Of a stretch of 64,000 nucleotides of DNA, positions 1 to 64,000 are shown piece by piece (position 1 is the stretch's first letter; each line of letters starts with the position of its first letter). Where the stretch lies: contig JAIQFN010000017.1 in NCBI GenBank assembly GCA_020073265.1, forward strand, positions 62,001 to 126,000. The letters are read 5' to 3'. The position numbers and the translations under genes were made by a program. The notes below the pieces were generated by a model that was given only the letters and a program-made list of their open reading frames with translations, searched no databases and was not told the origin of the DNA. This DNA comes from Terriglobia bacterium (GTDB lineage Bacteria; Acidobacteriota; Terriglobia; Bryobacterales; Bryobacteraceae).

Positions 1-1118
1 ATCCCGGCGGCGACGATCACCAGAAACGGCAGCAGGTAAGCACTGGTTGGGTTGTGGCGGGAGACTTCTTTAGCCGGATGCCGCACGCCTTCCACGGTGA
101 CCCAGGGCAGGCGGCGGGAGATCAACACGAAGCCCAGCGCCACGCAGTTGAAGGCGATCCATCCGGCTTGGGAGTGAAATCCGCCTACAGCTATGTTCGG
201 CGCGCCGGCCACGCCGATCAGAATCAGGGCGACGATTCGCGCCGCGTTGGACAACCACATGACCGCCATGCCGGCCGGAACCAAGACCAGGGCGTTGGGG
301 AAGCGGAACTCCTTCCGGAAATACCCCAGCCAGGCGACACTGAAGACCAGCATCAACGCGGTACCCTCAAAACCCGCGCACCACGGCAAGATTGTCACAT
401 TGAACTCAGGCGAGCCGATGGTCATCGTCGTCCAGTCGGTGATTACTCTGGGAAGTATGAGACGCAGCAAGACGTTGACCACGGCGAACGTCAGATCTGT
501 AGCAGCCTTCGAGGCAAAACCGAGAGCGGGAGCTCCGAGCAGAATACCCACCATGAGCAGGCGCGCGATGACCGCAATGGTCAGTGCAAATATCCAGGTG
601 TGGCCGGTGCTTCGCACCAGCCGCCAAGCCACGCGCGGCGGGACGAACGCACTCCCGCACAGACCAACCGCGAGCATGCCCGCTGCATACCACAGCGCGT
701 CATGCAGGGAACCCGTCGGGATCGGTAGAGCGGAAGGCAGGGATAGCCAGATGAACCCGCCATAAGCACAGAAATGCCCGAGCAGGAAGCCCCATCCAAG
801 GGATGTGTTCTCCAACTCAGAAGAGATCTGACGGAATGAATGTCCGAATTTGGTAAAGCCGATTGCCAACAGGAGTGAACAGAAAACAACGGTTATCTCT
901 AACAGCGAAGCCGCTCCGTGGCCTCCATCATGAAAGTAGAAAGCCAGCGGGACCCACTCAGCGACAAATAGCAGCGCGAAAAGAACGGACCTCTCGGCCA
1001 ATCCTAGTGACAGACGCCGCCTCGCGACGTCCGGCGCCCGCTGGTCGGCAGTCAAAGGAAAGGATGGTGGGCCGGTTATTGCCGGTGCTCCGACCCCTTG
1101 GGGACGTCTGCTTTCCAC
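1..1118 (-). CDS. xrtE: Exosortase E/protease (XrtE-like), 3' end cut by window edge
   Basis: Membrane transpeptidase-like enzyme expected to cut C-terminal sorting signals from exported proteins. In the XrtE family the exosortase is fused to a CPBP/CAAX-type protease. About 372 codons are present and the frame runs off the left edge without a stop. After several hydrophobic segments come the exosortase motifs: Cys248 in PWCAGFEG, Arg295 in the NAARI motif, and His316 in FHSQAGWIAFN. The last visible part (HNPTSAYLLPFLVIVAAG) looks like the start of the protease half. I chose the GTG start at 1118 because GAGGA lies 4 bases upstream (1122-1126). No VPEID-type substrate is visible in the window. 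The gene follows rfbB on the same strand but is separated by 395 bp, so it may have its own transcript. Family assignment is from motif recognition, not a search. Confidence 0.8.
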   Translation of the reverse strand, partial: MESRRPQGVGAPAITGPPSFPLTADQRAPDVARRRLSLGLAERSVLFALLFVAEWVPLAFYFHDGGHGAASLLEITVVFCSLLLAIGFTKFGHSFRQISSELENTSLGWGFLLGHFCAYGGFIWLSLPSALPIPTGSLHDALWYAAGMLAVGLCGSAFVPPRVAWRLVRSTGHTWIFALTIAVIARLLMVGILLGAPALGFASKAATDLTFAVVNVLLRLILPRVITDWTTMTIGSPEFNVTILPWCAGFEGTALMLVFSVAWLGYFRKEFRFPNALVLVPAGMAVMWLSNAARIVALILIGVAGAPNIAVGGFHSQAGWIAFNCVALGFVLISRRLPWVTVEGVRHPAKEVSRHNPTSAYLLPFLVIVAAG

Positions 1119-1513
1119 TAGTCCTCGGTAACTCGGGTAGGATCTGATTCTACCCACGCGTCGGCTTCGACCGCAAGGCTGCACGGTTCCCGAAGGAACC
1201 CTCGATCCTGACGGCCCGCTGCCAGTCTCATCTCTAGGGTGCTCCTAACACGCCATTCCGATTTTCAGAACGCCTCAATATTTGCACGCGCTTGTGGAGC
1301 GGGGCAAGAGATCGCCTGTCCTGTTTGTACTGGGCGTAGTACCGCGTACTACCAGTTCGTCTCTATAGAGCGCCAACGGCCGCCGTGAGCCGCACCCTGC
1401 CCATAAGAGGGCAATTGTTTTTTCGTTGCAATCGGCCGGCGGAACGGGGCGCGTCGGGTGGTTGGCAAATTCCGGGATTCATCGCCGCTCGGCGCGGTTA
1501 ACAAGTAGTCATC
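1119..1513. other. Intergenic region between rfbB and the exosortase E gene
   Basis: No convincing coding frame is seen in these 395 bp. Two hairpin-forming sequences occur: GGGTAG/CTACCC with a 9-base loop at 1135-1155, which would lie in the leader of the exosortase gene, and a UUCG tetraloop hairpin at 1185-1200. No promoter could be assigned with confidence. Confidence 0.5.
1185..1200 (-). terminator. UUCG tetraloop hairpin (terminator or structured leader)
   Basis: On the minus strand the sequence is GGTTCCTTCGGGAACC: a perfect 6-bp stem closed by C(UUCG)G, an unusually stable RNA tetraloop. It lies downstream of rfbB and upstream of the exosortase E gene. No U-tract follows it (the next bases are GTGCAGCC), so it is not a classical Rho-independent terminator. 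It could protect a 3' end or belong to the leader of the next gene. Confidence 0.35.
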
Positions 1514-2533
1514 TCATCCGACGCGCGCGCGATGGTCGTAGTTGCGCGCGTAGTACGACTGGTATTCGCCGGACTTCACGCGCCGCACCCACTTCTGGTT
1601 GGCGCGATACCACTCGACGGTAGCGGCCAGGCCGCGTTCGAAGTCCATCTGTGGCGTCCAGCCGGTTTCCTTCGAGAGCTTCGCACTCGAGAGCGCGTAG
1701 CGGCGGTCATGACCGGGCCGGTCCGTGACATGCTCGATCAGGCTGGAAGGTTTTCCGGTGATGGCCAGGATCCGGTCCACCACGGTCTTGTTCGGCAGGG
1801 ACCGGCCGCCGCCGATGTTGTAGATCTGGCCGTCGCGCCCTTTGTCGAGAATGGCCAGCAGCGCCCGGCAATGATCCTCCACGTACAGCCAATCGCGAAC
1901 CTGGAGTCCATCGCCGTACACCGGCAGCGGCTTGTCTTCGAGCGCGTTGGAGATCATCAGCGGGATCAGCTTTTCCGGAAACTGGTAGGGGCCGTAGTTG
2001 TTGGACGCGCGCGTGACGATCACCGGAAGCTTGTAGGTGGTGAAATAGCCGAGCGCCAGCAGATCGGAGCCGGCCTTGGCCGCCGAGTAGGGACTGCTCG
2101 GCCGCAGGGGAAAATCTTCGTCAGCTTCGAGCGGCGGCTCCAGGCTGCCGTAGACCTCGTCGGTAGACACGTGAACGAAGCGGCGCACGCGCTGGGCGCG
2201 CATGCTTTCGAGCAGGTTGAAACTGCCGCGCAGGTTGGTTTCAAAGACCGGCTGGGGCGCAAAAATGCTGCGATCCACGTGGGATTCCGCCGCGAAGTGG
2301 ACCACGGCCTCGGGCCTGGCCTCGTCAAAAATGCGGCGGAGTCCGGCCAGGTCGCAGAGGTCGGCCTTGACGAAGCGGTACTTGGGGTGATCGGCTACGG
2401 CGGTCAGGTTTTCGAGGTTGCCGGCGTAGGTGAGCGCGTCGACGTTGACGATTTCATGCGCGGGATTCTGGATCGCGAGACGGACGAAGCAAGACCCGAT
2501 GAAGCCGGCGCCGCCGGTGACGAGGATTTTCAT
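1514..2533 (-). CDS. rfbB: dTDP-glucose 4,6-dehydratase
   Basis: Converts dTDP-D-glucose to dTDP-4-keto-6-deoxy-D-glucose, the second step towards dTDP-L-rhamnose and other deoxysugars. It is a cytosolic short-chain dehydrogenase (SDR) of 339 residues, the usual family length. The N-terminus carries the NAD-binding TGGAGFIGS motif, followed by HFAAESHVDRS and STDEVYGS. YSAAKAGSDLL supplies the catalytic Tyr and Lys. An AGAGG Shine-Dalgarno sequence lies just before the ATG. The gene starts 6 bp after the DUF218 gene, so the two are co-transcribed. RfbA, RfbC and RfbD are not in the window, so it either draws on a pool made elsewhere or serves a sugar specific to this locus. Confidence 0.95.
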   Translation of the reverse strand: MKILVTGGAGFIGSCFVRLAIQNPAHEIVNVDALTYAGNLENLTAVADHPKYRFVKADLCDLAGLRRIFDEARPEAVVHFAAESHVDRSIFAPQPVFETNLRGSFNLLESMRAQRVRRFVHVSTDEVYGSLEPPLEADEDFPLRPSSPYSAAKAGSDLLALGYFTTYKLPVIVTRASNNYGPYQFPEKLIPLMISNALEDKPLPVYGDGLQVRDWLYVEDHCRALLAILDKGRDGQIYNIGGGRSLPNKTVVDRILAITGKPSSLIEHVTDRPGHDRRYALSSAKLSKETGWTPQMDFERGLAATVEWYRANQKWVRRVKSGEYQSYYARNYDHRARVG

Positions 2534-2539
2534 TCGCCT

Positions 2540-3271
2540 CTATTTTCTCATAGCAATGCAGGCGGGCTCGGTTTTCATCCAGGTTCCGCGGTTTGAACTG
2601 AGCAAGCTCCGCAGCGCTAAGACCCCGCGATTGATCCGATAGGCAGGGTAGGCGACTAGCACCGATCCCAGTATTTTGCTCCATTCCGAGAAAAACAGCG
2701 CCCGCGAGCTCGGGTCGCTCCACCAGCGTTCAGCGTGGTAGTGCGAATCCGGAGCCGGCGCGAAAGTGAAATGGAATCCCGGACAAAACAGCCGGAACAG
2801 GAGCGCGCACCGCCGGGAGTGGTAATCGCTCGTCACCACGAGCACCCACCTGACATGGCGCCTCGTAAGTTCACCGCGCAGTGCCAGGACTTCCCCGAGG
2901 GTTGAGGTTTCGTTATGACCGAACACGGCGAACCAGCCGCTTGGATATCCCTGCTTGACCAGTGAATCGACGGCCAACTCTCCTTCCGGCCGGTCGCGAT
3001 AGGGAGGTCCGCTGATCAACACCAGGGGTGCGAAACCCCGTTGGGCTAGCTCCGCCGCGGCTGTGACTCGCGGCCCCCAGAAATCTCCACCCATGACCAG
3101 AATGAGGTCCGCGGGCTCCGGCGGTTGGGAATAGACCAGAAAATTTCCCAGCCAGGTCAAGGTTCCCTGCCAGCGCACGAGCGCAATGAACAGCACACTC
3201 GCGAAAACCAGCAGCAATGCACGGACGGTCCAACGCATCGTCGTTCGTAGCCGTGCCGATCGGGACCGCAT
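2540..3271 (-). CDS. DUF218 / YdcF-SanA family membrane-anchored protein
   Basis: A 243-residue protein with one N-terminal membrane segment (about residues 13-34) followed by an extracytoplasmic domain of the DUF218 type. Typical stretches are ADLILVMGGD, LISGPPYRD, an Asn-Glu-Thr-Ser-Thr segment (HNETSTLGEV), and VVTSDYHSRRC near residue 150. Family members such as SanA, YdcF and ElyC are linked to envelope integrity or envelope-precursor metabolism, but their chemistry is poorly defined. The gene lies 6 bp upstream of rfbB on the same strand, suggesting a shared role in envelope or surface polysaccharide formation. The family call is firm; the function is unknown. Confidence 0.8.
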   Translation of the reverse strand: MRSRSARLRTTMRWTVRALLLVFASVLFIALVRWQGTLTWLGNFLVYSQPPEPADLILVMGGDFWGPRVTAAAELAQRGFAPLVLISGPPYRDRPEGELAVDSLVKQGYPSGWFAVFGHNETSTLGEVLALRGELTRRHVRWVLVVTSDYHSRRCALLFRLFCPGFHFTFAPAPDSHYHAERWWSDPSSRALFFSEWSKILGSVLVAYPAYRINRGVLALRSLLSSNRGTWMKTEPACIAMRK

Positions 3272-3376
3272 CTCGGTTTCATTTTATCCAGGCGCCGGGG
3301 CTGCCGCCGCGTATTACCCTGGCGCATGACTCGCGGCGCGTTTGCACTGTAAGATCAACAAGGAGTCAATGTTGCG

Positions 3377-4249
3377 ATGAAACTTAGGCAGGCATTTCTG
3401 GGGTTGATTTTCGGCGCGGCTCTCGCGCAGAACCCGCCGGCGAACGGGGGTCTCACGGTGCAGGTGGATGGCACTACCATTAGCACGCGTAGCAAATTGA
3501 ACCTTACCGCCGGAAACGGCATCGTCGAACGCTGCGTCGATAACCAGCGCGACCAGCGCGTGGATTGTTCCTCTTCCTACAATTCCGCTTTGCTCGCCAC
3601 GCACGACACCATCGAGGCAAACGAGGATTATTGCTACTCCGTAAACCGGACCACTTCGTATGCGTGCCATCTTCCTTTCAAGGCTCTTGTAAGGTACGCG
3701 GCCGGCATGACCTTCCTTCTCAACACCGACACAACCTGTTCGACATTCTGCACCGTCAATATCGACAACCTCGGCGCAATCAGCCTCAAACAGATTGACG
3801 GCACAACGGATCCTGCCGGCACGCTGGTGGCCGGCCAGCCGCACTGGATTTTCTACGATGGCCGCATCTTTCGGCTGTTGGGCGCAGCAGCCGCGGGGCC
3901 CCGGGACCAGCGAGGCGATGTTATGGCCCGTCGCCTGATCGGAACCATGGACACAATGCCTTATACCGCCACGATCGTGCTGGATGTAACGGCCGGCGAT
4001 TTGCACAAGACCACCACCGCCAATAGCGTCGGCAACGCCGTCATCAACGCGGCTACCGGCGGCTTGCCCGGCCAGCACATGTGGGTCATCATCGTGAACG
4101 ATACCATCAGCGGCAAGACCGTCATTTTCGGGTCGAACTTCCGAAGCGCCGGCGGCGTGGCCGGAACGCCCGGTAAAGCTGCTACTATCCAGTTTGTTTC
4201 CGACGGAACCGCTTGGTACGAGGTCGCGCGAACGTTGAGTCTTCAGTGA
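3377..4249 (+). CDS. Secreted protein of unknown function, tail-fibre-like C-terminus
   Basis: A 290-residue protein with a short signal peptide ending near ALAQ (residue 18). The middle (about 50-135) contains several cysteines, including a CSTFC pair. The last 100 residues are rich in Gly, Thr and Asn (NAVINAATGGLPGQHMW, then GKTVIFGSNFRSAGG) and resemble the beta-structured ends of phage tail fibres and secreted spike proteins. That resemblance is an impression only. AAGGAG at 3359-3364 precedes the ATG at 3377; a closer ATG at 3369 is followed at once by a stop. The gene is divergent from the DUF218 gene and convergent with the GNAT gene. I cannot assign a function. Confidence 0.6.
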   Translation: MKLRQAFLGLIFGAALAQNPPANGGLTVQVDGTTISTRSKLNLTAGNGIVERCVDNQRDQRVDCSSSYNSALLATHDTIEANEDYCYSVNRTTSYACHLPFKALVRYAAGMTFLLNTDTTCSTFCTVNIDNLGAISLKQIDGTTDPAGTLVAGQPHWIFYDGRIFRLLGAAAAGPRDQRGDVMARRLIGTMDTMPYTATIVLDVTAGDLHKTTTANSVGNAVINAATGGLPGQHMWVIIVNDTISGKTVIFGSNFRSAGGVAGTPGKAATIQFVSDGTAWYEVARTLSLQ

Positions 4250-4278
4250 GCCGGAGACGGCGCGCGACTCGCTCGGAC

Positions 4279-4294
4279 CCAGGCGCGCGCCTGG
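4279..4294. terminator. Candidate bidirectional terminator (GC palindrome)
   Basis: CCAGGCGCGCGCCTGG is a perfect 16-bp palindrome (6-bp stem with a GCGC loop). It lies between two convergent genes and directly abuts the stop codon of the minus-strand GNAT gene. No clear U-tract follows on either side, so the terminator reading rests on position and symmetry. Confidence 0.4.
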
Positions 4295-4798
4295 CTAGTG
4301 TTGCGTGAAGTCCCAGACCATCTGCCGCAGTTCTTCGTGCCAGCCGAGTTGCCGGTAGAACCGGATGCCGTCCGGGTTCTCCGCGACAACCTGCAATTCG
4401 ACCCGCGTGATCTCTTGAACCTTGAACCATTCCAGGGCGAATGCGAGAACGCGGCGTCCGATTCCGCCGCTGCGGTGCGATTCGGAGACGAAAACTTCGC
4501 TAATTGCGCCGATGGTTGCCGAGCCGAAGTAGGGCGGCAGCGCGCGAACCCGGCCGGCTACGAAGGCGATGATCTCTCCGTTCATCTCGCCCACCACGAT
4601 ATTGGCGAAGCGGCCCAAAAACGGAGCCATGGACTGGACCCAGGCGTCATAGGCCCCTTCTGGCAGCCGCAGCAACATGCCGTGCTCGAACTGGTGCTGA
4701 TACAAGGCGTGCCAGAGCGGCTTGATCCGCGCAAGGTCTTCGGCGGTGGCGTGCCGCAGGATCAAATCGGGCTGCGTCGATTCCTCAGGCTTTGTCAT
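4295..4798 (-). CDS. GNAT family N-acetyltransferase
   Basis: A 167-residue GNAT-fold enzyme that transfers an acyl group from acyl-CoA to an amine. Motif A is visible as VFVSESHRSGGIGRRVL (R-x-G-G-x-G-R, the pyrophosphate-binding loop), and the C-terminal VVAENPDGIRFYRQLGW is typical of the family. Its start overlaps the end of the carrier-protein ligase gene by 14 bases, so translation is probably coupled. In this context the likely substrate is the amino group of the amino acid handled by the module, or an amino sugar of the polymer. That is inference. It is the last gene of the minus-strand set. Confidence 0.85.
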   Translation of the reverse strand: MTKPEESTQPDLILRHATAEDLARIKPLWHALYQHQFEHGMLLRLPEGAYDAWVQSMAPFLGRFANIVVGEMNGEIIAFVAGRVRALPPYFGSATIGAISEVFVSESHRSGGIGRRVLAFALEWFKVQEITRVELQVVAENPDGIRFYRQLGWHEELRQMVWDFTQH

Positions 4799-5981
4799 GG
4801 GCCGCGCTCGCAGTTATGGCTGCGTCCAACGCCGCCGGCCATTGCTTCTGGTCGAGCCCATGCTGAGCCAGAAACGCCAGCGCCAGTCTCTCATAGCCAA
4901 AGCCCAGACAGCCGGTATGCGCCGGAGCGCCCGCCGCCTGGATGGCGAACGAGCGTCCGAAGAAGTCCTGGTGATAGTTGATGGACCCCACGGCCAGCTT
5001 CTTGCCGCTGTATGGCAGAGGCGCCAACAACTCGAACTTGAGCTCGAAGCCCTGCTGGTAGGCGGCTTGCACCGCGTAGCTGTCTACGAAGAATGGATCC
5101 GTCGCAGTGCTGATTTCGTATGCCATTCCCAGTTCGTCCAGGAAACGGGCCGATAGATCGACCAGCCGGTCGCGGCTGGCCAAGACATACTCGGCCGGCC
5201 CGACGAAAACGATTTCCCGCATCGTGAAGTCCCACAGCCGCTCGAGCCCTGTCAGATTGCTGGACTCGTAGCGAAAACACTTGCCGAGGGCGGTGATCGC
5301 TCGAGGCTCCTTCAGCTCGACGTCGCGAAGCCAGCGATACCAGTGAAAACATACCGAGGGAGACAGCAGACATTCCACGCCGCTGGCGCCATTGCGATCG
5401 TAGGCCAACTGCTCGCCGTCCCAGCGCACGGATTGAGAGAATTCCTGAAGCACACTATGGTCTTCGCGCAAGTGGCTCACCAGATTGAGAGAAGCTGGAA
5501 AATTCTTCAAGTACCGGCAGGTGTCCAGCACGTCGGCGCCGATCAGCGCTGGGAAATTGTAGGGATCCGCCTGGAAGCTGGCGGCCATTTCCCGGCTGCG
5601 TTGCTCGAAGAACTCGATCAGGCGCACCAGCTTCGGGCCGAAACCATAGCGGCCCCGGCCGAAAGCGATGATATCGCCCCGCTGTTGCAATTCCGCATGC
5701 GGGTCTTGCCGATAGGAACCCGGCAGCGCCTCCCGTTTTACCAGAACGCGAGATGATCCCGGCCGGTAGTTTAAACACAACTTGTCGGCAATTTCGGAAA
5801 TGCGGGATGCAACCAAGTCGCGTTGGTTCTCGAAACCCGGCCGAAGATCGAACATCACGCGCTGCGCCCCATCCAGCAGGCGGACGTTGGTGATGCCTTC
5901 GGATACGTAGGGTATCCGTTTCAGAAATTCATCGATCAACTCTACCGGGACTGTCGTGTTCAGATCTGCCTGTGCGTTCAT
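4785..5981 (-). CDS. Amino acid:[carrier protein] ligase, class-II seryl-tRNA-synthetase-like
   Basis: 398 residues with a class-II synthetase catalytic core but no tRNA-binding arm. Motif 2 is CFRYES (235-240) with the following DFTMRE; motif 3 is GFGYER (360-365). Cys211, Glu256 and Cys358 fall where methanogenic-type SerRS and the Bradyrhizobium amino acid:[carrier protein] ligases bind the active-site zinc. Such enzymes activate a small amino acid with ATP and load it on the phosphopantetheine arm of a carrier protein rather than on tRNA. A carrier-protein gene lies 17 bp upstream, which strongly supports this role. The first 80 or so residues are an extension I do not recognise. A GAGG Shine-Dalgarno lies 4 bases before the ATG. 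Amino acid specificity cannot be read by eye; Gly or Ala is the family expectation. Confidence 0.85.
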   Translation of the reverse strand: MNAQADLNTTVPVELIDEFLKRIPYVSEGITNVRLLDGAQRVMFDLRPGFENQRDLVASRISEIADKLCLNYRPGSSRVLVKREALPGSYRQDPHAELQQRGDIIAFGRGRYGFGPKLVRLIEFFEQRSREMAASFQADPYNFPALIGADVLDTCRYLKNFPASLNLVSHLREDHSVLQEFSQSVRWDGEQLAYDRNGASGVECLLSPSVCFHWYRWLRDVELKEPRAITALGKCFRYESSNLTGLERLWDFTMREIVFVGPAEYVLASRDRLVDLSARFLDELGMAYEISTATDPFFVDSYAVQAAYQQGFELKFELLAPLPYSGKKLAVGSINYHQDFFGRSFAIQAAGAPAHTGCLGFGYERLALAFLAQHGLDQKQWPAALDAAITASAAHDKA

Positions 5982-5998
5982 GAAACCTCGATTCAGCG

Positions 5999-6247
5999 CT
6001 AAGCCGGCTTTCGCAGCGTTTTGGCGATGGCCTCTACATCCACCAGTTGGGGCAACAGGTAGGGCGGGAACCGGGTGTTAAACTCTTTTTCGAGCTCCAT
6101 CACCACCATCATGTGCCCCATCGAATCCCAGCCGGGAGTCGATCCCATGCGCAAAGGCGTGGAGGAACCAGGATCCGCAATCTTCAACGCCCTCATCACC
6201 GCCCCCGCAATGCGCTGTTCGATACTCTCGTTCGGAGAACTTGTCAT
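5999..6247 (-). CDS. Acyl/aminoacyl carrier protein
   Basis: An 82-residue carrier protein of the ACP/PCP fold. GWDSMGHM carries Ser42, the expected 4'-phosphopantetheine attachment site, in the usual D-S-x context. A strong AGGAGG Shine-Dalgarno lies a few bases before the ATG at 6247. It sits between the MBOAT gene (25 bp upstream) and the synthetase-like ligase (17 bp downstream) on the same strand. It is therefore the probable cytosolic carrier that receives the amino acid from the ligase and presents it to the MBOAT transferase, as DltC does in Gram-positive bacteria. A phosphopantetheinyl transferase must act in trans; none is in the window. Confidence 0.9.
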   Translation of the reverse strand: MTSSPNESIEQRIAGAVMRALKIADPGSSTPLRMGSTPGWDSMGHMMVVMELEKEFNTRFPPYLLPQLVDVEAIAKTLRKPA

Positions 6248-6272
6248 CGCATTCCTCCTGGCCGCCGCATGA

Positions 6273-7424
6273 TCATAGGACAGCCAACTTCTGAAGAATC
6301 TTGGATGGCAGATACCAGCACATGCATACGCTGAAATAGGTCAACACCCGCGCACCCATATTCGCTAGGCGAGTTCCGGCCAGCGGGAGTCTCGGGAGTG
6401 CCCCTCGATACTTTCGCCAGAGCAGGAAGATGGTGAACAACAGGCCGTGTAGGAACCCCCACAAAACCCAGTATGCATTGGCAGCATGCCATAAACCGAC
6501 CAAAGTAAACAAAAGGATGGTGTTGAAATAAATATTGTAGGTTCGCCGACCCCAGCGATTGTAGAACAGATAGTCGCGGAAGACATAGGTAGCGGTCATG
6601 TTCCAATTCATCCAGAATGCCGAGATGTTCTCCCGGCCGACCGGGAAGTTAAAGCTGGGGGGAATCTTGACCCCAGCCGGGCGCGCCAGCAGCTCCATCC
6701 AATGGAAGTATCCCGCCGTGGTCAGATAAAAACCGATCGGACCAGTCACGAAAGCGCTGATGGCATTGTCGAAATAGTGAGCCTGCGGAAAATGCGTCCT
6801 CAATAGCTGTTGGCCGAAATTCAAGGAAACGCCCACCATCAATTTCGCCGTGGCGGCGGCCGCCTCAAACCACCAGCCGGCGGACGCCAGCGTACGCCAG
6901 TCAATGACCAGTGTGCCGGGCATCTGCGAAAAGCGCAATACCGGGCCGCTCAGCGTGAATGGCAGGCATATCCAGAGCACGTAGGTGAGTAACGTGGGCG
7001 CGGGCAGACTGCCGGATCCGACCTCCCAGAACAGGGTCATCAGTTTCAGTGTCGGCCACATCCCGAGGCTCAACAGTACGATCGGCCCCAGCCCCGCCAC
7101 AGACCAGTAGCGCTCCCATTGTTCCACGCGTGCCAGAGTGAACACCCCTGCCAGCACCAGCATCGCGACGCAGGCCCAGCGCCAGCGCTGCTCCGGCGAG
7201 GTGGCCCCGCAAAGGCCCCGCATGACAGCGTATGCGGCCGCGCTGACCAGCACGAATCCCGGAAATTCCCGGCCGTAGTAGACCCCGGCTGCAATGATGC
7301 TGAGTGTACAGGCGTACCAAGTTTGTCGGAAGAACGGAATCAGCAGGAGCACACCCGAGAACGCCGCAGCTACGGCGATGCCTGCGAGATAGTGTGGATC
7401 AACTGTCAATGTGGCGACTTGCAT
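6273..7424 (-). CDS. MBOAT family membrane acyltransferase (DltB/AlgI-like)
   Basis: A 383-residue polytopic protein of the membrane-bound O-acyltransferase superfamily, to which DltB and AlgI belong. They move an activated acyl or aminoacyl group across or at the membrane onto an extracytoplasmic polymer. Visible marks are LSGPVLRFSQMP (159-169), FWMNWNMTATYVFRDYLF (270-287), and LVGLWHAANAYWVLWGFLHG (308-327), with the likely catalytic His313. In most relatives the FWxxW is followed by His; here it is Asn275. It is the first of four closely spaced genes (MBOAT, carrier, ligase, GNAT), so its donor is probably the aminoacylated carrier protein. No DltD or AlgJ-type periplasmic partner is seen nearby. 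Confidence 0.85.
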   Translation of the reverse strand: MQVATLTVDPHYLAGIAVAAAFSGVLLLIPFFRQTWYACTLSIIAAGVYYGREFPGFVLVSAAAYAVMRGLCGATSPEQRWRWACVAMLVLAGVFTLARVEQWERYWSVAGLGPIVLLSLGMWPTLKLMTLFWEVGSGSLPAPTLLTYVLWICLPFTLSGPVLRFSQMPGTLVIDWRTLASAGWWFEAAAATAKLMVGVSLNFGQQLLRTHFPQAHYFDNAISAFVTGPIGFYLTTAGYFHWMELLARPAGVKIPPSFNFPVGRENISAFWMNWNMTATYVFRDYLFYNRWGRRTYNIYFNTILLFTLVGLWHAANAYWVLWGFLHGLLFTIFLLWRKYRGALPRLPLAGTRLANMGARVLTYFSVCMCWYLPSKILQKLAVL

Positions 7425-7612
7425 CGAGTCCTATTTCGGAGTGCAGAGGACGCCCTCCGGTTGTCTACTGGACAGCCGTCCTTGATTGACAGTGTGGCAT
7501 AGCGTGTCGTTCTGTGGAAATTGGGGCGTAGGTTCTAAGCTCTCTATACTACCCTAAACATCATTTGAGATTACATTCGTGGTCCTGCCGCACCGGCCAC
7601 GCAGTTCTCTGG

Positions 7613-9196
7613 CTAAAAAGCGTCGGCGAAGCGCCAGGCCTTCGGGCGCTGGCTCCGGTCGGCGTCAATCTGCGGTGCCGCGCAACTGGAGTCCACCGTC
7701 TGGACTTGCCCATTGGTGGCCAGCAGCACGATGCGGTCGCCTGCGAGCGGACCGGGCGGGTGGGGGCAGGCCAGCAGCCCCGATATCAGCCTGCGCTGTT
7801 CTGGGGAATCCGCCTTGAGGTTTTGAAGAATCCGTATGGACGGCGACAGCCCGTTGGCTTGGAGAGCGCCGCCCAGACTCGTGGAAAACACAGGAACAAT
7901 GTAGGGATCAAGGAAAGCGGTGACGTCCACCAGGTCCACCTCTCCGCCAGCCGGAAGCCGAGAGGCGCGATCCACCGTCACTCGCACGATCTGGGCTGCT
8001 TCTGAACCCGCTCGCTTGTATAGGTCGCGGAAGGTGGACAATTGGAACCACGCGAAGCCCGCATAGACCCCCAGCGCAGTCCAAATCGAGGCTTTGTACA
8101 GGGCGCGGCCGTCGGACTTGACCGTCCGATCCAGGAGCAGTCCCAGGAAAATAGCCACTCCTAAGAAAGGAACGAAAAGATACCGGTCCGAATTGAAGGC
8201 TGCGGCAAACGCGGCGGTAGGAAGGATGGTGAAGAACAGCCAGCCGGCCGCAAGTACAAGTACGGACAGAGCCTTAGCCCTCCACACGGCCAGCAGCGCC
8301 AGACACAACTCGCCCGCCAATATCGCCAAGTGTTGCGGCAGCAGGGTCTTGAATCCCAGCGGCAGCATGGAAAATGGCAAGGCGAGGTTGATCCAGGCGC
8401 GTATGAGGCCGGCCAGGGCGCTGCTGACGTTATGGAAACCATAGAAGCCGCCCGTGCGGCGGCCGGAGAGGCTGGCCAATCCCGCGTCGGCGAAGAAGTA
8501 CCCGCTGTATCCGATCAGGATCGCGGCGAACGGGATGTAAGCCCGCCAGAAGGCTGGCTTACGAACGAAAGCGAGAGAGCGTTCGCGGTACACATCTAAT
8601 AACACTAAAAGCACGGGGATGACAGCTGTCGTTTCCTTGAAACCGAGTGCGACTATATAAGCGGCTGCGGAGCAGGTCAGACTAAACGAGCTCGTCGAGT
8701 TCCGGTAGTCTAGGAAGCAAATGCATGCTAGCAATACACATCCGGCCGCGACCAGGTCCTGCCAGGCGGCAAACCAAAGCAGAACCTCCTCGTTTCTTGG
8801 GAACAAGGCCACGGCGAGAACCGCAAGCCAACCGGCCGCGCGGCTCGCGCCTAAGCGACGCATCAGTGCGAATAGCAGCGCAAGGTCAGCCGTGAAACTC
8901 AGCGCGATCAGCAGCCGATAGGGCCACACCCGCTGGACTCCCACCAGGCTGCCAAGCAGATGACACAGCACGTTTCGGAGCGGCCGATGGAGTTCGTCGC
9001 CGCTGCTCGCTAATGGAAATTTCAACGATTCGACAAGCAGCCCAAAATCGTCTCCCACGAGACCGAGACTGCGAATCCACAAGAAAATCGCTGGCAACAG
9101 CAGTAGCCAGACGGCGAAGTCGACCACCGTCAGGCTACGGTCTTGCAGTGGCGCACTAGCGCCTGGGTCCATCTTCATCGCGATAGGTTGTTCCAT
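7613..9196 (-). CDS. Polytopic GT-C-like glycosyltransferase or related membrane protein
   Basis: A 527-residue membrane protein with roughly ten or more hydrophobic segments between residues 25 and 390, then a soluble C-terminal part. An acidic GDDFG motif follows the first membrane segment (about residue 48), where GT-C glycosyltransferases keep a catalytic acidic pair. Such enzymes use lipid-linked sugars to glycosylate polymers or proteins on the outer face of the membrane. A second in-frame ATG lies 18 bases after the first; neither has a good Shine-Dalgarno. It shares the strand of the MBOAT set but is separated from it by 188 bp. The GT-C reading is moderate; the substrate is unknown. 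Confidence 0.6.
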   Translation of the reverse strand: MEQPIAMKMDPGASAPLQDRSLTVVDFAVWLLLLPAIFLWIRSLGLVGDDFGLLVESLKFPLASSGDELHRPLRNVLCHLLGSLVGVQRVWPYRLLIALSFTADLALLFALMRRLGASRAAGWLAVLAVALFPRNEEVLLWFAAWQDLVAAGCVLLACICFLDYRNSTSSFSLTCSAAAYIVALGFKETTAVIPVLLVLLDVYRERSLAFVRKPAFWRAYIPFAAILIGYSGYFFADAGLASLSGRRTGGFYGFHNVSSALAGLIRAWINLALPFSMLPLGFKTLLPQHLAILAGELCLALLAVWRAKALSVLVLAAGWLFFTILPTAAFAAAFNSDRYLFVPFLGVAIFLGLLLDRTVKSDGRALYKASIWTALGVYAGFAWFQLSTFRDLYKRAGSEAAQIVRVTVDRASRLPAGGEVDLVDVTAFLDPYIVPVFSTSLGGALQANGLSPSIRILQNLKADSPEQRRLISGLLACPHPPGPLAGDRIVLLATNGQVQTVDSSCAAPQIDADRSQRPKAWRFADAF

Positions 9197-9266
9197 TTTG
9201 CCGTCGGTGGCGGGACCTCGGGAGAGTCACCGCCGGTCGGACCAGGCATTGTCAGCGATTGGCCGG

Positions 9267-10169
9267 CTACCGCGAACGCCCGAGCCTGCGGTGGCGTTGC
9301 TGAAAGGCTGTAACAACCGAAGCCATCTCCGGTCCGGTGAGCTCAGAGGGATCGCAGCTTGGAAGCCCCTTCATGCATGCTTCGACATTGCGTTGTCGCA
9401 GGGCTGCACGCGTCGCGTTCAGATCCGCACCCGATAAGCTTAGAGGATTGCAGTTGGCCAGTCCATTTTCGCAACTTGACCGATTCCGCCTTTGCGCTTC
9501 GGCTCGAACTTCTTTAGCCTCGGCCTCGGTAAGCAAGAAGGGGTCGCAGCTGGACGACCCGGTCAGGCAGCGGTCGCGATTGCGCCGCAGCCTCCCAGCT
9601 TGAACGGAGGCCGCCGTTTGCGGCGTCAGTTGCACGGGATCGCATTGCGATGAGCCGCTCATGCAGTGATCTAAGTTTCTCCGCGCCGCCGCAGCCTCCA
9701 CCAGCTTGCTCTGGTCTTTCGTCAGACGGAGCGGATCGCAGGTGGGTGATCCACTCATGCATTTGTCGAAATTGCGCTGCGCCGCAGCGGTCGTGACCGG
9801 CGCCAGATCGCTCGGCTTCAGCGACAGCGGGTCGCAGGTCGGCGATCCACTGGAGCATTTTTCCAAATTGCGCCGATAGGTCGCGGTCTGCACCAATTTG
9901 GCCTCATCGGCGGTCAGACGGGTAGGATCGCAAAGCGTGGGACCTTCCATGCAGTAATTGAAATTACGTTTCTTCGAGGCGATGGCAACCTGCTTCAGTT
10001 CGTCGGAATTCAAGATCGAAAAATCGCACCCAGACAGCCCCCTCAGGCAGGTCGCAAGATTGCTTTGATCGGGCAGGGGGGGCTTGGTTTTCGGCTGGGC
10101 AACCATGGGCCGTAAGCATAGACCAAAACACGCTATTCGAAGGGCGCTCCAGATGTCCATGTAGTCCAT
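9267..10169 (-). CDS. Protein of eight 32-residue Cys repeats, unknown function
   Basis: 300 residues. After a hydrophobic, perhaps signal-like N-terminus (about 1-25), residues 37-292 are exactly eight consecutive 32-residue repeats with no insertion or deletion. The consensus is N-x3-C-x2-G-x3-C-x4-L-x14-R, and N1, C5, G8, C12, L17 and R32 are invariant in all eight. The repeats end in an eight-residue basic tail. The pattern suggests a disulfide-bearing loop followed by a helix in each unit, giving an elongated extracytoplasmic rod or binding scaffold. I do not recognise a named family. Two in-frame ATGs lie 9 bases apart (10169 and 10160), and neither has a clear Shine-Dalgarno. It is divergent from the exopolysaccharide operon and shares its control region. 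Confidence 0.75.
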   Translation of the reverse strand: MDYMDIWSALRIACFGLCLRPMVAQPKTKPPLPDQSNLATCLRGLSGCDFSILNSDELKQVAIASKKRNFNYCMEGPTLCDPTRLTADEAKLVQTATYRRNLEKCSSGSPTCDPLSLKPSDLAPVTTAAAQRNFDKCMSGSPTCDPLRLTKDQSKLVEAAAARRNLDHCMSGSSQCDPVQLTPQTAASVQAGRLRRNRDRCLTGSSSCDPFLLTEAEAKEVRAEAQRRNRSSCENGLANCNPLSLSGADLNATRAALRQRNVEACMKGLPSCDPSELTGPEMASVVTAFQQRHRRLGRSR

Positions 10170-10204
10170 GTAGCTAGTGTCGCCTATTTTTCATACGGAT
10201 GGCT

Positions 10205-10299
10205 AGTACTAGTACTTCCAAGGACTTACTAGAACTTAAGTTCATTGACACTTGTCATATCGATCGGCCATACTCCAAGGTGCGCGCTGACATTTGTCA
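10205..10299. promoter_or_regulatory. Three palindromes at 41-42 bp spacing in the divergent control region
   Basis: The 277 bp between the repeat-protein gene and the ribbon-helix-helix gene hold a perfect palindrome AGTACTAGTACT (10205-10216) and two near-identical inverted repeats: TGACACTTGTCA (10246-10257) and TGACATTTGTCA (10288-10299). Centres are 41 and 42 bp apart, close to four helical turns, so proteins bound at all three would face the same side of the DNA. The two TGACA-n2-TGTCA copies are good operator candidates. I found no confident -35/-10 pair or sigma-54 element. Confidence 0.55.
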
Positions 10300-10446
10300 A
10301 AAGTTTGGTTGGCAAGGCGCGCACAAACCAGTGCCTGTTTTGCATCTGTCGGAAGCCAGGAATGGGACCGAAAGGGCGGTAGCCTGTCAGTAGCCAGGCC
10401 CCAGGATCCCCGCACGAAGCCAGTTGACGAAACCGGGAGGCAAGCT

Positions 10447-10794
10447 GTGGCGGTATTAAAACCACGAGAACGATTAGTCTACTTCCGAGTATCCGAAGAT
10501 GAATTCCGGCAGTTCGTGAGCGTATGCGAACAAGCTGGCGCGCGCAGCCTGTCGGATCTAGCGCGAAGCGCGGTCCAGCGCCTGATCGCAGATGGAGACC
10601 GGCGCCATTCCGACGATCAGTTGGCCGACAAGATGCACCGCCTGGAAAAACTGATTTCTAAGGTGACTGAACAGTTGCAGTTGTTGAACGGCGGCAACGG
10701 GCAGGAAAAAGCCGGGGATGACATGGTTGGCAACGGCGCGCGGCATTCCCTCGAGCCTGAGTCTTGTGACAAAAACGGCCGGGGAGACGAATAA
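10447..10794 (+). CDS. Small ribbon-helix-helix-like regulator with C-terminal coiled coil
   Basis: A 115-residue protein. The first 50 residues (LVYFRVSEDEFRQF then SLSDLARSAVQRLI) fit a ribbon-helix-helix fold: a short beta strand followed by two helices, as in CopG/Arc-type regulators. Residues 58-80 form a likely helix or coiled coil, and the tail is polar. The frame stays open far upstream, but the GTG at 10447 is preceded by GGGAGG at 10435-10440, ideal spacing, so I start there. It lies 6 bp before the Wzc-type kinase gene and directly downstream of the palindromic control region, so it may regulate this operon and itself. The fold is a judgement from pattern only. Confidence 0.6.
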   Translation: MAVLKPRERLVYFRVSEDEFRQFVSVCEQAGARSLSDLARSAVQRLIADGDRRHSDDQLADKMHRLEKLISKVTEQLQLLNGGNGQEKAGDDMVGNGARHSLEPESCDKNGRGDE

Positions 10795-10800
10795 ACGCAT

Positions 10801-13092
10801 ATGCAATTTCTTCCGAATGGTTCGTCCGACGATCGCAACAACTTACCCATCTTGGCCGGCAACGGCTTGAGCGTGGACAGCGAACGGTATTCCTATGAGC
10901 CGATGAGCCCCGCAGCGCCGCAACCCGAGAACGCGATCAACGTCGGCCGCCTGATCCGAAAATACTGGCTGCTGCTGCTGCTGTTGTTGATCCTGGGTGG
11001 CGGGGCTGGGTTCGTTTCGGTGCTCCTGAGCTCACCGCTTTACAAGGCTCATCTCCTCCTAGAAGTGCAGGCTTCCACCGGTGTGTTCGGCAAAAACGGG
11101 ATCTCCGACGCTTCCAATTCCGAAGCCAGCGAAGTCGGCATTCAAACTCAGATCAACATCCTGCGCAGCGGCACGTTTCTAAGACGCGGCGCTGAGCGAT
11201 TGCAGCAGGACACGGTTCCGCTGGCGCCCACCGGACGTGATTTATTCTCTCGCCTGCGCCAAAGGATCCATCCCGCTATTCAGGATCCGCTGGAGAACGC
11301 CAAGCAAGGTCTCAACGTCGCGATTTCCAGCTTCAATGCCAGTCCGGTCAATCATACCCGTCTGATCGAGCTGACCTGCGACTCCACCAGCCCGGACGTG
11401 GCGGCGCAATTCTTGAATTCGATGGCGAACGAGTACCTGGACGATAGCATGCGGTCGCGCATGCAGGCTTCGCAGAAGACCAGCGAATGGCTGGCAGCTT
11501 CGATTGAGGAAACCAAAGCCAAGATGGGCGATGCGGAGGAGCACCTGCGGGAATTCGTACAAGCCTCCGGAAACATCTTTGCAGGACAGGACGCCACATT
11601 GGAGGATACCAAGCTGGCCAATCTAAAAATTGATCTGGCCAGGATCCAGGCCGACCGTATCGCAAGGCAGAGCCGCTATGAGCTGACCTTGAAGTACCCT
11701 CCGGAAACGCTGGCGGAGATCCTGGAAGACGCAGTGCTGCGGGGTTATCAGCAGCAGATTGAAGCCCTGAAGCGGGATAAAGCGGGGCTGGAGACCAAGT
11801 ACACGCCGAAGCATGAAAGGGTGCGGGAACTGGATGCCAGGCTGGCGGCCTTGGAGAAAGCTTATCAGAACGAAATCCACAGCGTGATCACGCGAATCAA
11901 GAACGACTACGAGGCCGCCTTAAGCCAGGAAAAGTTGCTGACCGCCGACTACAACCGGCAGTCGCAGCGGGTCGGCTCGCAAGCCGCCAAGTCGGCGCAA
12001 TACGTGGCCCTCAGGCGGGAAGCCGAGACTCTGCACCAGGTGTATCAATCTCTGCTGATGCAGCAGAGCGAAGCTGGGTTGAGCAGTTCCGTGCCGGTCA
12101 ATCCCATTCGGGTCGTAGAGGCCGCCAACCCACCCCTGCTTCCCTATAAGCCGCAACCGGTTCTGAATATATCGTTCGGCTGCCTGTTGGGCCTGGTGCT
12201 GACGGGCGGATTGATGTGCCTGCGGGAGCGGATGGATGAAAGCATCCGGACGCCAGGCGCATCACGCCGGCTCTTCAACATACCCGAATTGGGCGTCATT
12301 CCGAACCTCGGCGCCAACGGCAATGGATCCAGAGCCTGGCGTTCTCTGGCTGGCGCCAAGGCTCTGAACGGTGCGACCAGCGACCCAGCAGCGGCTCTGG
12401 TGACCTGGCAAAGCGGGCCTTCCTTCATCACCGAGTCGTTCCGCGGCACGCTGGCCTCGATCCTGCGGAACCAAAACAGCGGAAAGCAGCAGCGGATCGT
12501 TCTGATCACCAGCCCGGGGCCTTCGGAGGGCAAGACAACGGTGATTCAGAACCTGGGCATCGCACTGGCCGAGACGGGCCGGCGCGTGTTGTTGGTAGAC
12601 GCCGATTTTCGCCGGCCGCATCTGCATCGCAAGTTCGGTCTGCCGGATGAGTGGGGTTTGAAGAACATACTTGCCGAAGATCTGCCTCTGAGCACCTATC
12701 CGGCCGAGCGTTTGGGGGTGGACACCGGATTTCCGGGATTGTCGCTGTTAGCCAACGGGTCGGGAACGGAACAGGCCAACGTTTCGCGATCGCTGTATTC
12801 GCCCCGGTTGCGGGAGATCTTCGAAGACCTCACCAAGCGCTACGACATGGTGCTGGTGGATGCGCCGCCCATCCTCAACGTGGCCGACGCCCGCATCATC
12901 GCGCCGCTCGCCGACGCACTGATATTGGTTTTGCGCTGCGGGATCACCGACCGCGCCAGCGCCATGGAAGCTTACCAGCGGATCCAGGAAGATGGTCTGA
13001 CCCTTCTTGGAACTGTGCTGACCGACTACGATCTGCGTTCGGATCGGAAACGTCAATACTACTACGAGTATGGCGATACCAGTCGAGCCTAA
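10801..13092 (+). CDS. Wzc-type polysaccharide copolymerase / bacterial tyrosine kinase
   Basis: 763 residues of the usual Wzc/EpsB architecture. There is a short cytosolic N-terminus, a membrane segment near 57-79, a periplasmic Wzz domain with long coiled coil (about 80-450), a second membrane segment near 453-475, and a cytosolic BY-kinase domain. The kinase shows Walker A SPGPSEGKTT (about 571-580), Walker A' VLLVDADFRRP (about 597-607) and Walker B MVLVDAPP (about 683). A tyrosine cluster, QYYYEY, near the C-terminus is the autophosphorylation site. It controls chain length and export of exopolysaccharide through cycles of phosphorylation. Its 3' end overlaps the exosortase gene by 23 bases. 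No partner outer-membrane channel (Wza) or phosphatase lies in the window. Confidence 0.92.
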   Translation: MQFLPNGSSDDRNNLPILAGNGLSVDSERYSYEPMSPAAPQPENAINVGRLIRKYWLLLLLLLILGGGAGFVSVLLSSPLYKAHLLLEVQASTGVFGKNGISDASNSEASEVGIQTQINILRSGTFLRRGAERLQQDTVPLAPTGRDLFSRLRQRIHPAIQDPLENAKQGLNVAISSFNASPVNHTRLIELTCDSTSPDVAAQFLNSMANEYLDDSMRSRMQASQKTSEWLAASIEETKAKMGDAEEHLREFVQASGNIFAGQDATLEDTKLANLKIDLARIQADRIARQSRYELTLKYPPETLAEILEDAVLRGYQQQIEALKRDKAGLETKYTPKHERVRELDARLAALEKAYQNEIHSVITRIKNDYEAALSQEKLLTADYNRQSQRVGSQAAKSAQYVALRREAETLHQVYQSLLMQQSEAGLSSSVPVNPIRVVEAANPPLLPYKPQPVLNISFGCLLGLVLTGGLMCLRERMDESIRTPGASRRLFNIPELGVIPNLGANGNGSRAWRSLAGAKALNGATSDPAAALVTWQSGPSFITESFRGTLASILRNQNSGKQQRIVLITSPGPSEGKTTVIQNLGIALAETGRRVLLVDADFRRPHLHRKFGLPDEWGLKNILAEDLPLSTYPAERLGVDTGFPGLSLLANGSGTEQANVSRSLYSPRLREIFEDLTKRYDMVLVDAPPILNVADARIIAPLADALILVLRCGITDRASAMEAYQRIQEDGLTLLGTVLTDYDLRSDRKRQYYYEYGDTSRA

Positions 13093-13978
13093 GAACAGCG
13101 AACAACCAACGCTCGGCCAGCCATCGCGCTGGAAGGCTTTGGCCGGCCTGCCCGTGCAAATGGGCTTGTTGAGCGTTCTGCTCTTGGTGGCCTTTTGGCC
13201 GATCTTAACCGGCATGTATGGAAGCTGGTTCGATGAGCATGCCTACATGGAACACGGGGTGCTGGTGGCTCCGGCCGCGGCCTACATGGCGTGGACTAAG
13301 AAGGAACGGCTGAAAACCATTCCCCGCAAGCCGTCACTGTGGGGCGTCTTCCTGCTGGTGTGGGGAGCTTCGCAAGCGTTACTTGGCGTCGCCGCACAAT
13401 GGGTCTGGGCCAGCCGGACTGCTTTCCTGATCTCGCTGGTGGGATGCATCGCCCTCTTGTTTGGCTTGCAAATGGTAAAGGAGCTGACGTATCCGTTAGG
13501 AGTGCTCATTTTAATGGTTGCTCCGCCGACCTTCATTTTTGAGCGTGTCACTCTTTCGCTGCAGTTGCTCGCCAGCCGGCTGGGCGAGAGCTGTCTGGAA
13601 TTGCTCGGGTATTCGGTGTTGCGGGAAGGGAACATTCTGGAATTGGTTGGAGTCAAGCTGTCGGTGGAAGAGGCCTGCAGCGGGATCCGTTCGTTGCTGG
13701 CGATCCTGTTCATGTGCGCCATGTACAACTACTTCTTTGTGGAGGGGCGCTCCTTGCGGGCCTGGATTTTTGCCCTGGCGGTACCGATTGCAATCCTGGG
13801 AAACGCCGGGCGGATTGTGGCGACCGGCATCGCCAGCCAGTACAACCGGTCCCTGATCAGCGGAACGGCGCATGAGACTTTCGGCTACGTGAGCGTGGCA
13901 ATCGCGGCGGTAGGCTGCATGATGGTCCATATCGCTCTGATCTCAATCCAAAGGGCGTGGCGCTCTTATCATGGCTAG
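13070..13978 (+). CDS. xrt: Exosortase (EpsH family)
   Basis: A 302-residue polytopic membrane protein with about eight hydrophobic segments. The transpeptidase-like triad is present: Cys203 in VEEACSGIRSLLAI, Arg248 in ILGNAGRIVATG and His268 in GTAHETFGYVSV. Exosortases cleave short C-terminal sorting tags (PEP-CTERM and variants) from exported proteins. In many bacteria their genes sit inside exopolysaccharide loci, as here. The start overlaps the kinase gene by 23 bases and the stop overlaps the epsI gene by 8, so the three are translationally coupled. No PEP-CTERM-like substrate is visible in the window. The subtype (XrtA, B, etc.) cannot be settled by eye. Confidence 0.92.
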   Translation: MAIPVEPKNSEQPTLGQPSRWKALAGLPVQMGLLSVLLLVAFWPILTGMYGSWFDEHAYMEHGVLVAPAAAYMAWTKKERLKTIPRKPSLWGVFLLVWGASQALLGVAAQWVWASRTAFLISLVGCIALLFGLQMVKELTYPLGVLILMVAPPTFIFERVTLSLQLLASRLGESCLELLGYSVLREGNILELVGVKLSVEEACSGIRSLLAILFMCAMYNYFFVEGRSLRAWIFALAVPIAILGNAGRIVATGIASQYNRSLISGTAHETFGYVSVAIAAVGCMMVHIALISIQRAWRSYHG

Positions 13979-14648
13979 ATTCCAGTTCTCCGGCTCCGTT
14001 CGAATCGGTCTGTTCGCCGCGGTCTGCCTGCTGCTGGTGTTGCAGGCCAGCGCTTACCGGCTGGTCAGCATCGATGAGCGCAGCCTGCCGATTCCCGGAC
14101 TCAAGACGCTTCCAATGCAAATCGGGTCATGGAAAGCGGGCGGTGAGCAGTCTTTGGATGCCGGCATCGCCGAATATCTCCGGCCGGACGAATATATCCT
14201 GCGTGATTACATCGCCGGCGGCCGCGCGGCGACAGTCAATCTGTTTATCGCTTATTTCCGGTCCCTCGAAAAGACCTACGGCCCGCACGCCCCGCGGATA
14301 TGCCTCCCAGGGTCCGGATGGCTGGAAACTTCAGCCCAGGTCACTCGCGTTCCGGTGCCGGGACCGCTCGGAACCATTCCGGTCAACGAGATGGTGTACG
14401 AGAAGTCCGGAGGCCGCATTCTGGTGTTGTACTGGTATCAGAATAGCCGGAATATCTGGGCCGAAGAGTTTCAGGCCAAGCTCAGACTACTGCCGGACTT
14501 GATCCGCTACCGCCGGTCCGACGTGAGCCTGGTACGTGTGATCGTGCCATTGCAAGGCAGCGTCCCCGGTACCGAACTCACCGATTCCCTCCGATTCACC
14601 GAGCTGCTGTTCCCGCAGCTAACCGACCGGCTAGGAGCCAGCAAGTAG
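13971..14648 (+). CDS. epsI: Exosortase-associated protein EpsI
   Basis: A 225-residue protein with one N-terminal membrane anchor (about 11-30) and an extracytoplasmic domain of the EpsI/DUF3485 family. Typical features are the IGSWKAGGE segment near residue 47, YFRSLEKTYGPHAPRICLPGSGW (split here as YFRSLEKTYG at about 94-103 and ICLPGSGW at 108-115) and VLYWYQ near 150. EpsI is either fused to the C-terminus of an exosortase or encoded next to it. Its biochemical role is not settled, but it is tied to exopolysaccharide and exosortase systems. It overlaps the exosortase gene by 8 bases. Confidence 0.9.
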   Translation: MARFQFSGSVRIGLFAAVCLLLVLQASAYRLVSIDERSLPIPGLKTLPMQIGSWKAGGEQSLDAGIAEYLRPDEYILRDYIAGGRAATVNLFIAYFRSLEKTYGPHAPRICLPGSGWLETSAQVTRVPVPGPLGTIPVNEMVYEKSGGRILVLYWYQNSRNIWAEEFQAKLRLLPDLIRYRRSDVSLVRVIVPLQGSVPGTELTDSLRFTELLFPQLTDRLGASK

Positions 14649-14654
14649 CCTGGC

Positions 14655-15905
14655 GTGCGAATCGTTTACCTGAACCCGTGTGGGAACCTGGGGGGAGCCG
14701 AAACCAGCCTGCGTGAGCTGCTGGCCAGCGTACGAGCGGCGGCTCCGGACTGGAAGCTGTGGCTCATCCTGGGTGAAGATGGGCCGCTGGCGGCCGAAGC
14801 ACGCCGGTGCGGCGTCGAAGTGGTGATCGCTCCTTATCCGCGTGCCCTCGCCCGCTTGGGAGACACGGCCGGCGAAACTGGCAGAACCCTTATAGCGTTG
14901 TTCGCGGCGGGGGCGGCGACGCTCTGGTATGCGCGCCGGCTAGCCGCCATGCTGCGTCGCATCCAACCCGACCTGATTCACACCAACGGTTTCAAGATGC
15001 ACGTCTTGGGAGCCTGGGCGCGGCCCCGCAGATCGCGCCTGGTGTGGCATATTCACGATTACGTCAGCAAGCGGGCTATGATGAGCCGGCTGCTGCGCAT
15101 GTTCTCCAAGCGCTCGACTGCCGCCATCGTCAATTCCGGCAGCGTGGCTGAAGATGTCCAGCGTCTGATGCCGGCTCTTCGAGTGGTTACGATTTACAAT
15201 GCCATCAACCTGGATCGATTCTCGCCGCTCGGTCCAACGCTCGATCTGGACGCCGCTTCCGGACTGGAACCAGCCGGCTCGCCGGTTTATCGGGTGGGCC
15301 TGATCGGGACCTTTGCGCTGTGGAAAGGCCACAAGGTTTTCATCGAAGCGCTGGCGCGTCTCGCCGCGGATGTGCCGGTCCGCGGATATATCGTGGGCGG
15401 GCCGATTTACCAGACGCAAGGCAGCCAGTGGTCGCTGGCAGAACTGCGCCAGGAAGTGGAACGCTGGCGACTGACTGGCCAGGTCGGATTTACGGGCTTT
15501 CTCGAGGATCCGGCTCTCGCCATGCGCAGCCTGGATGTCGTCGTGCACGCCAGCACGGAGCCGGAGCCCTTTGGCATGGTCATCATCGAAGCCATGGCCT
15601 GCGGTAGACCCGTGGTTGCCAGCCAGGCCGGCGGAGCTGCCGAGCTGTTTACGGACGGAGAAGACGCCCTGGGACACCCGCCGGGCGACGCCGCCGCGCT
15701 TGCCAGCCAGATCCAGCGATTGATTTGCGATGAACCCCTGCGCCGGCGGCTCGCATCCGAGGGACGCGCGCGCGCCGAACGAATCTTTCACGGCAAGCGG
15801 CTGAGCGGACAATTGCTGGAACTCTACGGCGAGATTGCCGGCGCAGGAGCCGAGATGCAGCGTTCCCTCGGCCTGCCATTGTCGGTGCCTGCGGTCGACA
15901 AGTAA
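14655..15905 (+). CDS. Glycosyltransferase family 4
   Basis: A 416-residue GT-B-fold retaining glycosyltransferase. The N-terminal domain has the glycine-rich NLGGAETSLREL loop, and the C-terminal nucleotide-sugar site has EPEPFGMVIIEAMACGRPVV with the E-x7-E pair. The linker VGLIGTFALWKGHKVFIEAL marks the second Rossmann domain. It adds a sugar to the growing lipid-linked repeat unit at the cytosolic face; donor and acceptor are unknown. The start codon is GTG at 14655, 6 bp after epsI. It is the first of the run of glycosyltransferases in this operon. Confidence 0.9.
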   Translation: MRIVYLNPCGNLGGAETSLRELLASVRAAAPDWKLWLILGEDGPLAAEARRCGVEVVIAPYPRALARLGDTAGETGRTLIALFAAGAATLWYARRLAAMLRRIQPDLIHTNGFKMHVLGAWARPRRSRLVWHIHDYVSKRAMMSRLLRMFSKRSTAAIVNSGSVAEDVQRLMPALRVVTIYNAINLDRFSPLGPTLDLDAASGLEPAGSPVYRVGLIGTFALWKGHKVFIEALARLAADVPVRGYIVGGPIYQTQGSQWSLAELRQEVERWRLTGQVGFTGFLEDPALAMRSLDVVVHASTEPEPFGMVIIEAMACGRPVVASQAGGAAELFTDGEDALGHPPGDAAALASQIQRLICDEPLRRRLASEGRARAERIFHGKRLSGQLLELYGEIAGAGAEMQRSLGLPLSVPAVDK

Positions 15906-15909
15906 GAAC

Positions 15910-17118
15910 ATGCACGCGCACGCGATCAAGACCAGGTCGAGCGAAACGGGCGGCGGCACTGGCGCGAACGGTCCGACCACCGCGCCAGTCAGAGTGCTTC
16001 ATCTGAATGCCGGCAACCTGTACGGCGGCGTGGAAACCCTCTTGACAACTTTGGCCCGGCTGCGGCAGCTCTGTCCCGGCATGGAGCCGCATTTCGGCTT
16101 GTGTTATGAAGGCCGCTTGAGCCGGGAACTGGAAGCGTCCGGCGCTCCGGTATATCTGCTCGGGGCCGCGCGCTTGAGCCGGCCCTGGACCGTCTGGCAG
16201 GCTCGCGGCCGGGTGCGCGACTTGATCCGGCGGATCAGCTTTGACCTGGTGGTGTGCCACATGCCGTGGTCGTTGGCTGTGTTTGGACCAGCCCTGAAGG
16301 CGAGCGGTCAGAGGCTCGGCATGTGGGCTCATTCTTCGCATGCCGGCACTGGCTGGCTGGAACGAATGGCTCGACGGACGCCTCCGGACATCGCTCTCGC
16401 CAACAGCCGTTTCACCGCGGCCGGGTTGGTTAATCTTTTTCCTCGAACGCCCAAGGTAGTCGTCCATCCCCCGGTAGCGCTCGCGCCTCCGTCCACCGGG
16501 ATGGCCACGCGCTCTTCGTTGCGCGGCGAGTTCGGCGCGAATGACGGCACGGCGGTCATCGTCCAAGTAAGCCGCATCGAACGCTGCAAAGGCCATCTCG
16601 TGCACCTGCGCGCTCTGGCGAAGCTGACACACCTGAAAACGCCATGGGTCTGCTGGATCGTCGGGGGACCTCAAAGGCCCGAAGAACACGCTTACCTCGG
16701 GGAATTGCAGCAGCTGGCTTCGCGGCTGGGTCTTTCCGAACGCGTGCGTTTCCTGGGACAGCGGGACGACGTGGCCGGCTTGCTCGCGGCGGCCGACATA
16801 TTTTGCCAGCCGAACGAGACTCCGGATTCCTTCGGTATCTCCTTCATCGAGGCCCTTGCAGCCGGCTGTCCGGTAGTGACCTCCACGCTCGGAGGCGCGC
16901 TCGAAATCGTCGACGACTCCTGCGGGCGGTTGGTAAAACCGGGCGATGTCGACGGCCTGGCCGCGTCTCTAGCGCAGTTGATCGAATATCCGGAAGTGCG
17001 ACACGCCCTCGGCCGCCAGGGTGCGAGCCGCGCCTCCGAGTTGTGCGACCCGGCCAGCCAGATGACCCTGCTCTATCAATTGGCAAAGGCCGATAACACG
17101 GGAGCCGCCCGATCATGA
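15910..17118 (+). CDS. Glycosyltransferase family 4
   Basis: 402 residues from the ATG at 15910. The frame is open further upstream, but that part overlaps the previous gene and reads as non-coding. GT-B fold: the N-terminal loop is NLYGGVETLLTTL and the C-terminal donor site is ETPDSFGISFIEALAAGCPVV. VSRIERCKGHLVHLRAL and VRFLGQRDDVAGLLAAAD are typical GT4 stretches. The stop overlaps the start of the polymerase/ligase-like gene by 4 bases. It probably adds one sugar to the repeat unit; specificity cannot be read. Confidence 0.9.
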   Translation: MHAHAIKTRSSETGGGTGANGPTTAPVRVLHLNAGNLYGGVETLLTTLARLRQLCPGMEPHFGLCYEGRLSRELEASGAPVYLLGAARLSRPWTVWQARGRVRDLIRRISFDLVVCHMPWSLAVFGPALKASGQRLGMWAHSSHAGTGWLERMARRTPPDIALANSRFTAAGLVNLFPRTPKVVVHPPVALAPPSTGMATRSSLRGEFGANDGTAVIVQVSRIERCKGHLVHLRALAKLTHLKTPWVCWIVGGPQRPEEHAYLGELQQLASRLGLSERVRFLGQRDDVAGLLAAADIFCQPNETPDSFGISFIEALAAGCPVVTSTLGGALEIVDDSCGRLVKPGDVDGLAASLAQLIEYPEVRHALGRQGASRASELCDPASQMTLLYQLAKADNTGAARS

Positions 17119-18464
17119 TCGCACTGGCCCTCTGCGTGATCGCGTTCCTGGTCTGCTATCTCGCCGGCCGGCGAACTCTCGGCAAAGGGATCGTCGCGCT
17201 GATGACCTTCGGGTACTTCTACGGAATCTTGCGCGCGAACCTGCTCACAACGTACTCGCATTTCATCTTCGATGCCGGGATGATCGGATTGTTTCTGTCG
17301 GTGCTTGGCGCGAAGTACGCCTCGAATCAGCGCGCAGGCTCCGAGGCGGTAAAGCTGTGGACTATCCTGTTAATGGCCTGGCCGGCGCTGCTGGTGCTGC
17401 TGCCGTTTCAGCCGCTGCTGGTGTCCCTGGTCGGCCTCCGCGCCAACATCTTCTTCTTGCCTCTGCTTTGGATGGGCTTCCGGATGCGCGAAAAGGATCT
17501 GATGGAATTGTCGACCGGACTGGCGATTCTGGATTTGCTTGCACTGGCCTTTGCCGGCGCCGAATACTTCCTGGGAGTCCCGCGCTTTTTCCCCGTCAGT
17601 CCTGTGACGTCTATTATCTATTCCAGTGGCGACGTGGAAGGCGGTTTCCTTCGGATTCCCGCTACATTCACCAGCGCCCACGCCTTCGGCGGCACTATGG
17701 TTGCCACCATTCCGTTTCTCATCGGGCTGTGGACCCGGGCCGAGCGGCGTTTCCAGCGGCTCTTGGCTCTGACGGCGATTCCCCTGGCGCTGCTCGGCGT
17801 GCTCATGTCCGCCACCCGCACAAATTTCGTGTACGGCACTGCCATGGTCACCTTCGTCCTGTTTACAACCAAGATGAAGACCAAGTACCGGGCCATGTTC
17901 CTTACGGTGGTTGCATTGGTGGCCCTCGCGGCTCTGACCAATGTGCGCTTCCAGCGATTCAAGTCGCTGAAGGATACCGATTTCGTAGCCGAACGCATCG
18001 CCGGCAGCGTGAACCGCGATTTCTTTGAGATTCTCACCGAGTATCCCATGGGCAACGGTCTGGGCGGCGGCGGCAGCAGCATGCCCTACTTTCTCCAGTC
18101 TGCGGTGAGGCACCCGATTGGTATTGAGAACGAATACGCGCGCATTCTCGCCGAGCAGGGAATTATCGGCTTATTGATTTGGCTTTGCTTCCTGGTCTGG
18201 TTCTTGAGCAACTATTCCGTGGCCTTTGCGCCCGGCCCCTGGTCAACCTCCCGGCGTCTGCTGTGGTGCCTGGCAGCCGTCACTTTCGGCACCGCCTGGA
18301 TTGGGACGGGTGTGCTCGCCTCGATACCTGGAACTGTCATCATGATCGCCGTGATGGGCTGGACAGCCGCGCCCCAGGGGCGTGAGCAGCAGGTCCGCCC
18401 GATATTCGCTCCGCGTTCTCAGTACAACCGAGCGCCCGGACGGTTTCTGACAGACCGAGTCTGA
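17115..18464 (+). CDS. O-antigen ligase / Wzy-like polymerase family membrane protein
   Basis: A 449-residue polytopic protein with about ten to twelve hydrophobic segments. A long periplasmic loop holds conserved-looking pieces: RIPATFTSAHAFGG (near 175-190), SATRTNFVYG (near 236-245) and GNGLGGGGSS (near 313). The ENEYARILAEQGIIGL segment near 337-352 matches the Wzy_C/WaaL-type signature. Such proteins polymerise undecaprenyl-linked repeat units or ligate polymer to an acceptor. With a Wzc-type kinase and a Wzx-type flippase in the same locus, the polymerase role (Wzy) is the likelier one. It overlaps the previous GT4 gene by 4 bases. Confidence 0.85.
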   Translation: MIALALCVIAFLVCYLAGRRTLGKGIVALMTFGYFYGILRANLLTTYSHFIFDAGMIGLFLSVLGAKYASNQRAGSEAVKLWTILLMAWPALLVLLPFQPLLVSLVGLRANIFFLPLLWMGFRMREKDLMELSTGLAILDLLALAFAGAEYFLGVPRFFPVSPVTSIIYSSGDVEGGFLRIPATFTSAHAFGGTMVATIPFLIGLWTRAERRFQRLLALTAIPLALLGVLMSATRTNFVYGTAMVTFVLFTTKMKTKYRAMFLTVVALVALAALTNVRFQRFKSLKDTDFVAERIAGSVNRDFFEILTEYPMGNGLGGGGSSMPYFLQSAVRHPIGIENEYARILAEQGIIGLLIWLCFLVWFLSNYSVAFAPGPWSTSRRLLWCLAAVTFGTAWIGTGVLASIPGTVIMIAVMGWTAAPQGREQQVRPIFAPRSQYNRAPGRFLTDRV

Positions 18465-18522
18465 TGGGGTTCATCTGCCCATAGCCAGGCGATCCGGCCT
18501 TGTGGACCAAGGACCGAATGCG

Positions 18523-19521
18523 ATGCTCATGAACCAGCCAGACAACCTAGAGCAACGGCAACTGCCTTCGATTTCGGTGGTCATCTGTTGCCACAATAGC
18601 GCGTCCCGATTGCCGGAGACGCTCAGACATTTGGCCGCACAGCAACAGCTAGACGGCCTCGATTGGGCGATCCTGGTCATCGACAATGCCTCCACGGATG
18701 GCACTACAACGGTTTGCTCTGAATTTGCCGTCGCTCATCCGCGCCTCTCGATTCGCTGTGTGCTGGAATCGCGCCTGGGCCAAGCGTATGCTCGCTTGCG
18801 GGGTCTGATGGAAGCGCGCGGGGATGTGATCTTGTTCGTCGACGACGACAACTGGCTCGATCCGGATTATCTGGCGATCGTTGCCCACACCATGGCGGCG
18901 CATCCGGAGATAGCCATTCTAGGGGGAACGAGCAGCGCCGTGTGTGAGCAGGAACCGCCCGCCTGGTTTCCGCGGCATCAGCGATGGTATGCCGTCAGCG
19001 GCCCGAGTCAAGGGACCCAAGCTCTCACCGAGGTTGGTTTTGTTTGGGGTGCTGGAAGCGCTTACCGGCGCGGCACCCTGGAGCGCGCCACTGCCACACC
19101 CTTGCGCATACCCGGCCGGCAGGGCGAAGCTCTCCACGCCGGCGACGACGACGAACTCTGCTGGCTGGCCCGTCTAACGGGCGATCGGATGTTCATCCAC
19201 ACGCAGCTGCATTTCCGCCATTACCTTCCAGCCCGCAGACTGAGTTGGGACTACTTGCGGAAGTTGAACCGCTCAGCCGGCGAAGTGAGCGTTTCTCTGG
19301 ACGCCTACCGCCTGGAGCATGGCCAATCCGTCTGGCCACGCTGGCTGTTGCAGTCCTGGCATGCCCAGCTACTGAACGCTTATTGGCGATTGTTACACCA
19401 CCCCGTGTTGTGGTGGCGCGCGACGCGCGAGCCGCTCGAGGGCGATGACCGCGTCCTCCGCTGGGAGAAATACTGCGGTCGTCTGGCTGCGCTCAAGAAC
19501 GATCGGAAGGTCGGCGTTTAG
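18523..19521 (+). CDS. Glycosyltransferase family 2
   Basis: 332 residues, GT-A fold. The N-terminal strand SISVVICCHNSASRL, the VIDNASTDGT loop and the metal-binding FVDDDNWLDP motif (DxD type) are all present. An HAGDDDELCWLARL segment near 210 follows in the acceptor region. AAGGA at about 18509-18513 favours the ATG at 18523; a GTG at 18502 is a possible earlier start. The last 19 codons are duplicated in degraded form 820 bp downstream, next to the flippase gene. It probably adds a sugar to the repeat unit. Confidence 0.88.
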   Translation: MLMNQPDNLEQRQLPSISVVICCHNSASRLPETLRHLAAQQQLDGLDWAILVIDNASTDGTTTVCSEFAVAHPRLSIRCVLESRLGQAYARLRGLMEARGDVILFVDDDNWLDPDYLAIVAHTMAAHPEIAILGGTSSAVCEQEPPAWFPRHQRWYAVSGPSQGTQALTEVGFVWGAGSAYRRGTLERATATPLRIPGRQGEALHAGDDDELCWLARLTGDRMFIHTQLHFRHYLPARRLSWDYLRKLNRSAGEVSVSLDAYRLEHGQSVWPRWLLQSWHAQLLNAYWRLLHHPVLWWRATREPLEGDDRVLRWEKYCGRLAALKNDRKVGV

Positions 19522-20334
19522 CGCAATCTCTTCAACATGGCGTGCTTCAGCAACGCCCAAGACTGCCGTATCGTTGGGACGTAAATTTCATGGTGCATTC
19601 TTGCCCGAATCGGTTCTTGTGCGCCACCAGCCTTGCAGAGAAAGATGTTCTGCTGTTACCACGGAGCAACCGCTTCGTTACCCCAAATGGCGGACCGTAT
19701 GCAGTCCGACGCACCGAATCCCTGCTGTTCAAATAGCTCTATGTGGCCACTGCTCGTTGACGTGATGTGTACCGCCCTGGCCGGGCGAAGCAGCGTAGAA
19801 TAACACCGTATCCGAAAATGCACACAAGGAGGCTAGCAGCGGCCTGGCACATCGCGCCGGCAAATGTGCACCTACTTCCAAGCAGATGGCCAAGTCGAAT
19901 CTTCTGCCTACGTCGATAGCTCAAGATCCTGGACGCAAAACTCGTTCTCATCGATCCTTCAGCCAATCTCCGGTGCCGCATCCGACATCGACTACACTGG
20001 CGGGACGATCTATGTGCTCAAAGACGATAGGTAAGATTATCTTTGGTGATGCCCGAACCCGCTCTTGGTGATTTGCAAAAAAGGCGGCACTGTAAGAATC
20101 CGTTCCCATTGTTGTTTTCATCATAGGGGAAATAAATACATGACTCCCGAGTGCCTTTCTTTGCGTACGTTGCCTCTTTCGCTTCGCGCGTCGTTTTGCA
20201 GTTTTGGACTTCGGTTTCGACAGTTCAGTACACGGTCTGCAATGCGGTCTAATACCGGAGGGCTGTGATCCGCGTCCTCCGCTTGGGAGAATATCGTGGC
20301 CGTCTGGCCGCGTTCAAGAACCGTCGCAATCGAT
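19522..20334. other. 813-bp non-coding region with gene remnants
   Basis: This is the largest gap in the exopolysaccharide locus and looks less regular in codon pattern than its surroundings. I see no full gene. It holds an orphan 56-codon frame (19864-20034), several short frames of no clear character, and near its right end a copy of the last part of the preceding GT2 gene. The simplest reading is a scar left by loss of one or more genes between the GT2 and flippase genes. It may also carry the promoter of the following genes, though I could not assign one. Confidence 0.55.
19864..20034 (+). CDS. Orphan small ORF, 56 residues (doubtful)
   Basis: ATG at 19864 to TAA at 20034. Residue composition is protein-like (segments SAYVDSSRSWTQNSFSS and DIDYTGGTIYVLKDD), unlike most shadow frames in GC-rich DNA, so it may be the end of a decayed gene. 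An in-frame stop lies shortly upstream. AAGGAGG occurs at about 19827-19833, too far to serve this ATG. There is no recognisable family. It could be a chance frame. Confidence 0.25.
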   Translation: MCTYFQADGQVESSAYVDSSRSWTQNSFSSILQPISGAASDIDYTGGTIYVLKDDR

Positions 20335-20366
20335 ATGCCGCAGCAGACCAAACCCGGCTTGCCTGA
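20271..20366 (+). pseudogene. Remnant 3' end of a second GT2 gene
   Basis: DNA from 20271 to about 20327 closely matches 19450-19505, the end of the intact GT2 gene: both begin CGCGTCCTCCGC, and blocks such as CGTCTGGC and CAAGAAC are shared. In frame it reads RVLRLGEYRGRLAAFKNRR against RVLRWEKYCGRLAALKNDR in the intact gene, and it then runs on to a TGA at 20366. Upstream the frame meets a stop after a few codons. I read it as the tail of a deleted paralogue. It overlaps the likely start of the flippase gene. Confidence 0.55.
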
Positions 20367-21972
20367 TTCCGCTCAACTCGATCCGGCCGGACTTGCCACG
20401 GCGGAGGCCGGCCCGCATGCTCCGTCCGCTCCACCGAGCCGCTCGCGCCGCATGCTGGGCGGCATGGTCATGACCTATGGCTACCAGGCCCTCCTGATAG
20501 TGTTCGGGATCTGGCTGACGCCTTTCTATCTCCGGCATATCGGGCAACACGACTACGGCCTGTGGCTGGTCGGCACGCAATTGCTTACCTATCTCACGCT
20601 GACCGACTTTGGCGTGGTCGCGCTGTTGCCGCTCGAAACTGCTTACGCCACCGGCCGCGCAGGCGGCGCGCAGAAGACCGACGGCCTCGCCCAATTGGTC
20701 GGACAGACTACCCGAATCGTCCTGTGCCAGCTCCCCATCGTGGCCATCCTGGCGGCTGGCATGTGGTGGACGATTCCCGCCGAATGGCGTGGCCTGCAAG
20801 GGCCGCTGGCCATTATCCTGGCCGCCTTCGTCCTGGGATTTCCCCTGCGCGTTCTCCCCGCTCTGCTGCAAGGACTGCAGGACCTCACATTTGCGAACGG
20901 GCTGCAAATCGCCAGCTGGGCCATCACGACCGGGTCAACCGTGTTGATGGTCATGCAAGGCTGGAATCTCTATGCGCTGGCGGTGGGCTGGCTCCTCAGC
21001 CAGTTCATTTTTGTACCGGTGTGCGTATACCGGTTGCTGACCCGCTTTCCGGGCGTTCTGCCGAAGAGGCTGCCGCCCATGGTGTGGAGCGCCACGCGAG
21101 AGACGCTGGGAAAGGGCTTTTGGGTCAGCGTCAGCCAGGTTGCGACGCTTCTCATGGGCAATACCGACTTGCTGATCATCGGCAGGATTCTCGGGCCGGC
21201 CGCCGTGGTGCCGTACTCCTGCACCGGGAAATTACCGGGCGTGCTTGGCAACCAGGCCACCATTGTGATGCACACCGCCACGCCCGCACTGTGCGAATTG
21301 AAGACCGGCGAGTCGCGCGGCCGCGTATTCCAGGCGCTGATCGCGCTGAATCACGGGTTGCTCACCTTTAGCGGCCTGGTCTTCTGTATCGTGATCGTCA
21401 TGAATCATTGGTTCGTCAATTGGTGGGTTAGCGCCCGCCAGTACGGAGGTTTCGCCCTCACGCTCGTAGTGCTGATCGCCATGGTGATCCGGCATTGGAC
21501 CACCGTGACAGCCTACACCGTGTTCTGCTTTGGACACCAGCGCCGGATCTCACTGACGAACCTGGCGGACGGTCTCGTCACAGCCGGCTGCTGCGCGGCC
21601 CTCGTCCTGCCGTTTGGCCTTGCCGGGGCCGCGGCCGGCTCCGCCCTGGGCGCCTGCCTGATCAGTTTGCCTTTCAATCTGCACGTCATCGCGCGCGACG
21701 TGGAGGTTTCCACTCGTCGTCTGATCCGCGACATGCTGCTAAGCTGGGGATGGCGCTTCGCGCTGCTCGCCGCCGGAGCCACTTGGATCGCCCGCGAGTG
21801 GTCGCCGAATAGTTTCCCGGTGGCCGTGCTCGCTTCCGCGGCTGTCGCGGCCGTTTATATCGCCGTGATGCTGCCGAGCGTGCTGCGTTCTCCGATGGGC
21901 GCCTACATCCGGCCTTTGTGGGCTTCCTTTCGCACCCGGTTCTCAACCTTGCAGGTCCGCCTTTCGCCCTAG
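20335..21972 (+). CDS. Wzx-type polysaccharide flippase (MATE/MVF-like fold)
   Basis: 545 residues from the ATG at 20335, with about twelve to fourteen hydrophobic segments. The first membrane helix (MLGGMVMTYGYQALLIVFGIW) is split here as MLGGMVMTYGYQ at about residue 40 and ALLIVFGIW following. TPFYLRHIGQHDYGLWLV is typical of polysaccharide biosynthesis/export proteins. It would flip undecaprenyl-linked repeat units to the periplasm for polymerisation. The start is uncertain: a GTG at 20296 has GGGAGA 5 bases upstream, but it sits in the remnant of the duplicated GT2 tail. Confidence 0.82.
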   Translation: MPQQTKPGLPDSAQLDPAGLATAEAGPHAPSAPPSRSRRMLGGMVMTYGYQALLIVFGIWLTPFYLRHIGQHDYGLWLVGTQLLTYLTLTDFGVVALLPLETAYATGRAGGAQKTDGLAQLVGQTTRIVLCQLPIVAILAAGMWWTIPAEWRGLQGPLAIILAAFVLGFPLRVLPALLQGLQDLTFANGLQIASWAITTGSTVLMVMQGWNLYALAVGWLLSQFIFVPVCVYRLLTRFPGVLPKRLPPMVWSATRETLGKGFWVSVSQVATLLMGNTDLLIIGRILGPAAVVPYSCTGKLPGVLGNQATIVMHTATPALCELKTGESRGRVFQALIALNHGLLTFSGLVFCIVIVMNHWFVNWWVSARQYGGFALTLVVLIAMVIRHWTTVTAYTVFCFGHQRRISLTNLADGLVTAGCCAALVLPFGLAGAAAGSALGACLISLPFNLHVIARDVEVSTRRLIRDMLLSWGWRFALLAAGATWIAREWSPNSFPVAVLASAAVAAVYIAVMLPSVLRSPMGAYIRPLWASFRTRFSTLQVRLSP

Positions 21973-21986
21973 AGAGAAAAAAGGCC

Positions 21987-23216
21987 ATGGAAGCAAAAGC
22001 GCGGGAAATCGTGGTGAACGGTCGCGATCGGCCAGCCATCGTGTTTGGCGCCACTGCGGGAGTCGGTGGCCTCGGACATTCCATCGCCGCCGGCATCGCG
22101 GCCGCCTCCGAAGGGAGCCGCAGCGCGTTCGCACTGGGTCCGGGCGCAACCGACCCCTGGCCGCTTCCCCCAGGCCCGCCCGCCGTGGAATGGATTCGGT
22201 CGCCCCGTTTTGTTCCCCGCTGGATGAGTCGCTATACCTGGCTGCGTTGGAAACCGGGGCGCGTTGTGCTGATGCGTGACCGCGGTCTCGGCCAATGGGC
22301 GGCCCGGGAGGTCCAGCGCTTGCGCCCCACTTCCTGCTACTTGTTTACCCAGGTTGCGCTCGAAACGCTCGAGTGGGCTCGACGCGAGGGCGTTCCCACG
22401 GTCTTGGACAATCCCAATGGTCACATCCGGAATTTCCGCCAGGTCTGCGAACGAGAGTCCCAGCGCTGGTTCGGCAGAAGCTTTGCCGGTCATCCGGTGG
22501 CCAGCATGGTGGACCGCGTGGAACAGGAGTACGAGTCGGCCGACCGGATCCGCGTGTATTCGGAATGGGGCCGAGCGTCCATGACCGCTTACGGCGTGCC
22601 CGCCGACAAGGTGCATGTGGTGCGCCAGACCGTTAACCTGCAGCGTTTTCGGCCCGCCGACCAGCGGCCGGCCGCCAGCGGGCCGCTGCGAATCTGCTAC
22701 GTGGGAAGTCTGGACCTGCGCAAGGGATTCGTTTATTTGTTGCGAGCCATCCGCGCCCTCGGCCCCGCGCATTTCCATTTGCGCATTGTCGGCGCCACCG
22801 GCGATCGCCATTGCGCGGCCTTGTTTGCGAAAGAACGCGTCGGCCTCAACCTGGAAGTGATCCCAGGCGATCCCATTCCTGCGTACCGCCATTCGGAACT
22901 TTTGGTTATTCCCACTATCGAGGACGGACTGCCCTTCGTGCTGGTGGAGGGATTGGCTTGCGGTCTGCCGGTCATCGTGACAGACCAGGCTGGTGCGGCC
23001 GAGTGCGTGCAGCCGGAGCGTTCCGGTTGGGTGGTTCCCGCCGCCCAAGTCGAGCCGCTCGCCTGCGCTCTGGAGCAGGCCTTGCGCCGGCGCTCGGAAC
23101 TTCCGGAAATGGGTCGCCAGGGCCGCGCCGCCGTGGAACAATACGCTGGCCCCGCCCAGTTGCGCCAGCTTGCCGACTGGGTACACCGCGAAAGCGCCGC
23201 CGAGGTTCTCCACTGA
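21987..23216 (+). CDS. Glycosyltransferase family 4
   Basis: 409 residues from the ATG at 21987, which is preceded by the purine-rich GAGAAAAAAGG; the frame upstream overlaps the flippase gene. GT-B fold. The donor site is IEDGLPFVLVEGLACGLPVIV, with the E-x7-E pair in a slightly divergent setting (EDGLPFVLVE). The second domain begins ICYVGSLDLRKGFVYLLRAI. An unusual N-terminal half carries RDRGLGQWAAREVQRL and VLDNPNGHIRNFRQV. The stop overlaps the methyltransferase start (TGATG), indicating coupled translation. Confidence 0.88.
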   Translation: MEAKAREIVVNGRDRPAIVFGATAGVGGLGHSIAAGIAAASEGSRSAFALGPGATDPWPLPPGPPAVEWIRSPRFVPRWMSRYTWLRWKPGRVVLMRDRGLGQWAAREVQRLRPTSCYLFTQVALETLEWARREGVPTVLDNPNGHIRNFRQVCERESQRWFGRSFAGHPVASMVDRVEQEYESADRIRVYSEWGRASMTAYGVPADKVHVVRQTVNLQRFRPADQRPAASGPLRICYVGSLDLRKGFVYLLRAIRALGPAHFHLRIVGATGDRHCAALFAKERVGLNLEVIPGDPIPAYRHSELLVIPTIEDGLPFVLVEGLACGLPVIVTDQAGAAECVQPERSGWVVPAAQVEPLACALEQALRRRSELPEMGRQGRAAVEQYAGPAQLRQLADWVHRESAAEVLH

Positions 23217-23986
23217 TGCCCCAGCGCTGGAAAAAGATAATCATGCGCGTGTTCTGGCCGCTCATGCCAGGCTGGCCCGATGAAGGCCGCAGGATCGTGC
23301 AGTGGCCGCATCTGCGAGCTCTCATGGCTCGGGCGCAGGCCCAGTCTCCTCGATTCCAACGGATATTCAACGCCGGCGCGGGCGAAGGAGGCTACTCCCG
23401 CTGGCTGCTCGAAATGCCCGGCCTCAAATGGCTGGTCGAGACCGATTTCGACTGGCGCTCGAACACGCACTCGCGATTCGATCCTCGGCAGCTCCTCTTC
23501 TGTGCGTCCCTGGTATCTATTCCCGCGCAGGACGAAAATTTCGACCTGGTCCTCTGCACCGAAGTGCTGGAGCACATCCGGGAGCACGACCAGGCACTGG
23601 ACGAAATCGCGCGTGTGCTGGCTCCCGGCGGCTGGTTGCTCATCACCGTTCCGACGCCCCCGGCGGTTCCCGACTCCAACCACGTGCGCGAAGGATATAG
23701 GCCGGAGGAATTGTCGGCCATGCTGTCCGCCCGGGGCTTTGAAGTCGTCGACCAGCGCTTCTGCATGTACTTCTTCTTCCGCTGGCTGCTGCGGAACTGG
23801 CCGCGCCTGGCGTATTGTCCGCGGATCCTGATCCGGTCGCTCGCGTTGCTCGACTGCTATTTTCACATCGGTCCGCCCATGGACCTGATGATACTGGCCA
23901 GGCTGATGAAGCCGCATCGAGCCGGTCGGGATGCCGGGCGCAAAGCGCATCCAGCCGATCTGGTTTCGGCGCCGGAGCCGGTTTAG
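23216..23986 (+). CDS. Class I SAM-dependent methyltransferase
   Basis: 256 residues from the ATG at 23216, whose A is the last base of the preceding stop codon. The SAM-binding motif I is IFNAGAGEGGYSRWLL (near 50-65). FDLVLCTEVLEHI (motif IV, near 110) and LAPGGWLLITVPTP (near 140) are characteristic of Methyltransf_11-type enzymes. It probably methylates a sugar of the exopolysaccharide or caps the chain. The C-terminal part has a hydrophobic stretch but no clear membrane segment. It lies between two GT4 genes and is co-directional with them. Confidence 0.88.
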   Translation: MPQRWKKIIMRVFWPLMPGWPDEGRRIVQWPHLRALMARAQAQSPRFQRIFNAGAGEGGYSRWLLEMPGLKWLVETDFDWRSNTHSRFDPRQLLFCASLVSIPAQDENFDLVLCTEVLEHIREHDQALDEIARVLAPGGWLLITVPTPPAVPDSNHVREGYRPEELSAMLSARGFEVVDQRFCMYFFFRWLLRNWPRLAYCPRILIRSLALLDCYFHIGPPMDLMILARLMKPHRAGRDAGRKAHPADLVSAPEPV

Positions 23987-23994
23987 AGAGTTCG

Positions 23995-25215
23995 ATGGAA
24001 TCCGCACTGAAAGATCCAGCTGCAAACCGTGGTCCGGAGGAGGCCGGCGATCGCGCCGCCCCCACCTGGCACATCATCACGTGCGAATATCCGCCCCAGC
24101 CGGGCGGCGTGAGCGACTATACGTTCAGCGTGGCGCGTGGCCTGGCCGCCGAAGGCGATGAGGTGCACGTCTGGTGTCCGTCGTCGCCCGTTTCGCGGCC
24201 CGCGGCCGAAGGTGTCGTCGCGCACTCCGAACTTGGCGAATTTGCCCCGGTAGACCTCCACCGGGCCGGCCAGCACCTGGACCGCTTTCCAGCCCCCCGC
24301 AGAATTCTCCTGCAGTGGGTTCCCCACGGTTACGGCTATCGGTCCATGAACTGGAAGATCTGTTCCTGGTTGAACGATCGCGTTCGCAAACACGGCGACC
24401 GGCTGGAGATCATGGCGCACGAAGCGTATCTGCCCTTTCGGATAACCTCCATCCGGCAGAGCGCCGCGGCTGCCGTGCATCGAATGATGACCGTCCAGCT
24501 CATGCGCGCCGCCGAGCGGGTTTGGGTGTCCGTGCCGCAATGGGAAGCCTGCTTCCGGCCGTATGCGCTCGGCAACATGCCCGCCTTTGAGTGGCTTCCT
24601 GTTCCGAGCAACATCGCCGTGGCGGACAACCCAGGCGGAGTGGACGCCATTCGCTGCCAGTACGCCAATCAGAACTTTCTGATCGGACACTTTGGAACCT
24701 TTGGATCGCTTATCACAAAATGCCTCGAGCCGATCCTGTCGGAGCTCGCTCGTGAACCCGTTGCTCAAACCGTTCTGCTCATCGGACGGGGCAGCGACGA
24801 GTTCCGCCGGGCCGTGGCGGCCAAGGATCCCCGGATCGCGCCGCTGATCCGCTCCACCGGCGCGCTTGGAAATGCCGAGGTCTCCATGCATCTGGCGGCC
24901 TGCGATCTACTCATTCAGCCGTTTCCGGACGGAGTGAGCGGCCGCCGCGGCTCCGCCATGGCTTGTATCAGTCACGGTAAACCTGTAGTTACAACAGTGG
25001 GACCATCGTCGGAACGCACCTGGAGTGAGGCGCTGCCGATGGCGCCCGCCGGTGACGCCCCGGCGTTCCTCAAGCTGGTGCGGTGGCTGCGTGATGATCC
25101 GCAGGAGCGAGATCGAGTGGCCTTGGCGGCCGGCCAACTCTACCGGGAACGATTCGATCTGAAGCATACTGTTTCCAAACTGCGCGCCGCCGCTCGAAAA
25201 GAAAAAGGGGTCTGA
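23995..25215 (+). CDS. Glycosyltransferase family 4, divergent donor site
   Basis: 406 residues from the ATG at 23995; the upstream part of the frame overlaps the methyltransferase gene. The N-terminal loop YPPQPGGVSDYTFSVARGL is GT4-like. The C-terminal half has IGHFGTFGSLITKCLEPIL and then CDLLIQPFPDGVSGRRGS, where the usual E-x7-E motif is replaced by PDGVSGRRGSAMACISHGKP. This is a recognisable subgroup of GT4 proteins in polysaccharide loci. The sugar specificity is unknown. Confidence 0.82.
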   Translation: MESALKDPAANRGPEEAGDRAAPTWHIITCEYPPQPGGVSDYTFSVARGLAAEGDEVHVWCPSSPVSRPAAEGVVAHSELGEFAPVDLHRAGQHLDRFPAPRRILLQWVPHGYGYRSMNWKICSWLNDRVRKHGDRLEIMAHEAYLPFRITSIRQSAAAAVHRMMTVQLMRAAERVWVSVPQWEACFRPYALGNMPAFEWLPVPSNIAVADNPGGVDAIRCQYANQNFLIGHFGTFGSLITKCLEPILSELAREPVAQTVLLIGRGSDEFRRAVAAKDPRIAPLIRSTGALGNAEVSMHLAACDLLIQPFPDGVSGRRGSAMACISHGKPVVTTVGPSSERTWSEALPMAPAGDAPAFLKLVRWLRDDPQERDRVALAAGQLYRERFDLKHTVSKLRAAARKEKGV

Positions 25216-25216
25216 C

Positions 25217-26449
25217 CTGAAGATCCTGATCGCAACCTCCAATCGATCCATCGTCGGCGGCATCGAAAGATACGTTCAGACGCTCATTCCAGCGCTGCTG
25301 GAACGCGGCCACGAGGTCGCGCTGCTGTATGAACACGCCGCCGAACCCGGAGCCGCGACCGTCGACGGCGCATCGCCGGTACGCAGCTGGCGCTGGCAGG
25401 ACGTCGCCAGTCAACCCCCCCTTGCAACAGACATGCAGCAGTGGGAGCCGGAATTGGTTTACTCGCAGGGCTTGCAGTCTATCGACGCGGAAAGAGCACT
25501 ACTGCTTTCCTTTCCGGTCATCTGCTATGCCCATGTCTATCAGGGCACCTGCGCCACCGGAAGAAAATGCCATAGCTTCCCCGAGCCGCGCCCCTGCCAC
25601 CGGACTTTCGGCCCGATGTGCCTGGCGCTGCACTATCCCCGGCGCTGCGGCGGCCTGAATCCGTTGCGCGCCCTGGAAATGTACCGTTCGCAAAGCCGTC
25701 GCAACGCGTGCCTGCCCCAGTATGAGTCAATCCTGGTGGCCAGCACTGCCATGCAGCATGAATTCGCGCGGCACGGTATCCAGAACGACAAATTGCATTT
25801 GGTTCCGCTTCCCAATCTCGACGCGAGACCCGGTGTGAGACTGCCCGAGGCCCGTCCGCTGGCGGAAAATATTCTCTTTGTCGGACGGTTGACCGACTTG
25901 AAGGGCGTCGATTATCTGATCCGCGCGGTTCCCAAGGCTGCCGAGAGACTGGCCCGTCCGCTGCGGTTGACCATCGCCGGCGATGGACCTGGCCGGACCT
26001 GGCTCCAGGAGTTGGCTGCGCGGCTCTCCGTGCCGGCCCACTTCTCCGGATGGCTGCAGCCGGATGCCAAGTACGAGGCCATGCGCCAGGCCGATCTGCT
26101 GGCTGTTCCCAGTCTGTGGCCGGAACCGTTCGGGCTGGTTGGGATTGAAGCCGGCTCCATGGGCTTGCCCGCGGTAGGCTTTGCTGTCGGCGGTATTCCG
26201 GACTGGCTGCTGGCCGGACGTACTGGCGAGATCGCACCCGGCGATCCGCCCTCGGTCGGTGGCCTCGCGGACGCCATTGTCCGGGCGCTCCAAGACCGCA
26301 CCCACTACCTGCAGTTGCGCCGTGAAGCCTTCCAGGCCAGCCGCCGATTTACTCTAGAGGTGCATATGGCCCAGCTTGAGACCTTGTTCGGAAAAGCAGC
26401 GCGTCATGCCGCGCCCCTCCAGCCCCGGCTCGCCAACCTAACGATATGA
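25217..26449 (+). CDS. Glycosyltransferase family 4 with probable CTG start
   Basis: The frame reads as an ordinary GT4 N-terminus (KILIATSNRSIVGGIERYV) from codon 2 at 25220, well upstream of the first ATG (25433). The only plausible initiator is CTG at 25217, with AAAAAGGGG (25202-25210) six bases upstream; no in-frame ATG, GTG or TTG is suitably placed. That gives 410 residues. A five-cysteine segment (CATGRKCHSFPEPRPC, then CLALHYPRRC) near 115-148 marks a GT4 subgroup that may bind metal. The donor site is LWPEPFGLVGIEAGSMGLP. The stop overlaps the epimerase start by 4 bases. Confidence 0.82.
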   Translation: MKILIATSNRSIVGGIERYVQTLIPALLERGHEVALLYEHAAEPGAATVDGASPVRSWRWQDVASQPPLATDMQQWEPELVYSQGLQSIDAERALLLSFPVICYAHVYQGTCATGRKCHSFPEPRPCHRTFGPMCLALHYPRRCGGLNPLRALEMYRSQSRRNACLPQYESILVASTAMQHEFARHGIQNDKLHLVPLPNLDARPGVRLPEARPLAENILFVGRLTDLKGVDYLIRAVPKAAERLARPLRLTIAGDGPGRTWLQELAARLSVPAHFSGWLQPDAKYEAMRQADLLAVPSLWPEPFGLVGIEAGSMGLPAVGFAVGGIPDWLLAGRTGEIAPGDPPSVGGLADAIVRALQDRTHYLQLRREAFQASRRFTLEVHMAQLETLFGKAARHAAPLQPRLANLTI

Positions 26450-27465
26450 CGGACTCGACATCGAATTCTAGCGCCTCCGCCCTGGTCACCGGCGCGGCCG
26501 GCTTCATTGGATCGCACGTTGCGGATCACTGCTTGGCCCAAGGCATGCGCGTCACCGCCGTCGACGATCTCTCCGGCGGGTTTCGCGAGAACGTGCCCGC
26601 TGGCGCTGCCTGGATTCAGGGCGATGTCCGCAATCCCCACTTCGTGGCATCGCTCTGGGAGCGTGAGAAATTCGACTACGTCTACCACCTGGCTGCCTAC
26701 GCAGCCGAGGGCTTGTCGCACTTCATCCGCCGCTATAACTACGAAACCAACCTGCTCGGTTCCATCAACCTCATCAATTGCTCGGTCAAACACGGCGTCA
26801 AGTGCTTCATTTTCACCTCGTCCATCGCGGTGTACGGCCACAACCAGTTGCCCATGACCGAGGACCTGGTTCCGCAGCCCGAGGATCCTTATGGCGTCTC
26901 CAAATATGCGGTCGAATTGGATCTGCGTTGCGCCGAGCGAATGTTCGGTCTCCCCTTTGTCGTCTTTCGTCCTCACAATGTTTATGGCGAGCGCCAGAAC
27001 ATCGCTGACAAATACCGGAACGTCATCGGAATTTTCATGAACCAGGTTCTGCAAGACCTGCCCATGACGGTTTTCGGCGACGGCCTCCAGACCCGCGCTT
27101 TTTCACATGTCGATGATGTGGCTCCTCTCATCGCCCGCGCGCCGCTGGTTCCGGCCGCCATCAACCAGGTTTTCAATGTCGGGGCTGACACGCCGTATAC
27201 CGTCCGTGAACTGGCCGAAACCGTGGCGCGCGCTTTCGACTTGCCTTGCCAGTTGAAACACCTGCCCGCGCGGGACGAGGTCGTCCATGCCTTCTCCGAT
27301 CATTCTAAGTCGCGCAGCGTGTTCGATTCCGCCGCTCCCATCGATTTGAGCAGCGGCATCGCCCGCATGGCTGGTTGGGTGAAGTCCAAGGGACCCGCCC
27401 GGCCCGTCGAGTTCAGCAATATCGAGTTGCATAAAAACCTCCCGCCCTCCTGGGCGCGTCCGTAA
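26446..27465 (+). CDS. NAD-dependent sugar-nucleotide epimerase/dehydratase
   Basis: A 339-residue extended SDR. The cofactor motif is TGAAGFIGSHVAD, then YHLAAYAAEG, SSIAVYGHN (with catalytic Ser/Thr), and YGVSKYAVELDL carrying the Tyr-x3-Lys pair. HNVYGERQNIADKYRNV and VFGDGLQTRAFSHVDDV are typical of UDP-glucose/galacturonate 4-epimerase relatives. It supplies one activated sugar for the polymer; the exact substrate cannot be told. It overlaps the preceding GT4 gene by 4 bases (ATGA). Confidence 0.88.
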   Translation: MTDSTSNSSASALVTGAAGFIGSHVADHCLAQGMRVTAVDDLSGGFRENVPAGAAWIQGDVRNPHFVASLWEREKFDYVYHLAAYAAEGLSHFIRRYNYETNLLGSINLINCSVKHGVKCFIFTSSIAVYGHNQLPMTEDLVPQPEDPYGVSKYAVELDLRCAERMFGLPFVVFRPHNVYGERQNIADKYRNVIGIFMNQVLQDLPMTVFGDGLQTRAFSHVDDVAPLIARAPLVPAAINQVFNVGADTPYTVRELAETVARAFDLPCQLKHLPARDEVVHAFSDHSKSRSVFDSAAPIDLSSGIARMAGWVKSKGPARPVEFSNIELHKNLPPSWARP

Positions 27466-27471
27466 ATCACC

Positions 27472-28440
27472 GTGCCGATCTCGGTTATCGTCAGCAATTT
27501 TAACGGCTTCAAATATCTAGAGCGGTTGATCTCAACGCTCGAGGCCCAGCAGGATGTCACCACCGAGATCATCATTGTCGACCGCCATAGCACCGACGGG
27601 TCCCTGGAATACCTGCGGCGCTTTCCGCATATTCGCGTCACCTCCGAACCGGCCATCACCGGTCTGGTGGCCGGCTATGCCGCTGGCGCCAAGCTGGCCC
27701 GCTACGATCACCTGTTCTTCTGCAACGAAGATATGTGGTTCGATCCCCTATGTCTCGCTCGCCTGCAGCGCCACATCGATTTGTCCGCTAACATAGTCGC
27801 CGCTGATCCCTGGCAGTGGACCTATGACGGCAAGTCGTGGATACATGGCGGCGTCCGCTTCTATCGCACGAAATGGGAGCCGAATTCGCCCTACCCCTGG
27901 CGTGGGGTGGACTTCACCGTTTCGCTCGCCGAGGGCGATCGAGTGCCGTTTCCATGCGCCGGCGCCTTCTTGATGCATCGCCGCGCCTACGAGGAACTGG
28001 GCGGATGGGATACCAGCTTTTTTCTCGACCATGAAGACATCGACCTGTTTGTGCGTGCCTGGCAGCGAGGTTGGCATTGTGTCACGGTTCCGGAAGCCAA
28101 GGTCTACCACGCCGTGAGCGCCTCCGATTCCAAGGTGCTTGCCAATGGCTCGCGGGTACTGCCGCGGCGCTATATCGCGAACCGCTCGAATCTGGTCGTC
28201 ATCGGACTCAAGTATTATTCCGGCGCAAGCCTGTTGGTCGCCGCTCTGGGCTCGTTTGTTCCGTTGATCAGCGATGTGTTGAAATTGCGCTGGAGAAAAC
28301 TGTCCCTGGATGTCCGCTCCATTCTCGCCACCGTCCGGCGCATGCGTGAGGTCCGAGCCTTTCGCAAGCGCAACCGCCAGTGGATCCAGTCCCGGCCGGG
28401 CCGGCAATTCTTCCTTCAGGAGGACCTGACACGCCCCTGA
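27472..28440 (+). CDS. Glycosyltransferase family 2 (rhamnosyltransferase-like)
   Basis: 322 residues from the GTG at 27472, 6 bp after the epimerase. GT-A fold: PISVIVSNFNGFKYL, IIIVDRHSTDGS, and FFCNEDMWFDP, where NED replaces the usual DxD as in many WbbL/rhamnosyltransferase-like enzymes. GGWDTSFFLDHEDIDLFVRAW carries the catalytic-region ED. A C-terminal hydrophobic stretch near 245-265 may associate with the membrane. The donor is unknown; dTDP-rhamnose would fit rfbB being nearby, but that is speculative. Confidence 0.87.
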   Translation: MPISVIVSNFNGFKYLERLISTLEAQQDVTTEIIIVDRHSTDGSLEYLRRFPHIRVTSEPAITGLVAGYAAGAKLARYDHLFFCNEDMWFDPLCLARLQRHIDLSANIVAADPWQWTYDGKSWIHGGVRFYRTKWEPNSPYPWRGVDFTVSLAEGDRVPFPCAGAFLMHRRAYEELGGWDTSFFLDHEDIDLFVRAWQRGWHCVTVPEAKVYHAVSASDSKVLANGSRVLPRRYIANRSNLVVIGLKYYSGASLLVAALGSFVPLISDVLKLRWRKLSLDVRSILATVRRMREVRAFRKRNRQWIQSRPGRQFFLQEDLTRP

Positions 28441-28475
28441 GCACACCTGTGCCCGGGCGTAGAAGGTTTCGTCGA

Positions 28476-29726
28476 GTGACTGCCGTGGTCATGCCGGGCC
28501 AACCCGACCAGCCTGCGTCCGGCCAGCACATCCGCGTGGCATTGATTCGAGACTTTCTCGAAGAAGGTTGGCCCAGCATGGACCTGGTGGGCGACATGCT
28601 CTCAGCCAATCTGGCGGAGCACTGCAACGCCCAGGTCATTGTCGCCCAGCTGTGCCCGATCTTCCGCCGGCCAATATCGCTCTTGCCGCTCCCCGCCCGG
28701 CTCGCCAGGAACGGCGATCGATGGATCAATCGCTTCGTCTGCTATCCGCGATGGCTGGAGCGTCAGCGCGGTAAACATGACGTGTATCACATCGTTGACC
28801 ACAGCTATTCCCAGCTCGTTCACAGCCTTCCGCCCGGGCGCACCGTGGTGACCTGCCATGACGTCGACACGTTTCGCTGCCTGCTGACCCCGCAGCTCGA
28901 AAAGCGGCCCTTCTGGTTTCGCCGCATGACGCAGCAGATTCTCACGGGATTGCAGAAAGCGGCTCACGTGATCGCCGTGAGCTCCGCCACGCTCCAGGAG
29001 CTGTTGAAGCAGGGCATCGTTCCCGCTGACCGGATCACCGTAATCTCGAACGGCGTGCATCCGTCCTGCTCGCCCGAGCCGAACCCGAGAGCCGATCGAA
29101 CCGCGAGTGATTTGACCGGAACTGCGCCTGCGGGCGCCCCCATATTGCTCAGCGTCGGAAGCACCCAGCCTCGTAAGCGCCTGGACGTACTCTTGAAGGT
29201 CTTCGCGGCAGTGCGCGTTGGCGTTCCGCACGCCCGGCTGGTTCGCGTGGGAGGACTTACCGCCGAGCACCAACGGCTTGCGGAGAAGCTAGGCATCCAG
29301 GATGCCATGGTTTGCGTGCCTTTCGTCGACCGCGACGTCCTCGCAGCCCTCTACCGTGCGGCGACCCTTCTGGTCCACACAGCCGAGTCGGAAGGATTCG
29401 GCCTGCCGGTAGTCGAAGCCATGGCGTCAGGTTGCGTCGTCGTCGCGAGCGACCTCCCCGTTCTGCGGGAAGTCGCGGGCAACGCGGCATTTTTTTGCCC
29501 GGTCGCGGACTTGGACGCTTGGACCGCCACAGTGACCAGGTTGATCGGCGAGCGAGCTCAGGACGACAACCGCTGGCAAGTCTATCGCGGCCGCAGCCTG
29601 GAAAATGCTGCCCGCTTCTCTTGGGCCGAGAACGCCCGCCAGACCGCGCTGGTCTATCAAAAGGTGATGGATCTCCAAGAGCATAGCCGCCTGCTCTCTC
29701 GCGCGAGACCCTCCCAGCGAAGCTGA
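28476..29726 (+). CDS. Glycosyltransferase family 4
   Basis: GT-B fold, 416 residues from the GTG at 28476, which has AGAAGG at 28461-28466; an ATG at 28491 is the alternative. The N-terminal domain has DVYHIVDHSYSQLVHSL and TVVTCHDVDTFRCL. The second domain begins ILLSVGSTQPRKRLDVLL, and the donor site is ESEGFGLPVVEAMASGCVVV with E-x7-E. It belongs to the mannosyltransferase-like branch of GT4. The gene is co-directional, with 9 bp before the next GT4. Confidence 0.88.
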   Translation: MTAVVMPGQPDQPASGQHIRVALIRDFLEEGWPSMDLVGDMLSANLAEHCNAQVIVAQLCPIFRRPISLLPLPARLARNGDRWINRFVCYPRWLERQRGKHDVYHIVDHSYSQLVHSLPPGRTVVTCHDVDTFRCLLTPQLEKRPFWFRRMTQQILTGLQKAAHVIAVSSATLQELLKQGIVPADRITVISNGVHPSCSPEPNPRADRTASDLTGTAPAGAPILLSVGSTQPRKRLDVLLKVFAAVRVGVPHARLVRVGGLTAEHQRLAEKLGIQDAMVCVPFVDRDVLAALYRAATLLVHTAESEGFGLPVVEAMASGCVVVASDLPVLREVAGNAAFFCPVADLDAWTATVTRLIGERAQDDNRWQVYRGRSLENAARFSWAENARQTALVYQKVMDLQEHSRLLSRARPSQRS

Positions 29727-29735
29727 CTGGCTCCC

Positions 29736-30923
29736 ATGATGAAAGTGCGCCCCAAAGTGTTGTTCCTGGTTGAAGGCAACACCGACATCCGCTTCGTGAC
29801 CGGTCTTAGCGAAATCTCGTCGCTGACCCTGGCCCTTCCTGCCGTCATCTACGGCTCCAGCGATTTGAAAGACCGCATCGTAGCCAGCGGTGCATCCGTA
29901 GACATCCACCCAATCCCGGGAGGCAGATTGAAATTTCAGGCCGCTTCGCTGCGCTACGTTCTCAGGCGGGCCCGAGAATTCGATCTGATTTTGTGCCAGG
30001 AAGTGCTGCGTGGCGCATTCAGCGGGACTCTCGCGGGTGCCTTGACCAACACTCCGGTCGTCATGTATATGGGCATTTCGCCCGTGGAGTATTTCCGCTG
30101 CCGCCGGGAACGCGGTCAGATCGGACCATTCCAGGCGTGGATAGGCGAGACCCTCATCCGCACCTTCATGACGTTCAATGGGCTGCTGGCTACCAGGTGG
30201 CTTTGCATGGGATCGTATTTGCAGCAGATCGCCAGCCGCTACTCGAGCCGAAGCGGGCTAGGCCTGTACTATGGAGTCGATACCGAGCTGTTCCACCCGG
30301 TCAGCGAAGCCGAGCGCTTGGCGCTGCGTCGGCAGCTCCAGCTTCCCGAAGACAAGTTCGTTATCTTCCTGTCCAGCCGTATCAGCCACGAGAAAGACCC
30401 GGAAACCGTCCTGGGCGCCGCAGCCCTGGCCCGCCGGAACGGCCTGGATGCCGTGGTCGTCAATCTCGGAGGAGGTTATCAGGATTTTCTTCGCCTCGCC
30501 CGGCAAGTGGTTGGAAACGATGCCGAGTCCTGGGTGCTGGGACGTCCGGCCGCCCATCCCATGCACGAACTGGCCGGATATTATCAAGCCTCCAACTGCC
30601 TGTCCCAGGCCTCGTTGGCCGAAGGCTTGGGCCTGTCGCCGCTCGAAGCGCTCGCCTGCGGCGTTCCGGCTGTTTGCACGGCCGTGGGCGGCTTGAATCA
30701 CCTGAAGGGCTACGCCCGTCTGACGCCCAGGCGAGATGCGGAAGCCATGGCGCACCAGTTACTCTGGGTGGCCGCCCACCGCGACGAGGCGCGGGCACAA
30801 GCCCTGGAAGGGCGCGCCTACGTGCTCTCGGAGTGGAGCCGCGAAAAGGCGTTCAACGATCTGGCGGCCGTGTTCGAGAAGATAGTATCTCCGATCCGAT
30901 CTGTGGCGACCGAGCCGGTATGA
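29736..30923 (+). CDS. Glycosyltransferase family 4
   Basis: 395 residues. KVLFLVEGNTDIRFVTGL opens the N-terminal domain, and FVIFLSSRISHEKDPETVL opens the second. The donor site LAEGLGLSPLEALACGVPAV keeps the E-x7-E spacing. A short hydrophobic stretch near 105-125 may touch the membrane. Two ATG codons start the frame (29736 and 29739) without a clear Shine-Dalgarno. The stop overlaps the next GT4 start by 4 bases. The sugar specificity is unknown. Confidence 0.86.
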   Translation: MMKVRPKVLFLVEGNTDIRFVTGLSEISSLTLALPAVIYGSSDLKDRIVASGASVDIHPIPGGRLKFQAASLRYVLRRAREFDLILCQEVLRGAFSGTLAGALTNTPVVMYMGISPVEYFRCRRERGQIGPFQAWIGETLIRTFMTFNGLLATRWLCMGSYLQQIASRYSSRSGLGLYYGVDTELFHPVSEAERLALRRQLQLPEDKFVIFLSSRISHEKDPETVLGAAALARRNGLDAVVVNLGGGYQDFLRLARQVVGNDAESWVLGRPAAHPMHELAGYYQASNCLSQASLAEGLGLSPLEALACGVPAVCTAVGGLNHLKGYARLTPRRDAEAMAHQLLWVAAHRDEARAQALEGRAYVLSEWSREKAFNDLAAVFEKIVSPIRSVATEPV

Positions 30924-32059
30924 AAATCGCCTTCGTCGTCCATGATTACCGCCGCCGGGAAGGGCACAGCCGCTACGTGGTCGAACTGGCGACCCGCATG
31001 GCCGCCAACAACGAAGTGCATGTGTTTGCCAACCGGATCGAGGCCGAAGGCAGCTCCAACATTCACTTTCATCACGTCCCAGCCTGGCGGGCGAGCGCCT
31101 TGGGCAGCATCTTGAGCTTTGCGGTGCAAGCGACGCTGCGCGTGCGCGGTGACTTCGATATCATTCACAACCAGGGGCTATGCGGGTTGCGCGGCAACGT
31201 GTTTACCGCGCATATCTGCAACCGCGCCTGGCATCGCGCCTTGCGCCATGCAATCGGCAACCTGACGTTTCGCGAATGGGTGTCGGGCACCTTTTTGAGC
31301 GCTCTCGAATACTTGTTCTATTCCAACGCCCGAAAGGCCCGGATTATCGCGGTCTCCAATCGAGTGGCCCGTGATATACGCCAGTTCTATCATTCGAGCG
31401 CACCGGTGAGCGTCATCTACCACGGCGTGGATTTGGATACCTTCAGCCCCAATGCCTCGTTGCGCTCCGAGGTCCGCTCCGCATGCCAACTCGCGCCCGA
31501 GGAGATGGTCTTTCTGTTTGTCGGCGACATGCGCAAAGGCGCGCGCCAATGTATTCGCGCGCTCGCGGCGCTTCCCTCCGCCAAGCTCTTGTTCGCCTCG
31601 CGCAGCCCGGAGGCTCCCTACCGCAAACTGGCCGCCGAGCTTGGGCTGGAGCGCCGAGTCCTGTTTCTGGGGGTTACCGGCCAGGTCCAGCGTTACTACG
31701 CGGCCTCCGACGCTCTGCTCTTGCCCACCCACTATGATTCGTTTGCGATGGTGGTCACTGAAGCCATGGCCTGCGCCCTGCCGGTCATCGTGAGCCGCGA
31801 GGCCGGGGCATCCGAACTGATTCAATCCGGCATCAACGGCCTGGTGCTCGAGAATTTTCACGATTCCGCTGAGCTGGCTGAAAAGATGCGCCTGCTCGCC
31901 GGCAATCCTGAATTATGCGTCCGCATGGGCGCCGCGGCGCGTCAAACCATGCTCTCCCACTCCTGGGATCAAGTTGCGGGCCGTACCATCGAAGTGTACC
32001 GGCAGTTGCTACTCGGCGAGCGCCTGACGGCGGATCTCAAGGCCCAGCATTTACAATAG
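30920..32059 (+). CDS. Glycosyltransferase family 4
   Basis: 379 residues from the ATG at 30920 (ATGA overlap with the previous gene). MKIAFVVHDYRRREGHSRYV opens the N-terminal domain. VSVIYHGVDLDTFSPN and EEMVFLFVGDMRKGARQCI mark the domain junction, and the donor site is YDSFAMVVTEAMACALPVIV. The frame is open a long way upstream, but that part lies inside the preceding gene. Another sugar-adding enzyme of the repeat-unit pathway; specificity unknown. Confidence 0.88.
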   Translation: MKIAFVVHDYRRREGHSRYVVELATRMAANNEVHVFANRIEAEGSSNIHFHHVPAWRASALGSILSFAVQATLRVRGDFDIIHNQGLCGLRGNVFTAHICNRAWHRALRHAIGNLTFREWVSGTFLSALEYLFYSNARKARIIAVSNRVARDIRQFYHSSAPVSVIYHGVDLDTFSPNASLRSEVRSACQLAPEEMVFLFVGDMRKGARQCIRALAALPSAKLLFASRSPEAPYRKLAAELGLERRVLFLGVTGQVQRYYAASDALLLPTHYDSFAMVVTEAMACALPVIVSREAGASELIQSGINGLVLENFHDSAELAEKMRLLAGNPELCVRMGAAARQTMLSHSWDQVAGRTIEVYRQLLLGERLTADLKAQHLQ

Positions 32060-32135
32060 CTTGAACGCCACGGCGGCACGCTAATATTAGAAGAATGAAC
32101 GGACGATTGAAGTCGTAGGGAAGGAGAGACACCCA

Positions 32136-33176
32136 GTGAAGACGATCATAACCGGAGGCGCTGGTTTCATCGGCTCCAATGCCGCCGCCCGCTATTTGCG
32201 GCGCGGCCATCACGTGGTCGTGGTGGACAATTTGTGCCGCGAGGGAGTTCAAAGAAACCTCGACTGGCTGCGCGATCAAGGATCCCTCGAGTTCGTCCGA
32301 TTGGATATCCGCGACGCCGATGGCATGGCGGGACTGTTTCGGGAACACCGCGATGCCGGCCAGGTGCTGCATCTGGCCGCACAAGTTGCCGTTACTACTT
32401 CAGTCACCGCTCCGCGCGAGGATTTCGAAGTGAATGCCCTCGGATCGTTCAACGTTCTCGAAGCCGCGCGCTTGTCCGGCATGACCGCGCCGATTCTCTA
32501 TTCTTCCACCAACAAGGTCTACGGCGAGATGACGGAAGTGGGCGTGGTCGAAGCGAACGGACGCTATCAGTACCGGTCGCTGCCCGACGGCGTTCCCGAA
32601 CACCGGAATCTCGATTTCCACTCCCCCTACGGCTGTTCCAAGGGCACCGCCGACCAGTACTTCATCGACTATCACCGGATCTATGGGCTGCGCACCATCG
32701 TTTTCCGCCAGTCGTGCATTTACGGATACCGCCAGTTCGGCGTGGAAGATCAGGGCTGGGTGGCCTGGTTCATGATTGCCGCGCAGTTGGGACACCCCGT
32801 CACGATTTTCGGCGACGGCCGGCAGGTTCGTGATATCCTGTTCGTCGACGATCTTCTGGATGCCTACGATGCCGCATTCGCGGCCGGCGACAAGGCCATC
32901 GGAAGAGCCTTCAACATCGGCGGCGGACCCGCCAACGTTCTGTCCCTGTTGGAACTGGTCGCCTATATCGAGCAGCGGCAAGGCGGCAGGTTTCCGCACG
33001 GTTTTGCGGAATGGCGGCCCGGCGACCAGAAGGTTTTCGTGAGCGATATCGCTCGCGCCCGCCGTGAATTGGGCTGGTCGCCCCAAATCGGTTATCCTCA
33101 GGGTCTCGGACTTTTGTACGACTGGATCGCGCGCAACCGCGAGATGTTCGTGGAACCGACTTCGGTGCCCGCGTGA
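32136..33176 (+). CDS. NAD-dependent epimerase, CDP-paratose 2-epimerase-like
   Basis: 346 residues from a GTG at 32136 preceded by GGAAGGAG. Extended SDR: TGGAGFIGSNAAARYL, HLAAQVAVTTSV, SSTNKVYGEM and SPYGCSKGTADQYF with the Tyr-x3-Lys pair. The SSTNKVYG and YGCSKGTADQY segments are those of CDP-paratose/tyvelose 2-epimerase (RfbE) and close relatives. FRQSCIYGYRQFGVEDQGW continues the match. It makes or converts an activated deoxysugar for the polymer. The rest of the CDP-dideoxyhexose pathway (RfbF, RfbG, RfbH, RfbS) is not in the window, so a related substrate is possible. Confidence 0.85.
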   Translation: MKTIITGGAGFIGSNAAARYLRRGHHVVVVDNLCREGVQRNLDWLRDQGSLEFVRLDIRDADGMAGLFREHRDAGQVLHLAAQVAVTTSVTAPREDFEVNALGSFNVLEAARLSGMTAPILYSSTNKVYGEMTEVGVVEANGRYQYRSLPDGVPEHRNLDFHSPYGCSKGTADQYFIDYHRIYGLRTIVFRQSCIYGYRQFGVEDQGWVAWFMIAAQLGHPVTIFGDGRQVRDILFVDDLLDAYDAAFAAGDKAIGRAFNIGGGPANVLSLLELVAYIEQRQGGRFPHGFAEWRPGDQKVFVSDIARARRELGWSPQIGYPQGLGLLYDWIARNREMFVEPTSVPA

Positions 33177-33210
33177 TGGAGCGCGGAGGAAAACCCCTGG
33201 ACGCCGAGTC

Positions 33211-34322
33211 ATGAGGTTGGTGGCCACCAGCGATACCATGAAGCATGAGCTAGAGCGGTCCACCGGAGACTTTTCGCTGAAGAAATCCAGCGGTTCACGC
33301 CTGCTCCGCATTCTGCATGTCGGCAAGTTTTATCCGCCCCACATGGGTGGCATTGAAACGCATCTGCAGACCTTGTGCGGGGAACTGGTAAAGTCACGCG
33401 GCTCACTTTCGCCTCCACGCCGCTGTGTCCGGCCATGGTAGGCCAGATCCGGCGTTCGGATGCTGATATCGTCCATCTTCACCTCCCCAATCCGATGGCG
33501 GTGCTGGCTTACCTGGCGAGCGGCCATCGCGGCCGAGTGGTAGTCACCTATCACAGCGACACGGTGCGTCAACGGCTGTTGGGCGCAATGTTTGAGCCGC
33601 TCTTGCACCAGGTGCTCCGCCGCAGTTCCGCGATCATCGTCACTTCGCCGAACTATTTGCAGACCTCCGCGGTGCTGGCGCGGCATCGGGACCGTTGTCA
33701 CGTCATCCCTTATGGGATCAGGCTGGAGCAATTCGAGCATCGTGACGACGCGGCCGTGGCGGCTCTCACGCGCCAGTACGGCCACCGTCTGGTGATCAGC
33801 GTGGGACGTCTGGTCTACTACAAAGGCTTCGAGTACTTGATTCGCGCCATGAGCCAGGTGCAGGGAAAGCTGCTCATAGTCGGAGACGGCCCGCTGCGCC
33901 GGGATCTGATCCAGCTTTCCAGGACGCTCGGGATCGAGGACAAAGTCATCTTCGTAGGCGAGATCCAGAACGATGCCGTGACGCCCTATTACCATGCCTC
34001 GGACGTATTCGCGCTCGCCTCGGTGGCTCGCAGCGAGGCCTTCGGTATCGTTCAGATCGAAGCCATGGCCGCGCGCCTGCCGGTGGTCAATACCAACCTC
34101 GATTCGGGCGTGCCGTTCGTGTCCCTGCATGCGCAAACCGGCCTGACCGTTCTCCCCCAGGACTCCGGCGCGCTTGCCAAGGCAATTAACACCTTGCTCG
34201 ACGATCCGCAATTGCGGCGCCAGCTCGGGGCAGCCGGCCACTTGCGGGCCAGGCAAGAATTCCATCTGGATGTCATGGTGGGCCGCATCTCAGCGCTCTA
34301 CGAAGCCGTAATGTCGGACTGA
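33211..34322 (+). pseudogene. GT4 glycosyltransferase gene broken by an out-of-frame internal deletion
   Basis: The 5' part (ATG at 33211) reads LRILHVGKFYPPHMGGIETHL and then LQTLCGELVK before going out of frame and stopping at 33441. The rest continues in a different frame from about 33390 (KVTRLTFASTPLCPAM, then ADIVHLHLPNPMAVLAYL) to the stop at 34322 with all later GT4 features, including RSEAFGIVQIEAMAARLPVV. In relatives of this subgroup, roughly 30-40 residues separate these two pieces. The simplest explanation is a small deletion, not a multiple of three, at about 33388-33392. A shortened product could start at GTG 33375 but would lack the N-terminal acceptor region. Confidence 0.78.
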
Positions 34323-34400
34323 TCGCTCTCGCTTCCTTCGCCTCCCAGGCCACGCCCCGCTGCGCCTGTTCCCAGCGCTGTTCTCGGAAAGGGAATTTCC

Positions 34401-34514
34401 ATGTCTCAATTGCGATCCGCTATAGCTCAAACCTACCTGCTTGCGGTGCTCATTGCCTTCGTGATCTTTCGGCTCCTCAGCTCCAACACCTTCCGGAACC
34501 TGCTCGTTCGCTAG
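34401..34514 (+). CDS. 37-residue single-span membrane peptide
   Basis: ATG at 34401 to TAG at 34514, with the purine-rich GGAAAGGGA close upstream. About 20 hydrophobic residues (YLLAVLIAFVIFRLL, residues 12-26) sit between polar ends with Arg at both flanks, so a single membrane helix is likely. It lies between the broken GT4 gene and the GT39-like gene, co-directional with both. No family is recognised; it could be a small regulator or partner of a membrane enzyme, or a chance frame. Confidence 0.45.
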   Translation: MSQLRSAIAQTYLLAVLIAFVIFRLLSSNTFRNLLVR

Positions 34515-34545
34515 CCAGCTCGCAAAGTCCGGGCACTCCATTCTC

Positions 34546-36363
34546 ATGTTGTCCGCTGTCCTGACAGTCGCCCTGATCGCCGGCAGCGCAGCTTGCCTGG
34601 GCTGGCTGTTTCCACGAACCGTCGACAGGCATTTGTCGCTCTCGGAAGCGCTCGCGTTGCGCCTGCTCCTGGGACTCGGCTTGTTAGGCCTGGCACTCTT
34701 CCTGGTGGGCAGCGTTTCCTGGACCGAGACCTCGGTCTGGACGGTCTTGCTGGCACCCATCGGCGCGTTTTCGATATCCATGCTTCGCGACAGCCATCGC
34801 GAGCGCTGTGCCGCGACGTGGCGAAAAATACTCCATCCTGGCACACCTTCCTTGTGGGCGGTCTTGGCCGCCGCCGTCATCGCTTGGCACCTACTCTCCG
34901 GCTTTGCTGCTCCGGTTGGCGACACCGGCAACGATGCGATTTCTTATCATTTGCTCGGGCCGGTGGTCTGGCAGCGCACGCACGTGGTGCGCCCCGTTCT
35001 CGATCACAGCCACACCGCCTTCCCCGAGAACGTCGAAATGTTGTTCGGGGCCGGAATGCTGTTGGGAAACGATCGCGTTCCCGGCCTGGTGGGGACGGTT
35101 TTTGCCGCAATCCTGCTGATCCAGGTCCGCGGGCTCGCGATCTTTTTCGGCGCGCCGCGGCGGGTTGCGTCGCTCGCCATGGCGATTGCCGCAACCATGC
35201 CGGTGCTCATCGATACGTCCGAATCCGGCTTCGTGGATATTCCCTATGCGGCCTTCGGCTTGGCCGCATGCCGCCTGGCGTTCAGCTCCACCGGATCGTC
35301 CGGCTTGGCGCTCGCCGGCGTCTTTGCGGGCCTGGCGGCGGGCGAGAAGTACACCGGCTTGGTCAATCTCGTTCTGATCGCAGTGGTTTTGTTGCTTCGC
35401 CCGGCCGCCCATATGACTTACGTTCCACGGATCCGCAGCGTCCTGCTTCTGAGCGCAACCGCACTCGTGCTCGGCTCCCCCTGGTACCTTCGAAACGCAG
35501 CGCTGCTCGGAACACCGATTTATCCGCCTCCGCCCGTTCTGTCGAACTACGTTCATGCCAGAGCCTTTCCTCCGGACGCCGTGCAGTTTTTCCAGGGGTA
35601 CATTCAAGAACGTGGTAAAGGCTATGGGCGTGGCCTGCTGCAGCTCATCTTGCTGCCCTTTAACTTTACGTACAGGCCCGGCGGATTTCACGGAGCCGGG
35701 GGGATCGGACTCGTGCCCCTGGCGTTCCTGCCGATGTCCTTTGGAGCCATCCGGCGGAATACGGCTTCGCTGGCTTGGTTGATTTGGTCGGCGCTGTTCG
35801 TGGTTGCCTGGTTCTACACCCAGCAGGAAGCTCGATTCTTCATTCCAGTTCTGGCCGTCACAGCGGCTTGGGGCGCGATCGGGGCGGCCTCGCTCTGGGC
35901 CCGCAGCGGCCGGACGACCCGAATTTTGACCGGCACATTGGTGGTTGTGTCATTGGGCTATGGGGTGTTGACCGACGTCTTTGCCGATCGTGAAAGAATC
36001 GCCAGCCTGTTCTCCACTCGGGCGGAGGCCGCCCGCCAAGCCAGGATTCCTGACCGTGGGGCTCTCCAATACTTGAACGATTCCGCCGCCGTCCGAAGCG
36101 TCTTGGTGCTCAACCGATTCTTTGCCTGCTATTACTTGCACAAGCCCTATGTCAAGATTCGCGGTCAGTACGGGGAGCAACCTCTGCCCGGCATCGCGGA
36201 TACTTCGGCAGCGTTACGCCAGCTTCCCAGCCTCGGGGTGACGCACATCCTGGATGTGCAGGGACTGTTTGGAACCCGTTTCGAGCTGGATCCAAGCCAG
36301 AGTCCCTACCGTCTGGTTTGGAGTTCCCCCGACGCGAGGATCTATGAGGTCACCGGGCCCTGA
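34546..36363 (+). CDS. Polytopic GT39/ArnT-like glycosyltransferase
   Basis: 605 residues with about twelve hydrophobic segments and a soluble C-terminal region from about 490. An acidic loop (VGDTGNDAISYHL, near 124-136) follows an early membrane segment, where GT-C enzymes hold their catalytic Asp. HSHTAFPENVEMLF and YTQQEARFFIPVLAV are found in related membrane proteins. Such enzymes move sugars from polyprenyl-phosphate donors onto polymers, lipids or proteins outside the membrane. It closes the exopolysaccharide run and is convergent with the large secreted protein. The substrate is unknown. Confidence 0.7.
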   Translation: MLSAVLTVALIAGSAACLGWLFPRTVDRHLSLSEALALRLLLGLGLLGLALFLVGSVSWTETSVWTVLLAPIGAFSISMLRDSHRERCAATWRKILHPGTPSLWAVLAAAVIAWHLLSGFAAPVGDTGNDAISYHLLGPVVWQRTHVVRPVLDHSHTAFPENVEMLFGAGMLLGNDRVPGLVGTVFAAILLIQVRGLAIFFGAPRRVASLAMAIAATMPVLIDTSESGFVDIPYAAFGLAACRLAFSSTGSSGLALAGVFAGLAAGEKYTGLVNLVLIAVVLLLRPAAHMTYVPRIRSVLLLSATALVLGSPWYLRNAALLGTPIYPPPPVLSNYVHARAFPPDAVQFFQGYIQERGKGYGRGLLQLILLPFNFTYRPGGFHGAGGIGLVPLAFLPMSFGAIRRNTASLAWLIWSALFVVAWFYTQQEARFFIPVLAVTAAWGAIGAASLWARSGRTTRILTGTLVVVSLGYGVLTDVFADRERIASLFSTRAEAARQARIPDRGALQYLNDSAAVRSVLVLNRFFACYYLHKPYVKIRGQYGEQPLPGIADTSAALRQLPSLGVTHILDVQGLFGTRFELDPSQSPYRLVWSSPDARIYEVTGP

Positions 36364-36396
36364 CGCGAATCCGCGCTTCTGCGCAGTCCTCACCGA

Positions 36397-39300
36397 TCAT
36401 AGCGTCTGCTGATCCGAGGTCGCCAGAATCGCGCCGCTTCCGCTCAAGTATTGGAGCTGGTAGTACACCGTCCCCAGGCTTCGATCCACAGGCAGCGCGC
36501 AGGTTCCGCTCCCGCAGTCCACTGCATTGTCGAATCGTGTCTGAAGCAATGCCGGGTGGTAGGAGTAACGGACCACGATCTTGGTCGCATTCGGTACATC
36601 CGCCAGCCGCGCCGAGATCACGGGAGCTGCGTAATCGTCATTGAAGTTGAGTGGGCAGACGTAGTAAACGGCGCCGCCCGGCGGGAACGTGACCGTGTCG
36701 GTGGTAGTGCCGGCGGCGATCGTCGCGACATCGATACCCCGCCAATCCGCTACATATCGCAAGGTAGGCTGTCCGGAGGCCGCGCAGGCCGCGAGGTCGA
36801 CTGTCCGGGCCTGCGGATAAACCCCGAAATAGAGCGACATGAGAAGCTTGCCATAAGAACCAGACCGTAGCGAGGTTTCGAACTGGTATCCGAGGTCCGG
36901 CGCGCCGGTTGCGCGCGGCTGAAGCACGAACTTGGCCACGCCCGCATTCAATATGTTGGCTGTTGAGGCCGCATACCAACCGGTGGTCTGACCTGCGTCG
37001 CCGTCGCTGTAGAGCGGGTGGATCTGGGATTGATTGTCGTCGTAAGTATTGTCGTGGAACCGCGGAAAAGATCCGTGCGGCAGGAAATCGAAGTCGACGC
37101 CCAGACTATAGTCGCGGTGTCCCGCGGCGCCCAACAGCGCGGCGTAGATGGGCGTCATGAACATCGGGCGCGGTCCGGAAACAGCCTCCGGAGGGTTTTC
37201 CTGGATGCCCATCACATAGGCGTTCGTGCGGATGATCGTAGCTGTTCCCCCGGTGGCGCTCGAAGCCGAGGGCGGCACTTCGCGCCAGTATTGCTGGCTT
37301 GAGTAGCTGTTCGCGCTGAGCCAGAAGCGATTCGTGTTGTAGTAGGACTGGCTGTTGCCTGAAATGGTGAATAGTCTCTGGACTTCATACATTGGCGCGC
37401 TCGAGGAGAAGAAAATCTGATTCGCGCCGCAGCATCCACCCGAAATGGAGGCCAAGCCGTGGCTCGACCCGCCCACGAATGTCGCGGTCCCCCCGCTCCC
37501 GCTTACGGAACTGCTCGGCGATCGGAGGGCAAACGTGCAGGTGGTCGCCGTCGGGCAACTATCGAAGAATACGTCCACGTTGTAGTAGCTGTTCGACGTT
37601 CCCGCAAACCAGCCCCGCGAAATGTCAGGGACGATGTTGTACATCCCATGTGGACCCGTGAAGTAAACGGTGTTGCCGCTGATATGGTCAATGCCCAGCG
37701 TGAATCCCTGGTCTCCGTGGTTGGTTGTGGTCCCGTTCGTCAAGGCCAGCCACGCTCGCGGAGCCGACATGTCCCCGTGGCGCTGCCGTAGCATCAGCCC
37801 CATGGTCGGGACTAGATCGTAAGGGAACATGTTGAGAGCAGATCCACCGTAGCTGCCGCTATAGGACCAGTAGAATTCGCCGAAGTCTCCCATCGCGTTG
37901 TTGCCCATGAATTGATAGTTGGAGTAGGGACTGGATCCCGCCGCAGCCGGCCAGGTGATCTTAGACCGGTTGACGACCGAGTTCACCATCGGCATTAGCA
38001 CACCTGAGAGTCCGTTGTAATGGAAATACGCGCTTCCGCTTTCCCATTGATCGATGAACGGCTCGATATGCATTCCCGCATCGCTGGACACATCCGCGGT
38101 GAATGCGGAACTGCACACTCCGGCGGTGAAAGTGAAGCTGTTCGGGTTGGTTCTATCCACGATCCTGTAGAGCGTCCCGCCTGGCGTCGTGTTCAACGCG
38201 CTATGCGCCGTAGCCCCGAAGATCCCGAATTGCCCTGTCCCGTTCTGTGCCCAATTGGTCCAGTTCACCGTACAGGTGCCGTTCCCGGTGCTGGTTACGC
38301 TCACGAAGCAGTTATCGTTCGCGTCCGACAGGCAACTCGTGTTGGAGCGGACTTGGCCGTTGGCGGTCGGAGAGCTCCAGTCGTAGTTGACTTCATCCGC
38401 CATCGAGAACCCCACCGTGTGCCCGAGGTCACGATATTTCTGCATCAAATAGGTCCAGCCCGGCGTAGAGTAGCTGGCCGGAGCGCCGTATGTTCCGGTA
38501 TACGTTGCATGCGATCCGCCCGCGAAACTCGTGCATACCGGATGCACGAACAGATTGGGCGTCACCAATTCCACTTGGGTCTTGAGCGTGTTGATGTAGT
38601 TGTCCAGCCCGGTCTTGAAGGCCGCTTCGTTCACCCCCCAGCCGACCGAGCCGTCCAGGCAGCTTGGTTCAACGGAGTTAAAACCTCCGGCTTGTAACTG
38701 CTGCGCAAACTGCAGATTGGTCATCGTCAGATCAGTGAACCCGGTGTAGGGTGAGGTCTGGAACAGGGAATTCATGTAAAAGCTCTGCGCATTGAACGAG
38801 TTGTAGATATTCCCATCCTTGCCGAAATGCGGCAGAATGTTGGTCGCCGCAATCCATCCCCAGATCGTGTGACCCGGCAGGGGCCCGTTGCTGGTAGTTA
38901 CTTGACAGGAGCCGAAGGAGGCCAGCGCCGTCACAACCTGTGTTGAACTGTTCACGGTACAGAGGCTGGTGTTCGTCGAGGAGAGCGCGGGAACACCTGC
39001 GGGAGAGTACGGCGAGTTGTCCGCTCCCGTCGATACCCCCACGACCATGACTTCATTGGCGCTGGTAGTGGTGAAGGCCGGTGTTGAAATCTTGCCGGTC
39101 GTCCCCTGGCCGGTGGCTACATCCACGGCGTTGGTTGTTGCGATGCCGGAGTATTCCAGGCAGTGGATGCTCAGACCGCTATTGCCGCCGTTGAAAGTCG
39201 CGGTGATAACGTTGGAGGCGTTGCCGGTGATATTCTGCGCGACGAAGAATCTTCCTCCTCCCACTCCATTCCCTTTGGAGGTCGCGACCACTGCGGCGTA

Positions 39301-40416
39301 GGTGTTCCCGCCCGTGTCGCTGACCGCACTAACGTTCGTGGGTCCGCCATTTCCCACCGAGCCGAACACTACAATGGCGTTGCCGCTGGTCGTGCTAATC
39401 GCCGGACAGGCCAGAGTGCCCGGCCCCCCGCTGGTCGAATTTGACGCTTTGTGAACCAGCGCGATCGAACCTGCGCCTTTCTTCAGCGTAATGACACTGG
39501 CGCTCCACCAAGACAGACTACTATTGGCAGTGGCAACCCCATGCTCGGCCGTCCGGATCGAGGATACGATCTTGTCCTCAACGAACGAATAGTTGTTCGG
39601 GTCCACCGTTTCCATCGTCCAAGGAGTCGAGGTGCTGCCATCCTGGTTGAGCAGAACGCTGGTGAGCGTTTGCGTACCGCCTCCGGAGATCGGGTAGTCG
39701 TGCGGAGACGTCAGGACATCGATCGCGCCATTGCCGTTCGAGAAGTTGACGATACGTCCCCATTGTCCGAAGGACGGCTTGGCATTGTCGTCGGATGCTG
39801 TGACATAAAGCCAGTGACTGCCGTTCAAGTAGAGCGTGGTGTCCACGTTGTACACCTGGGAGGTTGAAGTAATCCCGGCTCCGCAATAAGTGCCGCTGTT
39901 TCCGCCTTTGATGCCGTCGATGTAAAGGCACAATGTCTTGGGGTCGGTCGCATTCGTACCGCTCACGGTCATGGTGACCGTGACCACGCCCGACCAAGGC
40001 GAACTGGCGGCGGTTCCTGTGCTCACGCTCAGGCTGGCCAACGCTGCACTGACGCTGGAGGCCGTGTAGGTGTTCGCCGTGGTGAAAATCACGTCGGCGC
40101 TGGTCGCCAGAGTCGCCCCCAATGCGTCCCGGGCAACGACATGCACTGCGTGCTGCGTGGAATTGAACACGTAGTGTGGATTCCAGGCCAGAGCGTAGGG
40201 TGGCGCCGTAACCAATCCCTGCGCTTCGCCATCCACAATCCATTCGGCCGAATATATGTTGGGCAGGCCGGAGACCGAACAAGCCAGCATGAACGACGTG
40301 CCCGAGACCACTTGGGAAGCGGTGGGAGCTGTGACGGAAATCTGAGCGTGCGCGGCTGCCGCCGACAGAATGACGATGGCCGGAATTATCCTCACGCTCA
40401 GCCGCTGATTGCGCAT
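36397..40416 (-). CDS. Large secreted protein, Ig-like N-terminus and possible glycosidase-like core
   Basis: 1339 residues if started at the ATG at 40416, which gives a clean signal peptide (RIIPAIVILSAAAAHAQ). The frame is open upstream to 40590, so a longer start is possible. Residues about 25-115 resemble an Ig-like domain (SVTAPTASQVVSGTSF then WIVDGEAQG). The central part, about 560-700, reads like a TIM-barrel glycoside hydrolase: FAQQLQAGGFNSVEPS, then YRDLGHTVGFSMADEVNYDW with an acidic pair near residue 673. The Ser/Thr/Gly-rich composition suits an exported protein. Its place beside an exopolysaccharide locus suggests a polysaccharide-active or surface protein, which is inference only. 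No C-terminal sorting tag is seen. Confidence 0.6.
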   Translation of the reverse strand: MRNQRLSVRIIPAIVILSAAAAHAQISVTAPTASQVVSGTSFMLACSVSGLPNIYSAEWIVDGEAQGLVTAPPYALAWNPHYVFNSTQHAVHVVARDALGATLATSADVIFTTANTYTASSVSAALASLSVSTGTAASSPWSGVVTVTMTVSGTNATDPKTLCLYIDGIKGGNSGTYCGAGITSTSQVYNVDTTLYLNGSHWLYVTASDDNAKPSFGQWGRIVNFSNGNGAIDVLTSPHDYPISGGGTQTLTSVLLNQDGSTSTPWTMETVDPNNYSFVEDKIVSSIRTAEHGVATANSSLSWWSASVITLKKGAGSIALVHKASNSTSGGPGTLACPAISTTSGNAIVVFGSVGNGGPTNVSAVSDTGGNTYAAVVATSKGNGVGGGRFFVAQNITGNASNVITATFNGGNSGLSIHCLEYSGIATTNAVDVATGQGTTGKISTPAFTTTSANEVMVVGVSTGADNSPYSPAGVPALSSTNTSLCTVNSSTQVVTALASFGSCQVTTSNGPLPGHTIWGWIAATNILPHFGKDGNIYNSFNAQSFYMNSLFQTSPYTGFTDLTMTNLQFAQQLQAGGFNSVEPSCLDGSVGWGVNEAAFKTGLDNYINTLKTQVELVTPNLFVHPVCTSFAGGSHATYTGTYGAPASYSTPGWTYLMQKYRDLGHTVGFSMADEVNYDWSSPTANGQVRSNTSCLSDANDNCFVSVTSTGNGTCTVNWTNWAQNGTGQFGIFGATAHSALNTTPGGTLYRIVDRTNPNSFTFTAGVCSSAFTADVSSDAGMHIEPFIDQWESGSAYFHYNGLSGVLMPMVNSVVNRSKITWPAAAGSSPYSNYQFMGNNAMGDFGEFYWSYSGSYGGSALNMFPYDLVPTMGLMLRQRHGDMSAPRAWLALTNGTTTNHGDQGFTLGIDHISGNTVYFTGPHGMYNIVPDISRGWFAGTSNSYYNVDVFFDSCPTATTCTFALRSPSSSVSGSGGTATFVGGSSHGLASISGGCCGANQIFFSSSAPMYEVQRLFTISGNSQSYYNTNRFWLSANSYSSQQYWREVPPSASSATGGTATIIRTNAYVMGIQENPPEAVSGPRPMFMTPIYAALLGAAGHRDYSLGVDFDFLPHGSFPRFHDNTYDDNQSQIHPLYSDGDAGQTTGWYAASTANILNAGVAKFVLQPRATGAPDLGYQFETSLRSGSYGKLLMSLYFGVYPQARTVDLAACAASGQPTLRYVADWRGIDVATIAAGTTTDTVTFPPGGAVYYVCPLNFNDDYAAPVISARLADVPNATKIVVRYSYHPALLQTRFDNAVDCGSGTCALPVDRSLGTVYYQLQYLSGSGAILATSDQQTL

Positions 40417-40765
40417 CCTGCTCTCAGGCCATGATCGCTGATTCGTTGCCGAAACGGCAATGGACGCGGCCAGCAGTCGGCGTGCAACCGGTTCCAGGCG
40501 GGTAGTTCTCATTTGTTTCCAGTACAGGCGCGCGCCGCCGCTGCCAGCAGGGTCGGCTGCCATAACGAACACAAAAGAACCAACAAACATGCTTGAAAGC
40601 CTCGTGACTCAAACACACCGCCGGAGAATTCTATGTTGTGCGACAATCAAACAACTTTATCAGTCTGGAGAGCTAGGGCGCGCCGCATGCAGCAGCCTTT
40701 CGGCACGCGAAACGCCCGTGCATTCCCAAGACTGACTCAAAGCGTTCCGCAGAAGGAGAAAAGCC
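40417..40765. other. Divergent intergenic region
   Basis: Lies between the large secreted protein (minus) and the TylF-type methyltransferase (plus). About half of it is an open extension of the secreted-protein frame (to 40590) that I regard as leader rather than coding. AGAAGGAGA just before 40766 is the ribosome-binding site of the methyltransferase. Nothing else was recognised. Confidence 0.45.
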
Positions 40766-41590
40766 GTGCCAAATGAAGGCTCGGATTACACATTGAAGGA
40801 CCGCTATCTGGACCTGGTGCGCGATAGCATCATGGGATTGATCCACCCGGGCCAGTATCGCCCGCTGCTGCGAAAACCGGCCTGGTATCGCCCGCTGGCA
40901 GGCTTGCTGAAGCGCGTCGACCTCGAACTTGTGAGACCAGCGCATTTCGACGTCGCCCGGCGGCTGGAAGGCAAGGATTGGCCGGTCAACGCGGAGAGCA
41001 TGCTGAGCCGTCAGCGTCTGGACAATATCCGGTTTTGCCTGGAGTCCGTGTTACGGGATAATGTCCCCGGCGATATTATCGAAGCGGGAACCTGGCTCGG
41101 CGGCGCTGCGATTTTCATGCGCGCGGTCCTGCAAGCTCACGACATCAAGAACCGCAGCGTTTGGGTGGCCGATTCGTTCGGTGGATTGCCCCCGGCCGAT
41201 ACCGTCAAATACCCCCAGGATACCGGCGATACTCATTCCACGTTTCTGGACCTCATCGCACCGTTCGAAGCGGTGCAGGAGAATTTTCGGAAATACGGCT
41301 TGCTGGATTCCCAGGTCAAATTCTTGCCGGGATGGTTTAGCGAAACACTGGAGCAGGCCCCCATCGACAGGCTGGCCGTGGCGCGCCTCGATGGCGATAT
41401 GTACGGCTCGACGATCGAATCCCTCAACGCACTCTACCCTAAGCTCAGCGCCGGTGGCTATTGCATCATCGATGACTACAACCTTTCCGGAGCGCGGCAG
41501 GCCACGGACGACTATCGCGCGGCGCAGGGAATTTCGGAAAGCCTGGTCAAGATTGACTGGACTGGCGTGTACTGGCGTAAAGAGCGCTAG
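40766..41590 (+). CDS. TylF/MycF-type O-methyltransferase
   Basis: 274 residues from the GTG at 40766, preceded by GAAGGAG. The family's features are clear: GDIIEAGTWLGGAAIFMRAVL (SAM motif, split here as GDIIEAGTWLGG at about 102-113, then AAIFMRAVL), VWVADSFGGLPPAD near 133, and LARLDGDMYGSTIESL-like metal-binding region (VARLDGDMYGST near 210). IIDDYNLSGAR supplies the second metal-binding Asp pair. TylF and MycF methylate sugar hydroxyls, and homologues are frequent in surface-polysaccharide loci, so an exopolysaccharide sugar is the likely substrate. It lies alone between two large minus-strand genes. Confidence 0.9.
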   Translation: MPNEGSDYTLKDRYLDLVRDSIMGLIHPGQYRPLLRKPAWYRPLAGLLKRVDLELVRPAHFDVARRLEGKDWPVNAESMLSRQRLDNIRFCLESVLRDNVPGDIIEAGTWLGGAAIFMRAVLQAHDIKNRSVWVADSFGGLPPADTVKYPQDTGDTHSTFLDLIAPFEAVQENFRKYGLLDSQVKFLPGWFSETLEQAPIDRLAVARLDGDMYGSTIESLNALYPKLSAGGYCIIDDYNLSGARQATDDYRAAQGISESLVKIDWTGVYWRKER

Positions 41591-41636
41591 CAGATCGCAG
41601 CGCCGTCCTGGCCGCCCGACCTTGGCTGAAAACAAC

Positions 41637-41663
41637 GGGGTGCGGTTCAGAGCGCCGCGCCCC
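41637..41663 (-). terminator. Candidate terminator between convergent genes
   Basis: GGGGTGCGG at 41637-41645 pairs with CCGCGCCCC at 41655-41663 (9-bp stem with one G-U type pair) around a 9-base loop. On the minus strand it is followed by GTTGTTTTCAG, a fair U-rich tract. It would therefore end the transcript of the Ig-repeat/cytochrome gene and may also stop read-through from the methyltransferase. Confidence 0.5.
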
Positions 41664-41684
41664 GCTGCTTCTAACGCTGGCGGG

Positions 41685-44600
41685 TTACGGAATCGTACAC
41701 AGGATCTCGCCGATCGCGCTTAACGAACAGGGCGCGTTCAACGCGGCGCTCCAATTGTACGCCGGCCAGTTGGTCTGAGCCAACGATGTGAGTTGATTCA
41801 GCAGCGTAGAATCGACTCCGACGAAACGGAAGCGGGGCAATGCGTGCGCAATCCGCGAGCTATACAGACTGCCGCTTTGATCCAGCAGAAAGATCGGATT
41901 GGCGTTCCCCGATGCGTACCATTGCTGCGGGGTGAACGTTTGGACCTTCCTCAGCCACACCCCAAGGTAGCTGTTAATCATCTGCAGCTTAGTGGATGTG
42001 CTCGATTCATTCCAGATGCTGGCGATGGCTGGAAAGTTTACCAGGTCAGCCGGATCCGTCTCGACCAGCGACCATCCATTGCTGGGATCTTGACGATCCT
42101 TGGCCTGCAGGCCCTTGACCAACCAAAGAATCAGCAGGGATGCGTCCGCGAATCTGGACTGCGATGTTTGATTATCCCAGGTCAAGTCGTTGGAAGGGAA
42201 TCCTAGAGCATAACCCCAATCGATCGGCCAAGTGCCCTGCGCAGTTCCGTTCCCGTCATTCAGGACGAGCTGCAGATGGTACCATCTGTAGCGATCGTAA
42301 GTGGAGGTAATGGGCAATCCATTCCCGATACCCCGCGCGTCGTGCGGCACGTTGAACGTGACGAAGGGCATCTGAGAATACCAGGCTCGGCTGGAAGATT
42401 GCGCTCCGAACACGGCTTGGGGCATTCCTTCCAGGCCGAACTCCTGGTTCAATTCCCACTGTTTCACTAACGACCACAGTCGAATCGAATATATGGCATT
42501 AGTGAAATTCGGACTCTGCCAGGAGGGATCCGTACTGGCGGGAGTAATCGGCGTGGTGAAGTCCAGGTCTCGAGACTCCCAATAACCGAAATCGGAAGCC
42601 GCTGCGGCATAGGCCGCCGAATCGTTCGGTCGAAGCTCGCTGCGCAGCTTCTGGTACAGAGCCATCAGCGTGCTGTTGCTGAAGGCGGCTCCGAAGGAAT
42701 CCATCGGATGAATCTTGGGCAACCACTGGTTCCAATCGGCAAGCTGCAAGGGAATGGGCATTTCCCTGGCATTCAGGTATGCGTTGTGTTCCCAAGCAGC
42801 CGTGCTGCCGCCGGGCATCAAGTATGAAAGCATCTGCTGGTCGTCGTCGACGACGGCGTCGACGCCGGCTCCGGAGGCCCACTCGCTCACCGGCCTTGAG
42901 TCGGCGCCCGGTCCGGGCTGATAAGGCGGATTCCAGGGACGCGCGCTCGCGGGCGCCGGCGCATTAAGCGACCGGATATAGCTGGCAATCTGGTCACCTT
43001 GCTGTGCCGTCAAGCCATGGAACATGGCGCGTACGCGGATGGAGTAGTTCGAGTAATTGAAATATTTCAGATCGCGTCCGTCTTGGGCGTGGCAACTGGA
43101 GCACTTCGCCTGAATCTGGCCGAACCCGGGAGCCGTCAGAGTGGCGGTCCGCCAAAGCGTCTGGCCGGCTTGGATGTCGGCTGCGTTGTTCAGCGGGGGC
43201 TGCCACCGACTCGGATCGTCCCAGGTGAAGCTGCTCTGGGGGATGAGCTGACTTCCGAGGGACAGGATGTTGAAGTTCAACACCCGGTAGCCGCTGGTGA
43301 CACCATCGGTTCCCTCGAAACGGAACGTCAGATTGTTCTGGCCCGTGACCAACGATCCGGCCGGCAGGTTGAGAGTCATTTTCAGCGTCGAGAAGCCGCC
43401 GCCGATGCCGCCGAAGACCTTGGCCTGGCCTAACACGGTGCCCGTGGAGCTATTGATCGGAATCCAGGCTCCCCCGTTGACCTGCACGCTGGCCTCGGTC
43501 TCGTACTTCAGGCCGTGAATTTGCAACCAGAGTTGAAGTCCGTTCAGATTGGATCCAGGCGGCAGGGTGAATGACGCCCCTACCGTAGTGCCGGCCGGCC
43601 CCATCACTTCGAGCGGTAGTTGCACTGCTGTAGTGGTCGGTGGAGTGGTCGGTGGAGTAGTCGCCGTCGGCGTCAACGTCAAGCTGGCCGACGCATTTCC
43701 CGCCGAACTGGTCGCGGTCACGGTAACCAATTGCTGCACGGATATCGAACCCGGCGCCGTGTACAGCCCGGTTTGCGTGATGCTTCCCATCGGTGGGTTG
43801 ATGGTCCATTGAGCACTGACAGGCGCGCCGCCTCCAATCCCGCCCGAACTTACGAGGGCGGAAAATTGCTGCGTCTGAGAGGCCGAGAGCGAGACTGGCG
43901 TGGGCGCTACGCTCAGCGTCGTGGTGACGTTGGGCGTCAACGAGATCGTCGCGTGCGCCGTCTGGGTCGGATCCGCCAGGCTGGTGGCTGTCAGCGTTAC
44001 GGTTTGCGCCGAGCCGATGGTGGCAGGCGCCGTATAGAGCCCGTTTACCATCGAGCCAAAGCCGGGCGCCATCGACCAGGTCACGCCCGTGTTCAGCGTT
44101 CCGGTCACCGTGGCGGTGAACTGGCTCGAGGCGCTGGCGCCGAGTGAAATAGAGGTCGGTACCATCGTGATGGAGACGGGCGCCAGTGTGACCGTCGCGC
44201 TGGCTGCCTTGCTCGGGTCAGCCATGCTGGTCGCTGTTACGGTGATCGTCCGCTGGGAGGTCACCGAGGCCGGGGCTGTGTAGAGTCCATTCGTTATCGA
44301 GCCGACCGCGGGCGTCAGCGTCCACGTCACGCCGGTATTGCTCGTGCCATTCACGGCGGCCGAGAATTGCGTGGACTGACCGTGCGTCAGCCACACCGAA
44401 GACGGCGACAATGAGATCGAAACCGTGGCCGGCTGCACCGTGATGGCCGCACTGGCCGTTTTGGTCGGATCCGACACGCTGGTGGCCACTAGTGTCAGGT
44501 TCGTCTGCGCCGTGACGGTCGGAGCCGTATAGAGTCCATTGACCACGGACCCGACCTGGGGCACTACCGACCAGGTGACGGCTGAGTTCTGGCTGCCGCT

Positions 44601-45614
44601 GACCGTGGCGCTGAACTGGCTGGACTGTCCCGACTTCAAGGAGGCCGACGTGGGCGAAAGCTGAATGCTCACCGGGACCGCCGGCGCACCGCCGCTACCC
44701 GCTGGCACACCGCCGCTCCCCGCGGGCACTCCCGCGCTGGTATCCGCCATCAGGAAGATAGGCACACTCGCAGTCCGCGTCGGGTCGGCCATACTGATGG
44801 CCGTCAACATGACCGTTTGCGACGAGTTGAGGGTGCCGGGAGCCATGTAGAAGCCGTTGCTCATCGTGCCTACGCTTGGCGATAAAGACCACGTCACGCC
44901 GGTGTTGCGCGTGCCGCTGACTACGGCGCTGAACCGCGCGGTTTGCCCGGCCGTTAAAGAGACCGACGAAGGGTTCACCGTGACCGTCACGGGGGCCGCC
45001 GCGCCGCTGCCCTGCGATCCCTTCGGCAGCAGCGAAATCGTCGCATTTCCGGTTTGGGTCGAATTGGCCATGCTGGTTGCCGTCACGACGACGGTTTGGG
45101 GATTCTGGATGGCATTGGGAGCCGTATAGACGCCGCCGGATATCGAGCCTACCGGAGGCGCAATCGACCACACCACCGCCGCGCTATTCGCCCCGTTCAG
45201 CTGGGCTCGGAAAGTTATGGAATCATTGGATTGCAATACCGCGAAGGAAGGCACTACTGAAAGCAGAGCCACCGCGGAGACCGTCATTCCGCCGTTGGGC
45301 ATAAGCGATAGTATCGCACTTCCGCTTTTGGATGGGTCCTCCAGGCTGGTGGCCTTCAATGTCACGATTTGGGGCGTGGTAATGACGCTCGGAGCCACGT
45401 AGTAGCCGTTGTTCATGGTGCCCACGGCGGGCGAGAGTGACCAGCTGACTCCAGTGTTATGCGCGCCGCTTACCATAGCGCTGAAGCGCGCCGTTTCGCC
45501 CGCTGACAAGATCGCGGAGGAGGGCGTTACAGACACCGAAACGCCGGCATACGCCGTCGAAATAAATAGAAACAAGCAGGTTATAAGTACCGGTACTCTA
45601 TATCGGGCAGGCAT
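41685..45614 (-). CDS. Secreted seven-Ig-repeat protein with cytochrome c haem site
   Basis: 1309 residues. A signal peptide (VLITCLFLFISTAYA) is followed by seven bacterial Ig-like repeats of about 80-90 residues (roughly 25-650), each with the pattern 'G-L-Y-T-A-P' and 'T-A-T-S-x-A-D-P'. A Gly/Pro linker with a GVPAGSG repeat lies near 295-310 and a Pro/Thr linker near 652-662. A beta-rich domain follows (665-790), then CSSCH at 838-842, a c-type haem attachment site in AKCSSCHAQDGRDL. SYLMPGG about 90 residues later could give the axial Met. The last 400 residues, rich in Trp and Asn, are not recognised. It is probably an extracytoplasmic or surface electron-transfer or oxidoreductase protein. 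Confidence 0.75.
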   Translation of the reverse strand: MPARYRVPVLITCLFLFISTAYAGVSVSVTPSSAILSAGETARFSAMVSGAHNTGVSWSLSPAVGTMNNGYYVAPSVITTPQIVTLKATSLEDPSKSGSAILSLMPNGGMTVSAVALLSVVPSFAVLQSNDSITFRAQLNGANSAAVVWSIAPPVGSISGGVYTAPNAIQNPQTVVVTATSMANSTQTGNATISLLPKGSQGSGAAAPVTVTVNPSSVSLTAGQTARFSAVVSGTRNTGVTWSLSPSVGTMSNGFYMAPGTLNSSQTVMLTAISMADPTRTASVPIFLMADTSAGVPAGSGGVPAGSGGAPAVPVSIQLSPTSASLKSGQSSQFSATVSGSQNSAVTWSVVPQVGSVVNGLYTAPTVTAQTNLTLVATSVSDPTKTASAAITVQPATVSISLSPSSVWLTHGQSTQFSAAVNGTSNTGVTWTLTPAVGSITNGLYTAPASVTSQRTITVTATSMADPSKAASATVTLAPVSITMVPTSISLGASASSQFTATVTGTLNTGVTWSMAPGFGSMVNGLYTAPATIGSAQTVTLTATSLADPTQTAHATISLTPNVTTTLSVAPTPVSLSASQTQQFSALVSSGGIGGGAPVSAQWTINPPMGSITQTGLYTAPGSISVQQLVTVTATSSAGNASASLTLTPTATTPPTTPPTTTAVQLPLEVMGPAGTTVGASFTLPPGSNLNGLQLWLQIHGLKYETEASVQVNGGAWIPINSSTGTVLGQAKVFGGIGGGFSTLKMTLNLPAGSLVTGQNNLTFRFEGTDGVTSGYRVLNFNILSLGSQLIPQSSFTWDDPSRWQPPLNNAADIQAGQTLWRTATLTAPGFGQIQAKCSSCHAQDGRDLKYFNYSNYSIRVRAMFHGLTAQQGDQIASYIRSLNAPAPASARPWNPPYQPGPGADSRPVSEWASGAGVDAVVDDDQQMLSYLMPGGSTAAWEHNAYLNAREMPIPLQLADWNQWLPKIHPMDSFGAAFSNSTLMALYQKLRSELRPNDSAAYAAAASDFGYWESRDLDFTTPITPASTDPSWQSPNFTNAIYSIRLWSLVKQWELNQEFGLEGMPQAVFGAQSSSRAWYSQMPFVTFNVPHDARGIGNGLPITSTYDRYRWYHLQLVLNDGNGTAQGTWPIDWGYALGFPSNDLTWDNQTSQSRFADASLLILWLVKGLQAKDRQDPSNGWSLVETDPADLVNFPAIASIWNESSTSTKLQMINSYLGVWLRKVQTFTPQQWYASGNANPIFLLDQSGSLYSSRIAHALPRFRFVGVDSTLLNQLTSLAQTNWPAYNWSAALNAPCSLSAIGEILCTIP

Positions 45615-45901
45615 ACTGTTTTGTCCGTACGAATAAGGTAGTACCTGCCGGTGTTTCCTACCATCGCTCGTTCACCCTAGTTGATCCCTCTCAAAGCACG
45701 TAGGGTAAGTCCTCTTCTGCCTGCGTCAAAACACCCAATGAGACATGGAACCGATGGACCCTTAAGTACCAAGCTGCGGGGCGACGGCAAAGCCCGCACG
45801 TCTGTCACTGGGCCTTCTTCCGGCGCGTGAGAGATTCTGGTTCGAAACACCCGCAACGCGCGATTCCGGCCGCTGGCGATGCTAACATTGAGAAAGTTTC
45901 C

Positions 45902-48124
45902 ATGACGGGGCAATCCATCCTGCACTACGACGTTGCGGAGAAGCTCGGCGAGGGCGGGATGGGTGTGGTCTACAAGGCTCTGGACCGGCGTCTGGATCGC
46001 GCCGTGGCGATCAAGATTCTGCCCTCGGAGGTGGCCGCCAACGCGCAACGCAAGCGGCGCTTCATGAACGAAGCCCGAGCCGCGTCGGCGCTGAGTCATC
46101 CCAATATCGTCACCATCTACGACATCGCCTCCGAGCGCGGCGCCGACTACCTGGTGATGGAGTACATCGACGGTCCGACGCTGGCCGGCGTGCTGGAAGC
46201 GGGGCCGCTGAAGCCCTCGCGCGCGCTGCACTACGCCGTCCAGATGGCGGATGCTCTGGCGAAAGCGCACGGCGCCGGCATCGTCCACCGCGACCTGAAG
46301 CCGGCCAACGTCATGCTCACCGCTGACGACGTGGTGAAGATCATGGACTTCGGCCTGGCCAAGCTGGCCGAGCCTGCCTCCGGTTCCAACGACGGAAAGA
46401 CGCTCACCTTCGCCACCGAGGCCGGGCTGGTGATGGGAACGCTCAACTACATGTCGCCCGAGCAGGCCGAAGGACGGACCGTGGACGCGCGCAGCGATAT
46501 TTTCTCCTTCGGCGCGGTGCTGTACGAAATGCTCACCGGCCGGCGAGCCTTCAGCGGAATGCTGCGGCGGGAACCGGCGCCGGTCACCGGACTCTCACCG
46601 GAAGTTCCCGGCGCGCTCGAACAGATCGTCACGCGTGCCCTGCGGGCCGAGCCGGAGCGGCGCTTCCAAAGCATGGCCGACTTGAAGGCGGCGCTGGAGC
46701 AGGTGCGCGAGGCCATCTCTTCAGGCGCGGTGGCGCAGCCGGCGTGCGAGGCGCCTTCCATCGCGGTGCTGCCGTTCGCCAACCTGAGCCCGGACCCGGA
46801 CAACGAATACTTCAGCGACGGACTGGCCGAGGAGATCATCAACGCGCTCACGCGCATCCCCGGCCTGCGGGTCATCGCGCGGACCTCGGCATTTTCCTTC
46901 AAGGGCGAGAAGCGGGACCTGCGGGCCATCGGCGAGCGCCTGCGCGTGAACACCGTGCTGGACGGCAGTGTTCGCAAGGCGGGCAGCCGCGTCCGCGTTT
47001 CCGCGCAGCTCATCGATGTGGCCGATGAGTCGCACCTGTGGAGCGAGCGCTATGATCGCGAGCTGAACGACATCTTCGCCATCCAGGACGACATTGCCGA
47101 GGCGATCGTAGAAGGCCTGAAGCTGCGCTTCAGTCCTTGTATCGCGAATCGCGCGCAGCGGCCCGTCAACATTGAGGCGTACAACCTGTGCCTGCGCGGC
47201 GTGTACTTGACTTCGAAGCTCACTCCGGAGGGGCTGGGTCAGGGGCGCGAATGCTACGAAAGGGCGCTGGCGATCGATCCGGGCTGCGCTCTGGCTTACC
47301 AGGGTCTCAGTTCCTACTATTGCAATTTCGCGGTTTTTGGTCTCGGCCCGCCGCGGGAGGCCCTGCTCACGGCCAGGGGGATGGCGCAGAAAGCGCTCGA
47401 ACTGGATGAATCGCTGGCCGAGGCGCACTCCTGCCTGGGAAGCGTGTTGGGGTTTCTGGACCTGGACTGGCCCGGCGCCGAACGCGAGTTCCGCCGCGCT
47501 ATCGAACTGAATCCGCAAGCCACCGCGCCGCGCTGGTATTACGCTTCCAACTATCTGCGAGTGATGGGCCGCCTGGAGGAAGCCACCGTCGAGATGCAGC
47601 GCGTCGTGGAGATGGATCCGCTCTCGGTCTTGCACACGGTGAATCTCGGCTGGATGTTCTATGAGCGCCGGCTTTTCGGCCTGGCCATCGAGCAGTACCG
47701 CAAGGCTATCGAACTCGATCCGACGCACTACATGCCGCACTGGATGCTGGCCGGCGCGTACTTCGTGCAAAACAAGATGGACGAATGCCTGGCCTGCGTG
47801 GAAAAGGCCGTGATGCTCTCCAGCCGCGTGCCGTGGTCGCTCGGCTATCTGGGGTTGACGTACGCCAAGCTCGGCCGGCGGGATGAGGTGCGCGCCATTC
47901 TGGATGAGCTGAGCGCGCGCAGGCAGACCGGTTTCGTCACGCCCATGAGCTTCGCCCTTTGTCACATTGGGCTCGGCGAGTTCGACCAGGCTTTCCGCTA
48001 TCTCCAGCAAGGCCTGGACGAACGCGACCCGACCCTGTTTTGGCTGCGCGAGCCGACGCTAGCGTCTATTCAATCCGATCCGCGCTTCCGCGCCCTGCTG
48101 CGACAACTCAAACTGGATGCTTGA
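45902..48124 (+). CDS. Ser/Thr protein kinase with TolB-like and TPR domains
   Basis: 740 residues from the ATG at 45902. Residues 10-265 are a Hanks-type kinase with GEGGMGVVYKA (16-26), Lys38, HRDLKPANVM (129-138) and DFGLAKL (149-155). The segment after LTGRRAFSG is short compared with relatives: RRAFSG runs straight into MLRREPAPV. Residues about 285-420 match the TolB-N/FlgO-like domain (SIAVLPFANLSPDPDNEYFS, then RVIARTSAFSFKG). The rest is TPR-type helical repeats (about 430-735). No membrane segment is seen, so it is cytosolic. This architecture is frequent in acidobacteria. Targets are unknown. It is convergent with the alpha/beta hydrolase, 6 bp apart. Confidence 0.9.
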   Translation: MTGQSILHYDVAEKLGEGGMGVVYKALDRRLDRAVAIKILPSEVAANAQRKRRFMNEARAASALSHPNIVTIYDIASERGADYLVMEYIDGPTLAGVLEAGPLKPSRALHYAVQMADALAKAHGAGIVHRDLKPANVMLTADDVVKIMDFGLAKLAEPASGSNDGKTLTFATEAGLVMGTLNYMSPEQAEGRTVDARSDIFSFGAVLYEMLTGRRAFSGMLRREPAPVTGLSPEVPGALEQIVTRALRAEPERRFQSMADLKAALEQVREAISSGAVAQPACEAPSIAVLPFANLSPDPDNEYFSDGLAEEIINALTRIPGLRVIARTSAFSFKGEKRDLRAIGERLRVNTVLDGSVRKAGSRVRVSAQLIDVADESHLWSERYDRELNDIFAIQDDIAEAIVEGLKLRFSPCIANRAQRPVNIEAYNLCLRGVYLTSKLTPEGLGQGRECYERALAIDPGCALAYQGLSSYYCNFAVFGLGPPREALLTARGMAQKALELDESLAEAHSCLGSVLGFLDLDWPGAEREFRRAIELNPQATAPRWYYASNYLRVMGRLEEATVEMQRVVEMDPLSVLHTVNLGWMFYERRLFGLAIEQYRKAIELDPTHYMPHWMLAGAYFVQNKMDECLACVEKAVMLSSRVPWSLGYLGLTYAKLGRRDEVRAILDELSARRQTGFVTPMSFALCHIGLGEFDQAFRYLQQGLDERDPTLFWLREPTLASIQSDPRFRALLRQLKLDA

Positions 48125-48130
48125 AGCGGT

Positions 48131-48949
48131 TCAGCGCGCTTGCGTCTGGGTGCGCTGCGCGGTTTGCGCGGCCAGGAATTCCAGGATGACCCGGTGCGAA
48201 GCCTCAGTCTGGTCGGTGGGATAGATGTGGCTGGCGTGTGGAAGCACTACCAGCTTGGCGCTGGGGATGCGGCCCGCGATCAGCTTGCCGTTGCCCACGG
48301 GGACCAACCGGTCGTTCTCGCCATGGACGACCAGCGTCGGCGCGGTGATCTGCGGCAAGCGGCTGTACGCTTCCCAAGCCAGTATTCCCTGGAGCTGCGC
48401 GATGTAGGCTTCCGGGCGGGGCAGCCAGGGGCGGCGGACGTTCAGGTCTTCGTCGATCCTCGAGCGCGGCGTACCGGTATCGTAGATGAACGGGATGGCG
48501 GCTTCGGCGGCTTCTTCCGGCGACATTGTTCCGCGCGCCATGAGCATCTTACCGACTTCGGGATCGGCCTGAATGGCCGTCGGTCCACCGGCCGCGGTGC
48601 AGCCGAGAATCAGCGAGCGCACGCGCTGGGGATTTCCCAGCGTCAATTCCTGCGCGATCATGCCGCCCATCGAAATGCCGTAGACGTGAGCGCTCTCGAC
48701 GCCGGCCGCGTCCAGCACGGCCAAGGCGTCGGCTGCCATCAGCGCGATCGGATACGGCCCGGGCGGCATGTCGCTGCGCGCGATGCCGCGATTGTCGATC
48801 GCGATGGTCCGGTACTTCGCCGCCAGTAGAGGCCGCGTGCGATACCACGCGTCCGATGGGTAGGCCAGGCCCATGATGAGCAGCACTGGCTCGCCCTGGC
48901 CGGCCTCGTCCCAGTAAATCTTGGCGCCTTGATTCTGGATGAACGGCAT
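48131..48949 (-). CDS. Alpha/beta-fold hydrolase
   Basis: A 272-residue single-domain hydrolase. The nucleophile elbow is GISMGG (Ser near 93), the acid is Asp in VVHGENDRLVP (near 215), and the His is in LPHASHIYPTDQ (near 241). NRGIARSDMPPGPY near 55 is the typical lid-side loop of 3-oxoadipate enol-lactonase and esterase relatives. The N-terminus MPFIQNQGAKIYWDEAGQG is complete. The substrate cannot be inferred. It lies 15 bp after the S8 protease gene on the same strand, so they may be co-transcribed. Confidence 0.87.
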   Translation of the reverse strand: MPFIQNQGAKIYWDEAGQGEPVLLIMGLAYPSDAWYRTRPLLAAKYRTIAIDNRGIARSDMPPGPYPIALMAADALAVLDAAGVESAHVYGISMGGMIAQELTLGNPQRVRSLILGCTAAGGPTAIQADPEVGKMLMARGTMSPEEAAEAAIPFIYDTGTPRSRIDEDLNVRRPWLPRPEAYIAQLQGILAWEAYSRLPQITAPTLVVHGENDRLVPVGNGKLIAGRIPSAKLVVLPHASHIYPTDQTEASHRVILEFLAAQTAQRTQTQAR

Positions 48950-48964
48950 ATGGCTCTCCTAAGA

Positions 48965-51900
48965 TTACTGCACTGCGATGTTCGACGCCTTGGAGGTGTG
49001 TCCGGCGATCGTGATTGTAACCGGGTAGGTTCCGGGAGCCAGGCTCGACGGCACGGTGGCGTTGATCTGGTAGAGTCCCGCGAAGTCCGGCGCCAAGCCG
49101 CAAAATGCCGGCGCGATTTGCTGAGTGCCGATCGCGACGGTCGCCTGCGACTTGCAGGTGGATGACGACGACGTCGCCGGATCGCCGCTGGCGGGTTGAT
49201 TGTCCACCGGGCCCAGGCCGTTGGCGAAAAGCTGGACGGTCTGCCCGCGGCGAGCGGGATTGGAAGCGCCGATCACCTTGGATTGGGCGTCCAGCGCGGC
49301 CACCTGGCCAGCGCCGATTTCAAAAAACGCCGGAGCGTAGTCGGCCAGCGGCACGGTTACAACTTTGCCGAAAGAAATGCCGAATCCGCTGCCAACCGTG
49401 ACCTTGACCTGGACCGAGCTTTGACCTTCGAGCTCCCACGGCACTTGCACGTTCACCTGGTTCGCGCTCGCGTACACCAGGTGCCCGGGCAGGCTGAGCT
49501 GCGCGGAAGGCACGTCGAAACTGACGGTCGCGAAATCGATGGCCAGCGGAAGGATATCGGCGGTGGCGGACGCCGTCGAATTCGCAAGGTTGGCGCCGAA
49601 GATGCTGACGTAGGATCCGGGCGCGACCGGCTTTCCTATCGCGAGGCCGGCGGCATCCAGGACGCCGTTTTGGGCGATGACCGGTTGCGGAAGCGCCGTA
49701 GCCGCCATGGCGAACGACATTCTGCCGAATCTCGCGCTGAAATCGTAGTTGCCGGGTTGAGATCCGAGAAACGCTTCGGCGCTGGCAATGCCGTAATTGT
49801 CGGTCACCCGTTGCACGTCCTGAAGCGACGCATCGCCGGTGACGGTAAACGTTACCGTGGCGCCGGAGACGGGCACGCCGTTCGAATCCACCAGCTTCAC
49901 CGCAATGGGTCCCGCGTCCTGGCCTACGGTAGTGTCGCTGGGCGATGAGAGCACGATCAGATTGGCCACCGCAGCGCTGCCCACCAGGAATTGATAGGGC
50001 ACCCGCAGCGTCGACGCGCCGCCCTGAATGGTGACGAAGCCGGAATACGCGCCGGCCGATGGCATGGCCCCGGACAGCGTGAGGTTAACGTTGGCCGCGG
50101 CTCCGCGAGCGAGCGTGAGGCTCTGTTGATCCAGAGCCACGCTGGCGCCGCCGGCCGAGATAGCGGGAGTTATCACCAGCGACACACTGACGCTGCTCGA
50201 TCCGCTGTTGGTGATCTGGAACTGCTTGGTAACCGGAAGCGAGACCGGCACGCCGAACGAGATGACCGCGGGACTGGCGGTCAGCGCGGTTTGAATGGCC
50301 GCCCCGACATCCAGTTTGCCCGCTCCCAGCGATTGGATCCCGGTGGCGTCGCCTTGCTCGTCGCTGGTGACGTCCTGAGACGCGGTGTTAACCAGGGCCG
50401 ACTTGATCTGCTCGGGCGAAAAATCCGGGTGGCGCTCTTTCACCAGCGCAGCCGCGCCCGAAACCAGGGGAGTGGCAAAGCTGGTGCCCGAACCCGCGTT
50501 GTACCTGGTCACGCTGTAGAGATCGCCGAGCGGATCGTAGGATTGCGTGGCCAGATAGATGTCGGTGAAGAAATCTTCGCTGCCGCCTACCGCCACCAGG
50601 TCCGGCTTGATGGCATTGTCGCCGGTGCTGGGTCCCAGGGACGAGAAAAACGACAGCAGGTTGAAGGCGCTCTTGTTCTGTTCAAAAGCAGTGGGATCGA
50701 TCACGGCGGTGTGGCCGGCGTTTGCGTCGATGAAGGACTTGAGCGCGACGCCGGCGCTGTTGGAAATCATGATGGCCGGCACGTTGGTTGCCCCGAGGCC
50801 GCCCGGTCCGGATATCGCGGAGGCGTCGGCCATGTAGAAGATCACGCCCGTCGCGCCGGCGTTCTGCGCGTTGACGACTTTATCGGAGAAATTGCACGAG
50901 CCGCGCTCGATCAGCGCGAATGCGCCATTCAGCGATCCGGCCGGCAGCGCGCTACACGCCAGTCCGTTGTCGCCGAGCTGAGACACGTCTACTAAAGGGG
51001 CAGCCGTCGCTCCGAAAGGGAAAGGGCCGTCTCCGAGCGCACCCTGGATCTGCTGGAGACCGGAAGGCACGTTCGATCCGGGAACTTCGACGCCTTCCAC
51101 CATGAAGTGCGAGTTGGTTGTCGATCCCACGGTGATGGCCGACGGAGCATCGCCCGGAGACTCGATGCTGTTCAGGGTGGGAGCATTGTAGCTCGAAGCG
51201 CCGTCGCCATCGTTGCCGGCTGCGACTACCACCACCATTCCCGCTTTGACCGCGTTCTCCACAGCTACCGCCACCGCATCGCAGGGCACTCCGGCCGGGA
51301 TGCCGCAAGCCGCGCCGGTATCCAGAGGTCCGGTGAAGGCCGGTCCTCCCAACGATAGCGACGCGACGTCCATGCCGTCGTGCAACGCGTCTTCGAGCGC
51401 GACAATGATGGCGTCGTCGCCGGCAAAATCGTTGACCTCGGGCGATCCGAAGATTTTGTAGTTGCCCAGGAAGGCCTTGGGAGCCACGCCGTTGAACGAC
51501 AAGCCGGTGGGGCCGGTGTTGGAGACACCCGCGGCGGCGGAAGCAGTGCCGGTGCCGTGGCCGGAGCGGTCGCGCGGCGAGTAGTCATCGGGAGTCGAGT
51601 CAACCGCCGGATTGCGCGGATCGCTTCCGGCTGCGTCCAGGGGAACGTAACTGCGCGCCACGATCACCTTGTTGTTGGTGAACGCGGCGCAATTCGGAAT
51701 ATCGGCTTCGGCGCCGTTGGGGTAGGCGGTTTTGCAGATTGGAAAGCCGGCCGGCGCGTGAAGGGAGCTGTCCTGGAAAGCCGGATGGGTCTGGTCGATT
51801 CCGGTGTCGAGCATCGCGATCTTGATGCCCGTGCCGGTGTTCTGGAGACCTCCCAGGGCGTTCCACGCGGCGGGCGCATCGATCAGCGTGGTGGCCCGAT

Positions 51901-52276
51901 TCAGATTCAGATGATAGCGCCGCCCGGCGATCACGCCTTTCACTCCCGGGAGGTTCTTCAACTCATCGAGGCGATCCTTGGGCGCCGTGACGAAGATGGC
52001 GTTGAGCAGGGCGCTCGCCGATCCGGTGATCTGGATGCGGCGCGTCGCGAGTGTGTCTTTCAGACTTTGCTGCCGGGCTTCGATCTGCTGCCGGTAGCTT
52101 CGCGCGTCGAGCGACGGCGCGCGGCCGGTGGATGCGAACCGTTCGGCGACGGGCGGATCTTCGAGGATCAGCGTGTAGTGCCGCGGCCGGGACTGCGCCA
52201 GAACGGCCGAAGGTCCTGCCAGCGCCAGGAGAAGGAACGAAGAGACAAATGCGAGCTTACCAGCCGGATACTGCAT
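48965..52276 (-). CDS. Secreted subtilisin-like (S8) serine protease with PA domain
   Basis: 1103 residues. Signal peptide (FVSSFLLLALAGPSAVLA), then an inhibitor-I9-like propeptide (about 33-120). The S8 catalytic domain has Asp157 in AMLDTGIDQTHP, His240 in SGHGTGTASAAAG and Ser599 in GSGTSFATPLVSGAAAL. A PA (protease-associated) insert lies at about 425-525, between His and Ser (FALIERGSCNFSDKV). Ig-like and adhesive beta domains follow. The last 240 residues have the TIGR03437-type C-terminal domain (GSYVSIFGANLA, then VQVPWELEGQ) found in solibacter-type secreted proteins. It probably degrades proteins outside the cell. Confidence 0.92.
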   Translation of the reverse strand: MQYPAGKLAFVSSFLLLALAGPSAVLAQSRPRHYTLILEDPPVAERFASTGRAPSLDARSYRQQIEARQQSLKDTLATRRIQITGSASALLNAIFVTAPKDRLDELKNLPGVKGVIAGRRYHLNLNRATTLIDAPAAWNALGGLQNTGTGIKIAMLDTGIDQTHPAFQDSSLHAPAGFPICKTAYPNGAEADIPNCAAFTNNKVIVARSYVPLDAAGSDPRNPAVDSTPDDYSPRDRSGHGTGTASAAAGVSNTGPTGLSFNGVAPKAFLGNYKIFGSPEVNDFAGDDAIIVALEDALHDGMDVASLSLGGPAFTGPLDTGAACGIPAGVPCDAVAVAVENAVKAGMVVVVAAGNDGDGASSYNAPTLNSIESPGDAPSAITVGSTTNSHFMVEGVEVPGSNVPSGLQQIQGALGDGPFPFGATAAPLVDVSQLGDNGLACSALPAGSLNGAFALIERGSCNFSDKVVNAQNAGATGVIFYMADASAISGPGGLGATNVPAIMISNSAGVALKSFIDANAGHTAVIDPTAFEQNKSAFNLLSFFSSLGPSTGDNAIKPDLVAVGGSEDFFTDIYLATQSYDPLGDLYSVTRYNAGSGTSFATPLVSGAAALVKERHPDFSPEQIKSALVNTASQDVTSDEQGDATGIQSLGAGKLDVGAAIQTALTASPAVISFGVPVSLPVTKQFQITNSGSSSVSVSLVITPAISAGGASVALDQQSLTLARGAAANVNLTLSGAMPSAGAYSGFVTIQGGASTLRVPYQFLVGSAAVANLIVLSSPSDTTVGQDAGPIAVKLVDSNGVPVSGATVTFTVTGDASLQDVQRVTDNYGIASAEAFLGSQPGNYDFSARFGRMSFAMAATALPQPVIAQNGVLDAAGLAIGKPVAPGSYVSIFGANLANSTASATADILPLAIDFATVSFDVPSAQLSLPGHLVYASANQVNVQVPWELEGQSSVQVKVTVGSGFGISFGKVVTVPLADYAPAFFEIGAGQVAALDAQSKVIGASNPARRGQTVQLFANGLGPVDNQPASGDPATSSSSTCKSQATVAIGTQQIAPAFCGLAPDFAGLYQINATVPSSLAPGTYPVTITIAGHTSKASNIAVQ

Positions 52277-52334
52277 ACCACTTGGATGAACCCGGCACCA
52301 GCGGAATTTCCTCGTTTTGATGCCTTACGACCTG

Positions 52335-55300
52335 CTAAGCCTTTGCTCCTAGGCTGGGCGAGACCGGAGCGGCAGCTATGCCGGTCTTCAGCTCTTCCAA
52401 CTTTTCCGCCGCCAGTTGCTTCACCTTCGCGATGTTCTGCTCCTTGATTTGCTCGTAGCCGCGGATCTGGTCCGGCAGCATGGCGATTTCGAGCGCCAGC
52501 GGCAGATTCTCGGGCGTCAGGTGAGCCACCACCTGCTCGATGAGATCGCGATACCACTGAATGAGCGAACGCTCCAGGCGGCGATGCGCGGAGAGTCCGA
52601 AGATGTCGAGGGGAGTTCCGCGCAGTCCCTTGAAGCGCTTGAGCATGAGCAGCGGCGTGCGGAACCATGGACCCAGCTTGAGCTTTTTGTGTACGCCGAA
52701 ACTGCGCAGCAGCGGAGGATGCAGGTTATAAGAAATGGCTTCCGGCGCCGCCCACATGTCGCGCACGCGTTGCTCGAACTCGGGCTTGGTCAACAGCCGG
52801 GCGACTTCGTACTCGTCTTTGATCGCCATCAGCTTGTAGAGATACTTCGCGACGGCGTCGCGCAGCGCCGGCTCAGTGACCTTGTCCAGAAATTCAACGT
52901 ACGACCGCGCATAGCGCTGGTTCTGATATTCAGCCAGCTCGGCGACGCGATCGAAAACCGGCTTGCTCTTGGTGTCGGCCTTGAGCAGGCTCTCCACCCA
53001 GGCGGCATCCTCATAATATTTGCGGCCCCAGGCGAAGGCTTGCAGGTTGCGCTCGATGTCGACGCCGTTCCATTCCACTGCCTTCTGCATGGCGTCGAGT
53101 GAAATGGGGATCAGTCCGCCCTGGTAGGCGATGCCGGTCATGAACATGTTGACGGCCATGTGGCTGCCGAAGAGACCCTCGGCCAGGCGGTTGGCGTCCA
53201 CGAAAACGTTGCGGCCGCGGTTGGTGACGGAGTTGAGCAGATCGAGCATCTGGCCCGGACCGCCGAGCGGCGCGCGATTGCGAATGGTGTCGATGGTGGG
53301 GACCAGGTCGGTGTTGATCACCGCGACGGTGCGATCGCGGCTGGCGGTTGCGAGATTCTTGGATTCCATGACGCCCAGCAGATCGAAGCCCAGGATCAGG
53401 TCCGCGTTGCCGGCGTTCACTTTGGCGGGCGCTTCAATGGGCTGCTCGCTCAACAGCAGGTGCGACACAACCGCGCCGCCCTTCTGCGCGCTGCCGGTCT
53501 GATCGAGCGTCGCGACGCACAGCCCGTCGATCCAGGCCGCGGTGGCGAGCAGGGCGTTGATGGTGACCACTCCGGTGCCGCCGATTCCAGGCCCCATGAT
53601 GCGGTAGCCGTCGCCCGCTTTCACCATCCCGCGCGGCGGTGGAACTTCAGTGGCCGGAAGCTGAGGCAGCGCTCGTTTCTTAAGACCCGTTCCGGGCTTC
53701 AGCTCGACCGAGACGAACGAAGGGCAATCGCCCAGCGCGCAACTATAGTCCTTGTTGCACGAGGATTGATGGATGCGGATCTTCTGGCCCAACTCGGTCA
53801 GCACCGGGGTCAGGCTCATGCAGTTGGCCTGCTTGACGCAATCGCCGCAGCCTTCGCACACTTCCTCGTTGATCACCAGGCGCATGACCGGCTCGGCGTA
53901 GATTCCGCGGGAGCGCTTGCGGCGCTTCTCGGCGGCGCACTCCTGGTCATAAATTATGACCGTGACGCCGGGAATCTTCTCCATCTCGCGCAGCGTGCGC
54001 GGCAATTCTTCGCGCGGGCGCAGCTCGGCGTTGGAAGCCAGCTCGCCGGCATTGGCGTACTTGGCGACATCCTCGGCCAGCACCACCGTCTTGCGAATGC
54101 CCTCGGCTGCGAGCTTGCGCGTCAGGTCCGGAATCGGGAGCGCGCCGACGGCGGCCTGTCCGCCGGTCATGGCGACGTGCCCGTTGTACAGAATTTTGTA
54201 CGTGATGTTTACTTTGGCGGCCACGCACGCTTCGATGGCCAGGTATCCGGAGTGGAACAGCGTGCCGTCGCCGATGTTCTGGAAGATGTGGGTTTGATCG
54301 ACGAACGGCGTCATCCCGATCCAGGGCGCGCCTTCGCCGCCCATGTGCGTGAGGAAAACGAAATTGCGGTTGGGATCGTTGAGCCGCATGGCCATGGTGT
54401 GGCAGCCGATTCCGCCGCCGGCGATCTGTCCGTCCAGCAGCAGCGTGGATCGATTGTGCGGGCAGCCCGAGCAGAAGGCGGCTGGACGCGCGCCCATCGG
54501 TTTGGAGAGCGGCAATTGCTGGCCGGCGGCGGGCAGCGCGCGCGGCGCCTTATGCAGCACGTCGCACAAAGCCTTCGCGATCTTGTCGGGATCCAGTTCG
54601 CCGATGGGCGGAAAGTGCGACTTGCCGAGGATCGCGGGCCGGGCCGGCTGATCGTACAGGATCTCGCGAAGCTGCGTTTCGATCAGGCTGCGCTTCTCTT
54701 CCACCACCAGGATGGTTTCCAAGCCGCGGGCGAAGCCGGCGACGAACTCGGGGTCGAGCGGAAACGGCATGCCGATCTTGCCGATGCGGATGCCGTCGCG
54801 AACGCCCAGGTCGCGCAGGGCCTGCATCAAATCGAAATGGGATTTTCCGGTGCTCAGCACGCCGATGCGGGCGTCGGCGCTGTTGTGGCGGTTGAGGCTG
54901 TTGAGTCGCGCGAACTGGCGAGCGGCGTCGAGCCTGCGGACGTTGACTTCGTTTTCCAAAGCCAGCGTGAACGGTGGAACCAGCCGCGGATCGGTGTAGC
55001 GCTCGTAGCCTTCCGGCAATCGAATGGAGGGCCTCCCGGGATCCATGTCCGCGGTTCCTCCGCCGTCGCAGACGTCGGTGACCAGCTTCATCGCCACCCA
55101 TCCGCCGCTGAAGCGTGACAGCGCGATGGCCAGCGCGCCGTAGTCCAGGATCTCCTGGACGTTGCCCGGATACAGATAAGGAATGCCGAGGTTGTACAGG
55201 CTCAAGTCGCTCTGGCTGGGAATGGTGGAGCTTTTCGAGATCGGGTCGTCACCACACAGCATCAGGGCGGCGCAATTCTTGCCCGTGCCGGCGAGGTTGG

Positions 55301-55670
55301 CATGGCGGAAGATGTCGCCGCAGCGGTCGACGCCGGGTCCTTTGCCGTACCAGATTCCGACCACGCCTTCCACTTTGCTTTTTCCGATGACGTCGTAGAT
55401 CTGGCTGCCCATCACGGCGGTGGCCGCCAGGTCCTCGTTGACGCCGGGCCGGAAGTGGATGTTGTGCTCGGAAAGCAGCTTCCCGGCGCGCGCCAGCGCC
55501 ATGTCGTATCCGCCCAGCGGCGAACCCTCGTAGCCGGAGATAAACGTGCCGGTGTTGAGGCCGGCCCGCCGGTCGCGCCGCATCTGATCGATCGGCAGAC
55601 GGACCAGCGCCTGGATACCGGTCAGATACACTCGGCCGTTTTCGAGCGTAAACTTGTCAGAGAGCTTCAT
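52335..55670 (-). CDS. Indolepyruvate:ferredoxin oxidoreductase, fused single-chain form
   Basis: 1111 residues. Oxidatively decarboxylates aryl (or branched) 2-oxo acids to acyl-CoA with reduction of ferredoxin, in amino acid catabolism. The N-terminal part is the pyrimidine-binding domain (GTFISGYEGSPLGGYD near 41-56). CSGCPHN at 400-406 and GDGTLFHSGYLAIEA near 468-482 belong to the TPP-binding region. CEGCGDCVKQANC at 605-617 is a ferredoxin-like Fe-S cluster loop. The C-terminal half (GPGIGGTGVVTINALL onwards) is the gamma/IorB-like catalytic domain. Fused forms are usual in many aerobes. An operator-like palindrome lies 5 bp upstream of the ATG. Confidence 0.92.
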   Translation of the reverse strand: MKLSDKFTLENGRVYLTGIQALVRLPIDQMRRDRRAGLNTGTFISGYEGSPLGGYDMALARAGKLLSEHNIHFRPGVNEDLAATAVMGSQIYDVIGKSKVEGVVGIWYGKGPGVDRCGDIFRHANLAGTGKNCAALMLCGDDPISKSSTIPSQSDLSLYNLGIPYLYPGNVQEILDYGALAIALSRFSGGWVAMKLVTDVCDGGGTADMDPGRPSIRLPEGYERYTDPRLVPPFTLALENEVNVRRLDAARQFARLNSLNRHNSADARIGVLSTGKSHFDLMQALRDLGVRDGIRIGKIGMPFPLDPEFVAGFARGLETILVVEEKRSLIETQLREILYDQPARPAILGKSHFPPIGELDPDKIAKALCDVLHKAPRALPAAGQQLPLSKPMGARPAAFCSGCPHNRSTLLLDGQIAGGGIGCHTMAMRLNDPNRNFVFLTHMGGEGAPWIGMTPFVDQTHIFQNIGDGTLFHSGYLAIEACVAAKVNITYKILYNGHVAMTGGQAAVGALPIPDLTRKLAAEGIRKTVVLAEDVAKYANAGELASNAELRPREELPRTLREMEKIPGVTVIIYDQECAAEKRRKRSRGIYAEPVMRLVINEEVCEGCGDCVKQANCMSLTPVLTELGQKIRIHQSSCNKDYSCALGDCPSFVSVELKPGTGLKKRALPQLPATEVPPPRGMVKAGDGYRIMGPGIGGTGVVTINALLATAAWIDGLCVATLDQTGSAQKGGAVVSHLLLSEQPIEAPAKVNAGNADLILGFDLLGVMESKNLATASRDRTVAVINTDLVPTIDTIRNRAPLGGPGQMLDLLNSVTNRGRNVFVDANRLAEGLFGSHMAVNMFMTGIAYQGGLIPISLDAMQKAVEWNGVDIERNLQAFAWGRKYYEDAAWVESLLKADTKSKPVFDRVAELAEYQNQRYARSYVEFLDKVTEPALRDAVAKYLYKLMAIKDEYEVARLLTKPEFEQRVRDMWAAPEAISYNLHPPLLRSFGVHKKLKLGPWFRTPLLMLKRFKGLRGTPLDIFGLSAHRRLERSLIQWYRDLIEQVVAHLTPENLPLALEIAMLPDQIRGYEQIKEQNIAKVKQLAAEKLEELKTGIAAAPVSPSLGAKA

Positions 55671-55674
55671 AGCG

Positions 55675-55701
55675 CTAGGTTGAATATCCGATTCATCCTA
55701 G
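55675..55701 (-). promoter_or_regulatory. Operator-like inverted repeat before the indolepyruvate oxidoreductase
   Basis: CTAGGTTGAAT (55675-55685), 5 bases, then ATTCATCCTAG (55691-55701): 11-bp arms with one mismatch. It is centred 18 bp upstream of the minus-strand ATG, in the spacer between divergent genes. The length and symmetry fit a dimeric repressor or activator site. No Shine-Dalgarno is obvious for the gene, so the site may also shape initiation. Confidence 0.45.
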
Positions 55702-55770
55702 CATGCCCGCCAGAAGGGGGTTGCATGAGCCCGCGGCGGGCGTAGGATGGTTTGAGGGAGGAGGATTCCC

Positions 55771-56220
55771 GTGCGGATATTCGTAACGGCGACTACGTTA
55801 TTGGTTCTGGTTCTGCTGGCCGCGCCCGCGGTCGCGCAAGACCGGCCGAACTTCAGCGGAAACTGGCAATTCGACGCTTCCAAGAGCGAACTGCACAACC
55901 TGAAACTGGCCAATGCCACGTGGACGATCAAGCAGGACGACAGTTCGATCGACATTGCCGAGAACGAGGGAGGCAGCGGAAGGGCGATCGAATTGAAGTG
56001 CACCACCGACGGCAAGGATTGCAAGGTCAGCGGCGAGAAGGCGAAGGCTTCCATGTGGTACAACGGGCCGATGCTGGTGGAGATGGAGACCCGCGGCGAT
56101 CACGTGGTCCGCTACCGGCTCACGATGTCGCAAGACGGCAAGACCATGAAGGTGGAGACGACCCAGATCGTTCCGCAGACAGACGGCATCGACGTGCTGG
56201 TGTTCGAGAAGCACTCGTAG
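55771..56220 (+). CDS. Small secreted protein of unknown function
   Basis: 149 residues from the GTG at 55771, preceded by GGGAGGAGGA. The signal peptide is TTLLVLVLLAAPAVAQ (cleavage near residue 23). The mature part (FSGNWQFDASKSEL, then DGKTMKVETTQI) is beta-rich and resembles small periplasmic proteins common in acidobacteria, perhaps with a lipocalin-like barrel. That fold guess is weak. It is divergent from the indolepyruvate oxidoreductase and convergent with a GNAT gene. Confidence 0.65.
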   Translation: MRIFVTATTLLVLVLLAAPAVAQDRPNFSGNWQFDASKSELHNLKLANATWTIKQDDSSIDIAENEGGSGRAIELKCTTDGKDCKVSGEKAKASMWYNGPMLVEMETRGDHVVRYRLTMSQDGKTMKVETTQIVPQTDGIDVLVFEKHS

Positions 56221-56244
56221 GCTCGAGTTCGCAGCTACACCGCG

Positions 56245-56844
56245 TCAGGTCTGATTTCGAGCCAGCTTGGCATCGAGCGCTGCTTTCACCTGCGGCCACT
56301 CGCGGTCGATGACGCTGAACCAGACGCTGTCGCGGACGCGCCCGCTGGCGCACACCACGTGATTGCGGAAGATGCCTTCTTGCTTCGCGCCGATGCGCAG
56401 GATCGCGTTGCGCGACTTTTCGTTGAGGACGTCGGTCTTCAGTTCCACGCGCAGGCACCCCAGTCGCTCGAAGGCGTGCCGCAGCATGAGGTACTTGGCT
56501 TCGGTATTGATGGCGGTGCGCTGCCACGGCCTGCCGATCCAGGTGGCGCCGATTTCCACGTGCCGGTTGGGCCGGTCGATATTCATGTAGCGCGTGCTGC
56601 CCACTGCGCGGCCGGTGCTGCGCTCAATGGTGGCGAAAGGCAGCGCGGAGCCGGCGGCCTGAAGTTCGAGCGCCAGTTGGATGTAGGCCCGCATCTCCTC
56701 GCGGGTGCGGACCTGGATCGGGATCCAGCGCCAGAGTTCTTCATCTAACCCCACCTCGCACAGCGCGTCCAAATGTTCGAGCGTCAACGGCTCCAGCCGC
56801 ACGTGCGTCCCTTCGAGCAGCACGGGTGTGAGTTCTGCGAGCAT
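56245..56844 (-). CDS. GNAT acetyltransferase, RimJ/RimL-like
   Basis: 199 residues. VRLEPLTLEHLDALCEV at the start, AVGSTRYMNIDRPNRHVEIG in the middle (here AVGSTRYMNI near 90), and TWIGRPWQRTAINTEAKYLM followed by LRVELKTDVLNEKSRNAI are characteristic of the RimJ/RimL-type GNAT family. Members acetylate ribosomal protein N-termini, amino acids or drugs. The specific substrate is unknown. It is divergent from the fumarate reductase operon. Confidence 0.87.
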   Translation of the reverse strand: MLAELTPVLLEGTHVRLEPLTLEHLDALCEVGLDEELWRWIPIQVRTREEMRAYIQLALELQAAGSALPFATIERSTGRAVGSTRYMNIDRPNRHVEIGATWIGRPWQRTAINTEAKYLMLRHAFERLGCLRVELKTDVLNEKSRNAILRIGAKQEGIFRNHVVCASGRVRDSVWFSVIDREWPQVKAALDAKLARNQT

Positions 56845-56915
56845 GTTTACCGCTTATTCTAGCGCCCGTTCACCGCGCGCCGCTTCCGCGCCCGCGCGAA
56901 ATTTTTCCGCCGAGC

Positions 56916-56945
56916 TTGAACAGTTCGGCGCAGAAGAGTTAAGAT
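56916..56945 (+). promoter_or_regulatory. Candidate promoter of the fumarate reductase operon
   Basis: TTGAAC (56916-56921) and TAAGAT (56940-56945) are separated by 18 bp. They lie 16 bp before the ATG of the flavoprotein gene, so the leader would be very short. Reasonable sigma-70 match; not tested. Confidence 0.4.
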
Positions 56946-56961
56946 ACAAGATCGCCCCAAT

Positions 56962-58707
56962 ATGCTGGACATCTCCTCGCACGATGTTCTTTTAATCGGC
57001 GGTGGCGGAGCAGGGTTGAGAGCTGCCATCGCCGTCGCTGAAACCAATCCCAACCTGAGCGTCGCGGTTATTTCCAAGGTCTACCCCATGCGGAGCCACA
57101 CGGTCTCGGCCGAAGGCGGAGCTGCGGGCGTCATCGGAAAGAACGACAGCCTGGACGAGCACTGCTACGACACCATCTCGGGCGGCGACTGGCTGCCCGA
57201 CCAGGACGCCGTGGAAGCTTTCGTCAAAGAGGCGCCGCTGGAGTTGATGCGGCTGGAGCATTGGGGCTGTCCCTGGAACCGGGAGCCGGATGGCCACATC
57301 GCGGTTCGCCCGTTTGGCGGGATGAAGAAGGAGCGCACCTGGTTTGCCGCCGACAAGACCGGCTTCCACATGCTGCACACGCTCTTCCAGACCTCGCTCA
57401 AGTACGACGCCGTGGCGCGCTACGACGAATACTACGCCACCAAGCTGCTGATGGACGACGGGCAGGTGCAAGGCGCGGTGGCGGTGGAGCTTTCCAGTGG
57501 AAAAGTCCAAGCCATCACCGCCAAGGCCGTGATCATTTGCACGGGCGGCTGCGGCCGCGTTTTTCCATTCACCACCAACGCCGCCATCAAGACCGGCGAT
57601 GGCATGGCGCTGACCTACCGGGCGGGCGCGCCGCTCAAGGACATGGAGTTCATCCAGTACCATCCCACCGGGCTTCCGTTTACGGGCATCCTGATTACCG
57701 AAGCGGCGCGCGCCGAGGGCGGCTACATGCTGAACAAGGACGGCTACCGCTATCTGCAGGACTACAACCTGGGCACGCCGCAGCCGACGCCGGTGCTGCG
57801 CAGCATGGAACTGGGGCCGCGCGATCGGCTGTCGCAGGCGTTCGTCAAAGAGTTCGAGCGAGGGCGCACCGTTGAAGGACCTTATGGCGCCGTGGTGCAC
57901 CTGGATCTCCGGCATCTGGGAGAGAAAAAGATCGAAGCCAAGCTTCCGTTCGTGCGCGAGCTGTGCCTTAAGTACGAGAATCTGGATCCGGTGAGGGAGT
58001 TGATCCCGGTGCGGCCGGTGGTCCACTACGTGATGGGCGGCATTCACACGGATCTGAATGGGGCCACGCCGTTACAGGGCCTGTTCGCGGCCGGCGAAGC
58101 GGCTTGCGTGAGCATCAATGGCGCCAATCGCCTGGGTTCCAATTCGCTGACCGAGTGCCTGGTGTTTGGCGCGAGGGCCGGACGCGCCGCGGCCGAGTTC
58201 GCATCCGTGCAGAGACCGCCCGGCCGGCATCTGCTGGCGCAGGCAGCCGAGGAAGAGGAGCGGCTGCAGGACCGGTTCCTGAACAAATCCGGCGGTCGCG
58301 AGCGCATCGCCACGCTGCGGGAAGAAATGCAGAAGACCATGGAGCAGAGCGCCGGCATTTATCGCTCCGGCGAATCGCTCCAGCACGCAGCCGGCAAATT
58401 GCGCGAGTTGCAGGAACGGTTCGAAGACATCGGCCTGGACGATCACAGCCGCGCGTTCAATACCGAGCTGGTGGCGGCGCTGGAGCTGGCTTCCATGCTG
58501 GACGTCGCCGAGTCGGTGATCCAGTGCGCCCTGCAGCGGCAGGAATCGCGCGGCGCGCACCAGCGCACCGATTTTCCCGCGCGCGACGACCAGAAGTACC
58601 TGGCGCACTCGCTGGTGAGCCGCCAGGCGGACGGGTCGCCGGTGGTTAGCTATGCGCCGGTCACCATCACGCGCTGGCCGCCCGCGGAACGAGTTTACGG
58701 AAAGTAA
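56962..58707 (+). CDS. frdA: Fumarate reductase/succinate dehydrogenase flavoprotein subunit
   Basis: 581 residues. Catalytic subunit that interconverts succinate and fumarate on covalently bound [15 protein letters not shown] (about 13-24) is the dinucleotide fold, and His46 in [10 protein letters not shown] is the FAD attachment residue. [20 protein letters not shown] (near 235-254) carries active-site His and Arg residues, and [19 protein letters not shown] near 388-406 is the FAD capping region. It is the first of four genes in A-B-C-D order. Two separate membrane subunits point to the Frd-type or type B/D layout; the direction in vivo cannot be told from sequence. Confidence 0.95.
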
Positions 58708-58715
58708 CCATAACA

Positions 58716-59459
58716 ATGGCTGAACAGATCGCTGTCGAAGTTACACGCTTCTCACCGGAACGGGACAAGACACCCTCCATCCAGAGCTTCGATGTTCCGC
58801 TCCGCAAGGAGTGGGTGGTTCTGGACGCGCTGAACTACATAAAGGACAAAGTGGACGGCTCGCTGTCGTTTCGCTGGTCCTGCCGCATGGGCGTGTGCGG
58901 CAGTTGCGGAATGATGGTGAACGGCGAGCCCAAGCTCACCTGCGCGACCTTTCTGACCGACTACGCGCCCGGCCCGGTCCGCATCGAGCCGCTCAAGAAT
59001 TTCCCGGTGATGCGCGACCTCATCGTCGAGATCAATGATTTCCTCGGCAAGCTCTCCAAGGTGAAGCCCTGGATCATCCGGCAGAAAGAAAAGCCCGTCA
59101 CCGAGGGCGAGTACCTGCAGACGCCCGAGCAGCTGGACACCTACAAGCAGTTCAGCATGTGCATCAACTGCCTGCTGTGCTACGCGGCCTGTCCGGTGTA
59201 CGGTCTGGATCCGATGTTCTCCGGCCCCGCCGCGCTCGCGCTGGCGCAACGCTACAACATGGATTCGCGCGACGAAGGCAAAGAAGAGCGCATGGATATT
59301 CTTTCGCAGCACGATGGAATCTGGGGCTGCACGTTCGTCGGCGAGTGCACCCAGGTTTGTCCCAAGCACGTCGATCCGGCCGGCGCGATCCAGCAATACA
59401 AGCTGACCGCGACGCAGGAGTGGTTTAAGTCATTCATCATGCCCAAGGGAGCGAAGTGA
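58716..59459 (+). CDS. frdB: Fumarate reductase/succinate dehydrogenase iron-sulfur subunit
   Basis: 247 residues. The N-terminal [2Fe-2S] domain has [21 protein letters not shown] (here [10 protein letters not shown] near 61-70 and a further Cys near 81). The C-terminal domain has [15 protein letters not shown] (near 149-163) and [17 protein letters not shown] (near 205-221), which bind the [4Fe-4S] and [3Fe-4S] clusters. It passes electrons between FrdA and the membrane quinone site. It lies 8 bp after frdA, and its stop shares a base with the frdC start. Confidence 0.95.
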
Positions 59460-59866
59460 TGGCGACCTACACCGAATATCCGCCCAAAGGCTACCGCGTG
59501 CGCATGTCCACCTATTGGTGGCTGGGCAAGTGGCCGTATCTGAAGTTCACCCTGCGCGAGATCAGCAGCGTGTTCGTGGCATGGTTCGTCATCGAGACAC
59601 TGCTGCAGATCAACGCGCTGATCGGCGGGCCCGCGGCGTACACGGAGTTTCAGGACTTCTTCCGCAATCCGCTGGTGATCGCGCTCAACGTGATCAGTCT
59701 GTTCTTCGTCGTGTTTCACACCTTCACCTGGTTCAACCTGGCGCCCAAGGCGATGGCCGTGCGCATGGGCGGCAAACGCGTTCCCAACATTCTGATTTCC
59801 GGTCCGAACTACGCGGCCTGGGTGGTTGTTTCGGCCGTGCTGGCCTGGCTGCTGCTGCGAGGATAA
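59459..59866 (+). CDS. frdC: Fumarate reductase membrane subunit C
   Basis: 135 residues from the ATG at 59459 (overlapping the frdB stop by one base; a GTG at 59456 is less likely). Three membrane segments are visible: about 28-50 (SSVFVAWFVIETLLQI), 66-90 (IALNVISLFFVVFHTF) and 110-133. TYWWLGKWPYLKFTLREI before the first helix and the His in VFHTF match FrdC, which with FrdD anchors the complex and forms the quinone site. Confidence 0.9.
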   Translation: MATYTEYPPKGYRVRMSTYWWLGKWPYLKFTLREISSVFVAWFVIETLLQINALIGGPAAYTEFQDFFRNPLVIALNVISLFFVVFHTFTWFNLAPKAMAVRMGGKRVPNILISGPNYAAWVVVSAVLAWLLLRG

Positions 59867-60223
59867 ATGCACAAACAACGTTCTAACGAACCATTTGTGT
59901 GGCTGCTGTTCAGCGCCGGCGGCGTGGTGGCGGCGCTTTTCATACCGATCCAGTTGTTCCTGTTTGGCGTGGCGTTTCCGCTGGGATGGCTGAACGGTCC
60001 CAGTTACGACACCGTGCGCGGCCTGGTGCACGGACCAATCGGGCGCCTGTACCTGCTGGTGCTGTGCACTCTGCCGCTGTTTCATTGGGCGCATCGCTTC
60101 CGCTACACGCTTTACGACGGGCTGCAGATCAAACATCTGAACGAGCTGGTGAACACGTTCTGTTATGGCGGCGCAATTGTCGGCACCGCCATCGCCGCTT
60201 ACCTGATCTGGCAGATTCCGTAA
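59867..60223 (+). CDS. frdD: Fumarate reductase membrane subunit D
   Basis: 118 residues. Three membrane segments: about 8-40 (LLFSAGGVVAALFIPI), 60-80 (LYLLVLCTLPLFHWAHRF) and 98-116. The HRFRYTLYDGLQIKH stretch after the second helix is typical of FrdD. It starts directly after the frdC stop codon (TAAATG), so the four genes form one operon. Confidence 0.9.
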   Translation: MHKQRSNEPFVWLLFSAGGVVAALFIPIQLFLFGVAFPLGWLNGPSYDTVRGLVHGPIGRLYLLVLCTLPLFHWAHRFRYTLYDGLQIKHLNELVNTFCYGGAIVGTAIAAYLIWQIP

Positions 60224-60264
60224 GCCTGGCCGGCCGTCGCGCCCGCATTATACTGGATGTGTCT

Positions 60265-60627
60265 ATGGACGTCGAACGAACGATGGAGTTCATTCTGCAA
60301 CAGCAGGCCAAGGCTGAGGCGGAAATGGCCTCGATGCGGCAGCATCAGGCCAAAATGCAAGAGCGGCAGACCAAAGCGGAAGAGCGCCAGGCCAAAGCGG
60401 AAGCCAAAGGCGAGCGCCAGATGGCCGCCATCCGCAAGCTCATTCAGGTCGGCATGCGGATGATCGTCAAAAACGAAGAACTCGTCAAGGAAGTCGCAGC
60501 GGCCCAAAAGGAGACCCAGGCCGAGCTGCGCAGTTTGGCGGCCGCGCAAAAGGTAACCGAGACCAAGCTGCAAGGCCTGATCGACGCCTGGCGCCGTAAC
60601 GGCAACGGGCACCGGCCGAAGCGCTAG
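60265..60627 (+). CDS. Small coiled-coil protein of unknown function
   Basis: 120 residues from the ATG at 60265. Almost the whole chain is helical and charged, with heptad-like repeats rich in Ala, Gln, Glu, Lys and Arg (residues 10-60: QQQAKAEAEMASMRQH, ERQTKAEERQAKAEAK). This fits a long coiled coil. It lies 41 bp after frdD on the same strand. Similar short coiled-coil proteins are common in acidobacteria without known function. No membrane segment or signal peptide is seen. Confidence 0.65.
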   Translation: MDVERTMEFILQQQAKAEAEMASMRQHQAKMQERQTKAEERQAKAEAKGERQMAAIRKLIQVGMRMIVKNEELVKEVAAAQKETQAELRSLAAAQKVTETKLQGLIDAWRRNGNGHRPKR

Positions 60628-60671
60628 TTCAAGCCGGTTCGCGTCTTCGCGGAATGCTCCAGCTTCGCGAC

Positions 60672-61283
60672 TCAGTAAGGTCCCGACGAGGGTGTCAGGC
60701 CAGCGTCATTCGGCCGTTTCCCGTCCACCAGCGCGTGTACCCTCTTGCGCCCGCCAGGACTGACGCCCTTGATAGGAACGCCTTCTTCGTCTTCATCCAA
60801 CATGTCCATCAGGAAAAACACCCACTCGCCGGACCTTCCCGAGCGGAGGTCTAAGCATTGCTCGAGTTCCTCGTCAGTTTGGTCTAATATGCCGGCATCA
60901 CATTCCGTGCGGCCCGTTCCGGGTACTCGATGCCTCCACACGAACGCAATTTCCTTGCTCGCCGCCAGCGCATTTTTCACTCCGGCTAAGCGCTGGTCGA
61001 TGACGATCGGCTGATTTGAGTCCGCGCTACCGACGCGCAGCATTGCCCGCTCCGCGATGCGATCCACCGAGAAGACCGTAAAGTGGTCGCCAGGGTGGCT
61101 CTGAATGAGTTCCTGGTAGTACGATTCGTAGTCGAGAAACGTGAACATGCTTCCCGATCCGCCTCCGGCATAGTAGTAGTGCCAGCCAAAAATCACTCCT
61201 CCGTTTGCCAGTTCCCCGCGCACGCGCTCGAGGTTGTCGGGCAGCAAAAGGTTGCGTTGGGGCGAATTGTCCCAGTTGTTCAT
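60672..61283 (-). CDS. Protein of unknown function
   Basis: 203 residues from the ATG at 61283 (NNWDNSPQRNLLLPDNLERV). In-frame ATGs at 61367 and 61427 are alternatives; the latter would overlap the rhodanese gene. Acidic in its last third (DQTDEELEQCLDL, LDEDEEGVPIKG). GGVIFGWHYYYAGGGSGSMF (near 28-47) and FVWRHRVPGTGRTECDAG are notable segments. There is no signal peptide or membrane segment, so it is likely cytosolic. I do not recognise a family; an immunity-like or cytosolic binding protein would be possible. Confidence 0.6.
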   Translation of the reverse strand: MNNWDNSPQRNLLLPDNLERVRGELANGGVIFGWHYYYAGGGSGSMFTFLDYESYYQELIQSHPGDHFTVFSVDRIAERAMLRVGSADSNQPIVIDQRLAGVKNALAASKEIAFVWRHRVPGTGRTECDAGILDQTDEELEQCLDLRSGRSGEWVFFLMDMLDEDEEGVPIKGVSPGGRKRVHALVDGKRPNDAGLTPSSGPY

Positions 61284-61408
61284 TGAAATTAACCGGACAC
61301 TAGCGGCGCCGGCTCGGAATCGGCTGAACGGAGCCGCGCGCGTGAGCGAGCGGTTGTCCGCAAACATCAATGACGTTGTGTTTAGCTTAACAGTAGGAGG
61401 GTTCCATC

Positions 61409-61753
61409 TTGCAACCGGCTCTGCCACTCGAAATCACGCCGCAGGAAGTGAAACGGCGCTTGGACGGCGGCGAGAAGCTCGTCCTCATCGACGTCCGCGA
61501 GCCCGTGGAATTCCAGACCGCTCGCATCGCAGGCGCCGAGTTGATCCCCATGCGCACGGTGCCCGCCGAACTGCAGCGCCTGGACGCGCTGGCCGACGAA
61601 AGCACGCTGGTGGTGTACTGCCATCACGGTATGCGTAGTCTCAACGTCGTCAACTGGCTGCGCGAACAAGGCGTCGCGAACTGCCAGAGCATGGCCGGCG
61701 GCACCGATCGCTGGAGTCTTGAGATCGACCCTTCAGTGCCCCGCTATAACTGA
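61409..61753 (+). CDS. Rhodanese-like domain protein
   Basis: 114 residues from a TTG at 61409, preceded by AGGAGGG about 7 bases upstream. A single rhodanese domain: LVLIDVREPVEFQTARIAGA near 24-43 and the active-site loop VVYCHHGMRS with Cys near 71. The loop is that of small sulfurtransferases related to GlpE/PspE and MoeB-associated rhodaneses. It may carry sulfur or act in thiol or cyanide chemistry; the partner is unknown. It ends 50 bp before the next gene. Confidence 0.88.
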   Translation: MQPALPLEITPQEVKRRLDGGEKLVLIDVREPVEFQTARIAGAELIPMRTVPAELQRLDALADESTLVVYCHHGMRSLNVVNWLREQGVANCQSMAGGTDRWSLEIDPSVPRYN

Positions 61754-61803
61754 GACTTTCTCCAGCGCGCCGCCACTACGTATCCAAACTCCTTGGATAC
61801 AAA

Positions 61804-62586
61804 ATGCGCGCGCTTGCAGTCCTGACAGTAGCGCTCCCGCTTGCCTCGGTGCTTCTCGCCGAGGCGCCGTTCTATTCCGCTGCCAGCATCGTCAACGCCG
61901 CCGACAATCAGCCGGCGATGCTAGCTCCGAATACCATCGCCACGATCTACGGCAAGAACCTCGCCTTTGGCACCAAGGCCATCACCCCCGACGATATTCG
62001 CGGCGGCACGCTGCCTATCGTATTCTCAGGTACCGGCGCTCAAGTTCTGATCGGCAGTTGGTACGCCACTCTCTACTATGTTTCGCCAACGCAAATCAAC
62101 TTCCTGGTGCCTCCGGGTTTGCAGCCGGGAACATTCAATCTATACGTGTTGGTCAACGGATCCGCGGGACCCCCCATCCCCGTCCAGCTCGCCGCCGCAT
62201 CGCCGGCGCTCTTTCAACTCGACGCGGAGAACGCCGTCGCGACGCGCGCCGATGGATCCGTCATCACACCGGCTGCGCCGGCCAGGCCCGGTGACGTGGT
62301 GGTGCTGTACGCGACCGGCTTGGGCCAAACTACGCCGCCGGTTGTGTACGGTCAGCTTCCCACCCAAGCGGCCGGTCTCGCGCAGATCGGCGATTTCAGC
62401 GTTCTTCTGGATGGACTGCCAGTCGATCCCCGCGCCATTGCCTACGCCGGCATCGCGCCGGGATTCGCCGGCCTGTACCAGATCAACCTGACGCTGCCCG
62501 GCTCCACCGCCGCCAATCCCGAGCTTCGTATCGGCTTGGCCGGCTTGCTGAGCCCGCCCGGGCTCAGGCTTCCGGTTCAGCCGTAA
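61804..62586 (+). CDS. Secreted TIGR03437-type domain protein
   Basis: 260 residues. Signal peptide (VLTVALPLASVLLAEA), then the domain seen at the C-terminus of many solibacter-type secreted proteins, here alone and complete: SAASIVNAADNQPAMLAPNT, IATIYGKNLA, VSPTQINFLVPPGLQPG and VVVLYATGLGQTTPPV. The same domain ends the S8 protease at 48965. It is thought to be a beta-sandwich adhesion or substrate-binding module, but no function is established. Confidence 0.8.
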   Translation: MRALAVLTVALPLASVLLAEAPFYSAASIVNAADNQPAMLAPNTIATIYGKNLAFGTKAITPDDIRGGTLPIVFSGTGAQVLIGSWYATLYYVSPTQINFLVPPGLQPGTFNLYVLVNGSAGPPIPVQLAAASPALFQLDAENAVATRADGSVITPAAPARPGDVVVLYATGLGQTTPPVVYGQLPTQAAGLAQIGDFSVLLDGLPVDPRAIAYAGIAPGFAGLYQINLTLPGSTAANPELRIGLAGLLSPPGLRLPVQP

Positions 62587-62602
62587 TGTTAAACTGGGCA
62601 AC

Positions 62603-63010
62603 TTGGTACGCCATCAATTCGCCGTTATCGCACTCCTGGCGATCGCGCTGGCCTCCAGCTTCTGGGTTCTGCTGGATGTCGCCGGCGACTATTCCAAGCG
62701 TTCAGCTTCCTTCGGAGTCGCGAGCTTCGAAAGCCGCTTCAGCGAGCTTCGCAAAACGGTTACGCCGCAGTCGGTGTTCGGCTACACCTCCGACAATCCT
62801 CCCAACGACCCCAGCGATCAGGCTGAGTTTTATCTGACCCAGTACACGCTCGCTCCGGCCATCGTCACGTCCTCTACTCTGGAAAAGCTGGTTATCGCCA
62901 ATTTCCACAATCCCAACCCGGATTTGAATGTACTTCAGGCTAAGCACCTGACGCCCGTCCAGAATTTCGGTAACGGCATAATTCTCTGCCGCCCCAGCGC
63001 CGCGCAATGA
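62603..63010 (+). CDS. Small membrane-anchored protein of unknown function
   Basis: 135 residues from a TTG at 62603; an ATG at 62586 is in another frame. One N-terminal membrane segment (AVIALLAIALASSFWVLL, about 7-24), then an extracytoplasmic part with FGYTSDNPPNDPSDQAEFYL near 59-78. Its stop overlaps the ATG of the following polytopic glycosyltransferase-like gene by 4 bases, so the two are translationally coupled and may work together. No family recognised. Confidence 0.6.
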   Translation: MVRHQFAVIALLAIALASSFWVLLDVAGDYSKRSASFGVASFESRFSELRKTVTPQSVFGYTSDNPPNDPSDQAEFYLTQYTLAPAIVTSSTLEKLVIANFHNPNPDLNVLQAKHLTPVQNFGNGIILCRPSAAQ

Positions 63011-64000
63011 CCCTGGTCTGTGTCGCACTCGTCTGCTTGACTGGCCTCGGCCTGCTGCGTTTTCTGTTCCCCGGCCCGCTGCGCTGGTCGCTTCACAATC
63101 TGCTGCTGATGTCGTTGGGCGCAGGCGCTGGAATGGGAATCGCGTCCTGTTTGTATTTCCTCACGCTGGTGCTGGCTGGCCCGAACCTCGCGGTGCTGGC
63201 CGCTCTGGAGGCAGCCGTTCTGATTGCCGCGGTCGTCCTGGCCATGCGCGCGAAACCACGCGGCGATGCGCTTTCCTGGACATCCGGACCGGCCGTCACT
63301 TGGTACCTGACGGCGTTGTTTTTCGCCGTCGCGGCCCTGGCGGCGATTCTGTTTCTGACTCATTCGGCCTCCAAGCCGCACGGCGAGTGGGACGCCTGGT
63401 CCATCTGGAATCTCCGGGCGCGCCTGCTGTTTCGTTCCGGCGAACTCTGGAAGAACGCCTTCTCGAGCCAGATCGCCTGGTCGCACCCTGACTACCCGGT
63501 GCTCGTGCCCGGCGTGATTGCGATGAGCTGGACCCTGGCGCGCTCGGAATCCACCGCCGTGCCCATCGCGGTCGCGTTTCTTTTCACTTTCGCGACCGCC
63601 GGCGTGCTGGTCGCCTCGCTCGGCGCGCTCCGCGGCAAGGCGCAAGCCTGGGTCGGCGGCGCTCTGCTGCTCGGCACCGTGGCTTTCGTCGAGATCGGAG
63701 CCATGCAATATGCCGACGTGCCGTTGAGTTTCTACATCCTCGCGACGCTGGCGCTGCTGTGCCTCCAGGATCGTTACCCCGGCGATTCGCGCTTCACCAT
63801 CCTGGCCGGACTGACAGCCGGCCTCGCCGCCTGGACCAAGAACGAGGGTCTGCTGTTCGTCGTGGCGGTGGTCGCGGCGCGCGCTTTCGCGATCTTCCGA
63901 TTCGGAAATCGAACCGCGCTCGCCCGGCAGCTTGGTGCGCTGGCCGCGGGCCTGGCCTTCCCCCTGGCCATCTTGACTTTCTTCAAGCTGCGGTTCGCGC
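63007..64000 (+). CDS. Polytopic GT39-like membrane protein, 3' end cut by window edge
   Basis: 331 codons are in the window, open to the right edge. At least eight hydrophobic segments. HGEWDAWSIWNLRARLLFR near 127-145 and HPDYPVLVPGVIAMSW near 161-176 recall a family of acidobacterial membrane proteins with GT-C-like topology, where an early acidic loop (EWDAW) is followed by long hydrophobic stretches. ADVPLSFYILATLALL and AWTKNEGLLFVVA near 274-290 match GT39-type proteins. It probably glycosylates an exported acceptor. Coupled to the small gene upstream. Confidence 0.6.
   Translation, partial: MTLVCVALVCLTGLGLLRFLFPGPLRWSLHNLLLMSLGAGAGMGIASCLYFLTLVLAGPNLAVLAALEAAVLIAAVVLAMRAKPRGDALSWTSGPAVTWYLTALFFAVAALAAILFLTHSASKPHGEWDAWSIWNLRARLLFRSGELWKNAFSSQIAWSHPDYPVLVPGVIAMSWTLARSESTAVPIAVAFLFTFATAGVLVASLGALRGKAQAWVGGALLLGTVAFVEIGAMQYADVPLSFYILATLALLCLQDRYPGDSRFTILAGLTAGLAAWTKNEGLLFVVAVVAARAFAIFRFGNRTALARQLGALAAGLAFPLAILTFFKLRFA

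Follow-up and report, generated by a model that had tools for sequence, protein, structure and literature searches.

A candidate Dlt-like aminoacyl-transfer module with an aminoacyl-tRNA synthetase-like loader in an acidobacterium

The Dlt system (DltA, DltB, DltC, DltD and DltX), which D-alanylates the teichoic acid of Gram-positive bacteria, and the PatA/AlgI-type MBOAT-SGNH systems of O-acetylation are among the closest described relatives of the gene module reported here. Both Dlt and Pat use an acyl-tyrosine relay and an SGNH enzyme, and the PatA/AlgI MBOATs are acetyl-CoA users that carry an FxYxxF motif. Amino acid:[carrier protein] ligases of the Bll0957 type, which have a class II aminoacyl-tRNA synthetase (aaRS)-like core, were reportedly described by Mocibob et al. 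in 2010 and 2013. In the Alm glycylation of Vibrio LPS a loader, a carrier and an acyltransferase likewise attach an amino acid to the envelope; the Alm loader resembles DltA, and the acyltransferase AlmG contains an LPLAT domain (PMC3783018). The biological role of carrier loading by the ligases is still called unknown in a 2022 review (PMC9437257).

In the window (the whole 64,000-nucleotide stretch of acidobacterial DNA that was analysed), positions 4295-7424 hold four minus-strand genes that encode an MBOAT, a carrier protein, a ligase and a GNAT. The features are as follows.

6273..7424, minus strand: MBOAT, DltB-like, 383 aa (ORF, family profiles, structure comparison)
6600-6602, minus strand: N275 of the MBOAT (His at this site in compared DltB and AlgI types)
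6486-6488, minus strand: H313 of the MBOAT (invariant catalytic His in alignments)
5999..6247, minus strand: carrier protein, 82 aa (ORF, phosphopantetheine site)
6125-6127, minus strand: codon of the carrier phosphopantetheine site S41, in GWDSMGHM (sequence motif)
4785..5981, minus strand: class II aaRS-like amino acid:[carrier protein] ligase, 398 aa (ORF, profiles, conserved residues, model)
5349-5351, 5214-5216 and 4908-4910, minus strand: zinc-ligand positions C211, E256 and C358 of the ligase (alignment)
4295..4798, minus strand: GNAT, 167 aa (ORF, PF00583, conserved residues)

The gaps between the MBOAT and carrier genes and between the carrier and ligase genes are 25 bp and 17 bp, respectively, and the ligase and GNAT genes overlap by 14 bp. 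The first-pass annotation had described four tightly spaced genes with a DSM site and three zinc-ligand residues: all four ORFs are present at the positions it gave on the minus strand, C211, E256 and C358 are as it had them, and the DSM lies within PGWDSMGHM. Its interpretation of the module is partly supported; the exopolysaccharide acceptor and the N-acetylation by the GNAT that it suggested stay putative. Polysaccharide-type genes both adjoin the module and occur farther out; the neighbours at 3377-4249 and 7613-9196 had zero family matches. As in Dlt, an ATP-dependent loader, a carrier and a DltB-fold MBOAT stand side by side. The loader differs, however, the sole ligase among the four genes being class II aaRS-like and not DltA-type (ANL); a GNAT is added, and the host is an acidobacterium.

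The top family for the ligase was NF005479 (NCBIfam, amino acid--[ACP] ligase), with a score of 175.7 bits against a cut-off of 357. PF00587 was matched at 3.3e-9 (Pfam) and the Bll0957 structures at 4.7e-33. Comparison of the ligase model (pLDDT 93.6) with Bll0957 (3mey_A) aligned 291 positions over residues 92-391 (Z 31.9, rmsd 2.3). C211, E256 and C358 are invariant across 58 aligned ligases, and so are R237, E239 and R365, listed alongside the zinc ligands, which we take to belong to motifs 2 and 3. The window ligase has the class II core, zinc-ligand positions, fold and adjacent carrier gene of the Bll0957-type ligases, from which it differs by an N-terminal extra part of about 90 residues, an identity of 28-30%, the sub-cut-off NCBIfam score and its partners, the MBOAT and the GNAT. 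Structure comparison recognised no fold in these first ~90 residues. It is very improbable that the ligase is a tRNA synthetase whose aminoacyl-tRNA the GNAT or the MBOAT consumes. Such an enzyme would fit the top structural match of the model, an archaeal-type SerRS (Z 33.0, residues 76-395) about level with Bll0957, and M. barkeri SerRS aligned from residue 42 onward in a pairwise sequence search, so that the N-terminal part may represent the N-domain of SerRS in reduced form. The SerRS family profiles, however, align only from residue 78 or 89 onward, the first 150-odd SerRS residues have no counterpart in the window ligase, and the carrier gene adjoins it. A housekeeping SerRS was ruled out, as the host has a separate serS elsewhere (535 bits).

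The window carrier scored 17.2 bits against PF00550 (E 0.0063), under the cut-off of 20.8, which its homologues at loci L055 and L132 exceed. The GNAT matched PF00583 at 1e-14 (Pfam); its R109, G112 and G114, invariant in a six-row alignment, presumably form the acyl-CoA loop. The window MBOAT had no Pfam match and scored 58 bits against the DltB model TIGR04091 (cut-off 375). A profile from eight MBOAT relatives retrieved DltB structures (6bug) at 1.2e-28, and the best match of the AlphaFold model (mean pLDDT 74.5) was DltB 8jem_A (Z 24.7, rmsd 3.8, 355 aligned). The MBOAT fold and the catalytic His are shared with the PatA/AlgI type, from which the window MBOAT differs by its carrier protein and by the absence of FxYxxF. 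This C-terminal motif is absent from 7 of 7 window-type MBOATs and present on the two other MBOATs matched in the host genome. Unlike DltB, the window MBOAT has Asn for the first His, and by alignment count N275 and H313 are 38 positions apart versus 47 in DltB, the segment where DltC docks being shortened; the model is of middling confidence, and as residues 257-264 and 283-293, where this segment lies, mostly score below 50, its local shape was not interpreted.

For a survey of loci, 80 of 196 ligase relatives were retained (1.29 Mb). An MBOAT was present in eight of the 80, each time 9-1522 bp from the ligase; zones of about 1.5 kb round the ligase make up 16% of the bases, yet hold all eight. 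A phmmer search that used just the window MBOAT recovered the eight loci found by a profile built from seven of them, so this result was not created by the profile. A chance neighbourhood was ruled out by the proximity of all eight MBOATs to the ligase (within ~1.5 kb) and by their distribution over two separate clades of ligases. The first-pass annotation had named the outcome that would count against it, an MBOAT never linked to ligase-carrier pairs elsewhere; linkage was found in these 8 of 80 loci. As kinship inflates the shares (the window with L053 and L054; L056-L058), the argument rests on lineages.

In the first of these the MBOAT, carrier and ligase of the window recur in six loci (L053-L058) of Acidobacteriota and Verrucomicrobiota with the gene order changed. 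A GNAT accompanies them in five of the six, and the ligases form one clade (support 100/99). A search of 237 genomes of the host's own family placed an MBOAT within ~1.5 kb of 6 of 15 long-type ligases; the other nine genomes had none within 1.6 kb. At L098 (G367) ligase and GNAT stand at a contig end, and at L193 the ligase is 0.7 kb from one, so that a linked MBOAT could lie beyond the sequence at these two loci. In G1009 (L194) an MBOAT with the shuttle motif lies about 6.5 kb from the ligase and was left out of the linkage count. Genes were called with a home-made program (longest start, codon score), which overstates overlaps between locus genes. With this program L049, L149-L151, L071, L103, L107, L119 and L131 yielded no ligase gene. 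An apparent cluster of ligase-like genes was an artefact of single-linkage clustering, its members being SAM methyltransferases; the exception is L100, with two ligases in tandem. The four-gene set is carried by some soil and lake bacteria.

A second ligase lineage was found in Bryobacteraceae (L132, L048, which is also L007 in G125, and L195; support 100/100, trees without the truncated ligase of L120 and without its MBOAT). Each of these loci has an MBOAT, FxYxxF, a carrier, an aaRS-like ligase, a GNAT and an SGNH-type gene, and the L132 MBOAT scores 185.7 bits against TIGR04091. The most parsimonious account has DltA replaced by an aaRS-like ligase on two occasions. ORFs of at least 20 aa ending in FxYxxF were sought in window positions 1-16000 and in ten loci. 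None was present among the 227 ORFs of window 1-16000, and a hidden DltX there was rejected. Strict matches in the ten loci were confined to two MBOATs, those of L120 and L048, and to a 51-aa ORF of L132 (the same stretch as L046). This ORF carries FVYVHF and has no Pfam or NCBIfam family; its size, single hydrophobic stretch, motif and place suggest that it is DltX-like. L132 thus resembles Dlt in its small FxYxxF ORF and its SGNH protein, L048 and L195 in FxYxxF, there on the MBOAT.

The L132 SGNH gene is the only one of the second lineage recognised by Pfam (PF16822, AlgX-type, 2.5e-8). Those of L048 and L195 were assigned from motifs by eye (Pfam: no families, and 14.1 bits vs 32.9), and the gene next to C30, an MBOAT of the host itself, is likewise without a Pfam match. 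Because Pfam misses such genes, an absent match means little, and this applies to the window, where no SGNH family was recognised among the tested neighbours of the module. PF16822-type genes occur elsewhere in the host genome (C62 above the cut-off, C63 below), and the surrounding stretches that were retrieved contain no ORF with FxYxxF; an unlinked shuttle or SGNH partner may exist elsewhere in that genome. The lack of the shuttle motif and of a recognised SGNH neighbour implies that the outer-face chemistry of the window type must differ from that of Dlt and Pat. Here the Dlt-like reading of the first-pass annotation falls short, while the linkage of ligase, carrier, MBOAT and GNAT on which it was built does recur.

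On balance, the module probably encodes a pathway of Dlt-like aminoacyl transfer in which the loader is aaRS-like. Taking gene content, conserved residues, predicted folds and recurrent linkage together, we infer its reactions, amino acid and acceptor as follows. The ligase would adenylate a small amino acid, of the Gly, Ala or Ser type, and attach it to the carrier's phosphopantetheine arm. The GNAT, with its acyl-CoA loop, would most likely N-acetylate the aminoacyl group on the carrier, or else an amine closely related to it. At the cytoplasmic face the carrier would hand the (N-acetyl)aminoacyl group to the MBOAT, which would pass it through its tunnel to an outer-face acceptor; a hydroxyl on a glycan that is exported or linked to a lipid is the probable candidate. 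More tentatively, the window type is possibly a shuttle-free trans-membrane aminoacyl transferase, in which an Asn-His MBOAT would move N-acetyl-aminoacyl groups from the aaRS-like-loaded carrier directly to the outer-face acceptor without acyl-tyrosine relay or SGNH enzyme; on a parsimony argument, an aaRS-like loader would have come together with an MBOAT on two or more occasions, one with the relay and one lacking it.

The absence of shuttle motif and recognised SGNH partner would also suit a membrane lipid as acceptor, giving an aminoacyl or N-acyl-aminoacyl lipid rather than a modified polysaccharide, because an acceptor arriving from the membrane needs neither. PORCN (Z 23.3) and LPCAT3 (Z 21.3), eukaryotic MBOATs with other acceptors, are also near the window MBOAT model, and the Verrucomicrobiota loci have no evident polysaccharide setting. 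We regard a lipid acceptor as rather unlikely, since the modules of the window and L055 sit in polysaccharide gene regions and the AlgX-type SGNH partner of L132 is of a kind that acylates glycans.

No description of the aaRS-like ligase-carrier-MBOAT-GNAT combination was found among the matches listed from the open-licence literature. The linkage to DltB-like MBOATs, in one lineage together with the shuttle motif and SGNH-type genes, suggests a concrete and testable role for the amino acid:[carrier protein] ligases, that of envelope aminoacylation in acidobacteria and Verrucomicrobiota. If true, a loader derived from translation can carry the Dlt logic, and the amino acid bound to the carrier can undergo one more step by a GNAT.

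The ligase and carrier are not confined to loci with an MBOAT, a finding that amends the first-pass annotation. In related Chloroflexi loci a ligase, a carrier and usually a GNAT stand beside nonulosonate-type sugar genes. Among 40 Chloroflexi-titled ligase loci, GNAT was present in 32, Antibiotic_NAT in 31, DUF4910 in 31, cytidylyltransferase in 26, NeuB in 25 and an MBOAT in none. Such loci raise the alternative that ligase, carrier and GNAT make an (N-acetyl-)aminoacyl unit for a cytoplasmic nucleotide sugar, the MBOAT being an ordinary O-acyltransferase that shares the operon by chance. This is unlikely, given that linkage to an MBOAT is seen in both of the separate ligase lineages, with a changed gene order in the first, and given where the window kind of MBOAT occurs. 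The window MBOAT scores 875 bits against itself and at best 70 bits in 149 other genomes of the order, and in 14 chosen genomes its sole other near-alike match, a fragment of 66 residues in G544, is 50% identical; in the genomes that these searches covered, no whole MBOAT of this kind was seen without such a ligase nearby. The short-type ligase of L050 adjoins an acyl-CoA dehydrogenase-like gene.

The module of the window comprises four genes:

4295-7424, minus strand: MBOAT (383 aa), carrier (82 aa), amino acid:[carrier protein] ligase (398 aa) and GNAT (167 aa)

The tight packing described in the first-pass annotation was borne out, with gaps of 25 and 17 bp followed by an overlap of 14 bp, and the residues it had pointed out (C211, E256 and C358 of the ligase and the DSM site of the carrier) are all correct in the sequence. 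The ligase belongs to the amino acid:[carrier protein] ligases, which was its top family in NCBIfam (175.7 bits, under the cut-off of 357); the reference ligase Bll0957 was matched at 4.7e-33 in a search of PDB sequences and the predicted structure matched its fold over residues 92-391 (Z 31.9). Judged from the same model, archaeal-type SerRS is equally close or closer (Z 33.0). Compared with Bll0957 the ligase is longer at the N-terminus by about 90 residues; SerRS profiles align to it from residue 78 on and a pairwise search from residue 42 on. The MBOAT is DltB-like according to the DltB model (58 bits, cut-off 375), the family profile, which matches DltB structures at 1.2e-28, and the predicted fold, which is closest to DltB (Z 24.7) with human PORCN second (Z 23.3). 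The carrier matched PF00550 weakly (E 0.0063).

Public genomes were scanned once, the query being an alignment of seven ligase rows, and of the 196 relatives found the best 80 were retained. Among these 80 loci the linkage of MBOAT and ligase was found again in eight, always at a distance of 9 to 1522 bp (phmmer with the window protein; also a profile search). Six of them, L053-L058, contain the window's own kind of MBOAT (28-58% identity to that of the window); their hosts are two Bryobacterales, one other acidobacterium and three Verrucomicrobiota. The gene order is MBOAT-carrier-ligase-GNAT in the Acidobacteriota loci, carrier-ligase-GNAT-MBOAT in L058 and carrier-ligase-MBOAT in L056 and L057. 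A GNAT is present in five of the six, in L056 at a distance of 3.7 kb, and was not found by six-frame search in L057. Phylogenetic analysis of 62 ligases placed the window together with L053-L058 in a single clade (support 100/99); L132 and L007 (the same locus as L048) formed another, separate from it. Two changes of the MBOAT label suffice on this tree, compared with 8.6 in shuffles, although near-copies favour such clustering. When L195 was included in a smaller tree, of 29 chosen rows, support was 97/95 for the window clade and 100/100 for the L132/L048 clade. L054 has, upstream of its MBOAT (2474-2828), a short leftover of the C-terminal end of a ligase together with part of a second GNAT, as though the module had undergone tandem duplication.

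Within Bryobacteraceae, the family of the host, a ligase match was found in 24 of all 237 genomes available, 15 of the 24 being of the long type (>400 bits). An MBOAT lies within about 1.5 kb of the ligase in six of these 15 (the window's genome G000, G1020 = L053, G1021 = L054, G104, G125 and G1036) and about 6.5 kb away in one; in eight, no MBOAT was present in the stretch examined, some stretches ending at a contig end. On a wider scale, too, ligase matches are rare (10 of 150 genomes in the order sample, 11 of 396 in the phylum sample and 5 of 387 in the phylum of genome G546).

Fuller relatives of the module also exist. That of the acidobacterium UWPOB_ACIDO1 (G104; L132 = L046) reads:

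L132: MBOAT, 51-aa ORF, SGNH-like protein, carrier, ligase, GNAT of Acetyltransf_3 type

The 51-aa ORF has a single hydrophobic stretch and a C-terminal FVYVHF, an instance of the acyl-shuttle motif FxYxxF, the Tyr of which is the residue acylated in DltX and PatA (PMC12148441). The SGNH-like protein matched PF16822 (2.5e-8) and the carrier, with a DSF site, PF00550 (8.8e-8). Because MBOAT, FxYxxF ORF, SGNH-like protein and carrier are present, L132 holds every kind of Dlt part but DltA, in whose place the aaRS-like ligase stands. In L048 (G125) and L195 (G1036) the MBOAT itself ends in FVYFAF and the next gene has SGNH-like motifs by eye; Pfam gave no family for that of L048 and 14.1 bits, versus a cut-off of 32.9, for that of L195. 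The MBOAT/SGNH-like pair is here divergent from carrier, ligase and Acetyltransf_3 GNAT. A Magnetococcales locus carries:

L120: ligase, carrier, weakly KAS III-like gene, MBOAT ending in FIYFQF

By eye, it has a counterpart in the genome of the window host (L191:5222-10595; G000 C11), where a further MBOAT, with the C-terminus FIYTRF, has in its vicinity a KAS III-like gene and a gene for a carrier-like protein of 77 aa that carries a DSF site.

The window module would work like Dlt. A DltA-type loader and an acyl shuttle were looked for in it and not found, and no SGNH partner was recognised among the neighbouring genes tested; it is therefore not a member of Dlt. FxYxxF was not found in any of the seven window-type MBOATs. 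The two other matched MBOATs of the host retain it (FIYFQF and FIYTRF), so its loss is peculiar to the MBOAT of the module. At the position of N275 all seven window-type MBOATs have Asn and the six others compared have His; from there to the catalytic His the spacing is 38 residues, versus 40-42 in those six and 47 in DltB (counted by hand on the alignment). The segment between these two positions contains the helix where DltC docks, and DltC makes contact through Ser+1, Ser+4 and Ser+5 (PMC11035591). These positions are Met, Met and Met in the window carrier, and Leu or Met, Met and Glu in those of L055 and L058. Among the matches listed from the open-licence literature, judged by title and start of abstract, no paper linked such ligases to an MBOAT; an MBOAT-SGNH operon of a different kind is mentioned in PMC12419801.

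A GNAT of the window's kind is present in 38 of the best 80 ligase loci, five of these GNATs having served in building the search profile. By the gene calls made in this analysis, 34 of the 38 have their start in the range from 151 bp upstream to 41 bp downstream of the ligase stop. R109, G112 and G114, invariant in a six-row alignment, we take to be the acyl-CoA loop. An MBOAT was found in none of the 40 Chloroflexi-titled loci (L059-L096 minus L071, plus L111, L118 and L123), which have within 6 kb a GNAT (32), Antibiotic_NAT (31), DUF4910 (31), a cytidylyltransferase (26) or NeuB (25), the gene clusters being named from one representative each. Such sets, in which ligase, carrier and usually GNAT accompany these genes (e.g. 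L123:6185-14000), suggest aminoacyl decoration of nonulosonate-type sugars. Ligase, carrier and GNAT would be the unit common to both settings, producing a modified aminoacyl-carrier; in the Chloroflexi clade an Antibiotic_NAT-like enzyme may deliver the aminoacyl unit to a sugar inside the cell, and in the MBOAT clade the MBOAT may deliver it across the membrane. Paenibacillus, Streptomyces and others provide a third context: here related ligases lie near acyl-CoA dehydrogenase and ketosynthase/PKS-type genes. They adjoin acyl-CoA dehydrogenase and PKS-type genes in L104, L112, L114, L116, L121 and L127, some with a 3-hydroxyacyl-CoA dehydrogenase; presumably these genes could make aminomalonyl-type extender units.

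As acceptor, an exported glycan is our first choice and a lipid the second. The genes next to and past the window module include RmlB, a Wzc-like kinase, an exosortase, several glycosyltransferases and Wzy- and Wzx-like genes; L055 has glycosyltransferases and an ABC transporter that matched Wzt_C below threshold. In the Verrucomicrobiota loci, looked over by eye, polysaccharide-type genes were not apparent at a glance. On the minus strand of the window, 9267-10169 encodes a 300-aa ORF with repeat units of ~34 aa containing paired Cys (by eye) and a sub-threshold Pfam match only.
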